Below, piece by piece: positions 1-41,815 of a DNA stretch of 41,815 nucleotides. The stretch comes from Lachnospiraceae bacterium MD308. Lineage in GTDB: Bacteria > Bacillota > Clostridia > Lachnospirales > Lachnospiraceae. The DNA is taken from the NCBI GenBank assembly GCA_010206225.2, contig VIQU02000006.1, positions 76,631 through 118,445 of the forward strand. The letters run 5' to 3'. Below the pieces are notes generated by a model. The model saw nothing but the letters and a program-made list of their open reading frames with translations, was not told the origin of the DNA and did not search any database. Every line of letters starts with the position of its first letter. The first letter of the stretch is position 1. The position numbers and the translations under genes were made by a program.

Positions 1-62
1 AGACTAATAATCAATACTATAAGTAAAACAAAAACTAATAAAATATTTTTCTTTTTTTTCAT
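1..62 (-). CDS. Partial small membrane or secreted protein (N-terminus only)
   Basis: An ATG whose reading frame runs off the left edge. The 20 visible codons give a lysine-rich start (MKKKKN) followed by a long hydrophobic stretch (ILLVFVLLIVLII), typical of a signal peptide or membrane anchor. An AAGGAG sequence lies about 12 bases upstream, in the short gap after the preceding gene's stop, so the two genes probably share a transcript. Function cannot be told from this piece. It is very AT-rich, like the rest of the left patch. Confidence 0.5.
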   Translation of the reverse strand, partial: MKKKKNILLVFVLLIVLIIS

Positions 63-98
63 TTTAATCTATATACTCCTTTGCAATCAGGAATGGAC

Positions 99-653
99 TT
101 ATTTTACTAATTGTAAATATAGGTCTTCTTCTATGCAACAATATTTTTCATGAGTAATAGTATAGCACACTACCTTCCCGTCTTTTATAAATACTGGATC
201 TTCAAGTGTTATACCCGATTTCTTATCTGCTTGCTGAAAATCAAATATATTTTTTTTATTCAAAAAAAATTCATATAAAAAATAATCCTTTTTTAAAACA
301 ATCAAATGATCTACTTCATCAAAATCACCAGTAATTGGTCTATCAATAGTAGTGCAAATAACATTTTCACTCAAAAAAGACCAAATACTATTATTAAACT
401 CTTCAATATTATCCAAAAAAGGTCTTACAGTAAAACATACTTTATCCGTATTTTTCATTACTAAATTAATAAAATCCTGATATTCTTTGCGCGTTTTAGT
501 ATCTAAATACAAATATTTAGTATTTTTTTTATTTACATTCTTCATAACCGTCTCCGATCCACATCTGTGTGAATCAAATAATACTTTTTTAATATGATTT
601 GTTTCTGAGATTAATGTATCCTCTTTCCAAATTTTTATAGAAAGGAGTGTCAT
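99..653 (-). CDS. Hypothetical protein, candidate immunity partner of the SAR2788-like toxin
   Basis: A 184-residue soluble protein with no signal peptide and no membrane segment, very AT-rich and rich in Lys, Asp and Asn. I do not recognise the family. The frame stays open to a TTG at 683, but those ten extra codons come from the end of the neighbouring IS200-like element, so I chose the first ATG outside it (residues MTLLSIKIW). No good ribosome binding site precedes this ATG, as expected if the insertion displaced the native upstream sequence; the original N-terminus may be lost. On the same strand upstream, beyond the element, lies a secreted putative toxin. A cytosolic protein directly downstream of a toxin is a common position for an immunity protein, but that role is inferred from location only. 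Confidence 0.6.
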   Translation of the reverse strand: MTLLSIKIWKEDTLISETNHIKKVLFDSHRCGSETVMKNVNKKNTKYLYLDTKTRKEYQDFINLVMKNTDKVCFTVRPFLDNIEEFNNSIWSFLSENVICTTIDRPITGDFDEVDHLIVLKKDYFLYEFFLNKKNIFDFQQADKKSGITLEDPVFIKDGKVVCYTITHEKYCCIEEDLYLQLVK

Positions 654-737
654 TTTTTTATAAATCACCAATCCCCACTTCAAGTGGGGGGTGTGAAAAC
701 GCCCCCAAGGGCTCTGTTACTGCTCGCCTAAAAGGCG

Positions 738-749
738 GGTGTCGCAAGC
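738..749. repeat. 12-bp inverted repeat flanking tnpA (partner at 1229-1240)
   Basis: GGTGTCGCAAGC here is the exact inverse of GCTTGCGACACC at 1229-1240. The pair brackets the transposase frame inside the two end hairpins. IS200 elements are known to use internal pairing upstream of tnpA to block read-through expression, but a perfect pair spanning the whole gene is not something I recognise as standard. The repeat is directly visible; any function is inference. Confidence 0.6.
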
Positions 750-754
750 ATATA

Positions 755-1201
755 TTACTTGCTGCTGCTAAAAAACGGTCCCTTCACTTTCTTCCTTCCG
801 GGCCTCTTCTGATTGTTCCCGGATGTATTGTATTTCTTTATGGCATCCTCCGTTACATTTCCCACCGTCGCCACATAATACCCTCTTGCCCAAAATGCCT
901 TGCTCCATTTACTCTGCTGCTCCGGATGCCTGTCATATATCACCAGCGTACTCTTCCCTTTCAGGGATCCCATAAAATATGAAATCCTTATCTTCGGCGT
1001 AATGCTCACACACATATGCACTTGGTCGGCGCACACCGCTCCTTCTATAATGTCCACTCTCTTGTATTTGCACAATACTCTCAGTATTTCCCGTACATCG
1101 AGCCTCAATCGACCGAACAACTTCTTTTTTCTATATTTGGATATGAATACAATATGGTACTGGCATTTCCATCTCGTATGTGCTAAATTTTTACTGTCCA
1201 T
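755..1201 (-). CDS. tnpA: IS200/IS605-type Y1 transposase TnpA, probably inactive
   Basis: A 148-residue protein of the single-strand HUH/Y1 transposase family, with the family pattern WKCQYHIVFISKYR near the N-terminus, SLKGKST in the middle and FWARGYY before the catalytic helix. The catalytic tyrosine is Tyr124 (IKKY). Two lesions are visible. The first His of the metal-binding His-hydrophobic-His pair is Gln (Gln60-Val-His62, codon CAA). Directly after Tyr124 a tandem AATAC-AATAC duplication (825-834 on the plus strand) shifts the frame. Removing one copy restores the usual YIREQ continuation and a stop at 768-770, 18 residues after the tyrosine. The present tail is therefore out-of-frame sequence and the enzyme is most likely dead. 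Confidence 0.85.
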   Translation of the reverse strand: MDSKNLAHTRWKCQYHIVFISKYRKKKLFGRLRLDVREILRVLCKYKRVDIIEGAVCADQVHMCVSITPKIRISYFMGSLKGKSTLVIYDRHPEQQSKWSKAFWARGYYVATVGNVTEDAIKKYNTSGNNQKRPGRKKVKGPFFSSSK

Positions 1202-1408
1202 TTGGACCGCCTCCTATTCTTGAGATTGGCTTGCGACACCTTTCTCATAATAACATAGGAGGCTCTTTATAACATCCGCTTCGCCACAACTTACTCTATT
1301 CTCCCCAGCATAGCTGGGGGATTGGCGATTTCATTCATAAGAATGACAGAACATATATAAATACTAAAATCAAACAATATATTTATTAAATTCTTTAGAA
1401 TTTAACTT

Positions 1409-2302
1409 TTATTTATAATATTTGCAAGCACCAAATAATGAATGGCAACTACCATTTTTCTTAAGAACACCAGAGGAAGCTGTTTTTCCTCTATGATAGT
1501 GTTTAAACTGATATCCTGATGCAGTATGTAGGTCATAAGAATTTTTAACACCCTTTGTATTTACTGCAGCATAACCAGCCTTATTAATTGCCTTTTTGGC
1601 CATACTAGCTGTATACGAATATATATTTCCATTTGCTTTGACAATTGCTGCTGCTCTGTTAAGGTTAACCCCATAAGGATCAATATATACCATGTTTTTT
1701 CCTTTTACTTTTGTTATTAAAGTTGGATAATAATATGAACGAGCTTTCTCTTTTACGGCTGCTTTCGCTTTTTCAATTGCTTTTGTGAAATGTTTAGCCA
1801 TACAATATGTAATCCCAGATTTCACTATTACATAAGATGTTACAATATAAAGTAATAATGTTGCACCAACATATACTCCAACTTGTATCGCTGTCTGACC
1901 TTCATATGCATCTTCAATTATTTCGTCGTATTCATCGTAATTGGCAACTAATTCTCCGTCGTCGTATATTTCGACATCAACATTGTCAACCGAAAGTTCA
2001 TCAATATCAAGAGTATATGATTCATCTTCAAGATTATTATTTTCAATCTCAATAGCCGCTTCTCCATCTGGTTCAAGAACCAAAGTTCCTTCACTTACTT
2101 CTGTTTTACCAGTCACAATAATGTTTCCTGTACTAAAATCAATATCGATATCACTTTCAACCCCGTCTACATACACAGGATCTGTTAACTGTGTTAATTG
2201 TTGTATGTCTGAATCATCTGCATAAACTGTTTCACAATTTACAAAAATTGCATTGAATAAAAATACAATAATTAATATAGAACTTAATAATTTCTTACTC
2301 AT
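1409..2302 (-). CDS. Secreted SAR2788-like putative toxin
   Basis: A 297-residue protein starting at an ATG with AAGGAG 8 bases upstream. A signal peptide covers about residues 1-28 (hydrophobic LLSSILIIVFLFNAIF, then the YADDS region). A strongly acidic segment (about 30-135) follows, then a membrane helix (about 143-163, GVYVGATLLLYIVTSYVIV) and a basic C-terminal domain. That domain has YYYPTLI, VYIDPYGVNLNRA, SYTASMAKKA and a terminal HYH-x(n)-CHSLFG pattern. The arrangement matches my memory of SAR2788-family putative toxins of Firmicutes, whose C-termini end in a HYH...HSFFG-like motif; family membership is recalled, not searched. The neighbour downstream on the same strand could be the immunity gene, now separated by an IS200-like element. 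Substrate and target are unknown. Confidence 0.65.
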   Translation of the reverse strand: MSKKLLSSILIIVFLFNAIFVNCETVYADDSDIQQLTQLTDPVYVDGVESDIDIDFSTGNIIVTGKTEVSEGTLVLEPDGEAAIEIENNNLEDESYTLDIDELSVDNVDVEIYDDGELVANYDEYDEIIEDAYEGQTAIQVGVYVGATLLLYIVTSYVIVKSGITYCMAKHFTKAIEKAKAAVKEKARSYYYPTLITKVKGKNMVYIDPYGVNLNRAAAIVKANGNIYSYTASMAKKAINKAGYAAVNTKGVKNSYDLHTASGYQFKHYHRGKTASSGVLKKNGSCHSLFGACKYYK

Positions 2303-2371
2303 TTGGATTCTCCTTATACGATAATAATATTTTAAGTATTTGAAAAATGCAAGAACTCTTATATTCCCCCT

Positions 2372-2647
2372 TTGTCTATCTCTTGTTTAACGTATCATCG
2401 CAGCACAGGCATCTACACATTATTAGAAGGTTCTATGTATCCAATTCTATACCGTCTGTCTGATCAGGGATATATTAGCTTTTATGAGCAAAAAATTACC
2501 CAAAGGCAGTCACGGGTATACTATCATCTGGAAGAAAAAGGCATTGAATATTTAAAACAGCTTCTTACAAATTACAATCAATTTCTTGACGTTATCTCTT
2601 TTCTGCTTGATTCAAAGACCGGAGATGTCTATCAGGAAAAAAAGTAG
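2372..2647 (+). pseudogene. PadR-family transcriptional regulator, N-terminally truncated
   Basis: The 91-residue frame contains the second half of a PadR winged helix: LLEGSMYPILYRLSDQGYI, then SRVYYHLEEKG and a C-terminal helix. PadR proteins normally have about 30-35 more residues before this, including the first helices of the DNA-binding domain, and these are absent. The only possible start is a TTG with no ribosome binding site, and an in-frame stop lies shortly upstream. The break falls next to the promoter side of the putative toxin gene, so the 5' end was probably lost when that accessory segment arrived. PadR genes typically precede small HAAS/DUF1700-type membrane proteins, and two such genes follow here. 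Confidence 0.6.
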
Positions 2648-2691
2648 CTGTTACTTTGTCCACCGAAAGCAATAACGTGAGAAATAAAATT

Positions 2692-3069
2692 ATGAAAAAA
2701 TATTTAAAGAACTGTAAATGCCTGTTTCCAGTCTATGGCAAACATGAACGCCAATATATAAAACATTTAGAATGCCATATTCAGGAATATCTGGCGGAAC
2801 ACGATAACTGCACTTATGACGATTTGGTAACAGAATTCGGATCCCCTTCTGAAATTGTCGGCAGCTATTATAGAAGTACAGACAACAATAGTTTAATTAA
2901 AAAAATAAACTTTGTAAGATATGCCCGGCTTTTTATGGTAATCGTTGTCAGCGCTGTCCTTCTGTTTTTAGGTTATAAATCCTATGCTCTTTATCAAGAG
3001 TACCTGATGGAAAAAGATGCCAGTACTCTTTACGAAGAAATAACAATTGAAGACTTGGGGCCACAATAA
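2692..3069 (+). CDS. Small membrane protein, DUF6120/HAAS-like (paralog 1)
   Basis: A 125-residue protein with a cytosolic helical domain of about 75 residues (MKKYLKNCKCLFPVYGKHER, then CTYDDLVTEFGSPSEIVGSYY) followed by one membrane helix (about 85-105, FMVIVVSAVLLFLGY) and a short acidic tail. The FG-(S/T)-P-x-E-(I/V) turn is characteristic of HAAS/DUF1700-type signalling domains found next to PadR regulators. I chose the ATG that aligns with the start of the paralog at 3143; an upstream TTG at 2656 is possible but has no ribosome binding site. The role in such cassettes is thought to be membrane signalling or anti-regulator activity, which is not shown here. Confidence 0.65.
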   Translation: MKKYLKNCKCLFPVYGKHERQYIKHLECHIQEYLAEHDNCTYDDLVTEFGSPSEIVGSYYRSTDNNSLIKKINFVRYARLFMVIVVSAVLLFLGYKSYALYQEYLMEKDASTLYEEITIEDLGPQ

Positions 3070-3142
3070 CAATAGGTCTGAGTACCTGAACCTTTAGCAA
3101 CTTTGTATTACATTACTGCTGTTTATTATGAAGGAATCTGTT

Positions 3143-3517
3143 ATGAAAAAATATTTGAAAGACTGCAGACGATTATTCCCGATATATGGGAAATGTGAAC
3201 GAGAATATTTAGAACGGTTAAAATGCCATATTCAAGAATATCAATCAGAACACGTACATTGTACTTATGACGATCTGGTAGAACAATTTGGTACTCCTGC
3301 CGAAGTTGCCGCTGAATATTACGACACCGTAGACAATGACTACCTGCTAAAAAGAGTGAATTTCAAAGGACTCTGCCGTACTTTCGCAGTTATATTACTC
3401 AGTCTGCTGTTCATATTTTTATGCTACAAAGTATATATCTTTCATCAAATAATGTTAGCTGTACAAAATACCACCATTATTCCCGCTGAAACGGTTGAGT
3501 ACATTGAATACAAATAA
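3143..3517 (+). CDS. Small membrane protein, DUF6120/HAAS-like (paralog 2)
   Basis: A 124-residue tandem duplicate of the preceding protein. It shares MKKYLK-x-C, LFP-x-YGK, CHIQEY, CTYDDLV, QFGTPAE and YY, then one membrane helix (about 82-100, FAVILLSLLFIFLCY) and a divergent acidic tail. The chosen ATG has AAGGA about 8 bases upstream; an ATG five codons earlier (3128) lacks this. The coding sequence runs straight on to the next gene with a 16-base gap, so the two are probably co-expressed. Confidence 0.7.
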   Translation: MKKYLKDCRRLFPIYGKCEREYLERLKCHIQEYQSEHVHCTYDDLVEQFGTPAEVAAEYYDTVDNDYLLKRVNFKGLCRTFAVILLSLLFIFLCYKVYIFHQIMLAVQNTTIIPAETVEYIEYK

Positions 3518-3533
3518 AAAGGAGAGATTCATT

Positions 3534-4004
3534 ATGAAACGATTACGTTATTTATTTCTATGTATAATCCTAAGTATCTGTTATAGCCCTGCTGTTCTTG
3601 CTTCCGATTACACTGATAGCTCCACCACTATAGAAATTCTGGATGACGAAAGCTATATCGAAACTACAATTGAGACTGTCTCTTCCATCAATTTGTTTGC
3701 CGCTACATCTACCAAAAGCGGGAAAAAAACCAGCGTTCATAAAGGCAGTTCTGGGGAAATTTACTGGTCCGTAACTGTAAACGGTAATTTTTCCTATAAT
3801 GGTTCTTCCTCCAAATGTACATCCTCCACAATTTCTACTACCTGCCCCAGTAAACTTTGGAAATTAAGTAATAAATCTTCAAGTAAATCGGGCGCAACTG
3901 CAACTGCCTCAGTCGTTGCAAAAAGATATACAAATGTTCCTACTACCAAAACTATAAAACGTTCCGTCAGCCTTACATGCAGTAAAACAGGAAAGCTATA
4001 TTAA
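3534..4004 (+). CDS. Small secreted Ser/Thr-rich protein of unknown function
   Basis: A 156-residue protein starting at an ATG 7 bases after AAGGAG. A signal peptide spans about residues 1-24 (LRYLFLCIILSICYSPAVLA followed by SDYT). The mature part is rich in Ser, Thr and Lys, with few acidic residues after residue 50 and three cysteines (CTSS, TTCPSK, LTCSKT). The alternating pattern (SGEIYWSVTVNGNFSYNG) suggests a beta-sandwich. I do not recognise the family. It closes the PadR-membrane-membrane-secreted cassette, so it may be the exported product that the membrane proteins control or report on; this is inference. Confidence 0.65.
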   Translation: MKRLRYLFLCIILSICYSPAVLASDYTDSSTTIEILDDESYIETTIETVSSINLFAATSTKSGKKTSVHKGSSGEIYWSVTVNGNFSYNGSSSKCTSSTISTTCPSKLWKLSNKSSSKSGATATASVVAKRYTNVPTTKTIKRSVSLTCSKTGKLY

Positions 4005-4073
4005 GACAATATCAGCAAAGCAGATTTTTGCGTAAATTGAGAAAGCCTGAATTTTTAAGTGCCATATAACAAT

Positions 4074-4137
4074 AATAAGCATATCCCCTGAGAGCGCATG
4101 CGCTGGTATGCGCAAAGCTCTGGCGGATATGCTTATT
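4074..4137. terminator. Long hairpin between convergent genes, probable bidirectional terminator
   Basis: The outer arms AATAAGCATATCC and GGATATGCTTATT pair perfectly over 13 bases, and inner arms (AGAGC/GCTCT and GCGCAT/ATGCGC) extend the structure to the loop. It lies between the stop of the secreted protein gene (plus) and the stop of the FGGY kinase gene (minus). A TTTTA tail follows on the plus strand; the minus-strand tail is weaker. Confidence 0.6.
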
Positions 4138-4203
4138 TTACGGCAGAAAGATTTCCTAGGTCTCATTTTTTACATTCTGCATCCTGCAAAAAACAATATA
4201 AAA

Positions 4204-5721
4204 CTACAATTGATGCATCAAATCTTTCGTTTTCTGATACAGCTCATGATATATCTTTTTCAACGGCCCATATATTTTTTGATTCTCTTTTCTTGGCTCA
4301 ATTCTGATCCCCGGTTCGATATACTGCTCCAGTTCATCATATCCTTTAAAACCCCCGGTCCCCACTGCCGCTATCATCGCATCTCCGTAGGCGGCGCCTA
4401 TGGTCACTTTCGCAGTCTTTACTGTATGTCCGGTAACATCCGCGATAATCTGAAGCCACTCTTTATTCTTTGTACCTCCTCCGACGCACAAAAAGCTGTC
4501 GATTGTAAGGCCGTTTTCTTCGAGAATATCGATATGCTGCGCAATAGAATATGCAACCCCTTCAAGCGCGGCACGGTACATATGCTCTCTGGTATGGTGA
4601 AGCTGCAGGCCGAAGAACACTCCTTTGGCGTTCGCATCATTGATCGGTGTCCGCTCTCCGGCAAAATACGGAAGAACCACAAGTCCGCCGCTTCCGGCGG
4701 GTATATGAGAAGACAACTCCGCCATTACTCCAAATGCGTTTTCGCCGCCGCTCTCCTGCTCTTTCACAACCTCTGTATACATGGTATCACGAATCCACTT
4801 AGTCAGCGCACCCGCCGCATTCGTCCCTCCGTCGATACAGAACATACCCGGAATCAGATAATCTCCCGCCCAGATACGACCGTCATCTAACATTTTATCT
4901 GAACAATACATAAGATAACAGGTAGATCCAAGCTGCACCATCAGATTTCCCGGTTTTAGCACTCCCGTGCTGATTGCTTCCGCACCGGAATCGTCGGTTC
5001 CGGTCACAACAGGTGTTCCTGCCTTAAGCCCGGTCTCTTTTGCCGCGCTTTCTGTCACATAACCTACTGTCTCCGCGGTCTCTCTTCCCTCCGCTAATTG
5101 ATCGGCCCTGCAGTATAGTTCTTCCGTAAGCTCCCTATCAATTGCCAGATCATTTCGATAACAAGGGGCAAAAGATGAGATAGCAAGATACCGGTCTATG
5201 ACATACACTCCGGTCAGCTTTGCGGTAAGATAAGAAGAGGCCGTTAGAAACTTATACGCTTTTTCGTGAATCTCCGGTTCATTATTTTTAATCCACAAAA
5301 TCTTCGGCATACAGTCAGAAGAACATAGTGGATCATTAAAAAGCTTTTCAAGCCTCTCTTCTCCGTAATACTCCTGAAGATATTCTATTTCCTTTTCAGC
5401 CCTTGCATCAATTCCATATAAAATCGCCTTACGAAGCGGCTTACAGTTTTCATCCACCGGCACGACGTCCGCGCTCAGGGCGCTGGCGCCCACTCCCTGT
5501 ATCACTTCCGGTGCAATACCCGATTTCCTGATCAACTGGTTGGATATTTTACAGAAATCACCCCACCAGACTTTTTCCGCGTCATGTTCAAAATAATTCG
5601 GTTTTGGATTCTCTACCTCGTGCGATGCCGTGGCCGTCTCTATAATCTTACAAGTCTCATCTATCAGAACTCCTTTACTCTCATTGGTTCCGATATCAAT
5701 TCCCATATAATAATTTTTCAC
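4204..5721 (-). CDS. FGGY-family carbohydrate kinase (xylulokinase-like)
   Basis: A 505-residue sugar kinase with two actin-like ATPase halves. The N-terminal phosphate loop MGIDIGTNESKGVLID covers residues 6-21. GTDDSGAEAIS and LGSTCYL follow in the middle, and the second FGGY signature (CVGGGTKNKEWLQIIADVTG) is near residue 410. Length is usual for xylulokinases. It starts at GTG with AAGGGAG about 9 bases upstream; an ATG five codons later is an alternative. It is the last gene of the 12-gene operon, 13 bases after the BtpA gene. It should phosphorylate a ketose or polyol released by the pathway, but FGGY substrates cannot be read from sequence alone. Confidence 0.85.
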   Translation of the reverse strand: MKNYYMGIDIGTNESKGVLIDETCKIIETATASHEVENPKPNYFEHDAEKVWWGDFCKISNQLIRKSGIAPEVIQGVGASALSADVVPVDENCKPLRKAILYGIDARAEKEIEYLQEYYGEERLEKLFNDPLCSSDCMPKILWIKNNEPEIHEKAYKFLTASSYLTAKLTGVYVIDRYLAISSFAPCYRNDLAIDRELTEELYCRADQLAEGRETAETVGYVTESAAKETGLKAGTPVVTGTDDSGAEAISTGVLKPGNLMVQLGSTCYLMYCSDKMLDDGRIWAGDYLIPGMFCIDGGTNAAGALTKWIRDTMYTEVVKEQESGGENAFGVMAELSSHIPAGSGGLVVLPYFAGERTPINDANAKGVFFGLQLHHTREHMYRAALEGVAYSIAQHIDILEENGLTIDSFLCVGGGTKNKEWLQIIADVTGHTVKTAKVTIGAAYGDAMIAAVGTGGFKGYDELEQYIEPGIRIEPRKENQKIYGPLKKIYHELYQKTKDLMHQL

Positions 5722-5734
5722 CAGATCATCTCCC

Positions 5735-6559
5735 TTATATTTCCAGCTTTTCGTGACTTTCGCGGTATTCCCGCACCTGATCCATCAGCTCTTTCACACG
5801 CTCATATTCTATATGATTCTCAAACTTCCCATCCTTCTTGAAAGTTGTACCGACTGTCGCTCCGTCAGAAATATCCAGTTTTTCTTTAATATTTCCCACA
5901 TTGCAGCCTGTCCCGCAAAGCACCGGCACGTCAATTGCCTCCCGAAGTTCGGTGATAGAGCCTGAATCTGCATCCTGTCCCGCGTACTGTCCCATAATGA
6001 GGAATGCATCCGGATGGCAGTCAAATATTGTAGAATTCGCGATATCCACAAGCCTTCTCTCAACTACATACTCGTCCGATTCATTATTAATAAAATAGAG
6101 CATTTTCAAATCATCCAGCCCTAAAGCCTTCTTTCTGCGAAGTATCGCCGCGATATCCGGCATCGTGATTCCATCGTCTCCTGCATATACCCCCGTAAAA
6201 AGTCCCCGGATAAAATCCGCATCCACAGCGGCCGCCAGATCAATCGCCGCCATCGGATCCGCTTCACAGTCAATCCCAAAGGGTAACCTGATATCATCCA
6301 TCAACTCCCCGATCACTCTCGCCATAGCGGCAGGTCCCACATAATCGATCTTCTGCTGGTACGGAAGACTGAATTCGTTGGAGAAAAGCACTCCGTCCAC
6401 ACCCCCGTCCTGGAGCGCTTTCAAATCTCTCCTCGCATCCTCCACTGTCTTTTTCATGGAATCTCCCTTTTTAAACAACGGATCCCCCGGAAATGCATTC
6501 AAATGCAGCAATGCGATAATCGGTTTATCCGTACCGAACATTTCTTTTAACCATCCCAT
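5735..6559 (-). CDS. BtpA/SgcQ family TIM-barrel protein
   Basis: A 274-residue protein of the BtpA/SgcQ family: PIIALLHLNAFPGDP at the start, GGVDGVLFSNEF, then LPFGIDCEADP, ADFIRGLFTGVYAGDDG and, near the end, VPVLCGTGCNVGNI and DGATVGTTFK, the phosphate-binding end of a TIM barrel. I chose the ATG preceded by GAAGGGAAG; the ATG six codons earlier has no ribosome binding site. In enteric bacteria the relative SgcQ lies in the sgc sugar operon, and BtpA was first linked to photosystem I stability. No reaction is established for this family, but its recurrence in sugar operons supports a catabolic role. Confidence 0.8.
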   Translation of the reverse strand: MGWLKEMFGTDKPIIALLHLNAFPGDPLFKKGDSMKKTVEDARRDLKALQDGGVDGVLFSNEFSLPYQQKIDYVGPAAMARVIGELMDDIRLPFGIDCEADPMAAIDLAAAVDADFIRGLFTGVYAGDDGITMPDIAAILRRKKALGLDDLKMLYFINNESDEYVVERRLVDIANSTIFDCHPDAFLIMGQYAGQDADSGSITELREAIDVPVLCGTGCNVGNIKEKLDISDGATVGTTFKKDGKFENHIEYERVKELMDQVREYRESHEKLEI

Positions 6560-6625
6560 ATATTTACTTCCCTTCATTCATTTTTACTATCAGGAAAAGC
6601 CTCTTTCCTCCATTATCAATTCCTG

Positions 6626-7474
6626 TCAATTCTTGTCTCGTCCGCTCTCACTGCCTTCTCCCGCCAAAACGGGAATGCGTAAAAATTTCTCTACTACCTC
6701 CGCTACACAGTCCTGATTATTTGTCCTGTCTGTTACATAGTCCGCCTGCGCTTTGACTTCTTCCGGCGAGTTAGCTGCTGCCACTCCTATGGCGGCATGC
6801 CTTAGCATGTCCACATCATTATAAAAATTTCCAACAGCGATAATGCCATCCTCTGTTAACTGCTCGATTGCCGCAAGCTTCTTTATGCCGTCCCATTTGG
6901 ATATCCCCGCCGCCATAATATCAATACAATCCGGCTCTGAGAGAATGTATGTAACATCCGAAAGATTTTTCTCAATATAATCTCCCACCTGCCGCCAGTC
7001 ACGCATCGCCATGAAGCCTTCCACTCTTTCGCCGCAGAATATTTCTCCTGTCCGGCCGTAGAGCTTTGGCCATGTGTTTAATTCTTCGGCATATTCCCGT
7101 GTACTGTCCGTAATCATATTCACAAACCATCGGATCCCATCACAGACATGAAGCTCCAACTCCCGCTCCAGACAATATCCCATCAGCTTCAGACAATCCT
7201 CCTGACAGATCCGATGATTATACAATATCTCCTTTGTTTCACAACAGACGATTTTACCTCCGTTATTCAATATCAGGTAATCAACGCAAAGGCTGTCCTC
7301 ATCAAGCGTCAGCATGTCCATATCTCTTCTTCCTGTGACGAATGCCGTTACATATCCCGCTTCTCTGGCAAGCAGAATCGCTCTTTTTGTGGCCTCACCC
7401 ATATGATAATCATCGCACACAGCCGTTCCGTCCAAGTCCAGCGCCAGCATTCCTTTTTTCTTCGCTGCTCCCAT
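6626..7474 (-). CDS. HAD-superfamily (Cof-like) phosphatase
   Basis: A 282-residue Cof-type hydrolase with the DxDGT nucleophile motif (LALDLDGTAVCDD) close to the start, the second motif (VTGRRD), and a C-terminal GNFYNDVDML where the family usually has GDxxND. The cap domain lies between. The chosen ATG follows GGGAGGTG; the frame extends another 20 codons to an upstream start that would overlap the preceding gene, which I rejected. Enzymes of this type remove phosphate from small sugar phosphates or nucleotides. In this operon a likely job is detoxifying a phosphorylated dead-end sugar. Confidence 0.85.
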   Translation of the reverse strand: MGAAKKKGMLALDLDGTAVCDDYHMGEATKRAILLAREAGYVTAFVTGRRDMDMLTLDEDSLCVDYLILNNGGKIVCCETKEILYNHRICQEDCLKLMGYCLERELELHVCDGIRWFVNMITDSTREYAEELNTWPKLYGRTGEIFCGERVEGFMAMRDWRQVGDYIEKNLSDVTYILSEPDCIDIMAAGISKWDGIKKLAAIEQLTEDGIIAVGNFYNDVDMLRHAAIGVAAANSPEEVKAQADYVTDRTNNQDCVAEVVEKFLRIPVLAGEGSESGRDKN

Positions 7475-7512
7475 CACACCTCCCGTTGGTTCCTGTCCAA
7501 CTCGTAATACAT

Positions 7513-8367
7513 CTATCCTTCGACAATCGGACAATTCTTAAGCCATCTGGCTGTATTCTTTGTTGCCTCATCCGGATCATCAAAATAGATCTGGTTGTTA
7601 ATCTCCATCGTAATAGAGCCTTTATAACCGTGATCTGCAAACGACTGAAGATAAGATTCTATCGGATTCTCACCTTCACCCGGAACGAGATGTCCCGCCG
7701 GCGCCCCATCCGCAAGATGCGCATGATGGATCTCACCGAACGTTTCATAATAATCTTCCACGGTCTCTCCTCCCACCGCAGCGGCAACACAATCCACACA
7801 TGCCGTCAGATAAGGAGAATCTACTGCCTTGATCAAATCTCGCAATGTTTTTGTATCATAGCACAGATTCGACTCATATCTCTGAAGCTGCTCCATCACC
7901 ATCTTTACCCCAATCTTTTGAGCATATTCGGCCATCTCCTGCAACGCTTCCACTGATCGTTTATATGCTTCATCCCAATCCTCGTCAAACAATCCGTAGC
8001 CCATCTGAGCAAAATAGTAATCCGCTCCAAACTCTTTCGTATCCTCAATATAGTTCTTTACGATCTCAAGGCTTTTCTTCCTTACATATGGATTGGAAGA
8101 TGCCACATTAATAGGATACAGGCATATCTGCTCTGCCGTGAACACGGACATCTTAAGTCCTCTCTCGTCTAACATTCTCCGGATATCCAAAACCCGTTTC
8201 TGCCGCTTACTGACAGGTGTATCAAATGCACAGTAATGCGGGGCGCCGCCCCAGAAATCTATATAATTGAAGCCATTTTTCGCAATCGAGTCCAGACAGT
8301 ATCCGAGACTGTACTGCTGATAATTGACACTCATAATTCCAAACTGTCCAAACGTAAGCTTATTCAT
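7513..8367 (-). CDS. FrlC-like sugar epimerase/isomerase (xylose-isomerase-type TIM barrel)
   Basis: A 284-residue AP-endonuclease-2-fold sugar epimerase. It keeps the metal-ligand set of the family: Glu159 (VMEQL), Asp192 (CVDCV), His217 (AHLAD) and Glu255 (TMEIN). It also shares with fructoselysine 3-epimerase FrlC the WGGAPH segment, RYESN and the GH-x-VPGEG loop. The ATG overlaps the end of the upstream gene by 8 bases and has GGGGGTG before it. The expected reaction is epimerisation of a ketose-type adduct (for example psicosyl- to fructosyl-amine) so that it can enter the kinase/deglycase route. The exact substrate is inferred from context. Confidence 0.8.
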   Translation of the reverse strand: MNKLTFGQFGIMSVNYQQYSLGYCLDSIAKNGFNYIDFWGGAPHYCAFDTPVSKRQKRVLDIRRMLDERGLKMSVFTAEQICLYPINVASSNPYVRKKSLEIVKNYIEDTKEFGADYYFAQMGYGLFDEDWDEAYKRSVEALQEMAEYAQKIGVKMVMEQLQRYESNLCYDTKTLRDLIKAVDSPYLTACVDCVAAAVGGETVEDYYETFGEIHHAHLADGAPAGHLVPGEGENPIESYLQSFADHGYKGSITMEINNQIYFDDPDEATKNTARWLKNCPIVEG

Positions 8368-9208
8368 GCCCTGCACCCCCTTTTAAGGCTTCCTTTAATA
8401 CCTCTATGGACTTTGCATAGAACTCCTCTGCGCCGTCCGCATATTCTTCCATTGTAATCTCCAATACCACAGGACCTTCATATGCATATGCGGCAAGCGT
8501 ATCTATATGCTGTCTTATATCCTGATTCCCCTCGCCTAATACAAGCTGCTCGTCTTCCTCGTCACTGTCAGAAATCTGAACCGCCTTAATCTTTTCGCCA
8601 AAGCGGTTAAAATAGTCGTTAAGCATCTCTCCTCCTGCATATACTGCACTGGTATTCACGCTGATGCCAAGATTCTTTCCTCCCACCTCGCCTATAATGT
8701 CTGCCACCGCATCGCTGCTTGGTGTGAGTCCCGAAATACAATGCGATACATTCTGCAAAAGCAGCGATACCCCGCACTTTTCGGCAATACGCTCCAGCTC
8801 ACACAATGATTCACAGCAATACTTTCTTGCTTCCTCCTTCGGATAATCCATGATTCCCTTTCCGGGATACACGATTACCTGATTACAGTCAAAGGCAGCA
8901 GCATTTTCTATGTAAAACTGAAGCTGTCTCACGCTTTCCTTACGCAGATATTCATTGTGCGAAGCAATATTTACCGGCAGGAAATTCTGTTCCGGCTCGA
9001 TTGCCAGCACTCGTATTCCCGCATTTTTTATCTTTTTAGCCAGACTATTCACATCGATCTCCTCACCCTCGTAAACTGTATAGTGAGGATGGCAACCTGA
9101 TAATTCAATGTTTCTGATCCCAAGCCGCCTCGCTGACTCCAAGAAATAGTCAAAGCTGTATCTGCGGTATGTCATATTATTGATACAGACCTGATTTTCA
9201 AAATCCAT
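8360..9208 (-). CDS. FrlC-like TIM-barrel paralog with degenerate metal site
   Basis: A 282-residue homolog of the neighbouring epimerase: LSGCHPHY matches its WGGAPHY, LPVNIASHNEYLRKES matches YPINVASSNPYVRKKS, and ISDSDEED and VLGEGN match the active-site loops. Three of the four metal ligands are replaced by near-isosteric residues: Glu to Gln152 (LLLQNVS), Asp to Asn185 (ISVNTSA) and His to Gln211 (VQISDSD). Only Glu250 (LEITM) remains. It therefore probably cannot act as a metal-dependent epimerase. It may be a binding or regulatory partner of the intact paralog, or a metal-free enzyme. It is translationally coupled to that paralog. Confidence 0.8.
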   Translation of the reverse strand: MDFENQVCINNMTYRRYSFDYFLESARRLGIRNIELSGCHPHYTVYEGEEIDVNSLAKKIKNAGIRVLAIEPEQNFLPVNIASHNEYLRKESVRQLQFYIENAAAFDCNQVIVYPGKGIMDYPKEEARKYCCESLCELERIAEKCGVSLLLQNVSHCISGLTPSSDAVADIIGEVGGKNLGISVNTSAVYAGGEMLNDYFNRFGEKIKAVQISDSDEEDEQLVLGEGNQDIRQHIDTLAAYAYEGPVVLEITMEEYADGAEEFYAKSIEVLKEALKGGAGHE

Positions 9209-9228
9209 TACTACACACCCTCTTTCTC

Positions 9229-9657
9229 TTATTCACCCATGACAATAACAGATACCGTCCGCTCCTGCGGACCGTCAAATTCTGCAAGATAGATTTCCTG
9301 CGCGCTCCCGCTCACAAGTTTCCCGCCCTCAACAGGCATGACACAGTGGTTGCCAGAAACCATCGCTTTGAGATGTCCGGTAGGATTCCCTGCCATGGCG
9401 CCGTAGTCATCCAAAAATCTCGCATGATAATAGTCCCCGTCCTCCGGAAAGCATCTTCCAAGCTGTGTAAGGATATCGTCTTCCAGACATTCCAGATTCT
9501 CATTTACCATAATTCCTGTGGTCGTATGATGAGTGATCACATATACAACGCCCTGTTTTACCGGCGAATCCTCTACGATCTGCGCAACCTCTTTCTTTAT
9601 GGGAATCATCTCGTTGTACTTTGCTGTAAAATACTCCAGCCTCTTTGTCGCTACCAT
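9229..9657 (-). CDS. YjbQ/UPF0047 family protein
   Basis: A 142-residue protein of the YjbQ family (UPF0047). It has the characteristic VVYVITHHTTTGIMVNENLE stretch, the acidic DDILTQLGRCFPEDGDYYHARF region and the C-terminal QEIYLAEFDGP-(Q/N)-RTV. Full family length. The ATG follows the stop of the preceding gene directly, with GGGAGG 7 bases upstream inside that gene's end. Members have been reported to have weak thiamine-phosphate synthase activity, but the true role is unresolved. Its presence inside a sugar catabolic operon is unusual and argues for a metabolic substrate here. Confidence 0.85.
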   Translation of the reverse strand: MVATKRLEYFTAKYNEMIPIKKEVAQIVEDSPVKQGVVYVITHHTTTGIMVNENLECLEDDILTQLGRCFPEDGDYYHARFLDDYGAMAGNPTGHLKAMVSGNHCVMPVEGGKLVSGSAQEIYLAEFDGPQERTVSVIVMGE

Positions 9658-10506
9658 TTAAATACCTCCCATAAACTCCACTGCATTTTCCCCTAATATC
9701 AGCTCCTTTGTGGACTCGCGCATATCCATCTGACGGATTGCCTGTATCATACGTCTTTGCTCAAGTCTCGGATCATCAGAGCCGAACATCACCTGATGCC
9801 TTAAGCTTCTGTCGATCCACCGGGGGCCGATATCCACCTCCAGACACTGATGATAGAATTCTCTCGGATTATCAAAGTAGAGCAAGGCAGTATCTGTATA
9901 GATATTCCGGTACTTTAACATCAGCATACAGACCTCTTTTACCCACGGCCATCCGAAATGAGCAAGACATATCTTAAGTTTCGGATGCCTGTACGCTGTT
10001 TCTTCAAATACCAACGGATGCGAATATTTTACAAGCGTCCCCGGCTCCATCGAGACACCGCAGTGAAAGATAATCGGTTTCTCATATTTTTCACAAACCC
10101 GATATATTGGTTCCATAAAATGATCGCCCGGAAAAAACTGCTGTTTTGACGGATGAAGCTTTAACCCCTTTAGGCCAAGCTCCGTAAATGCGTATTCCAG
10201 AACATCCGCCGCATTTTCCTCTGACGGATCGACACTTGCAAAGCCTGTCAGCATATCCGGGCATATTTTTACCAGCTCTGCCGTCTGTTCATTTGTTACG
10301 ATATCTCCCCCGGCTTCCTCAGGGAGGGCCAGAGGCAGGATGCATAGCCTGTCAAGCTCTGACACCTGACAATCCCGCCTCCACTGTTCCAAACCAAATT
10401 CTTCTGTCTTGTAAAGTCCAAGAACCTGTCTGTTCTTCTCAAGCTTTTCCTTGGAAAGCCCAATCTCTTTTATAAAAGCCGGATGGACATGCATATCAAT
10501 TACCAT
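9658..10506 (-). CDS. TIM-barrel metal-dependent amidohydrolase (Amidohydrolase_2 family)
   Basis: A 282-residue amidohydrolase with an intact metal site pattern: His-Val-His near the start (MVIDMHVHP), IIFHCGVSM, CLAHFGWPWV and FGSDDPRL. The chosen ATG overlaps the end of the upstream kinase gene by 11 bases; a start ten codons earlier is open but would overlap more. The family hydrolyses or decarboxylates small acids and lactones. In this operon it may hydrolyse a side chain or lactone of the imported compound; the substrate is not evident. Confidence 0.8.
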   Translation of the reverse strand: MVIDMHVHPAFIKEIGLSKEKLEKNRQVLGLYKTEEFGLEQWRRDCQVSELDRLCILPLALPEEAGGDIVTNEQTAELVKICPDMLTGFASVDPSEENAADVLEYAFTELGLKGLKLHPSKQQFFPGDHFMEPIYRVCEKYEKPIIFHCGVSMEPGTLVKYSHPLVFEETAYRHPKLKICLAHFGWPWVKEVCMLMLKYRNIYTDTALLYFDNPREFYHQCLEVDIGPRWIDRSLRHQVMFGSDDPRLEQRRMIQAIRQMDMRESTKELILGENAVEFMGGI

Positions 10507-11305
10507 CCTGTTCACTACCCTTCTCCCACGGTTCAAAGAAGCCTACTACCTTAGCCGCGATTTTTGCGCCAAGCTTCTGACACTCAGGCATCTCCTTTCC
10601 GCTCATGATCCCATACATGAAACCTGCCATGTAAGAATCTCCCGCTCCAACCGTATTCACTACTGCCGCCGGACAAATCCCGCACTGATAATATTCTTTG
10701 CCGTCATATGCCATGCTGCCTCCTTCTCCGAAAGTTGCAACCGCGACCAGACTTCCTTTTTCAACTATTTTCTTCAAAAAATCTTTCACTTTCAGATTAC
10801 AGTCTTCAAACGAGAAAAACGCATAATCTACATAAGGAACAGTCTCCTCCACCAACGGATCTTCAACTTCTGTCGCATAGTCAAAACATATTTTGGCACC
10901 CTTTTTCTTTAGCTCTGGAAGGTGCATATGCGCATTTCCCCAAAAAGCAGTATGAATCAAGTCGTGGGAAGCTGCGAACTCTATGTCTTCTTTAGAAAAT
11001 TCCACATTTTCCATCACGCCTTCGATGTAATCCCCATAGGTTCTTTCCCTGTCCACGAGATCCATATAGGAAATTGCCGTCTCTCCTTCTCCAACTTTCA
11101 GGTGCGTGATATCTATCTCTTCTTCATTAAGTTCCGCAATCATCTGACGTCCATACTCATCATTTCCCGTAGTGCTTATGAGCGAAACTTCTGCCCCAAG
11201 CCGTTTCATATGGACTGCGAAATCAACTGAATTGCCCGTGCAGTAATATCTGTCAAGCTTCGGATAAACATCCACACAGTTGTCGCCAATTGCTGCAATC
11301 TTCAT
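10496..11305 (-). CDS. PfkB-family kinase, FrlD (fructoselysine 6-kinase)-like
   Basis: A 269-residue ribokinase-fold kinase. The N-terminus (MKIAAIGDNCVDVYP) and the GDYIEGVM segment closely resemble fructoselysine 6-kinase FrlD, and the catalytic anion hole and base are in NTVGAGDSYMAGF. Length is close to FrlD. The ATG has a TTGGAG site. The expected reaction is ATP-dependent phosphorylation of a fructosamine at O6, feeding the SIS deglycase encoded at the head of the operon. A second kinase of the same subfamily is encoded two genes upstream, so the two may divide related substrates. Confidence 0.8.
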   Translation of the reverse strand: MKIAAIGDNCVDVYPKLDRYYCTGNSVDFAVHMKRLGAEVSLISTTGNDEYGRQMIAELNEEEIDITHLKVGEGETAISYMDLVDRERTYGDYIEGVMENVEFSKEDIEFAASHDLIHTAFWGNAHMHLPELKKKGAKICFDYATEVEDPLVEETVPYVDYAFFSFEDCNLKVKDFLKKIVEKGSLVAVATFGEGGSMAYDGKEYYQCGICPAAVVNTVGAGDSYMAGFMYGIMSGKEMPECQKLGAKIAAKVVGFFEPWEKGSEQDGN

Positions 11306-11319
11306 ATTATCACTCCAAT

Positions 11320-12870
11320 CTATACAATAAATCCTGCCGCTAAGAATGCTACGGCCGATAAAACTACAGCGATTACCATATACTGTACAGAAGCAGTCGA
11401 GGCTTCATATGCATCGGTCTTTGTCGCCGCAGCCGCCACCAGCGCACCGTCGGAGTAAAGACAACCCTGACTTCCCCAGATGCCTGCACAGATCAATGCT
11501 GCGATTGTAAGATACGGATTCGCTCCAGTAGCTGCTGTAAGCGGAATAATGATCGGCAGTGCCATCATATACAGCGACCAGTTAAAACTAACTAAAAACT
11601 CCGTGCATGCAAATACCACAAACACAACGAACGGAAGGATCTTTGGCGAAAGTATGTGTGATGTGATTCCTACAATATACGGCGCAAATCCCATCGCATC
11701 CAATTGGTTAACCAATACCAGAGATACTCCGAACAGCATCGTCAGCATCATCATATCTTTAAATCCTTCAATCAGAATATCATTGATAAACTGTCTCGGT
11801 GTACACAAGCCCTGAAATACAAACAAGAAGAAAGTAACCACCAGGGAAGCGATAATACCAACCATAATGTCTAAACCTGCCAGCCATGCGCCGCCAACGA
11901 GCACAATAACGGGAATAAAAAAATTCACCATTCTGTGAGGCATTCCCTCTGTAATATCATCAGATCCTACATCCGCATCATCGCCCATCTCTTTTCCGCT
12001 TGCAGACGGCTCTACAGAGCCCCCGTCTTTCACTCTCTGCACTGCCGCTTTCATCTTTCCGAAATCAGGGATCACACCCAATGCTACCAACATACCGATG
12101 ACCAGAACTATGATCGGAAAGAACATGAACGGTACGCATTTCATGTATTCCGCAACGCCTTTTCCTGACTCCGCAAATCCAGAAGTCTCAAGAAGCACTG
12201 CCACAAATACAGTCCAGGCTCCGAGAGGCCATAATGTAGCGGGCGCTACTGCCGACGCGCGGATCATAAACGCTGATTTCTCTCTTGGGATTCCATAACT
12301 GTCAGCAAGAGGCGTCATTGCCGTCCCCGTCGTAAAAGCACTAAGCTCATCATCCACAGAAAGCACCACATCCATCAGCCACATAATAACCAAAGATGTC
12401 TTTGGACTCTTAGCCTTCTTCTGCGCCCAGTTTGCAAATGCCTTTGCGCCGCCGCCCTTCGATACGGCCGCCAGCACACTTCCTATGCCAAGATACAGAA
12501 GTAGCATCCTGGCATTATCATAATTAAGGATTGCCGATATCTGCTCCTCCGTAAACGCCACAACCGTATCCATCCGAAACCGCATAAATACCGTAAGAAA
12601 AGATGCCCATATAAAAGCTTCTAAAAATCCTTTTGTCAAAAGAACGAATACAAACATTACAACCGGAACCAAAAGCGTCCATGCTCCAAAATCAACTATC
12701 GTCTCCGCCGGCATCGTTTCGCCCGCGTCAAAATCAATCGTCTCCGCAACCTCCTGATATTCAAAATACTCAAGCTTCTCTCTCGGCGCAAATAGCCCAA
12801 CAATTATGAATACCACGATCATCATCAAATAAGCTGCCGCTCTTTTTCTGTCACTTAAAAATGTTTTCAT
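11320..12870 (-). CDS. NhaC-family Na+/H+ antiporter-like transporter
   Basis: A 516-residue polytopic membrane protein with about 11-12 helices. Family features include VLSVDDELSAFTTGTAMTPLAD and SAVAPATLWPLGAW, and a C-terminal half with WGSQGCLYSDGALVAAAAT. A hydrophilic acidic loop (about residues 285-305) separates the halves. I chose the ATG preceded by GAGGAGG at 7 bases. NhaC relatives exchange ions or carry small organic anions or amines with Na+ or H+. It is the only transporter gene in the operon, so it is the natural candidate to import the substrate; this is inference. Confidence 0.8.
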   Translation of the reverse strand: MKTFLSDRKRAAAYLMMIVVFIIVGLFAPREKLEYFEYQEVAETIDFDAGETMPAETIVDFGAWTLLVPVVMFVFVLLTKGFLEAFIWASFLTVFMRFRMDTVVAFTEEQISAILNYDNARMLLLYLGIGSVLAAVSKGGGAKAFANWAQKKAKSPKTSLVIMWLMDVVLSVDDELSAFTTGTAMTPLADSYGIPREKSAFMIRASAVAPATLWPLGAWTVFVAVLLETSGFAESGKGVAEYMKCVPFMFFPIIVLVIGMLVALGVIPDFGKMKAAVQRVKDGGSVEPSASGKEMGDDADVGSDDITEGMPHRMVNFFIPVIVLVGGAWLAGLDIMVGIIASLVVTFFLFVFQGLCTPRQFINDILIEGFKDMMMLTMLFGVSLVLVNQLDAMGFAPYIVGITSHILSPKILPFVVFVVFACTEFLVSFNWSLYMMALPIIIPLTAATGANPYLTIAALICAGIWGSQGCLYSDGALVAAAATKTDAYEASTASVQYMVIAVVLSAVAFLAAGFIV

Positions 12871-12884
12871 TAAAATGCCTCCTC

Positions 12885-13739
12885 TCATTCTATCGGCTGT
12901 CCGTACCCAAAAGCTCCTTTGATCAGGCAGTTTTCGGCAGAAAATTCTGCCGCGTATTCGAATGCCTCCCGAATTGCTTTTTCATCTACCTTCATACCCT
13001 TTTTCCATCCGCTCTTCAAAAGACACATTAGAAACGATGTAAAATAGCTGTCCCCGGCTCCCATTGTATCCACTGCTTTCTTCAGATGAACCGTACCCTC
13101 GTAAAAGTTTTCCCCGTCAAAAAGAAGCTGACCTTTCGTCCCCATCGTCGCAAGCACATAGCTTACTCCTTTCACACTTACCTTTTTTAGAAGCCCCCTG
13201 ATTTCCTGATCCGCCATATGTTCACAAGAAAACAGGGCAAAATCAATATAGGGACACACGGTATCAAGATATTCCTCTGTGCGAAATTCATCTTCCACCG
13301 CAAAATCAAAGGTCACAAGACCTGACACACCTTTAAACTTTACAAGTTCCTCCTCTTCCTCCGCATAACAGCTGCAGTGGATCAGGTCAAATTTATTCAG
13401 GTACAAAAGCTCGCTCTCCCCAAGGGGTAGCGCTTCATGAAGATTCTCTCTCTCATCATCCGCCTGAAACACGCGCTCGCCGTCTATCAGATTCACATCG
13501 CACCGCTCTGTAACCGTACCCTCCTGAATCCTGCAATGTGAGATATCTACATTCATATCCTCCATCGCATCCCGAATCATCTGTGCCTCCTCATCTTCCC
13601 CCCAGTATCCCAGATATGCCGCCTCAATTCCCATTCTTCTGGCATATGCCGCAAAATTTATACAGTTACCACCCGGATATCTCACATTCTGGTTCAGATA
13701 CCTGTCTACTACGTTGTCACCATATCCTATTACTTTCAT
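12885..13739 (-). CDS. PfkB-family kinase, FrlD-like (second copy)
   Basis: A 284-residue ribokinase-fold kinase. The start MKVIGYGDNVVDRYL and PGGNCINFA give the sugar-binding region, DTMGAGDSYFTSF the catalytic Asp region, and the C-terminus has GAFGYG, as in FrlD-type enzymes. The ATG lies 13 bases after the upstream stop; a longer frame overlapping that gene is possible but lacks support. It differs considerably from the other kinase of the operon (for example CEHMADQEIRG in place of FEDCNLKVKD), so it is not a recent duplication. A distinct substrate is likely. Confidence 0.8.
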   Translation of the reverse strand: MKVIGYGDNVVDRYLNQNVRYPGGNCINFAAYARRMGIEAAYLGYWGEDEEAQMIRDAMEDMNVDISHCRIQEGTVTERCDVNLIDGERVFQADDERENLHEALPLGESELLYLNKFDLIHCSCYAEEEEELVKFKGVSGLVTFDFAVEDEFRTEEYLDTVCPYIDFALFSCEHMADQEIRGLLKKVSVKGVSYVLATMGTKGQLLFDGENFYEGTVHLKKAVDTMGAGDSYFTSFLMCLLKSGWKKGMKVDEKAIREAFEYAAEFSAENCLIKGAFGYGQPIE

Positions 13740-13752
13740 GTCTTGTATTCCC

Positions 13753-15306
13753 CTATTCCTGATACACGATCTTTCCATCACAGATCGTCATGCATACTTT
13801 TGTTTCTTTCAATCTGTCTCCATGTTCCTTGAAGATATTACGGTTCAATACTGCGATATCTGCCAACTTTCCTTTCTCCAAAGTTCCGAGCCTGTCCTCA
13901 TCAAAATTCGCTTTCTGTCCGTTATATGTCCACCCTGCCAGAACCTCTCCGGGCGTAATTGCTTCTTGTGCATTGTATCCTCCTTCCGGCTCCCCGTCAG
14001 GGAATCTCCTTTCCGAAGCAAAGCAGACCGACATCGGAATATCGGGAACATCAAGAGGAAGATCCGTCCCCCAGCAGAGTGTTACACCGGAATCTAACAG
14101 TGAGCGGTATGGCCAGATTGTCTTCTGTCTCTCCTCTGAGAAATATTTCAAACCATAATAATTCTCATACTGCGGATAGCAATTCATGATCTGCACATAA
14201 TTAATTGCCGTAATGCCATTGCTCTTCAGTCTTCCTATATCCTCCCTGTCAATCAGCTCCATATCGATAATGACATGTCTTGCGTCTCTTACTCCGTTTT
14301 CTTCCCGGCATTTTTCAAAGATATCTATCACCTTTCTGACCGCTTTGTCTCCTTCCGCGTGAAGCGCGCAACGGAAGCCTTTTTTGTCCGCTTCTAACAC
14401 CGCCTGTTCGAGCCCTTTATAGTCCGGCTCTTCAAAATCCTCTGCCGCTCTTTCTTCATCCGGATACCGATCAAGGATATCTCCGCCATAGGACTCAATA
14501 TCTCCGTCCACCATGATGTTATATCCCATGAATTTTACAAAATCACCTCCAAACTTTTCCTTCATTGCCTGACCATATTCAAGGTCCACACCCTTGCCTA
14601 CCGGCTGACTGACAAGGTTGACTCTATGCTGCAGACTGCCTTCCTCCTCAAGCTCCTTAAGCACATCTGTAAATCCATAATAGTCATCAAAGCCTATCTC
14701 CTTGATAGAAGTAACCCCCTGCCTCGCAAGCATTTTCTGAAAATTCATATACTGCTCTTTGGCGTATTCCTGATCTCCTGCCAACTCCCGGAACATTCTG
14801 TAACAGCTTTCCGCATAACAGCTCTCCTCATCAAATCCGAACCGTTCTCTTGCTTTCTGATTCATACAACATTCTTCCCGGCTTTCTCTGAAGACAACTG
14901 CCGCACGGTCAGGAAAGACTTCCTCCAAAATATCTTTGCTGATTTCTGTGTCTTCTGAAAGTCCGTGTGCCAGCATAGGAGCATCAATCTTTAATAACAC
15001 CTCATATTCCTTCAGTGCATTCAGCAATTCTTGCTCATTACCAACATGCGATACATCCAAGCCCACGCGCTCCCACATATATCCCATGAAGAAAACATGA
15101 TTATCCACAAACCCCGGCGTCACAACCTTTCCTGTCATATCCAGCACTTTCGTATGCTCACCTGTATATTTTTTAAAATCTAACCCTTCTTCCACACAGC
15201 AGATCCGGCTGCCGTCTACTGCGAGAAACCCATCAATAATCTCATCTTTTGTCCGCCCTGTAAATATCAGATCCGAACGGATGATTAAACTTGCATGCCC
15301 TTCCAT
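13753..15306 (-). CDS. YtcJ-like amidohydrolase with divergent metal site
   Basis: A 517-residue protein of the YtcJ-type amidohydrolase group, with a composite beta-sandwich (N- and C-terminal, ending AGWTYNGQKANFDEDRLG and KGKLADIAVLN) around a TIM barrel. The usual HxH metal motif after PGF is His70-Val-Phe72, so the second His is lost. The site where relatives have a Glu-His pair reads DMEL. ALHAEGDKAV and GTDLPLD are retained. It begins at an ATG with GAGGAG upstream. It may use a single metal or act on an unusual amide or imide substrate. It lies second in the operon, next to the deglycase, suggesting it handles the glycated amine or peptide part. Confidence 0.75.
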   Translation of the reverse strand: MEGHASLIIRSDLIFTGRTKDEIIDGFLAVDGSRICCVEEGLDFKKYTGEHTKVLDMTGKVVTPGFVDNHVFFMGYMWERVGLDVSHVGNEQELLNALKEYEVLLKIDAPMLAHGLSEDTEISKDILEEVFPDRAAVVFRESREECCMNQKARERFGFDEESCYAESCYRMFRELAGDQEYAKEQYMNFQKMLARQGVTSIKEIGFDDYYGFTDVLKELEEEGSLQHRVNLVSQPVGKGVDLEYGQAMKEKFGGDFVKFMGYNIMVDGDIESYGGDILDRYPDEERAAEDFEEPDYKGLEQAVLEADKKGFRCALHAEGDKAVRKVIDIFEKCREENGVRDARHVIIDMELIDREDIGRLKSNGITAINYVQIMNCYPQYENYYGLKYFSEERQKTIWPYRSLLDSGVTLCWGTDLPLDVPDIPMSVCFASERRFPDGEPEGGYNAQEAITPGEVLAGWTYNGQKANFDEDRLGTLEKGKLADIAVLNRNIFKEHGDRLKETKVCMTICDGKIVYQE

Positions 15307-15318
15307 GTTCTTCTCCTC

Positions 15319-16338
15319 TTAATATTCCATCTGCTTGTAATATCTGCGGATATCCAATGAATGTCCCCTTTTTGCCTCAAGCTGTATACTTAATCTGTCT
15401 AAAACTGCAGTCATTACGATCGGTGAGAGAAGACCTCTGTATTTATCTTCAACTCCCGGCAATGAATAGTCCGCTGTATCAAAGACATTCAGGTTTTCTG
15501 TGAAGCCAAGCTTTTTGGCAAAATTAACTACTCGCTCGCACTGGGGGCGAAGCTCATCCTCTCCCATGATAACCATAAGGCTTACATCCTTTTCTAACAG
15601 CTCCAGCGTCCCATGGAAAAATTCAGCAGCTTTTACAGACTTCGTACGGATCCACTGCATTTCCTCCATAACACACATCGCATAAGAATAGGTTTCTCCC
15701 CACACAGTACCCGCTCCTGTCAGCAGATGGTATGTTTCATCTTTGTATTTTTCTGCAAATGCCTCCGCCTTGTTCTCACACTGCTTCTTTACGTTAACAA
15801 GCGCTGCCGGTAATTTCCCAAGATTTTCACAGAATTCCTCATACTCAGGGAAATCACCATGTTCATGCATGAAAGAGAACGTCAGCATATATAAAAGGAT
15901 GTAGTCCGCATCCGCCGCCGAGAAGTCGTCCATTGTATTAATAATTGGATAATCCGCTTCCTTTGCATACGGTACATCTGCATTTCCCGAAATGCAGATT
16001 GTTCTGGCTCCCTTCTCACGGCAATAAGCGGCCGCCTCTACAGTTTCCTGTGTTGTCCCGGAAGTCGAGGTAAAGATACATACCGAATCCTTTCCAAACT
16101 GATTGTGTCCGCATGCCATCAACTCCGCTGCAATTTCCGCGTATACCGAAATCGTAGATTTCGTTCTCATATAATACTCAAATGGCAGAAACATCGCATA
16201 AGATCCGCCCGAACCAATCAGAAAAATATTTTTATAGCCGTCTTTACTGATTTCCTTTGTAATTTCTTCCACTCTTCCTTTTAGCTTTACTGTATTGTTG
16301 CCAATTTCAAGATATTTCTTCTCATCAAAACCTATCAT
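15319..16338 (-). CDS. SIS-domain sugar-amine deglycase, FrlB-like
   Basis: A 339-residue protein with two SIS domains: IFLIGSGGSYAMFLP and IFTSTSGTTQETVEA bind the sugar phosphate in the first, and KAAEFFHGTLELLE marks the second. The C-terminus RRYYKQMEY closely matches that of fructoselysine-6-phosphate deglycase FrlB (RRYYGGLVEY). The expected reaction is cleavage of a 6-phosphofructosyl-amine to glucose 6-phosphate and free amine. An ATG three codons earlier is open, but the AGGAGG site lies only one base from it and 10 bases from the chosen start. As first gene of the operon it sits directly behind the promoter and operators. Confidence 0.8.
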   Translation of the reverse strand: MIGFDEKKYLEIGNNTVKLKGRVEEITKEISKDGYKNIFLIGSGGSYAMFLPFEYYMRTKSTISVYAEIAAELMACGHNQFGKDSVCIFTSTSGTTQETVEAAAYCREKGARTICISGNADVPYAKEADYPIINTMDDFSAADADYILLYMLTFSFMHEHGDFPEYEEFCENLGKLPAALVNVKKQCENKAEAFAEKYKDETYHLLTGAGTVWGETYSYAMCVMEEMQWIRTKSVKAAEFFHGTLELLEKDVSLMVIMGEDELRPQCERVVNFAKKLGFTENLNVFDTADYSLPGVEDKYRGLLSPIVMTAVLDRLSIQLEAKRGHSLDIRRYYKQMEY

Positions 16339-16376
16339 GTCATTCATTCCTCCTAATTGTCTTTTAAAGCGCTTTG

Positions 16377-16748
16377 TGGTATACCATATATATCTTTTAC
16401 GCTTTAAACTATACCACTATGTGCTTTTTACGTCAATATCTTTACTATAGCGTTTTTTTCACAATATTTCTCTTCTATTTTTATTTATTTTGCACAAAAT
16501 ATATCTTTATTTTCGAGTTGTTTTTATATTATTCTTAATATACCACTTTACTTTTTTTGACAGAAGATATATAATATAGAGAGAATATATTTTATATACC
16601 ATTGTAAAAAATTATCATACCACACTTATCTATCTCTTGAATTTATGTCATTTACTTATGCGTAGAATATATATACCAATTTCACAGAAAAACCATACCA
16701 CTCATCATATCTTTATGTGGAACAGCACTGATGCGGTATAGTATACCA
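16377..16748. promoter_or_regulatory. Array of YATACCA operator half-sites between the operon and its GntR genes
   Basis: Within the 427-base gap, the heptamer (T/C)ATACCA occurs on the plus strand at 16380, 16410, 16539, 16595, 16616, 16672, 16694 and 16742. Two copies form perfect palindromes: TGGTATACCA (16377-16386) and GGTATA-g-TATACC (16735-16747). The first palindrome lies in the operon leader, the second half-site overlaps the operon -10 box, and the last palindrome lies just upstream of the first GntR gene. HutC-type GntR proteins bind GT/AC-rich palindromes of this style, so these are probably their operators. A palindromic AAAGCGCTTT (16366-16375) resembles an imperfect catabolite-response site. 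No gene lies in this gap. Confidence 0.7.
16408..16436 (-). promoter_or_regulatory. Sigma-A-type promoter of the 12-gene operon
   Basis: On the minus strand TTGACG (16431-16436) is followed after 17 bases by TATAGT (16408-16413), about 70 bases before the deglycase start. The -10 box shares bases with one TGGTATA operator half-site, an arrangement expected for repression. Confidence 0.7.
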
Positions 16749-16774
16749 ATTTTATTGAAAGGAGCTTTTACAAA

Positions 16775-17485
16775 ATGATTCATCAACAGCCACTCTATCG
16801 TCAGATCGCAGAGCTTTTGCGTGAAAAAATAGAAAAAGGGGAATATCAGTTCGGACAATTTATCCCTTCCGAGAGGGAACTTTCTGCCAAATACGGCGTG
16901 AATCGTCTGACACTGCGCAAAGCGATTGCACTGCTTGTCAACGAAGGGTTATTAATCCCAAAACCCGGAAAAGGCACCTATGTCAACCGTCCAAAGATTG
17001 ATTCCGCATTTGACACAATTCAAAGTACCACTCCATTTTTGTTAGACATGGGGCTGACGCCTTCCAACCGATTAATCTATTCCGGCCGCCGGAAAGCCAA
17101 CTGGAAATATGCGCAGATATTTAAGATTTCTCCCGATGATGACATTTTTCAGATCTTTCGTGTCCGTCTCGGCGACGGCGAACCCTATATTCTGGAATAT
17201 ACTTATCTTCCATACAGCCTGATACCTGATATCGAGCAATATGATTTCAGTATCTATTCACTTTATGACATCTATAACAAACACGGCATACAGCTTGCAC
17301 ATGACACGCAGACTCTGGAAATTGTTAAAATCTGCCCGCCGCAGTCCGGCCTGCTTAACCTGCCTGAAAATGATCCTGTATTTATGACTACAGAAACTAT
17401 TATCGATACTCGGGGAAAGATTGTGGAATACACAAAGTCATACTCCAGCGGGAAAAAATTTGTCTTTTCTACAATTATGGAATAA
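16775..17485 (+). CDS. GntR-family regulator, HutC/UTRA type (first of pair)
   Basis: A 236-residue regulator. The winged helix-turn-helix covers about residues 1-70 (PLYRQIAELLREKIEKGEY, then FIPSERELSAKYGVNRLTLR, and PGKGTYV for the wing), and the UTRA ligand-binding domain about 90-232. It begins at an ATG with AAGGAG 8-9 bases upstream. It reads away from the sugar operon, and the YATACCA array lies between them. UTRA domains of this group commonly sense sugar phosphates, so a phosphorylated pathway intermediate is a plausible inducer; this is inference. The palindrome just upstream suggests self-regulation. Confidence 0.9.
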   Translation: MIHQQPLYRQIAELLREKIEKGEYQFGQFIPSERELSAKYGVNRLTLRKAIALLVNEGLLIPKPGKGTYVNRPKIDSAFDTIQSTTPFLLDMGLTPSNRLIYSGRRKANWKYAQIFKISPDDDIFQIFRVRLGDGEPYILEYTYLPYSLIPDIEQYDFSIYSLYDIYNKHGIQLAHDTQTLEIVKICPPQSGLLNLPENDPVFMTTETIIDTRGKIVEYTKSYSSGKKFVFSTIME

Positions 17486-17495
17486 AGGAGAACTT

Positions 17496-18230
17496 ATGGG
17501 AAAATTAATACAATTAGTAAGTGAAGATCTGCGAGAAAAAATTGAAGAATATATTGTTACACATAAGCTAAAGGCGCATGATAAACTGCCTTCAGAACGT
17601 TCTTTATGCGAGCTGTTCAGCGCGAACCGCATAACATTGAGGGAAGCTCTGAAGCATATGCAGAATGAAGGCTGCATATATACGGTTCACGGAAAAGGGA
17701 ACTTTATAGCCGAACCGAAATATACAGAGGATGTAAGAAGTTTCATCTCTTACTCTTCCGGCTGGGAGTCCGATGGCTATCAGACACGAAGCAAAGTAAT
17801 TGATTTTTACGTAATAGAAGCTCCAAAAAAAGTAGCGCAGGCATTAAAATGCCGGATCGGCACTTCAGTCTATCTATTAAAGCGGGTGAGATATCTCAAT
17901 GACATCCCATTATTTTTGGAGACAGCTTATATTCCTATTGAATACTGTCCAAAGCTGGACAGCTTTAACTTCAATAGTTGTTCTTTGTATAGTACGCTGG
18001 AGCAATTTTACAATATAAAGCTTACACATCAGGAACATACGATTTCTATTACAAGGCTAGAAGCATTTGAGGCGCATCTGCTTGGCATGCAGGAGGGGGA
18101 TGCTGCTTTCTATATCAAGGGAATCACAAAAACCAGCGGAGGAACACCCTTTGAATACTGTGTATCATTAAACCGCGCAGATAAATATAAAATGTCCGGG
18201 AGACTTAGTTCTGCAAATGAAACCGCTTAA
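17496..18230 (+). CDS. GntR-family regulator, HutC/UTRA type (second of pair)
   Basis: A 244-residue regulator of the same type as its neighbour: LREKIEEYIVTHKLKAHDKL and PSERSLCELFSANRITLREA form the DNA-binding domain, HGKGNFIAEP the wing, and residues from about 85 the UTRA domain. The ATG is 10 bases after the first regulator's stop with AAAGGAG upstream, so the two are co-transcribed. Sequence identity with the first is modest, mostly in the DNA-binding helices. Two co-encoded UTRA regulators may read two different effectors for one operon, matching its two kinases. Confidence 0.9.
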   Translation: MGKLIQLVSEDLREKIEEYIVTHKLKAHDKLPSERSLCELFSANRITLREALKHMQNEGCIYTVHGKGNFIAEPKYTEDVRSFISYSSGWESDGYQTRSKVIDFYVIEAPKKVAQALKCRIGTSVYLLKRVRYLNDIPLFLETAYIPIEYCPKLDSFNFNSCSLYSTLEQFYNIKLTHQEHTISITRLEAFEAHLLGMQEGDAAFYIKGITKTSGGTPFEYCVSLNRADKYKMSGRLSSANETA

Positions 18231-18233
18231 AAT

Positions 18234-18279
18234 AAGGGTATCGCTTAATCATCAAATCAGATGATTAAGCGATACCCTT
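18234..18279. terminator. Bidirectional terminator hairpin
   Basis: A perfect 20-base stem (AAGGGTATCGCTTAATCATC and its complement) around the six-base loop AAATCA. It lies between the convergent second GntR gene and the chemoreceptor gene. The T-rich tails are short on both sides. Confidence 0.8.
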
Positions 18280-18336
18280 TATTGATCCGACAGATTATTA
18301 TCTCCTCCGGAAACAGCCTATATGTATAAATAATCT

Positions 18337-20016
18337 CTACCTGCGGCCTCCGTTTAGCTCAAAAGAACTCATCAGATTCTTGAGCAGGCCTGCCTGAGAA
18401 GATAATTGCTGACTGGCAGCCGCACACTCTTCACTGGTTGCAGAATTTGTCTGAACAACATCGGAAATCTGTCCAATTCCATCTGTAACCTGTTCGATCG
18501 ACTTAGTCTGTTTTTCCACAGCCTCTACAACTACCGCCATCTTAGTTGTTACATTTCCAGCAAGTTCACCTGTCTTTTCCAGAGATTCGGTAACTCTGTT
18601 CACTGCATCTCCGCCTTCAGCAACAGTGGCAATCGAACTCTCGATCAGCTCTTTTGTTGCTTTGGTCGCTTCCTCGGACTTGGAAGCCAGATTACTAACT
18701 TCATCAGCAACAACGGCAAATCCTTTGCCGGCAGAACCCGCACGCGCTGCTTCTACTGCCGCATTCAGAGCGAGAACATTTATCTGGAAAGCTATATTTT
18801 CAATAGTGGCGATAATAGTACTGATTTTCTGCGACGATTCAGAAATGCGGCCCATAGCTTCATTCAATTCCTTAACATAATCTATACTGATACCCAATTG
18901 CGCACCTGCCCGGTTAACAAAGTCGCCTGCCTCCGCAGCAGCTATAGATGTTTTTCGTGCACTCTCAGATATATCCGCAATAGTGGCGGAAATTTCCTGA
19001 ATAGAACTTGCCTGCTCAGTTGCGCCTTGAGCCATAGACTGCGCACTGCTGGATACATTATCAGAACCATCCGAAACCTGTCCGGCGCTTGCGGCAATCT
19101 GCCCCATCGTATGATTCAATCCGGACTGAATCCGGTCCAAGGATACTCGGATCGACTGGAAATCACCCAGATATTCCTGCCGGGCTCCCTCAGTCAGATC
19201 ACCTTTCGCAATCGCATCCAGCACAATCGTAATCTCACCAATATATTCTCTCAAACGACGGGTAGTATCCTCAAAAATCTGGCCCAGCACGCCTATTTCA
19301 TCATCAGAATGAACACTGCCCTTGACATCCTTGCCGCTTGCAAGACCAAGATCTCCCTTCTCCAAACGTCTTGCCATCTGTGTAATCTCTCCCATAGGCT
19401 CGGTAACCCGCTTTTTCAAATAGCCTACTAAAAATACACCGCATAAAACGATCGCGATCAGACTCAATCCCGTTGCCCAGACAATAACGCTGAAAACCTG
19501 CTTCTTTACCTCTGCCATAGATATCCCGGCAAAGATCAAGCCATTAACTTTCCCGTCATCACCCTTTGTAGGAACATAGGAACAAAGATAATCGACCCCC
19601 AGAATATCCGCTTCTCCTACATACTCTTTACCTTGCTGAAGCACAATCTCATTCAGCTCAGACGACAGCTTCGTGCCAACCACACGTTCACCGTCTTTAG
19701 TCACCGTACTATAAGCCCGGGTATCTCCCTCGAAAATAGTAAATTCACAGCCCATGCGGCTCTTCAGATCATCTAAAAGCTGATTGATATCTTCACTTCC
19801 AGATATACGTTCCAGTTCACTGGCAAGAATATTTGTACCATTCGTGCAACGCTCCTCCTGCATCTTTGTAATCAAAGACATAAACATAAAAATACAGATA
19901 ATCATCGCCAGTACAAAAGAAATCACCTGCATAGCCGCCGCAACACGGCCAATCTTCGTCCCGATACTTTTGTACTTTTTATCTTTTTTTTCTTTAGGCA
20001 TTTCTCCTCTTTTCAT
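18337..20016 (-). CDS. Methyl-accepting chemotaxis protein
   Basis: A 559-residue transmembrane chemoreceptor: cytosolic basic start, membrane helix about 27-50 (AMQVISFVLAMIICIFMF), an extracellular single-Cache-like sensor to about 175, a second helix (VIVWATGLSLIAIVLCGVFLV), a HAMP segment (EPMGEITQMARRLEKGD), a linker, and the signalling domain to the end. The conserved hairpin tip reads IAFQINVLALNAAVEAARAG followed by KGFAVVADEV, which binds CheA/CheW. The ATG has GGAGG 8 bases upstream. No other chemotaxis gene is adjacent. Its position beyond the sugar regulators could mean it senses a related nutrient, but nothing shows this. Confidence 0.9.
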   Translation of the reverse strand: MKRGEMPKEKKDKKYKSIGTKIGRVAAAMQVISFVLAMIICIFMFMSLITKMQEERCTNGTNILASELERISGSEDINQLLDDLKSRMGCEFTIFEGDTRAYSTVTKDGERVVGTKLSSELNEIVLQQGKEYVGEADILGVDYLCSYVPTKGDDGKVNGLIFAGISMAEVKKQVFSVIVWATGLSLIAIVLCGVFLVGYLKKRVTEPMGEITQMARRLEKGDLGLASGKDVKGSVHSDDEIGVLGQIFEDTTRRLREYIGEITIVLDAIAKGDLTEGARQEYLGDFQSIRVSLDRIQSGLNHTMGQIAASAGQVSDGSDNVSSSAQSMAQGATEQASSIQEISATIADISESARKTSIAAAEAGDFVNRAGAQLGISIDYVKELNEAMGRISESSQKISTIIATIENIAFQINVLALNAAVEAARAGSAGKGFAVVADEVSNLASKSEEATKATKELIESSIATVAEGGDAVNRVTESLEKTGELAGNVTTKMAVVVEAVEKQTKSIEQVTDGIGQISDVVQTNSATSEECAAASQQLSSQAGLLKNLMSSFELNGGRR

Positions 20017-20102
20017 TTCTGTTCCTCCTGACCTTTCATATGTATCAAAGACTTAAAATGCTCCGCCTGATATATCAAATTTTACAAATTGCAAAAGCAA
20101 AA

Positions 20103-20133
20103 AGGGACTTTCCGAAAGAAACGAAAAGTCCCT
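20103..20133 (-). terminator. Terminator of tuf
   Basis: On the minus strand AGGGACTTTTCG pairs with CGGAAAGTCCCT (one mismatch) and is followed by TTTTGCTTTTG. It lies 18 bases after the tuf stop codon. Confidence 0.85.
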
Positions 20134-20150
20134 ATTATAATCAGCTCAGA

Positions 20151-21338
20151 TTACTCAATAATCTTAGCAACTGTACCGGAACCTACAGTACGTCCGCCCT
20201 CACGGATAGCGAAACGAAGCCCCTGCTCCATAGCTACTGGGTGAATCAGCTCTGCTGTAATTTCTACGTTATCACCAGGCATACACATCTCAATGCCTTC
20301 TGGAAGGTTACAGATACCTGTTACGTCTGTTGTTCTGAAATAGAACTGCGGACGATAGTTGTTGAAGAATGGCGTATGACGACCACCCTCATCTTTTGTC
20401 AGTACGTAAACCTGTCCTGTGAACTTTGTATGGCATGTTACAGAACCTGGTTTAACAAGACACTGTCCTCTTTCAATCTCTGTTCTCTGAACACCACGAA
20501 GAAGAGCGCCGATGTTATCACCAGCCTGAGCCTCATCAAGAAGTTTACGGAACATCTCAACACCAGTAACAACCGTCTTTCTCTTATCCTCATGGATACC
20601 GATGATCTCTACTTCATCATTAACGTGAAGAGTACCACGCTCTACTCTACCTGTAGCAACTGTTCCACGTCCTGTGATAGAGAATACGTCCTCTACAGGC
20701 ATAAGGAACGGCTGATCTGTAGCACGCTGCGGATCTGGAACGAAGGAATCTACCGTGTCCATAAGCTCCATGATCTTGTCGCCCCACTCACTCTTCGGAT
20801 CCTCAAGAGCCTTAAGAGCGGAACCCTGAATGATCGGGCATCCTTCGAACTCATACTCCTCAAGAACCTCTGTAATCTCCATCTCTACTAACTCAAGAAG
20901 CTCCTCATCATCTACCATATCGCACTTGTTCATGAATACTACGATGTAAGGAACACCTACCTGACGGGACAGAAGAATGTGCTCTTTTGTCTGAGCCATA
21001 ACACCGTCTGTTGCAGCTACGACAAGGATAGCGCCGTCCATCTGAGCAGCACCAGTGATCATGTTCTTAACATAGTCAGCATGTCCCGGACAGTCAACGT
21101 GAGCATAGTGACGATTAGCTGTCTCATACTCAACGTGAGCTGTAGAGATTGTGATTCCACGCTCTCTCTCTTCCGGAGCCTTATCGATGTTATCAAATGC
21201 AACTGCTGCATTTCCTTCTACTCTCTCAGACAGAACCTTTGTGATCGCTGCTGTAAGCGTTGTCTTACCATGGTCAACGTGGCCAATGGTACCAATATTA
21301 CAATGTGGTTTAGTTCTTTCAAATTTAGCTTTTGCCAT
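20151..21338 (-). CDS. tuf: Translation elongation factor EF-Tu
   Basis: A 395-residue GTPase that delivers aminoacyl-tRNA to the ribosome. The P-loop GHVDHGKTT is near the start, followed by [20 protein letters not shown], the guanine-specific NKCD motif and domains 2 and 3, with the C-terminus [15 protein letters not shown] chose the ATG giving [10 protein letters not shown], which has AAGGAGGA upstream; a longer frame adds eight unsupported codons. It follows fusA but has its own promoter. Confidence 0.98.
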
Positions 21339-21410
21339 TATGAATATCCTCCTTAATTTCAATGCCTTTATGGCATACTTTTTAAATTTACGTTTACTCG
21401 GCTAATTTTG

Positions 21411-21439
21411 ATTATATTTCAAATCATACAGTTTTTCAA
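21411..21439 (-). promoter_or_regulatory. Promoter of tuf
   Basis: On the minus strand TTGAAA (21434-21439), a 17-base spacer and TATAAT (21411-21416), about 70 bases before the tuf start. A small hairpin ATGCC-tttat-GGCAT lies in the leader at 21362-21376. The promoter lies in the fusA-tuf gap, so tuf can be expressed apart from the str operon. Confidence 0.8.
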
Positions 21440-21454
21440 GCCTTTTCTTACTTA

Positions 21455-23572
21455 TTAAGCATTTTTATTGGACAATACTTTTTCCTGAACAGATTTCGGT
21501 ACCGGCTCATATTTCTCAAAGAACATTGAGTAATTGCCGCGTCCCTGTGTCCTGGAACGAAGGTCTGTAGAATATCCGAACATCTCGGAAAGCGGTACAT
21601 ATCCGCGTACGATCTTTCCTCCGCCCAAGTCGTCCATACCTTCGATACGTCCGCGCCGGGAGTTGATATCACCAATAACATCTCCCATATATTCTTCCGG
21701 CATCGTTACCTCAACCTTCATGATAGGCTCAAGAAGTATCGGATCTGCCTTCCTCATAGCGTCCTTAAACGCAAGGGATCCCGCAATATGGAACGCCATC
21801 TCACTGGAGTCTACCTCATGATAGGAACCATCATAGACGTTCGCCTTGATACCGACTACCGGGAATCCTCCAAGGATACCTGCCTGCATAGCTTCCTCAA
21901 TACCTTCTCCGATCTTCGGAATATACTCTTTCGGAATTGCTCCGCCGACAACGCTTGATTCAAACTTGAACAGCTCTTCGCCGTTGGCATCCATCGGCTC
22001 GAATTTAACTTTACAATGTCCGTACTGTCCACGTCCACCGGACTGCTTCGCATACTTGCTGTCAACATCCACAGCTTTCGTAAATGCCTCTTTGTAAGCA
22101 ACCTGAGGTGCGCCTACATTCGCCTCTACCTTAAACTCACGGAGAAGTCTGTCTACGATAATCTCAAGGTGAAGCTCGCCCATTCCCGCGATGATCGTCT
22201 GACCAGTCTCCTGATCAGTATGCGCACGGAATGTCGGGTCTTCTTCTGCAAGCTTCGCGAGAGACTCGCCAAGTTTGCCCTGAGAAGCTTTTGTCTTAGG
22301 CTCAATCGCAAGCTCGATAACCGGCTCCGGGAACTCCATGGACTCTAAGATTACCGGGTGCTGGTCGGCACAAAGTGTATCACCAGTTGTTGTAAACTTG
22401 AATCCGATCGCTGCCGCGATATCACCGGAATATACTTTATCGAGTTCCTGTCTCTTATTCGCATGCATCTGAAGGATACGTCCTACACGCTCCTTCTTGC
22501 CCTTTGTTGCATTCAGCACATAAGAACCAGAGTTCATCGTACCGGAATAAACTCTGAAATACGCCAGCTTACCAACAAACGGATCTGTCATGATCTTGAA
22601 TGCCAAAGCCGAGAATGGCTCCTCATCGGAAGAATGTCTTACTACATCATTACCGTCTGCATCAACACCCTGAATCGGAGGAATGTCTGTCGGTGCAGGC
22701 ATGTACTCCAGCACAGCGTCGAGAAGTTTCTGTACGCCCTTGTTTCTGTAAGCAGAGCCACAGCAAACCGGAACCGCCGTACATTCGCATGTTGCTTTTC
22801 TGAGAGCAGCTTTCATATCTTCTACAGAAGGCTCCTCACCCTCAAGATACTGCATCATCAAATCATCATCTAAATCGCAGATCTTCTCTACCAGCTCGGA
22901 GCGGTAAAGCTCTGCGTCATCTTTCATATCATCCGGAATCTCTGTGATAGAAATGTCATCACCCTTATCATCATTATAGATGTAAGCTCTCATCTCCATC
23001 AAATCAATGATTCCTTTAAAATCATCTTCTTTGCCGATTGGCAGCTGCAGACAGATGGCGTTCTTTCCAAGCCTTGTCTTGATCTGCTCAACAGCATTGT
23101 AGAAATCTGCGCCCAGAATGTCCATCTTATTGATAAAGGCCATTCTCGGTACATTGTAAGTGTCTGCCTGACGCCATACATTTTCTGACTGCGGCTCGAC
23201 ACCACCCTTAGCACAGAACACACCTACTGCTCCGTCAAGTACACGAAGAGAACGCTCAACCTCTACGGTAAAGTCAACGTGTCCCGGGGTATCAATAATG
23301 TTGATACGGTGCTCCGGGGCGCCAGCTTTCGGTTTCCCGTCTTCCTCAAGTGTCCAGTGACAAGTAGTAGCTGCGGAAGTGATCGTGATACCTCTTTCCT
23401 GCTCCTGTTCCATCCAGTCCATAGTAGCAGTACCTTCATGAGTATCTCCAATCTTGTAATTTACACCGGTATAGTAAAGAATACGCTCTGTAAGTGTAGT
23501 CTTACCAGCATCGATATGAGCCATAATACCGATATTTCTTGTTCTCTCTAATGGATATTCTCTTCCAGCCAT
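21455..23572 (-). CDS. fusA: Translation elongation factor EF-G
   Basis: A 705-residue translocation GTPase. The P-loop AHIDAGKTT is at residues 17-25, followed by [20 protein letters not shown] and NKMD, then domains II-V ([12 protein letters not shown] in domain IV and [16 protein letters not shown] in domain V). Full family length. It lies 9 bases after rpsG in the conserved str order and starts at an ATG with AGGAGG upstream. Confidence 0.98.
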
Positions 23573-23581
23573 TATTGCCTC

Positions 23582-24133
<552 letters not shown>

Positions 24134-24327
24134 TTACTCACAATGTATAATTCCCTGCAACTTACTTTCATCATAGTTCTGTTTGTGATTACATCATTTT
24201 AATATTGAAGTTCTTTTTCACTTCTCACCACTTTCTGTGGAAGTTCTTCCTCACTGCGCTCGGGAGAACAAAGTAATCTCTAAGTTCGCGCGGCGCCTAA
24301 CGACTTGCGCATACTATGAGCTTACTT

Positions 24328-24741
24328 TTACTTTTTCGGCTTCTTTGCACCGTATTTTGAACGTGCCTGTCTTCTCTTCGCAACACCTGCTGTATCAAGT
24401 GTTCCCCTAACGATATGGTAACGTGTACCCGGAAGATCTTTTACTCTTCCTCCGCGAATCAGGACAACGCTATGCTCCTGAAGGTTGTGACCTTCGCCCG
24501 GGATATAGCTTGTTACCTCGATACCGTTAGAAAGACGTACTCTGGCAATCTTTCTCAGCGCTGAGTTAGGCTTCTTCGGCGTAGCCGTCTTAACTGCTGT
24601 ACACACACCTCTCTTCTGCGGAGCGGATTCATCTGTCGCTCTCTTCCTCAAAGAGTTATAGCCTTTCTGGAGTGCCGGAGCTGTAGACTTCTTTACTGCT
24701 GTCTGACGTCCTTTTTTTACTAACTGGTTAAATGTTGGCAT
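24328..24741 (-). CDS. rpsL: Ribosomal protein S12
   Basis: A 137-residue decoding-centre protein. The start [13 protein letters not shown] follows AGGAGGTG; three codons upstream are non-canonical. The conserved [11 protein letters not shown] segment (streptomycin-site Lys) and the [14 protein letters not shown] segment are present and unmutated. It heads the str operon. The 275-base gap to rpsG is longer than usual and holds no ORF that I can support, only pyrimidine-rich sequence with weak inverted repeats. Confidence 0.97.
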
Positions 24742-24791
24742 TCTTTTCACCTCCTACGATAATAATAAGTTGCTTTCATCTGTATGAATCA

Positions 24792-24822
24792 GTGCATGGA
24801 GATACAATGCATCCCCATGCAC
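24792..24822 (-). promoter_or_regulatory. Leader hairpin upstream of rpsL
   Basis: GTGCATGG pairs with CCATGCAC over 8 bases, with GAT/ATC extending the stem after one mismatch. It begins about 9 bases after the -10 box, so it should form at the very 5' end of the str operon mRNA. No U-run follows, so it is more likely a stability or control element than a terminator. Confidence 0.5.
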
Positions 24823-24830
24823 GCTAGATT

Positions 24831-24859
24831 AGTTTATTACGATTTTTCGGTGTTGTCAA
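24831..24859 (-). promoter_or_regulatory. Promoter of the rpsL-rpsG-fusA operon
   Basis: On the minus strand TTGACA (24854-24859), a 17-base spacer and TAAACT (24831-24836), about 90 bases before rpsL. The -35 box is a perfect consensus. Confidence 0.8.
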
Positions 24860-24899
24860 GGACTTTTGTTACGTTTTCATCTGTTTTCTCTGCAATTCC

Positions 24900-26255
24900 T
24901 TAACTGTTCTGTTTTTCAAAAAACAAATCGATGCTCTTCTTTATCTCTTCCGGTTTCATTGTCTTAAGAAGATATCCCGCCGGCTTTAACGGAACGATCT
25001 TTTGGATACTCTCCTTATCGCCTCTTCCCGTCAGGAAAATCACCGGTATATCTGCGGTCTCCTTCTCCGCACGAATCATATCAAGCACCTGTCTTCCGTC
25101 ACAGACAGGCATCTCATAATCAAGAAGTACAAGATCCGGTCTGTCGAGGGTGATACTTCTGATCGCCGCCATTCCAGACTGTGCAAGTCCAACCTCGTAA
25201 TCTTTCTCCAGAAGCTGTTTTATTGCCTGACGCATAAGACCGGAATCATCTACTACAAGTACTTTTTTCCTAAGCGCCGCCTCATTTTCCTCCATAGTTT
25301 TTTTAAGATATTTTTCAATCTCCGACATAGCGTTCTCAACCTTAATATTCGTTCCCACGCCTTTCTCTAACAGATGCGGCGCGCTCACACAGAAAGCAAA
25401 ATATCCCGCACCCGTGTCGAACAGGAGACTGAACTGCATCTTCTTCTTTTCAAGGACCTGCTGGAACTGCTCGTAATTCAAAAGATTTTCTCCCTTTACT
25501 TTACGCAGATCCGCAGACGGGAAATACCTCTTAAGCTTCTCAACAAACTGCTTTGCTGTATATCTCGTTGCGTTAATGATCATAGAATTTACTTTGTCTG
25601 CCTTCGAGCCTATCATCTTTCCAACAGTATTCAGCAACAGCTTCTCCTCAAAGACAAGGACGATTTCCCATTCCTTGTTCCCCTCTGTCTCATACACCAG
25701 ACGGTAATAAATTCCATTTCCAAATTTCTCACCGCCATACTGCTTGCTGATAATATGTGTTTTTAAGCGGAACATATCTTCGATCAGATGTATGATTGCT
25801 TCCCCCATAGCCGCCTGCTCTTCTTCCGGCAAAAGCTCTCCCCATTTGCTCTCGCCCTCGCCTACGATCGCAAGATCCTCCGTGAGCGTATGCCCGATCA
25901 GCCATCCTGTACACACGCCCAAAAAGTGGTTGACAGCCGCCATAGAATATCCTGTCTGCTCCAGCTCCCATTCTAGCTGAGGCAGCGTAACATCCCGGAA
26001 ATTAGCATGAAGACGCTTATGCGTCTCATATCCCTGATATCCGACGGACTTCATATACTCCTCTTCCTCAACAAAATGTTTCATCGCATGGGCTTTAAAG
26101 AATTTAATTCCCTCATCACAGATCCACTGATGTTTTTCCGGCTGTTCGCCAAATCTGATCATCTTGCTCATGATCCCGAAAAGTTTCTGATGCTCTTTGT
26201 CAATATAGTCAACCCCTATATTGAACCGCTCCTGCCACGTCAATTGATACCCCAT
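24900..26255 (-). CDS. Bacteriohemerythrin / CheX-like / response-regulator receiver fusion
   Basis: A 451-residue three-part protein. Residues 1-135 are a bacteriohemerythrin with all seven di-iron ligands: His22 (DKEH), His60 and Glu64 (HFVEEEEYM), His79 and His83 (HKRLH), His122 and Asp127 (HTLTED). Residues about 165-320 resemble a CheX/CheC-type chemotaxis phosphatase domain (GKMIGSKADKVNSMIIN, then TAKQFVEKLKRYFP). Residues about 329-447 are a receiver domain (KVLVVDDSGLMR, phospho-acceptor Asp in VLLDYEMP, LTGRG and a terminal Lys in GYLLK). It starts at an ATG with AGGAGG. It could couple O2 or redox sensing to chemotaxis signalling. It is transcribed ahead of rpsL but separated by the str promoter. 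Confidence 0.85.
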   Translation of the reverse strand: MGYQLTWQERFNIGVDYIDKEHQKLFGIMSKMIRFGEQPEKHQWICDEGIKFFKAHAMKHFVEEEEYMKSVGYQGYETHKRLHANFRDVTLPQLEWELEQTGYSMAAVNHFLGVCTGWLIGHTLTEDLAIVGEGESKWGELLPEEEQAAMGEAIIHLIEDMFRLKTHIISKQYGGEKFGNGIYYRLVYETEGNKEWEIVLVFEEKLLLNTVGKMIGSKADKVNSMIINATRYTAKQFVEKLKRYFPSADLRKVKGENLLNYEQFQQVLEKKKMQFSLLFDTGAGYFAFCVSAPHLLEKGVGTNIKVENAMSEIEKYLKKTMEENEAALRKKVLVVDDSGLMRQAIKQLLEKDYEVGLAQSGMAAIRSITLDRPDLVLLDYEMPVCDGRQVLDMIRAEKETADIPVIFLTGRGDKESIQKIVPLKPAGYLLKTMKPEEIKKSIDLFFEKQNS

Positions 26256-26620
26256 CTCAAATCCTCCTAATCATTTTATATATTTGTTCCAGATAGATAA
26301 TATGCCTTAATACACTGCAAAATCTGCACAAAAAAGAGCTTGTTCTTCCGTCTCACTGCTCCCGAACAGTCCCTGAATAAAACACGCTCTTATAAATTCA
26401 TATCTGTCTTGATTTCCATACTGCAAATTGCTCTCAAATCTTGAGGCAGGGGTTCTTCTACATGTTTCATTTCATGAACAATGTCTGTGCATTGATGCCA
26501 TAAAAGTAAATGTCGCTACTACCGTATCTGTTGTTATAATATTAAGCAAGTGCTTATAGAATACCATAAACAATACAGAATTTCAAATGCTTTTACCAAA
26601 TTTACCATATATATTACTAT
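26256..26620. other. Intergenic region without a supported gene
   Basis: 365 bases between glf and the hemerythrin-receiver gene. I see no credible ORF. Weak nested inverted repeats (AAGAGC/GCTCTT around CTGTTC-like/GAACAG arms, about 26335-26393) and a short TAAGCA-ag-TGCTTA hairpin near 26545 are present; the latter could mark the end of glf transcription but lacks a clear T-run. Confidence 0.4.
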
Positions 26621-27724
26621 CTAATTCCCCAACTCATCTTTACATTTCTCAAGCGCCGATGCAATCACTGCATCCATATCATAATACCTGTATTCCCCAA
26701 GCCTCCCCCCAAAGATCACCTTTTCCTGCGAGGACGACAATCCTTTATATTCTTGATACAATTCCGTATTCTTTTTATCATTAACGGGATAGTATGGTTC
26801 GTCCCCAACCTTCCACTCCGAACTGTACTCCCGGCTGATGACAGTCTTTGGCTGTGTACCGAATTCAAACCACTTGTGCTCAATGATCCGTGTCCACGGC
26901 GTCTTCGCATCTGTATAATTCACCGCTGCATTACCTTGAAAATTCGGCTTATCAAGAACCTCTGTCTCGAATCTGACCGAGCGGTATTCAAGCACACCCA
27001 GCTTATACTCAAAATAGGCGTCAATGGCCCCCGTGTACACGACCTTGTCCGCCAACGCGTCAAGCGTCTCCTTCTCTTCCAGATAATCCACGCCAAGACG
27101 GATCTCGATTCCCTCCAGCATATTCCATACCATCTTCGTATAACCGCCCACCGGAATTCCCTGATACAATGCATTGAAATAGTTATTATCAAACGTCAGC
27201 CGCACCGGAAGTCTCTTGATGATAAATGCTGGGAGCTCGCTGCAAGGACGCCCCCACTGCTTCTCGGTATATCCCTTCACCAGCTTTTCGTAGATATCAG
27301 TCCCCACAAGACTGATGGCCTGCTCTTCCAGATTTCTCGGTTCAGAGATTCCTGCCACCAGTCTCTGCTCCTCTATTTTAGCCGCTGCCTCTTCCGGAGT
27401 CACAACTCCCCACATCTTATTGAATGTGTACATATTAAATGGAAGAGAATAAAGCTCCCCCCTGTAGTTTGCTACAGGGGAGTTCGTAAATCGGTTGAAC
27501 TCCGCAAACTGGTTCACATACTCCCATACATTCTTATTATTTGTGTGAAAGATGTGGGCGCCGTATTTGTGAACATGAATATCCTCCACTTCTTCGGTAT
27601 AGACATTTCCCGCAATATGATCCCTCCGGTCAATGACAAGAACCTTCTTACCCGCTTTTTTGGCCTCATGTGCAAAAACCGCCCCGTAAAGCCCTGCTCC
27701 TACTATCAAATAATCATACTTCAT
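26621..27724 (-). CDS. glf: UDP-galactopyranose mutase
   Basis: A 367-residue flavoenzyme converting UDP-galactopyranose to UDP-galactofuranose for surface glycans. The FAD Rossmann motif is LIVGAGLYGAVFAHEA at the start, followed by HKYGAHIFHTNN, WGRPCSELPAF and the C-terminal FGGRLGEYRYYDMDAVIASAL. Usual family length. It starts at an ATG with GGAGG upstream, 23 bases after the HD-domain gene, so the two are probably one transcript. No glycosyltransferase genes adjoin it, which is uncommon for glf. Confidence 0.95.
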   Translation of the reverse strand: MKYDYLIVGAGLYGAVFAHEAKKAGKKVLVIDRRDHIAGNVYTEEVEDIHVHKYGAHIFHTNNKNVWEYVNQFAEFNRFTNSPVANYRGELYSLPFNMYTFNKMWGVVTPEEAAAKIEEQRLVAGISEPRNLEEQAISLVGTDIYEKLVKGYTEKQWGRPCSELPAFIIKRLPVRLTFDNNYFNALYQGIPVGGYTKMVWNMLEGIEIRLGVDYLEEKETLDALADKVVYTGAIDAYFEYKLGVLEYRSVRFETEVLDKPNFQGNAAVNYTDAKTPWTRIIEHKWFEFGTQPKTVISREYSSEWKVGDEPYYPVNDKKNTELYQEYKGLSSSQEKVIFGGRLGEYRYYDMDAVIASALEKCKDELGN

Positions 27725-27747
27725 ACCTTTTCTCCTCCAATTATTTC

Positions 27748-28311
27748 TTATAATCCGAGCTTGTCCGCAATGAAGCCCATCTCCTCAAGAGCCACATCAA
27801 TCAAATCATCAAGACTAAGTCCTGTAAATTCAATCGCTTCCATATAATCTCTGTTAGCGCCCTTTGCAAACCGCAGCTCATTAAACCGCTTCATCACCGA
27901 TTTGTGCTTGACGCTTGCAATCTTCTTATCCGGATAGATCTGTGCAACTGCTTTTACAAATCCACTCATCGGATCTGCCGCCAGAATCGCATACTGAAGT
28001 GTCGTCTTTGCTTTCACCCCGCTCTTTGGATTATGCGCGCAGATTGCATCAAACAGAACCTTGTCTTCAATCCCTTCTTTTCTCAAAATCTCTGCCGAAG
28101 TCGGACCATGTACACTCATATCATGCTGCCAGTCACACTGCTCCTCGTCCAGATCATGAAGCAGTCCGACAATCCCCCAATACTCTACGTCATCCGGCGC
28201 CAGCCTCTTGGCCAGTCCTCTCATAATCGCTTCCACCGCATAAGAATGGGTAATATAATTCTCACCTTCCATATATTTCATCAAAATCTCATGCGCCTGT
28301 TCTCTATTCAT
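27748..28311 (-). CDS. HD-domain hydrolase
   Basis: A 187-residue phosphohydrolase of the HD superfamily. The motif HDLDE is within GLLHDLDEEQCDW, preceded by THSYAVEAIMRGLAKRL and followed by HNP and ADPMSGF, which together supply the His and Asp metal ligands. It begins at an ATG with AGGAGG. Small HD proteins of this kind cleave nucleotides or other phosphomonoesters; the substrate is unknown. It is coupled to glf. Confidence 0.85.
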   Translation of the reverse strand: MNREQAHEILMKYMEGENYITHSYAVEAIMRGLAKRLAPDDVEYWGIVGLLHDLDEEQCDWQHDMSVHGPTSAEILRKEGIEDKVLFDAICAHNPKSGVKAKTTLQYAILAADPMSGFVKAVAQIYPDKKIASVKHKSVMKRFNELRFAKGANRDYMEAIEFTGLSLDDLIDVALEEMGFIADKLGL

Positions 28312-28381
28312 TGTCTTATTTCCTCCTGCCTATTTTATATTTACAAAACCATTATATACACTATACAAACAGACGGCAATA

Positions 28382-29611
28382 TCAATACAACATCTTCTGA
28401 ACCTCTTTACTGTCAAGATTTTCTTTCGTCACCCAGAGATATCCTGTATCTATATAAGCTTCATTAGCCATCCCGAGCGCCGCTCTGGATGCCGCTATCA
28501 CAGAAGCATATCCCATCCCAAAAGGATTCTGCACCACAAGGCCTGCAATCTTGCCCTCTCTCAAAGCCTCCACTTCTGCTTCATCTGCATCGTATCCTAC
28601 CACCTGCACGCCTTCCATACCCAGACGCTTTAATCCTTCTACGACAGACACAACCGCCTCTCCGTTGGTGGCATAACATCCTTTCACATCCGGGTGCTTT
28701 TTCAGAATATAGTCTATAATATTTTCCCGCGTTATATCCTCTTCCTTTATTTTCTCACCTTCCGGAAGCTCTGTCCCGGAAGGCTCTTCTTCATCAAATC
28801 TATACGCGCCTTTATTTACCTCGTTGGAAATGACTTTTTTCATCTCGTCCAGATGATAAACCCCTGCAACCGGAGTATCCGGGTATTGACTCTTCATCGT
28901 CTCTGCAAATGCCTGCTCCCTGACAGTCGCCGTTTTAGACTTAGAGTCATGAGAGACTAAAACAATCTTCCCGCCCGCTTCAACTGTCTCCGCTAAATGC
29001 TGCGCTGCTTCTGCCGCCGCCTTTTCATTATTCGTTGATACCATCGCCATCAAACCTTTGTAATCACTTCCTGAATCGAAAGCAACAACCGGAATACTGT
29101 TTTCCGCCGCCAGATCAAACTGCACCTCACATGCTTTCGCATCTGCTATAGCGATTGCAATCGCCACAGGGTATCTTGCCAGTTCCTCGTCCAATATATT
29201 CACCTGCTCGTCAACATTTTCTGCCTCTGAAGGCCCATTATAGGTCACCTTGACTTTATCGCTCCCTTTATACCCCAAAGCTTTATTAATATCGTCAGCG
29301 GCCTGCTCCGCCCCCTTCTTCGCCTCATTCCAGAAGACTTTGCCGTCCGACTTGCCAATAACCGATATATACGCGCTCTTTTCCAGCGCAAGTCCATCCG
29401 CGTTACTGTAGGCTGACGGACTTATGGCATTCAGCTTCTCCTGATATTTTGCCGGCTCCTTCTCTTCCTCCGGCTCTGTATCTTCTGTCTGCCCTGCACT
29501 TTCTGCATTCTGCTCCGGCTGTACCTCTGTCCCGCCGTTTCCCGAAGAACACGCTCCGAGAACTAACATCTGGCACAATATAAGCGTAATAAACTTTTTT
29601 CTCATTTCCAT
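28382..29611 (-). CDS. Sugar-binding lipoprotein (type-1 periplasmic-binding fold), orphan
   Basis: A 409-residue exported lipoprotein. The lipobox LGAC puts the lipidated Cys at residue 21, and an acidic Glu-rich linker follows to about residue 60. The remaining part is a ribose/LacI-type binding fold: AYISVIGKSDGKVFW, VNILDEELARYPVAIAIAIA, IPVVAFDSGSDY, STNNEKAA and VQVVGYDADEAEV. No permease or ATPase gene is nearby, so it may serve a transporter encoded elsewhere or act as a sensor protein for a two-component or chemotaxis system. The ATG is preceded by GGGAGA. Confidence 0.85.
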   Translation of the reverse strand: MEMRKKFITLILCQMLVLGACSSGNGGTEVQPEQNAESAGQTEDTEPEEEKEPAKYQEKLNAISPSAYSNADGLALEKSAYISVIGKSDGKVFWNEAKKGAEQAADDINKALGYKGSDKVKVTYNGPSEAENVDEQVNILDEELARYPVAIAIAIADAKACEVQFDLAAENSIPVVAFDSGSDYKGLMAMVSTNNEKAAAEAAQHLAETVEAGGKIVLVSHDSKSKTATVREQAFAETMKSQYPDTPVAGVYHLDEMKKVISNEVNKGAYRFDEEEPSGTELPEGEKIKEEDITRENIIDYILKKHPDVKGCYATNGEAVVSVVEGLKRLGMEGVQVVGYDADEAEVEALREGKIAGLVVQNPFGMGYASVIAASRAALGMANEAYIDTGYLWVTKENLDSKEVQKMLY

Positions 29612-29731
29612 AATTCTCCCATCTAACCTGTATTCTCATCTGCCACCCAACACTATACACTAATTTCATGAAAAAATGTTGAAAATTTTCTTAAGATTCA
29701 TGTACCAGATTTATACACAATAATTTTTTTC

Positions 29732-29760
29732 TTGTATATTTTGGATTTTTGTATTATGAT
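29732..29760 (+). promoter_or_regulatory. Promoter of the ferredoxin gene
   Basis: TTGTAT (29732-29737), 17-base spacer, TATGAT (29755-29760), about 50 bases before the start codon. Confidence 0.6.
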
Positions 29761-29812
29761 AAACACAGACAAAAGATTGTGTCTAACATCATTATAAAGG
29801 AGGTACATACCT

Positions 29813-29983
29813 ATGGCATTCAAAATTAACGATGAATGTGTAGCTTGCGGTGCTTGTGCTGGCGCCTGTCCAATCAGTGCTATCACAGAGGGCGATGGAA
29901 AATACGAGATCAATGCCGATGAGTGTGTTGATTGTGGTACATGTGCAGCTCAGTGCCCGACAGGAGCTATTGAAGAGGCATAA
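29813..29983 (+). CDS. 2[4Fe-4S] ferredoxin, clostridial type
   Basis: A complete 56-residue electron carrier. It has two CxxCxxCxxxC-P clusters, CVACGACAGACP near the start and CVDCGTCAAQCP near the end, so all eight cluster cysteines are present. The short length is normal for the clostridial type. The ATG has AAAGGAGG about 9 bases upstream, a promoter lies ahead and a terminator follows, making this a monocistronic gene. It should serve as a low-potential donor or acceptor for oxidoreductases and hydrogenases. Confidence 0.95.
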   Translation: MAFKINDECVACGACAGACPISAITEGDGKYEINADECVDCGTCAAQCPTGAIEEA

Positions 29984-30010
29984 GAATTCAATCGAATACG
30001 AACACAAAAA

Positions 30011-30048
30011 GCATTGTCTGATTCCGTTTGGTTTCGGCAATGTTTTTT
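30011..30048 (+). terminator. Terminator of the ferredoxin gene
   Basis: CATTG-T-CTGA ... TCGG-CAATG folds into one hairpin (with G-U pairs and a CC-gttt-GG tip), followed by TTTTTT. Confidence 0.8.
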
Positions 30049-30150
30049 ACTTTCCTCCGACTTGTTTTGACCTATTTTTTACTTTGGACATGCTATGATA
30101 GATTCGCCATAGCGGACAAGCAATCATAAGTAAGGGGGAATTTCCAAACT

Positions 30151-30507
30151 ATGAACAAAGCATTAGAACAACTAAAACGCGAAACAAAGGATGATGCTCG
30201 GCTGTTTGAATGTATGAAAGAACTCTATGAACAGGGGATTCCATTTGCCGAATTAAAAGCACTGATTCCAGACCTCAAGCGCACTCGCGACCAGCTCCAC
30301 TTTAAGCGGATGCTGCAAAGCAACAATGAGGTACTCCTGCAGATGATAAGCGAAGAGATGTCCTTCCTTCTGGATGCAAAAGAACGTCAGGAGGAGGAAG
30401 AATTCAAAAAGCTGGACCAGCTCATCAGGCAGCAGCAATCCTTTCGGAAATCTGCCGCTGAGAGCGGACCAGCCTCGTTACTTAAAAAATTATTCCTGCC
30501 TGCTTAA
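30151..30507 (+). CDS. Small helical protein of unknown function
   Basis: A 118-residue, highly charged, predicted all-helical protein (KALEQLKRETKDDARLFECM, and EERQEEEEFKKLDQLIRQQQ-like coiled-coil stretches), without signal peptide or membrane segment. I do not recognise it. A GGGGGA lies about 13 bases before the ATG, which is long, and an extended -10 candidate TGC-TATGAT is at 30091-30099. The last 18 bases overlap the end of dnaB on the opposite strand. Spacing, base use and a plausible promoter favour a real gene. Confidence 0.55.
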   Translation: MNKALEQLKRETKDDARLFECMKELYEQGIPFAELKALIPDLKRTRDQLHFKRMLQSNNEVLLQMISEEMSFLLDAKERQEEEEFKKLDQLIRQQQSFRKSAAESGPASLLKKLFLPA

Positions 30508-31839
30508 ATTCGCAAACTTCGTATAGTCTGCGAGCCATGCAAGGTCAACGGTCCCTACGGGGCCGTTTCTCTGTTTGGCGACAATAATCTCCGCCTGTCT
30601 TTTTTTCTCACTGTCTTTATTGTAATACTCATCACGGTAGATAAACATTACCACATCTGCGTCCTGCTCGATCGCTCCCGATTCACGCAGATCCGAAAGC
30701 ATCGGCCGCTTATCCGGACGCGCCTCCACCGCACGGCTTAGCTGGGAAAGTGCAACAACCGGAACGTTCAGCTCTCTCGCAAGCGCCTTCAGCGAACGGG
30801 ATATCTCCGATATCTCCTGCTGTCTGGACTCAGAACGTCCCCCCGCGCTTCCTGACATTAACTGAAGATAGTCAATAATAATCAGCTGTATATCGTGCTC
30901 CAATTTGTATTTGCGGCATTTAGAACGCAGCTCCGATACCGAGATACCGGGCGTGTCATCTATGATCATATTCGATTTTCCAATAATACCTGCGCCTTCA
31001 ATCAGCTTTTCCCAGTCCGAATCCTTCAGATTGCCCGTGCGCAGAGCCTGCGAATCCACCTGAGATTCCAGCGCGAACAAACGGTTCACCAATTGCTCTT
31101 TCGACATCTCAAGACTGAATATAGCTACGCCTTTCTCCTTCTTAAACGCGACATACTGTGCGATATTTAAAACAAATGCCGTTTTTCCCATAGACGGTCT
31201 TGCCGCGATCAATATCAGATCCGAGGGCTGAAGCCCTGACAGCTTATAGTCCAGATCAATAAAACCAGTGGGAATTCCTGTAACAACTCCTTTGCTTTTC
31301 GCTGCTTTTTCGATACGTTCAAGCGCATTCAATACAACTTGCTTAATCGGAACATATTCCCCGCTGTTACGTCTCTGCAATAACTCAAATACCGACTTTT
31401 CCGTTGTCTCCAAAATGACCGGAAGCGGTTCCTTCCCTGCATAACAGGTGTTCGCTATCCCTTCATTCAGCCTGATAAGTTTGCGCATCATAGACTTATC
31501 CGAGACAATTTCCGCATAATATCTGACATTCGCCGAAGTTGACATGAGGTTCAGGATATCTCGCATGAATTCCAGACTTGCAATCTCCGGCGGGACCTCC
31601 TTCTCCTTCAGCCGCTCCTTGAGCGTAATAAGGTCTACCGGCTTCCCTTCATTAAACATCTCTACAACAGAGTCAAAGATAACGCCGTATGCACTCTGAT
31701 AAAAATCCTGCCCGCTGATGATCTCAGATGCCGTAAGGATAGCGTCCTTATCCATCAGCATGGCGCCTATGACAGACTGCTCTGCTTCTACGCTGTGGGG
31801 CATAACTCTTTTTATGAGCGCCTCTTCCATCAACTCCAT
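30490..31839 (-). CDS. dnaB: Replicative DNA helicase DnaB
   Basis: A 449-residue hexameric helicase that unwinds DNA at the fork and loads primase. The N-terminal domain begins RVMPHSVEAEQSVIGAML, the Walker A is ARPSMGKTAF, Walker B LIIIDYLQLM, and the arginine-finger region and GPVGTVDLAW near the C-terminus are present. I chose the ATG with AGGAGG 8 bases upstream; the preceding TTG is less likely. It lies 12 bases after rplI in the conserved gdpP-rplI-dnaB order. Confidence 0.97.
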   Translation of the reverse strand: MELMEEALIKRVMPHSVEAEQSVIGAMLMDKDAILTASEIISGQDFYQSAYGVIFDSVVEMFNEGKPVDLITLKERLKEKEVPPEIASLEFMRDILNLMSTSANVRYYAEIVSDKSMMRKLIRLNEGIANTCYAGKEPLPVILETTEKSVFELLQRRNSGEYVPIKQVVLNALERIEKAAKSKGVVTGIPTGFIDLDYKLSGLQPSDLILIAARPSMGKTAFVLNIAQYVAFKKEKGVAIFSLEMSKEQLVNRLFALESQVDSQALRTGNLKDSDWEKLIEGAGIIGKSNMIIDDTPGISVSELRSKCRKYKLEHDIQLIIIDYLQLMSGSAGGRSESRQQEISEISRSLKALARELNVPVVALSQLSRAVEARPDKRPMLSDLRESGAIEQDADVVMFIYRDEYYNKDSEKKRQAEIIVAKQRNGPVGTVDLAWLADYTKFANLSRQE

Positions 31840-31851
31840 CAACTGTTCCTC

Positions 31852-32301
31852 CTAGGCTTCCTCTGTCACATTCACCGTAAGCTCTGCGGTTACCTTCGGA
31901 TGAAGCTTCACCGGAATCTTGAAAGTTCCAAGACTCTTAATAGCGTCTTTGAGCACAATCTTTTTCTTATCTATCTCAAGATCCATCTGAGCCTTCACTT
32001 CCGCCGCAATTTCCTTAGAAGATATGGACCCGAATGCTTTTCCGCCTTCACCTGTCTTGATCGACATCTCAATCTTCCCGGCCTCAAGATTTTTACCCAG
32101 TTCCTTTGCCGCCTCATACTGCTCTTTTGAGATCTTTTCATCATTGGCCTTCTTAAGCTTCAGATCATTGAGGTTTTTTGCATTTGCTTCAACGCCTTTA
32201 TTCCTTTTTAAGATAAAATTTCTGGCATAACCGTCACTGACCTCCACAATCTCACCCTTTTTTCCAAGAGACTTAACGTCCTCTTTTAAAATTACCTTCA
32301 T
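31852..32301 (-). CDS. rplI: Ribosomal protein L9
   Basis: A 149-residue large-subunit protein of standard length: MKVILKEDVKSLGKKGEIVEVSDGYARNF opens the N-terminal 23S-binding domain, a long Lys-rich connecting helix follows, and the C-terminal domain has KTGEGGKAFGSISSKEIA. The start directly abuts the gdpP stop. Confidence 0.97.
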   Translation of the reverse strand: MKVILKEDVKSLGKKGEIVEVSDGYARNFILKRNKGVEANAKNLNDLKLKKANDEKISKEQYEAAKELGKNLEAGKIEMSIKTGEGGKAFGSISSKEIAAEVKAQMDLEIDKKKIVLKDAIKSLGTFKIPVKLHPKVTAELTVNVTEEA

Positions 32302-34359
32302 CTATATATCCCCTTTCTCCAACATTGTCCTTATCACTCGCTTGACCTCCGCTACCGCTCTGTCTATATCCGTATGGTCAAACTGTGCACCGGCAGCATT
32401 GATATGTCCGCCCCCGCCAAGCTTCTCCATGATCACCTGCACATTCGCCTCATCAATCGAACGTGCGCTCACATATATTCTTCCATTATAAATCGTTAAT
32501 ACAAACGATGCTTTTATCTCATTGATCTCTAGCAGCTCATTCGCCGCCTGCGCCCCCAGAATGGTAGGACTTTCCACATTCGAGCAAAGATTCTTCGCAA
32601 TAGCATATTTCTCGCAGAACACCTCTGCACTGCTGATGATCGCCGCCTTCACCTGATAGGATTCCATATCATCCCTGAACATCTTCTTCACAAGAGTAAT
32701 ATCCGCGCCGCACCTTCTTAAGAATGCAGCAGCCTCAAAGGTACGCACTCCCGTCCGGTATGCAAAATTATTCGTATCGATCATAATACCCGCATAAAGA
32801 CTGCTTGCCTCCAGCTTCGGGATCTTAATATCATCCACAATATACTGCAGAACTTCTGCAATCATCTCGCATGCAGAAGACGCATAGGGTTCAATATATG
32901 AAAGAACCGCATTCTCAATATTATCCGCGCTCTGTCTGTGATGGTCGAGCACTACAACTGTCTTACTGATCTTAAGCAAGCCTTCACACTCTGTCATCAT
33001 CGGCCGATTCGTATCTACGACAATGACCATAGAAGTCTCACTTGCCATCTCCAGCGCTTCCGACGATGTGAGAAACAAATCCTCCGGATAATCCGGATTA
33101 TTCTCATAAGAACTATACAGAGGCCTTAACGATGCAGACACCTCGTTGATAACGATATGCACTTTCTTTTCCAGTGTCCGCGCTGCACGATACACGCCGA
33201 TCGCCGCACCTAACGCATCCACATCTGTAAGCTTATGCCCCATGACAAATATTTCGTCCTTTACCGTCATAAACTCACGCAGCGCTTCCGCTTTTACCCT
33301 CGCCTTCACGCGGGTATTCTTGGCAGTCTGTTCACGCTTCCCGCCATAATAAGTAATACCATTGCAGGCTTTGATCACCGCCTGATCACCGCCTCTTGCA
33401 AGCGCCAGATCTATCGCCACACGTGCGTAGTTATAACTCTGCGAATACGCATCGGCGCTGAGTCCGAGACCGATACTTAAAGTTGCAGGAATACTGTTTC
33501 CTATGTTAATGGATTTCACATCTTCCAGAAGAGAAAACTTATCATTCTCCATCTCCTTAAATCCGATTTTCTGGACAGCAATAAAATATTTGTCATTCTC
33601 CATCTTACGGACAATACCATTCACTTTAGAGATGTACTGGTTGATCTTGCGGTCAACCAGCGCGATCAAAAGAGACTGACGCACTTCCTCAACACTGTTT
33701 ATCACTTCATCATAATTATCAATATATATCAGCCCGGCAACAAGTCTCTGCTCCTCGCTGGCCCGGATATATTGATTAAGTTCCGTTACATCCTGAAGAT
33801 AAACCGCAATGAAATACTCCCGGTCTCCCGGAAGCTCCATAAGACGTCCCATCTCATTAAAGCCTTCTACCGACACCTTTCTGAGCTCAGCCTTATACTC
33901 CTTTTCCTCATAATAGACATCCATCTCGACGATGTCATTCTCTTCCTTCGGAAAAATACTGGTATTAAGCTCCGGGATCAGCTTACTAACATATACATCT
34001 CCGATCCTTTTTCCCAGAATCTCTTCAAACTGCTCATTAAGCCATACAATCTTTCCATTTTCCAATAAAATTGCATAAGGAAGCGCCAGTTCCTTAAGAA
34101 GTGTGTTCTGTACGATTCCATACTGCGCTGCGAATTCTACCAAATCTTTTACAATCCCGGCTCTGCCGTACAAATACAGGAATATGATCATGCCGATATA
34201 GACGATGACGAAAATAAACATCACCATCCCGGCACGCCGGTCAATACTAAATATCCAAACATTCACTGCAATCAGTAGAATCGCCATAACCATCGGAAGC
34301 TGCATATACAATTTGAGCTGTCCTTTTAGGCGCACTTGCTCTTCCTGCTTTTTCTTCAT
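32302..34359 (-). CDS. gdpP: Cyclic-di-AMP phosphodiesterase GdpP
   Basis: A 685-residue membrane-bound enzyme that hydrolyses c-di-AMP. Two membrane helices (about 18-34 and 40-60) are followed by a PAS-like domain (about 75-190), a degenerate GGDEF domain (about 200-335, with ARGGDQAVIK), then the DHH domain (FVMGHKLTDVDALGAA, VVDTNRP and VVLDHHRQ) and DHHA1 (GGGGHINAAGA). All DHH metal ligands appear present. The ATG has only a weak GAAGGA site. It leads the gdpP-rplI-dnaB operon. Confidence 0.95.
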   Translation of the reverse strand: MKKKQEEQVRLKGQLKLYMQLPMVMAILLIAVNVWIFSIDRRAGMVMFIFVIVYIGMIIFLYLYGRAGIVKDLVEFAAQYGIVQNTLLKELALPYAILLENGKIVWLNEQFEEILGKRIGDVYVSKLIPELNTSIFPKEENDIVEMDVYYEEKEYKAELRKVSVEGFNEMGRLMELPGDREYFIAVYLQDVTELNQYIRASEEQRLVAGLIYIDNYDEVINSVEEVRQSLLIALVDRKINQYISKVNGIVRKMENDKYFIAVQKIGFKEMENDKFSLLEDVKSINIGNSIPATLSIGLGLSADAYSQSYNYARVAIDLALARGGDQAVIKACNGITYYGGKREQTAKNTRVKARVKAEALREFMTVKDEIFVMGHKLTDVDALGAAIGVYRAARTLEKKVHIVINEVSASLRPLYSSYENNPDYPEDLFLTSSEALEMASETSMVIVVDTNRPMMTECEGLLKISKTVVVLDHHRQSADNIENAVLSYIEPYASSACEMIAEVLQYIVDDIKIPKLEASSLYAGIMIDTNNFAYRTGVRTFEAAAFLRRCGADITLVKKMFRDDMESYQVKAAIISSAEVFCEKYAIAKNLCSNVESPTILGAQAANELLEINEIKASFVLTIYNGRIYVSARSIDEANVQVIMEKLGGGGHINAAGAQFDHTDIDRAVAEVKRVIRTMLEKGDI

Positions 34360-34426
34360 AATCCTTCAACCTTTTCTTCACAACTTGCTATGCTTTTATC
34401 TGAAAAAAAAGCACATATTTTTATAT

Positions 34427-34454
34427 ATTATAGCACTTTTCTACGTTAATGCAA
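34427..34454 (-). promoter_or_regulatory. Promoter of gdpP-rplI-dnaB
   Basis: On the minus strand TTGCAT (34449-34454), 16-base spacer, TATAAT (34427-34432), about 67 bases before gdpP. Confidence 0.7.
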
Positions 34455-34492
34455 GCTAAGCCTCCCCAGTGGCAAAAAATTAAGAAAATTTA

Positions 34493-34524
34493 GCCCCGCT
34501 TTACATTTATCTGTAAAACGGGGC
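34493..34524 (-). terminator. Terminator of galE
   Basis: GCCCCGTTTTAC pairs with GTAAAGCGGGGC (one mismatch), followed on the minus strand by AAATTTTC and ATTTTTTG. It lies 18 bases after the galE stop. Confidence 0.8.
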
Positions 34525-34541
34525 CAGTCTTTTATAACATC

Positions 34542-35561
34542 TTATCCTTCGTATCCATTCGGGTTCTGGGACTGCCATCTCCAAGAATCCTCACACATCT
34601 CATCAAGTCCTCTTTCAGCCTTCCAGCCAAGGACTTTTAATGCCTTCGCCGGATCTGCATAGCACATGGCAATGTCTCCATCTCTTCTCGGCTTGATCTC
34701 ATAAGGAAGCTCTTTTTTGCATGCCTTGGAGAATGCCTTTACCATATCAAGAACAGAATATCCAACGCCTGTTCCCAGATTGATGATATCAAGTCCCGGG
34801 TTCGTCAAGATATAGTCAATCGCCTTTACATGCCCGATCGCAAGATCCACAACATGAATATAATCACGGACTCCCGTGCCGTCCGGCGTATCATAATCAT
34901 CACCGAATACACCCAGCTTTTCAAGCTTGCCTACTGCCACCTGCGTGATATACGGCATAAGATTATTCGGAATTCCTTTCGGATCCTCTCCGATACGTCC
35001 GCTCTTATGCGCGCCTACGGGATTGAAGTAACGAAGCAGGATAACATTCCACTCCGGATCCGCCTTTTGCAAGTCCGTCATAATCTGTTCCATCATGGAT
35101 TTTGTCCATCCATACGGGTTGGTACACTGTCCTTTCGGGCAGTCTTCTGTGATCGGCATAACCTCTGGGCTTCCATATACGGTAGCAGAAGAGCTAAACA
35201 CGATATTCTTCACTCCGACCTCCCTCATAACATCCATAAGCGTAAGCGTTCCATTGATGTTGTTGCGATAATATTCTAATGGCTTACGCACTGATTCACC
35301 CACTGCCTTAAGCGCTGCACAGTGGATAACTGCATCAATGCCCTCGGTCTTAAACATCTCTGTAAGCTTTTCGGCATCCAGCACGTCTCCTTCGTAAAAC
35401 TTCACAGATTTTCCGGTCAGCTCTTCAACTCTTTTTAACGATTCTTTCGAAGAGTTGGAAAGGTTGTCATAGACGACCACCTCATATCCTGTGTTTAAGA
35501 GTTCTAAAGCGGTATGGCTTCCAATATATCCCGCTCCTCCGGTAATTAATACTTTTGCCAT
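34542..35561 (-). CDS. galE: UDP-glucose 4-epimerase
   Basis: A 339-residue NAD-dependent epimerase interconverting UDP-glucose and UDP-galactose, and often the N-acetyl forms. The Rossmann motif GGAGYIGSH is at the start, the catalytic Ser/Thr region is FSSSATVYG, and the YxxxK motif is YGWTKSM. The C-terminal [17 protein letters not shown] is typical. I chose the ATG with AGGAGGG upstream. It is the last gene of the nucleotidyltransferase-NahK-GalE group, so its likely job is recycling UDP-galactose or UDP-GalNAc. Confidence 0.96.
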
Positions 35562-35601
35562 TCTCAATCCCTCCTGCCTGAACTTGGCGGCTCTAACACT
35601 T

Positions 35602-36723
35602 TTACGTCAAGCTGCTGTATTTTTCAATAATTTCTTTCATAGTATACCACTTATGCTCCATATCTTCAACCAGTTTAAACTGCGTACGGCACCTGTCCAA
35701 ATTATGATTCTCTCTGTGTATCTTAAAATAGGTATCCCCCTGCAGATAATCCGTAAGAAAGCGTATCCCGCACTCAAAAGTCATCGCCTTAGCTCCCATA
35801 GGCATAAACTCGATCTCCTTGTCCGTAAGCTTACCGCCGCATCCTTTTATAAAACCTTTTGCATATAGTTCAAATAGCTCCATACTGCAGAGAACCTTGC
35901 TAAGATCCGTCTCATCCTCCGCCGCAGTGCTGGCGCCAAAACGAATGGAATCGCCGAAGTCATTTACCGCAAGGCCGGGCATGACGGTATCTAAATCGAT
36001 CACGCAGATTCCTTTTCCCGTCTTGTTATCTATCATGATGTTATTCAGTTTCGTATCATTATGGGTAACTCTTATGGGCAGCTCCCCGCGGCTTAAAAGT
36101 CCGGAAAAGAAATTCGCCGTCTCTTCCCTCTCAAGCACAAACTGTATCTCATCCTTCACAGAAGCCGCACGGTTTACGCAGTCTTTTTCCACCGCCTCTT
36201 TAAACACTTGAAAACGCGCCTTTGTATCATGAAATCCTTTAATTGTCTCATGAAGTGTTTCTGCCGGATAATCCGCAAGAAGTCTCTGAAAATGTCCGAA
36301 AGCCACTGCACTCTGGTAAAAATGCTCTGGTTTTTCCACCTGATCATAGCTGGTAGCATCAGTAATAAACTTATAAGACCGCCAGTAATCTCCAAGAGGA
36401 TCGCGGTAATAAGGCTTTCCGTCTGCTGCCGGGATCACATTCAGCGTTTCTCTATCCGGATCTCCGCCATTTTCTATAATCTTTTTCCGAAGATGGGAAG
36501 TCACTCCCGTAATGTTCTCCATAAGCTCTACAGGCCTTTCAAAGACAATCCTGTTCATTCTCTGGAGAATAACCTTTACCTGCCCCATCTTCGCAGTCTC
36601 AAACACAAGCAGATAAGTATCATTAATATGACCGCTTCCATAAGTACCTACGCTGATCAGCTCTCCTTCATAGCGGAATTTTTTTATTACTTCATCTCTC
36701 TGTTCTCTGGTCACCTGTGCCAT
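35602..36723 (-). CDS. NahK-like N-acetylhexosamine 1-kinase (aminoglycoside-phosphotransferase fold)
   Basis: A 373-residue anomeric sugar kinase. The nucleotide-binding start has [14 protein letters not shown], the catalytic loop is [11 protein letters not shown] and the metal-binding motif [10 protein letters not shown]. These segments match bifidobacterial N-acetylhexosamine 1-kinase NahK closely, and length agrees. It phosphorylates GlcNAc/GalNAc at C1. Its ATG overlaps the end of the nucleotidyltransferase gene by 13 bases, and galE follows after 40 bases. The three together convert free N-acetylhexosamines or galactose to UDP-sugars. Confidence 0.85.
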
Positions 36724-37649
36724 TCGTTATCCTCCCAAAGTTTTTTCGGATATATGCCCTCATCCTTCATCTTCTGAATCGCAGCAACCACAACAGGCTT
36801 ATCCTCTCTGTAGGTTACTCCATACCATTTGTCCGCAGATTTTAATACCGCCGCCGTTGCCTTTTCCTCTTTCAGCAGATCACTTACTACTTCCGGAAGA
36901 AAATACTCACATTTCTGTGGATTTTCAATCAGCCCTTTATCAAGGAATGCCGGAAATCTGTCCTTAAGTTCAACTAAAATACTTTTCGTAAATCCCCACA
37001 TATTCATAGATACTATCGTATCCTCTGGAAGCGCTGTCCATGTTGCCCCGTCGTCTTCTGTATAGGCGATGCCGCCGTCACGTTTCTCAATCTTAGTTCT
37101 CTCATGAATCGCCACCAGCTCCCCCTGCTTATTCATATCACAGACCCCACGGGCTACATGCCCGTTATCCGTTACCGTATTAGCAAGCTTATAACCTACC
37201 ATCGTATAGCGATACTTTTCGTCATCCTCATGAGAGGCCAGATAATCATAGATGAGTTTGAACGCTTCCGCGCCATAGTAATCATCTGCATTAATAACCG
37301 CAAACGGACCATCCACCTCATCAATACAGCTTAAGATCGCATGTCCTGTCCCCCATGGCTTCACCCTTCCTTCCGGCACCGCATACCAGTCCGGAATATT
37401 CGTAATCTCCTGAAAGGCATAAGCAACTTCCATGTATCCTGAAACCCTGTTTCCTACAATCTCCCTGAAATCCTTCTCATTCTCTCTCTTAATAATAAAT
37501 ACTACCTTCTCAAAACCTGCTTTTTTCGCATCATACATGGAAAAATCCATAATAATATGACCTTCGTCATCCACTGGATCAATCTGCTTAAGTCCCCCGT
37601 AACGGCTTCCCATTCCTGCCGCCATAATCACTAACACTGGTTTACCCAT
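36711..37649 (-). CDS. Sugar-1-phosphate nucleotidyltransferase
   Basis: A 312-residue NTP-transferase-fold protein. The start has the signature MAAGMGSRYGGLKQIDP, with GTGHAILSCIDEV and NADDYYG for the metal-binding Asp pair. It lacks the typical GlmU/GalU C-terminal features. Members of this type pair with NahK in Firmicutes galacto-N-biose clusters and are expected to join a hexose or hexosamine 1-phosphate to UMP. It starts at an ATG with GGAGG upstream, after an internal terminator that separates it from the transport genes. Confidence 0.85.
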   Translation of the reverse strand: MGKPVLVIMAAGMGSRYGGLKQIDPVDDEGHIIMDFSMYDAKKAGFEKVVFIIKRENEKDFREIVGNRVSGYMEVAYAFQEITNIPDWYAVPEGRVKPWGTGHAILSCIDEVDGPFAVINADDYYGAEAFKLIYDYLASHEDDEKYRYTMVGYKLANTVTDNGHVARGVCDMNKQGELVAIHERTKIEKRDGGIAYTEDDGATWTALPEDTIVSMNMWGFTKSILVELKDRFPAFLDKGLIENPQKCEYFLPEVVSDLLKEEKATAAVLKSADKWYGVTYREDKPVVVAAIQKMKDEGIYPKKLWEDNEWHR

Positions 37650-37709
37650 CGCTCTACCTCCAAATTCTAATATCTTTGTTTATTTTATCACATAATCCTG
37701 TGAAAAAGA

Positions 37710-37750
37710 AAGCTTATCCACTCCTTTTACCTAAAAGTCTGGATAAGCTT
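37710..37750 (-). terminator. Terminator after the permease genes
   Basis: AAGCTTATCCA pairs perfectly with TGGATAAGCTT over 11 bases, followed on the minus strand by TTCTTTTTC. It falls between the transport genes and the nucleotidyltransferase gene and may attenuate read-through. Confidence 0.8.
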
Positions 37751-37764
37751 AAAATCCTCTTCTT

Positions 37765-38598
37765 TTAACCCTTTACTCCACCGGAGGTTAAGCCCGCAAC
37801 CAGATGTTTTTCGATTGCAAGGAACAGAACAACAACAGGAATTGTCGCAAACAGCGATGTCGCAAACAGATACTGCCACTGGATAAAGTTAAATCCATAA
37901 AATACATTAATACCAACAGTAATTGGCTTGAAAATATCTGTAGAAATTAGTGTAAGCGCAATCGTATATTCATTCCATGCATTGATAAACACAAAAATCA
38001 GCGTGGTAATAATGCCGGGCGCCGCCATCGGAAGCAATACTTTTATAAGCGCTTTCACTGTCCCGCACCCGTCAATCTTGGCAGCCTGCTCCATCTCCGG
38101 GGAAATCCCCATAAATGTACCACGCAGCAGCCAGATCGCAAATGCCTGATTAAATGCCGCATTTAAAAGGATCAGTCCTAAAATCGTATCATTCAGGTTA
38201 ATATTGACCATCATTCTGTAGATACCCACCAGAAGAACTACCGGCGAAAACATCTGGCTCATGATGACAGCCCCCATAAAAATGCCTTTTCCTTTGAATC
38301 TCATACGCGCAAGAGCATAAGCCGCCGGAATCCCGCATAAAATAGCAAGCAGGGTAGCCCCTCCTGCAATAACCATAGAATTCGTCAAATACTTAAATAC
38401 CGGAGCCGCCGTCCAGATATCGGAAAAGTTGGACCACCGCCAGACTTCAGGCAGGATGTGCCCGATCTCATACATCTCCTTCTTATCCTTAAGAGCCGTA
38501 ATGAACATGACAAAGTAAGGATAGAGTATAATAACGCAGAGAACCACTATAAATACATATAACAAAATTGTCTGCCATGATTTTCTTTTTGATGCCAT
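37765..38598 (-). CDS. ABC sugar transporter permease, MalG type
   Basis: A 277-residue inner-membrane permease with six helices. The EAA loop reads EMEQAAKIDGCGTVKALIKVLLP and contacts the ATPase. The last helix and GLTSGGVKG tail are typical of MalG-like carbohydrate uptake (CUT1) permeases. The ATG directly follows the stop of the first permease with GAGGAG upstream. No ATPase gene is present. Confidence 0.93.
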   Translation of the reverse strand: MASKRKSWQTILLYVFIVVLCVIILYPYFVMFITALKDKKEMYEIGHILPEVWRWSNFSDIWTAAPVFKYLTNSMVIAGGATLLAILCGIPAAYALARMRFKGKGIFMGAVIMSQMFSPVVLLVGIYRMMVNINLNDTILGLILLNAAFNQAFAIWLLRGTFMGISPEMEQAAKIDGCGTVKALIKVLLPMAAPGIITTLIFVFINAWNEYTIALTLISTDIFKPITVGINVFYGFNFIQWQYLFATSLFATIPVVVLFLAIEKHLVAGLTSGGVKG

Positions 38599-39483
38599 CT
38601 AACTCTCCTCCTCTCCGCGCAGCGACAGGATCATATAGATGCTGGCACAGAATGCTAAAATTACGAAACCGATAACGGATACGGCTGCGGCATGCCCGCC
38701 CTTTCCATCCGTAAAGGACAACTGATACAGATATGTAACCAAAGTATGTGTCTGATCGGCCGGAGCGCCTTTGGAAATCGTCCAGACAATCGGAAAAGAG
38801 TTAAATACATAAATAATATTCAGTACTGTTGAAACGGTTAAGCTAGGCGCTACTAAAGGCAGCGTGATCTTAAAAAGCTTCTGCCAGAAGCTGGCGCCGT
38901 CAACTGACGCCGATTCATATAACGAGCCGTCAATACTCTGCAGACCTGACAGCACACAGAATGTAACAAACGGGAATGTAACGAAAATACCAACCCAGCA
39001 TTCCCATCCGAACATAGAGCCGGCCGTCTTCGTCCAGTTTACAAAACCATCGATCAGTCCGATCTTTTTCAAAAGAATATTGAGCGAACCATAATCCGCA
39101 TTAATAATATACTTCCATATAACCGACTGGATGATAAGAGCTGTTGCCCACGGAAAGATAACAACCGCACGGACAAACTTCCGTCCCTTAAACTCCTGAT
39201 TTAATACCATTGCCAGAACAAACCCGAAAACCGTAGATACCCCGACTACAACTACCGTCCATATCACAGTATTCTGCAGCGTATGCCAGAATATCGGCTC
39301 TGCAAAAATATCCAGATAATTCTGGACTCCATTCAGCCCCCTCACGATGCCGCTTCGTCCGACATCCGAAAATGAAATCTTGAATACCGAAACGATCGGT
39401 ATCAGAATCATGCTTACCATAAGTATAACACTCGGCAGCAGCCAGACATACGGCTGTATCATTGCCAGCGTCTTTTTTTTCAT
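38599..39483 (-). CDS. ABC sugar transporter permease, MalF type
   Basis: A 294-residue permease with six helices. The N-terminal YVWLLPSVILMVSMILIPI helix and the EAA loop LYESASVDGASFWQKLFKITLP are typical of MalF-like CUT1 permeases. I chose the ATG 7 bases after AGGAGG; the GTG two codons earlier is too close to the site. It is coupled to the MalG-type gene downstream and follows the binding protein gene after a hairpin. Confidence 0.93.
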   Translation of the reverse strand: MKKKTLAMIQPYVWLLPSVILMVSMILIPIVSVFKISFSDVGRSGIVRGLNGVQNYLDIFAEPIFWHTLQNTVIWTVVVVGVSTVFGFVLAMVLNQEFKGRKFVRAVVIFPWATALIIQSVIWKYIINADYGSLNILLKKIGLIDGFVNWTKTAGSMFGWECWVGIFVTFPFVTFCVLSGLQSIDGSLYESASVDGASFWQKLFKITLPLVAPSLTVSTVLNIIYVFNSFPIVWTISKGAPADQTHTLVTYLYQLSFTDGKGGHAAAVSVIGFVILAFCASIYMILSLRGEEES

Positions 39484-39541
39484 TGCCACGCCTCCTTAGA
39501 TAACCTGTAAAACTGTCTTTTATACATCAGCTTATATAAAT

Positions 39542-39568
39542 CGAGGGGCGAAGCAATTCGGCCCCTCG
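39542..39568 (-). promoter_or_regulatory. Intercistronic hairpin after the binding-protein gene
   Basis: CGAGGGGC pairs perfectly with GCCCCTCG around an 11-base loop, without a following U-run. Such structures after binding-protein genes commonly stabilise that part of the mRNA and lower permease expression. Confidence 0.6.
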
Positions 39569-39589
39569 ATCATACACAACGCAATCCTG

Positions 39590-40879
39590 TTATTTTGCAA
39601 CAGATTCCTGAAGTTTATCAAGTGCTTCCTGAGCACCAACCGTACCCTCACATACCTGCTGTTCAACATCAATAACACCATTTCTTACATCCATCCACTC
39701 TGCCTTCTGCATCGGATAGAATTTGCAGTTCGGAAGTACCGCGCAGAACGTCTTGAAGTATTCGCTGCTTCCTGTAGCATCAGAGCCGCCAACCGTATAT
39801 TTCTCTGCATTTGCCGCAAGGTTGTCAGATGCATCCTGAGTTGCCGGCAGGAATCCTTCATATACCATGTAGTTGGAATATGTCTCACACTCGTAAAATG
39901 CATCAAAGAACTTCGTGATCGCTGCTGTACGTGCGTCATCAGCCTTCTCATCCTTGAATACCATTAACTGATCGCAAACACCAAGAGCTGTCTTCTCGCC
40001 CGGGAGATCTGCCGCAACATAATTAACCTTAGAATCAGCAGCAACCATGTTCATAGGTCCGATCATCATAGCAAGTGTTCCTGCACTGAACGCATCCTGA
40101 AGCGGATAACGAGTATCCGTGAAAGGCGCTGAGTTGCAGTAACCGGAATCAATAAGTTTTTTAATATACTCAACTGCTTCTACATTCTCTTTGCTGTTAA
40201 GCGCCCAATTTCCATCATCATCAACATATCCGCCGCCAAAATTCCATGTATAATAAGAAAATGCTGCCTGACCTTCATCTGTGGAAATGTCAAGTCCCCA
40301 TGGAACGATATCTTTTCCGAATTTGTCTTGTACTGCCTTGCAGGCCGCAAGCACTTCATCCCATGTTGCCGGCGGATTCTCGATACCCGCCTCCTTCAAG
40401 AGATCAACATTACAGAAAAGTGAACGGCAGGATGCCAGAATCGGCAGTGCCCAAACTGTACCATCCATATCGTTGGACTCCCAGAAGCTCTGAATAAAAT
40501 TAGCCTTCAACTCATCAGATACATACTCTTCCGCCGGCATCAACAAATCATCTGCCACATAATCAGCAAAACCGCTGATATTTAAGATATCCGGCTGCTC
40601 GTTACTGGAAATACGTGTATTTACTACACTGTAAATATCATTCCATGAAACAATCTCAATATTGAGGTCAATGTCCTTGTTCGCTTCCTCAAAGGTCTTT
40701 TCAAATTCTGTCCACCACTCCTGTGTGTAGTTGCCATACTGAGAAATGATGACATCAAGAGCAACCTTTCCTGAATCTCCGCCTTCACTTCCGCCCCCAT
40801 TGTCTTTGCTTCCGCATCCAGCAAGCATGGTTCCTACCATTGCTGTACATAACAATACGCTGATAATTTTCTTTTTCAT
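39590..40879 (-). CDS. ABC sugar-binding lipoprotein (solute-binding family 1)
   Basis: A 429-residue exported lipoprotein with lipobox LAGC (Cys22) and a Gly/Ser-rich linker to about residue 38. The remaining part is a family 1 extracellular binding fold: WTEFEKTFEEANKDIDLNIE, DILNISGF, WALPILASCRSLFCN, NPPATWDEVLAACKAV and AFSAGTLAMMIGP. It captures oligosaccharides for the two permeases downstream. The ATG has AAGGAGG. The neighbouring NahK-type genes point to a hexosamine-containing substrate such as galacto-N-biose or lacto-N-biose, which is inference. Confidence 0.92.
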   Translation of the reverse strand: MKKKIISVLLCTAMVGTMLAGCGSKDNGGGSEGGDSGKVALDVIISQYGNYTQEWWTEFEKTFEEANKDIDLNIEIVSWNDIYSVVNTRISSNEQPDILNISGFADYVADDLLMPAEEYVSDELKANFIQSFWESNDMDGTVWALPILASCRSLFCNVDLLKEAGIENPPATWDEVLAACKAVQDKFGKDIVPWGLDISTDEGQAAFSYYTWNFGGGYVDDDGNWALNSKENVEAVEYIKKLIDSGYCNSAPFTDTRYPLQDAFSAGTLAMMIGPMNMVAADSKVNYVAADLPGEKTALGVCDQLMVFKDEKADDARTAAITKFFDAFYECETYSNYMVYEGFLPATQDASDNLAANAEKYTVGGSDATGSSEYFKTFCAVLPNCKFYPMQKAEWMDVRNGVIDVEQQVCEGTVGAQEALDKLQESVAK

Positions 40880-40995
40880 ACTTTTTCCTCCTTATACCAA
40901 AATTATCTGAATGTTTTGTGTATTCATTGTAGTATAAAACTGCACAAAAATATTTGTCTTATATTTCCATTTATTTGTACTATCAGCCCTAACTA

Positions 40996-41025
40996 TTGAT
41001 TTACTTTTATCAAAGAAGTTATGAT
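40996..41025 (+). promoter_or_regulatory. Candidate promoter of the AraC-type gene
   Basis: TTGATT (40996-41001), an 18-base spacer and TATGAT (41020-41025), 39 bases before the start codon. It lies in the gap shared with the divergent transport operon. Confidence 0.5.
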
Positions 41026-41064
41026 ATTGTAAATTTTCCACAAAGACATTCAAGGAGGAGTTTT

Positions 41065-41532
41065 ATGGGATACGATGGCGTCACCTTAAAAAGCTCAATT
41101 TCTATCGGTAAAATATACAGTATTCACTATTTTGAGTATATGAGCGACTTTTCTTTTGGAGGAGAGATGCATAATTTCTGGGAATTTATATGTGTTGACA
41201 AAGGCGAGATAGGCGTGACCGCCGACAAGACTTTTTCGCTATTAAAAACGGGGGATATTGCGTTCCACCAACCCAATGAATTTCACAGCGTGCAGGCCAC
41301 AGGAAAGACCGCGCCCAATCTGGTCGTAATTTCCTTTGAATGCTATGATCCGGCAATGAATTTTTTCCGAAAACGCATTTTAAAAATTGACGATCTGGAA
41401 CGCAATCTTCTGGCAAATATCATTATCGAAGCCAGAAACTGCTTCGACTGCCGTCTGGATGATCCTTATCTTATGAATATGCCTCAGAAAGAATCTCCTG
41501 TCTTCGGAGCAGAGCAGATGATACTTAATTAA
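41065..41532 (+). pseudogene. AraC-family regulator, truncated before the DNA-binding domain
   Basis: A 155-residue remnant. It has the N-terminal cupin sensor of AraC-type regulators (MHNFWEFICVDKGEIGVTAD, then LLKTGDIAFHQPNEFHSV) and the start of the linker helix (FGAEQMI), then stops. Full-length relatives continue for about 120 more residues with two helix-turn-helix motifs, absent here. The ATG has AAGGAGGAG upstream and a promoter-like sequence lies ahead. Directly after the break the sequence becomes AT-rich and a probable transposase gene follows, so an insertion is the likely cause. It is divergent from the sugar ABC operon and was probably its regulator. Confidence 0.7.
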
Positions 41533-41706
41533 AACTTTCCCAATTTACCGGACTATAGAATAGACCTGTAAACTCGTAAAAAACTATATAATACATTCAA
41601 AACTAGCTAAGCAAAAGTAATAATCTTAAAAAAATGGCCATTTTTAACCGTGCCACACCTGTTAATCCATTCAGATTTTTGTAAAATTGTGTATAAAACA
41701 CTATTA

Positions 41707-41741
41707 TATATAGTCCTAATATGATATAATAGGACTATATA
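41707..41741. repeat. Perfect 12-bp palindromic arms in the putative IS leader
   Basis: TATATAGTCCTA and TAGGACTATATA flank an 11-base centre, and the right arm begins within a TATAAT box (41725-41730). It lies 14 bases before the ATG of the putative transposase gene and could be an operator or a structure blocking read-through translation. Confidence 0.55.
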
Positions 41742-41755
41742 AAGAGGTGATTTTT

Positions 41756-41815
41756 ATGCCCGTACCTGCTGATATCAGAGCAGTTCCAAGACCAGTTAAT
41801 ACCATAGTGGATGAC
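41756..41815 (+). CDS. Probable transposase, N-terminus only
   Basis: Twenty codons (MPVPADIRAVPRPVNTIVDD) before the window ends. AGAGGTGA lies 6-9 bases upstream of the ATG. The IRAVPRPVNTIV start resembles what I recall for IS4/IS1634-like transposases of Lachnospiraceae, but it is too short to be sure. It would explain the truncated AraC gene upstream. Confidence 0.4.
   Translation, partial: MPVPADIRAVPRPVNTIVDD

Follow-up and report, generated by a model that had tools for sequence, protein, structure and literature searches.

A probable Amadori-type catabolic operon and the conserved module beside it in Lachnospiraceae bacterium MD308

Among the major products of heating food are Amadori compounds, which gut bacteria and pathogens use as substrates. 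The window analyzed here, a stretch of 41,815 nucleotides from contig VIQU02000006.1 of Lachnospiraceae bacterium MD308, carries a run of 12 genes in which relatives of known Amadori genes stand beside hydrolases, a second kinase, and other families, and this raises the question of what the operon degrades and what the additional genes contribute. The operon very likely serves to degrade amino compounds carrying a bound sugar, like those that form in heated food. Our main finding is that a module of a PfkB kinase (FrlD2), an Amidohydro_2 protein (AMI2), and a YjbQ protein is conserved beside Amadori cores in distantly related bacteria.

Layout and control region of the 12-gene run

The genes form a tightly packed run on the minus strand (Table 1), with longest-ORF gaps of -41 to +48 bases, and are presumably cotranscribed. 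Pfam and NCBIfam assign them, starting from the SIS gene, to SIS, Amidohydro_3, PfkB, Na_H_antiporter (NhaC), PfkB/FrlD, Amidohydro_2, YjbQ/UPF0047, AP_endonuc_2 twice (FrlC-like), Cof-type HAD, BtpA/SgcQ, and FGGY, in agreement with the order, strand, and families of the initial annotation. For the SIS gene, the start at 16338 was preferred over that at 16347, since this second ATG lies 10 bases after AGGAGG and fits the MLGF start of its relatives.

Table 1 Features of the operon and its control region (positions in the window)
Feature	Position	Strand	Basis or remark
SIS-family phospho-Amadori deglycase (predicted), GfrF-like	15319..16338	-	339 aa from better start; ORF opens 16347; Pfam SIS, tree
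Amidohydro_3 protein (YtcJ-type; AMI3) with altered metal site	13753..15306	-	Pfam; comparison with 3icj
PfkB kinase 1, FraD-like	12885..13739	-	Pfam; identity to FraD; clade
NhaC-family carrier, presumed importer	11320..12888	-	Pfam PF03553
PfkB kinase 2 (FrlD2), FrlD family, accessory-module clade	10496..11305	-	NCBIfam fructoselysine 6-kinase; clade
Amidohydro_2 protein (AMI2), anchor of accessory module	9658..10506	-	Pfam; predicted fold
YjbQ/UPF0047 protein	9229..9657	-	Pfam and NCBIfam
FrlC-like pseudo-epimerase, lacking three of its four metal ligands	8360..9208	-	Pfam AP_endonuc_2; ligand alignment
FrlC-like epimerase (predicted), ligands intact	7513..8376	-	Pfam; ligand alignment
Cof-type HAD phosphatase	6626..7534	-	Pfam and NCBIfam
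BtpA/SgcQ protein, predicted ribulose-phosphate-barrel fold	5735..6577	-	Pfam, NCBIfam; model and fold search
FGGY kinase, xylulokinase-like but below that cut-off	4204..5721	-	Score 303 versus cut-off 380
Divergent control region, seven TGGTATA/TATACCA sites	16348..16774	.	Motif count
GntR/UTRA regulator 1	16775..17485	+	Pfam; 29% to FrlR
GntR/UTRA regulator 2	17496..18230	+	Pfam; 24% to FrlR

For comparison we used the best 80 of 507 AMI2-anchored relatives, which are the loci closest to the query and include near-duplicates. The 12-gene arrangement is not due to chance, because it recurs: locus L060 has the same 12 genes in identical order at 88-98% identity, as the proposal of conserved co-occurrence anticipated, and L061 and L062 have 11 of them at 62-85%; in both, the last two genes have traded places and the Cof-type HAD is missing, a HAD of a different family (cluster 7, representative PF13419) lying in the corresponding stretch. 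Rfam and tRNA scans gave no matches, nor did megablast of window positions 11320-16400 against E. coli genomes.

The control region holds seven of the window's 11 TGGTATA/TATACCA matches, whereas 1000 shuffles of it gave a mean of 0.155 sites and at most 2. Eight such sites lie at the same place in L060 and seven in L061, and the array is rich only in these two loci and the window. We claim no sigma-70 promoter, since candidate sites were not above chance (30 found versus 28.1 expected).

Deglycase, kinases, epimerases, and carriers

The SIS protein had been called FrlB-like, a label that its score of 87 against the FrlB NCBIfam cut-off of 430 does not support; it is 39% identical to Klebsiella GfrF and 25% to E. 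coli FrlB. In a quick tree of 35 hand-chosen loci of the 80 (SH-aLRT support only, long branches flagged), it fell outside the FraB clade and within a 28-row clade (SH-aLRT 99) that holds both GfrF references, the names GfrE and GfrF in Klebsiella and E. faecium having been given in this analysis from gene order. Glu229 and His245 align with Glu214 and His230 of FraB, and both are present in 76/76 rows; PMC10100877 describes FraB E214A as catalytically inactive. From its sequence, we take the protein to be a GfrF-type phospho-Amadori deglycase that keeps the Glu that FraB needs, and "FrlB-like" should read GfrF-like. SIS genes were found in 65 of the 80 loci by ORF, with three further weak tblastn matches; 11 of the 12 loci without one are shorter than 14 kb, the other (L083) being 20.8 kb long.

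Two FrlD-like kinases had been proposed, and one fits that description. Kinase 2 alone passes the NCBIfam fructoselysine-6-kinase cut-off of 247 bits (340), whereas kinase 1 does not reach it (180), is 34.5% identical to FraD, and shares a clade with FraD and an Agrobacterium pTi PfkB on long branches. FrlD2 forms a separate clade on the FrlD side (SH-aLRT 100) that holds no reference and no kinase-1 row, and exactly one member was found in 75 of the 80 loci. These counts rest on segments that tblastn located in each of the 80 loci. In an ORF-based tree, for which some ORFs had been lost or fused, L069 and L084 seemingly had no FrlD2 and the single L121 row sat in a different clade, although the tblastn segments revealed FrlD2 in all three. 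Labeling kinases by their distance from AMI2 gave no clean match to the clades of that ORF-based tree. The kinase trees were again quick ones with SH-aLRT only and long branches flagged. No kinase was recognized in two loci with AMI2 and YjbQ, namely, L088 (Enorma) and L066 (Anaerolineaceae).

The paired FrlC-like proteins likewise divide: one has the E, D, H, and E ligands of E. coli FrlC, whereas the other, with Q, N, Q, and E at these positions, has lost three of the four. Placement of the SIS and PfkB proteins outside the Amadori clades had been named as evidence against an Amadori pathway; instead, SIS groups with GfrF, kinase 2 falls to the FrlD side, and kinase 1 joins FraD. With the SIS protein in the GfrF clade, kinase 2 above the FrlD cut-off, and one FrlC-like protein intact, the assignment as an Amadori-type catabolic operon is supported.

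Carriers differ among the loci. NhaC relatives at 35% identity or more occur in 7 of the 80, and exactly these seven carry the pseudo-epimerase label. No part in Amadori metabolism is known to us for NhaC carriers, and a role in uptake is therefore a guess. An FrlA-type permease is present in 41 of the 80 sister loci, all 41 matching E. coli FrlA by BLAST (five of the six rows listed at about 55% identity, one at 67%), and a DcuC-family carrier in seven; six of these seven loci were included in the SIS tree, and every one of them falls with FraB.

Among the best 80 of 507 loci, BtpA is labeled in 39, HAD in 21, and FGGY in 44, some labels resting on 25-30% identity. D14 and D16 of the Cof-type HAD are conserved in a 21-row alignment. 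The BtpA/SgcQ protein scores above both cut-offs (223.6 versus 153.4 in NCBIfam; 221.5 versus 30 in Pfam). That it might be a TrpF/HisA-like "Amadori isomerase" is only an idea; the fold search fits the superfamily, but ThiE and aldolases rank as high. Three BtpA neighborhoods held FGGY in one case and annotated Amadori genes in none, and the best 30 of 250 BtpA/SgcQ papers, judged by titles and abstract openings, contained nothing on Amadori catabolism.

The FrlD2-AMI2-YjbQ module

YjbQ lies directly downstream of AMI2 in 79 of the 80 loci (74 by ORF and five of the remaining six by tblastn, two of these partial), whereas neither YjbQ nor a kinase of the FrlD/PfkB type lies within 1.5 kb in any of 27 generic Amidohydro_2 loci. 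FrlD2, AMI2, and YjbQ are usually accompanied by FrlC, often also by Amidohydro_3 and BtpA-HAD-FGGY. The cluster recurs in Bacillota, Chloroflexota, and a spirochaete, so that the initial framing of co-occurrence within gut Firmicutes was too narrow. Across the best 80 of 507 loci the module stays while the transporter, deglycase, and second kinase alternate among frl-, fra-, and gfr-like types, which suggests that its target is the sugar moiety, or a by-product that all these pathways share, rather than the amine. In keeping with the suggestion that the system is undescribed, no description of this arrangement of Amadori genes and module was found among the papers listed, as judged by titles and abstract openings.

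The YjbQ protein is above cut-off in NCBIfam (103.6 versus 67.75) and Pfam (102 versus 27), and H44, E53, H78, and H95 are invariant in 75/75 rows. Neither three distant YjbQ neighborhoods nor those of four distant Amidohydro_2 relatives on plasmids gave a clue to substrate, and YjbQ papers, again by titles and abstract openings, held nothing on Amadori catabolism.

Both amidohydrolase groups show changes at the metal site. Compared with 3icj, the Amidohydro_3 group has HxF in place of HxH in 49/49 rows, and at a later His position, where the alignment is loose, Asp in 45 and Glu in 4 of the 49. In the AMI2 group the beta-8 Asp is Asn in 61 of 81 rows, but the window AMI2, like 14 others, has what we take, from known motifs, to be all five metal-ligand positions (HxH, two further His, and the beta-8 Asp). 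An impression from 15 rows that AMI2 is degenerate was discarded: the larger set keeps HxH in nearly all rows, the Asp-to-Asn change is the common one, and the window copy is intact. By fold search, the predicted AMI2 structure is nearest to 3irs, of unknown function, and then to the LigJ hydratase and the LigW and ACMSD decarboxylases. The altered sites and lyase-like relatives weaken the argument that extra hydrolases imply a complex substrate.

Possible roles of the module and comparison with known systems

The locus is probably an inducible operon that handles Amadori products (1-amino-1-deoxy-ketoses), joined to a portable sugar-side module; its reactions and substrate we infer from the genes themselves. 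The NhaC-type carrier would import the Amadori compound, the FrlD/FraD-type PfkB kinases would phosphorylate its sugar at C6, and the GfrF-type SIS deglycase would split the phospho-compound into hexose 6-phosphate and free amine, with the intact FrlC-like enzyme feeding in the 3-epimer. Regulation of the divergent promoters may fall to the two GntR/UTRA proteins, acting at the TGGTATA array. The module would most likely turn epimers, cyclized forms, or rearranged forms of the glycated compound into one that the core can use. More tentatively, FrlD2, FrlC, AMI2, and YjbQ may make up a new sugar-side module in which a non-SIS lyase, made up of an ACMSD/LigJ-type barrel and YjbQ, processes a phosphorylated ketosamine.

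It is also conceivable, if doubtful, that two pathways run in parallel in one operon, a classical kinase and SIS branch and a second one in which FrlD2 would phosphorylate a different glycated amine (for example, of a pentose or other ketose) that AMI2 and YjbQ, in place of an SIS protein, would then split, BtpA and FGGY taking the released sugar onward. This would fit the presence of at least two kinases in 65 of 80 loci (tblastn; 59 by ORF), the constant separation of FrlD2 in its own clade, the hydratases and decarboxylases that are the nearest named folds to AMI2, and the adjoining BtpA and FGGY genes of a Rhizobium plasmid (L151) without annotated Amadori genes. BtpA and FGGY are often missing, however, SIS is kept in 53 of the 56 loci of at least 18 kb, and we know of no non-SIS deglycase of this kind.

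Opening of a complex glycated substrate (a glycated peptide, lactone, lactam, or acyl form) by both amidohydrolases, close to the initial proposal, now seems unlikely given the metal-site changes across the Amidohydro_3 group and most AMI2 rows and given that Pfam finds no peptidase among the 12 genes. Speaking for it are the complete ligand set of the window AMI2 and other hydrolases that recur nearby, namely, a cluster of related proteins present in 17 of the 80 (its single tested member a PF00756 esterase), a GDSL hydrolase in L042, hydantoinase B in L055, and hydantoinase A and B between SIS and PfkB in L145. Less probable still is metabolite repair, in which the module clears toxic or dead-end phospho-Amadori by-products and the HAD phosphatase serves as a valve; the module is present whatever the core type, and the abstract of PMC12755824 describes 6-P-fructose-aspartate as a toxic intermediate, but a second dedicated kinase yields more phospho-compound, not less, and HAD is labeled in only 21 of the 80 loci. 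That the genes are mere neighbors without a common pathway is highly improbable: BtpA, HAD, FGGY, and AMI3 do shift position and strand between loci, but FrlD2, AMI2, and YjbQ stay clustered across the phyla named above.

Known systems share parts of this operon. E. coli frlABCD-frlR (fructoselysine/psicoselysine) has in common with it a PfkB 6-kinase above the FrlD cut-off, the SIS family, an intact FrlC, and GntR-type control; it differs in its FrlA, which the window replaces with NhaC, and in the distant FrlB, and it has no counterpart of the second kinase, NhaC, AMI2, AMI3, YjbQ, pseudo-epimerase, HAD, BtpA, and FGGY. The window SIS belongs with the GfrF references of gfrABCDEF (fructoselysine/glucoselysine PTS), but the 12 genes include kinases instead of a mannose-family PTS and a GfrE-type SIS; which substrate GfrE and GfrF each take is given inconsistently within PMC12675984. 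With fra (fructose-asparagine) the window shares the Glu/His positions of FraB, and its kinase 1 groups with FraD, if on long branches, but its SIS lies outside the FraB clade, and NhaC stands in place of the C4-dicarboxylate carrier. B. subtilis frlBONMD-frlP follows the same kinase and deglycase logic with an ABC importer, and the accessible part of PMC12632257 does not mention AMI2 or YjbQ. The Intestinimonas AF211 cluster AF_00949-00955, also from gut Clostridia, has a kinase and deglycase but an ABC importer, and "amidohydrolase" is absent from the main text (PMC4697335). In a plasmid 2 cluster of Enterococcus faecium DO (L040), annotated gene by gene only, AMI3, AMI2, YjbQ, a permease, FrlD, two GntR genes, and SIS adjoin; here the permease is an FrlA-like amino acid permease, AMI2 is short at its start, and NhaC, BtpA, and FGGY are absent from the stretch.

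That the module accompanies frl-, fra-, and gfr-like cores in bacteria far removed from one another indicates that the short textbook scheme, with a transporter, a kinase, and a deglycase, leaves out part of the process. To our knowledge, no physiological role is agreed upon for YjbQ/UPF0047 and BtpA/SgcQ, both of them widespread families, and tying them to one defined chemistry makes their function directly testable. If the reading of the module as a non-SIS lyase is true, it would provide the first physiological role for the YjbQ family and, through BtpA, for the SgcQ family.

Gene cluster and control region

The twelve genes are real, lie on the minus strand and follow the order given in the initial annotation; by Pfam and NCBIfam they encode an SIS protein, Amidohydro_3, a PfkB kinase (kinase 1), NhaC, a PfkB/FrlD kinase (kinase 2), an Amidohydro_2 protein (AMI2), YjbQ, two AP_endonuc_2 proteins (the FrlC-like FRC1 and FRC2), a Cof-type HAD protein, BtpA/SgcQ and an FGGY kinase. 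Because the distances between their longest ORFs run only from -41 to +48 bases, the spacing speaks for one predicted operon; the most probable start of its SIS gene is 16338, as first proposed. An IS200-like Y1 transposase ORF lies downstream.

Selected features of the window
Feature	Position	Remarks
IS200-like Y1 transposase ORF	755-1201	downstream of the operon
FRC1	8360-9208	minus strand
Divergent control region with TGGTATA/TATACCA array	16348-16774	427 bases, seven sites
Two GntR/UTRA genes	from 16775	opposite strand to the cluster
Methyl-accepting chemotaxis protein, single Cache domain	18337-20016	adjoins the GntR pair

Of the window's 11 TGGTATA matches, seven fall within the divergent region, against a mean of 0.155 and a maximum of 2 in 1,000 dinucleotide shuffles of that region; these sites are likely operators for the GntR pair. 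The corresponding region holds eight matches in L060 and seven in L061, two of the 20 loci inspected, and since the remaining 18 carry 0 to 5 intergenic sites in total, the array is a trait of close relatives. The neighboring Cache-domain chemotaxis protein may be a sensor of a related compound.

Deglycase, kinases and FrlC-like proteins

The Amadori-type catabolism originally proposed is supported at the sequence level by a GfrF-clade SIS protein with the Glu/His pair of FraB, a kinase that passes the FrlD cut-off and intact FRC2 ligands. With the Klebsiella protein that we named GfrF from gene order (the second SIS protein of a gfr-type PTS cluster), the SIS protein shares 39% identity, and with E. 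coli FrlB 25%; among proteins of solved structure, 2a3n and 8glr match its sequence best. In a tree of 49 rows (the window, 35 of the 80 loci described below, and references), it belongs, together with both GfrF references, to a clade of 28 rows (SH-aLRT, 99) that is separate from GfrE, FraB and FrlB. Glu214 and His230 of FraB align with its Glu229 and His245, and Glu and His occupy these positions in 76 of 76 rows. We take His230 to have a functional role; the term itself was found in no paper among the literature matches listed. PMC10100877 describes FraB E214A as catalytically inactive. The window's own genome also encodes a further, distant SIS protein with 25% identity (L002; G000:C2:31568-32554).

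Kinase 2 scores above the NCBIfam cut-off for fructoselysine 6-kinase and kinase 1 below it; in a kinase tree, kinase 1 shares a clade with FraD and a kinase of an Agrobacterium pTi. FRC2 has the same ligands as E. coli FrlC (E,D,H,E), whereas FRC1 reads Q,N,Q,E and is a predicted pseudo-epimerase. FRC1 is present in exactly the seven NhaC loci among the 80, and these loci are a sub-variant that includes the window. The inferred path matches the order of import, kinase and deglycase in frl, gfr and fra.

Amidohydrolases, BtpA and YjbQ

The initial annotation read the amidohydrolases as extra hydrolases for a more complex glycated substrate, a reading weakened by the altered metal site of Amidohydro_3 and by the ligands and predicted fold of AMI2. 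All 49 Amidohydro_3 sequences have Phe at position 72, compared with the second His of HxH in 3icj; at position 348, which by the motif is presumably the later His ligand site (the HMMER alignment is loose there), 45 have Asp and 4 have Glu. The five ligand positions of AMI2 (n = 81) read HHHHN in 61 sequences and HHHHD in 15, including the window, with further losses in 5. Its predicted model (pLDDT, 93.8) is nearest in fold to 3irs, a protein of unknown function, followed by the LigJ hydratase and the LigW and ACMSD decarboxylases.

The BtpA model (pLDDT, 86.9) is a barrel of the ribulose-phosphate type; its closest folds include ThiE, KDPGal aldolase, GGGPS and TrpC, with query TM-scores mostly of 0.5-0.6. 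YjbQ bears the NCBIfam name "secondary thiamine-phosphate synthase enzyme"; this name beside a ThiE-like BtpA fold is a curiosity with no evidential weight. On a Thiodictyon plasmid carrying photosynthesis genes (L157, 5409-7730), YjbQ is flanked by idi and a RuBisCO-like gene, an unrelated setting for this family. Among the literature matches listed (title, abstract start and term counts, with few subscription papers covered), none joined YjbQ with fructoselysine catabolism. The public record of E. faecium DO plasmid 2 already contains a version of the kinase 2, AMI2 and YjbQ module, annotated gene by gene only. This version (L040, 10064-18118) has erm(B) and aminoglycoside genes nearby, separated from it by an IS1216, and the match of its Amidohydro_2 ORF starts at query residue 88. 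On a Priestia filamentosa plasmid (L145, 6016-12051), genes for SIS, hydantoinase/oxoprolinase A and B and a PfkB kinase are consecutive, which points to a possible pathway for cyclised Amadori compounds, e.g., fructosyl-pyroglutamate.

Constant module and variable core

Within the family (299 genomes, own included), SIS matched in 25 genomes (E <= 1e-40) and AMI2 in 17 (E <= 1e-30). At 16 of 17 non-own AMI2 places, YjbQ adjoined and the cluster included an FrlD-type kinase; only L059 differed, where AMI2 itself matches weakly (118 bits). A profile search of genome contigs with the AMI2 alignment gave 507 relatives, of which the best 80 were used (69 Bacillota, 6 Chloroflexota, 1 Spirochaetota, 1 Actinomycetota and 3 without phylum); this sample overlaps the family sample (e.g., G164 and L074) and contains near-duplicates (e.g., L069 and L070). 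Co-occurrence, the check proposed at the outset, is conserved: by ORF and BLAST label, YjbQ was found in 74/80, an FrlD/PfkB kinase in 77, SIS in 65, FrlC-like proteins in 67, GntR in 69, Amidohydro_3 in 48, FGGY in 44, BtpA in 39 and HAD in 21. For the 56 loci of at least 18 kb, the counts were 55 for YjbQ, 55 for the kinase and 53 for SIS. By tblastn, YjbQ directly followed AMI2 in five of the six ORF misses (two partial), and the sixth locus stops 138 bases past AMI2; weak SIS matches were gained in three loci, and of the 12 still without SIS, 11 are under 14 kb and L083 is 20.8 kb. As a control, 40 of 398 phylum genomes matched AMI2 at 49 places, 30 of which were compared: the own one, two true relatives (YjbQ in the 1.5-kb flanks of both, a kinase in those of one) and 27 generic paralogues, none of which had YjbQ or an FrlD/PfkB kinase in those flanks.

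AMI2 is preceded by an FrlC-like gene in 50/80 loci, with E,D,H,E kept in all 50, and by FrlD in 24. In a tree of 149 rows, built from tblastn kinase segments of all 80 loci, kinase 2 belongs to a clade (SH-aLRT, 100) that excludes the references and kinase 1 and has exactly one member per locus in 75 loci. As for the others, the only kinase of L064 and of L085 is partial and lies where the contig starts, L067 starts at AMI2, and no kinase segment was seen in L066 or L088. At least two kinases occur in 65/80 loci by tree segments and in 59/80 by ORF.

The core of carrier, SIS deglycase and other kinase varies. Carriers, with Pfam run on one member per protein cluster, are FrlA-like in 41 loci, DcuC family in 7 and NhaC (at least 35%) in 7. 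In the 49-row tree, FraB is joined by the SIS proteins of Hungatella, Roseburia and their relatives, FrlB by those from Anaerolineaceae and Caproiciproducens (subject to a long-branch warning), and a Priestia filamentosa protein by three from Paenibacillus; the others group with GfrF. Since the presumed amine-recognising part changes while the module stays constant, we infer that the module acts on the sugar side or generically. What is genuinely new here is this conserved, portable accessory module.
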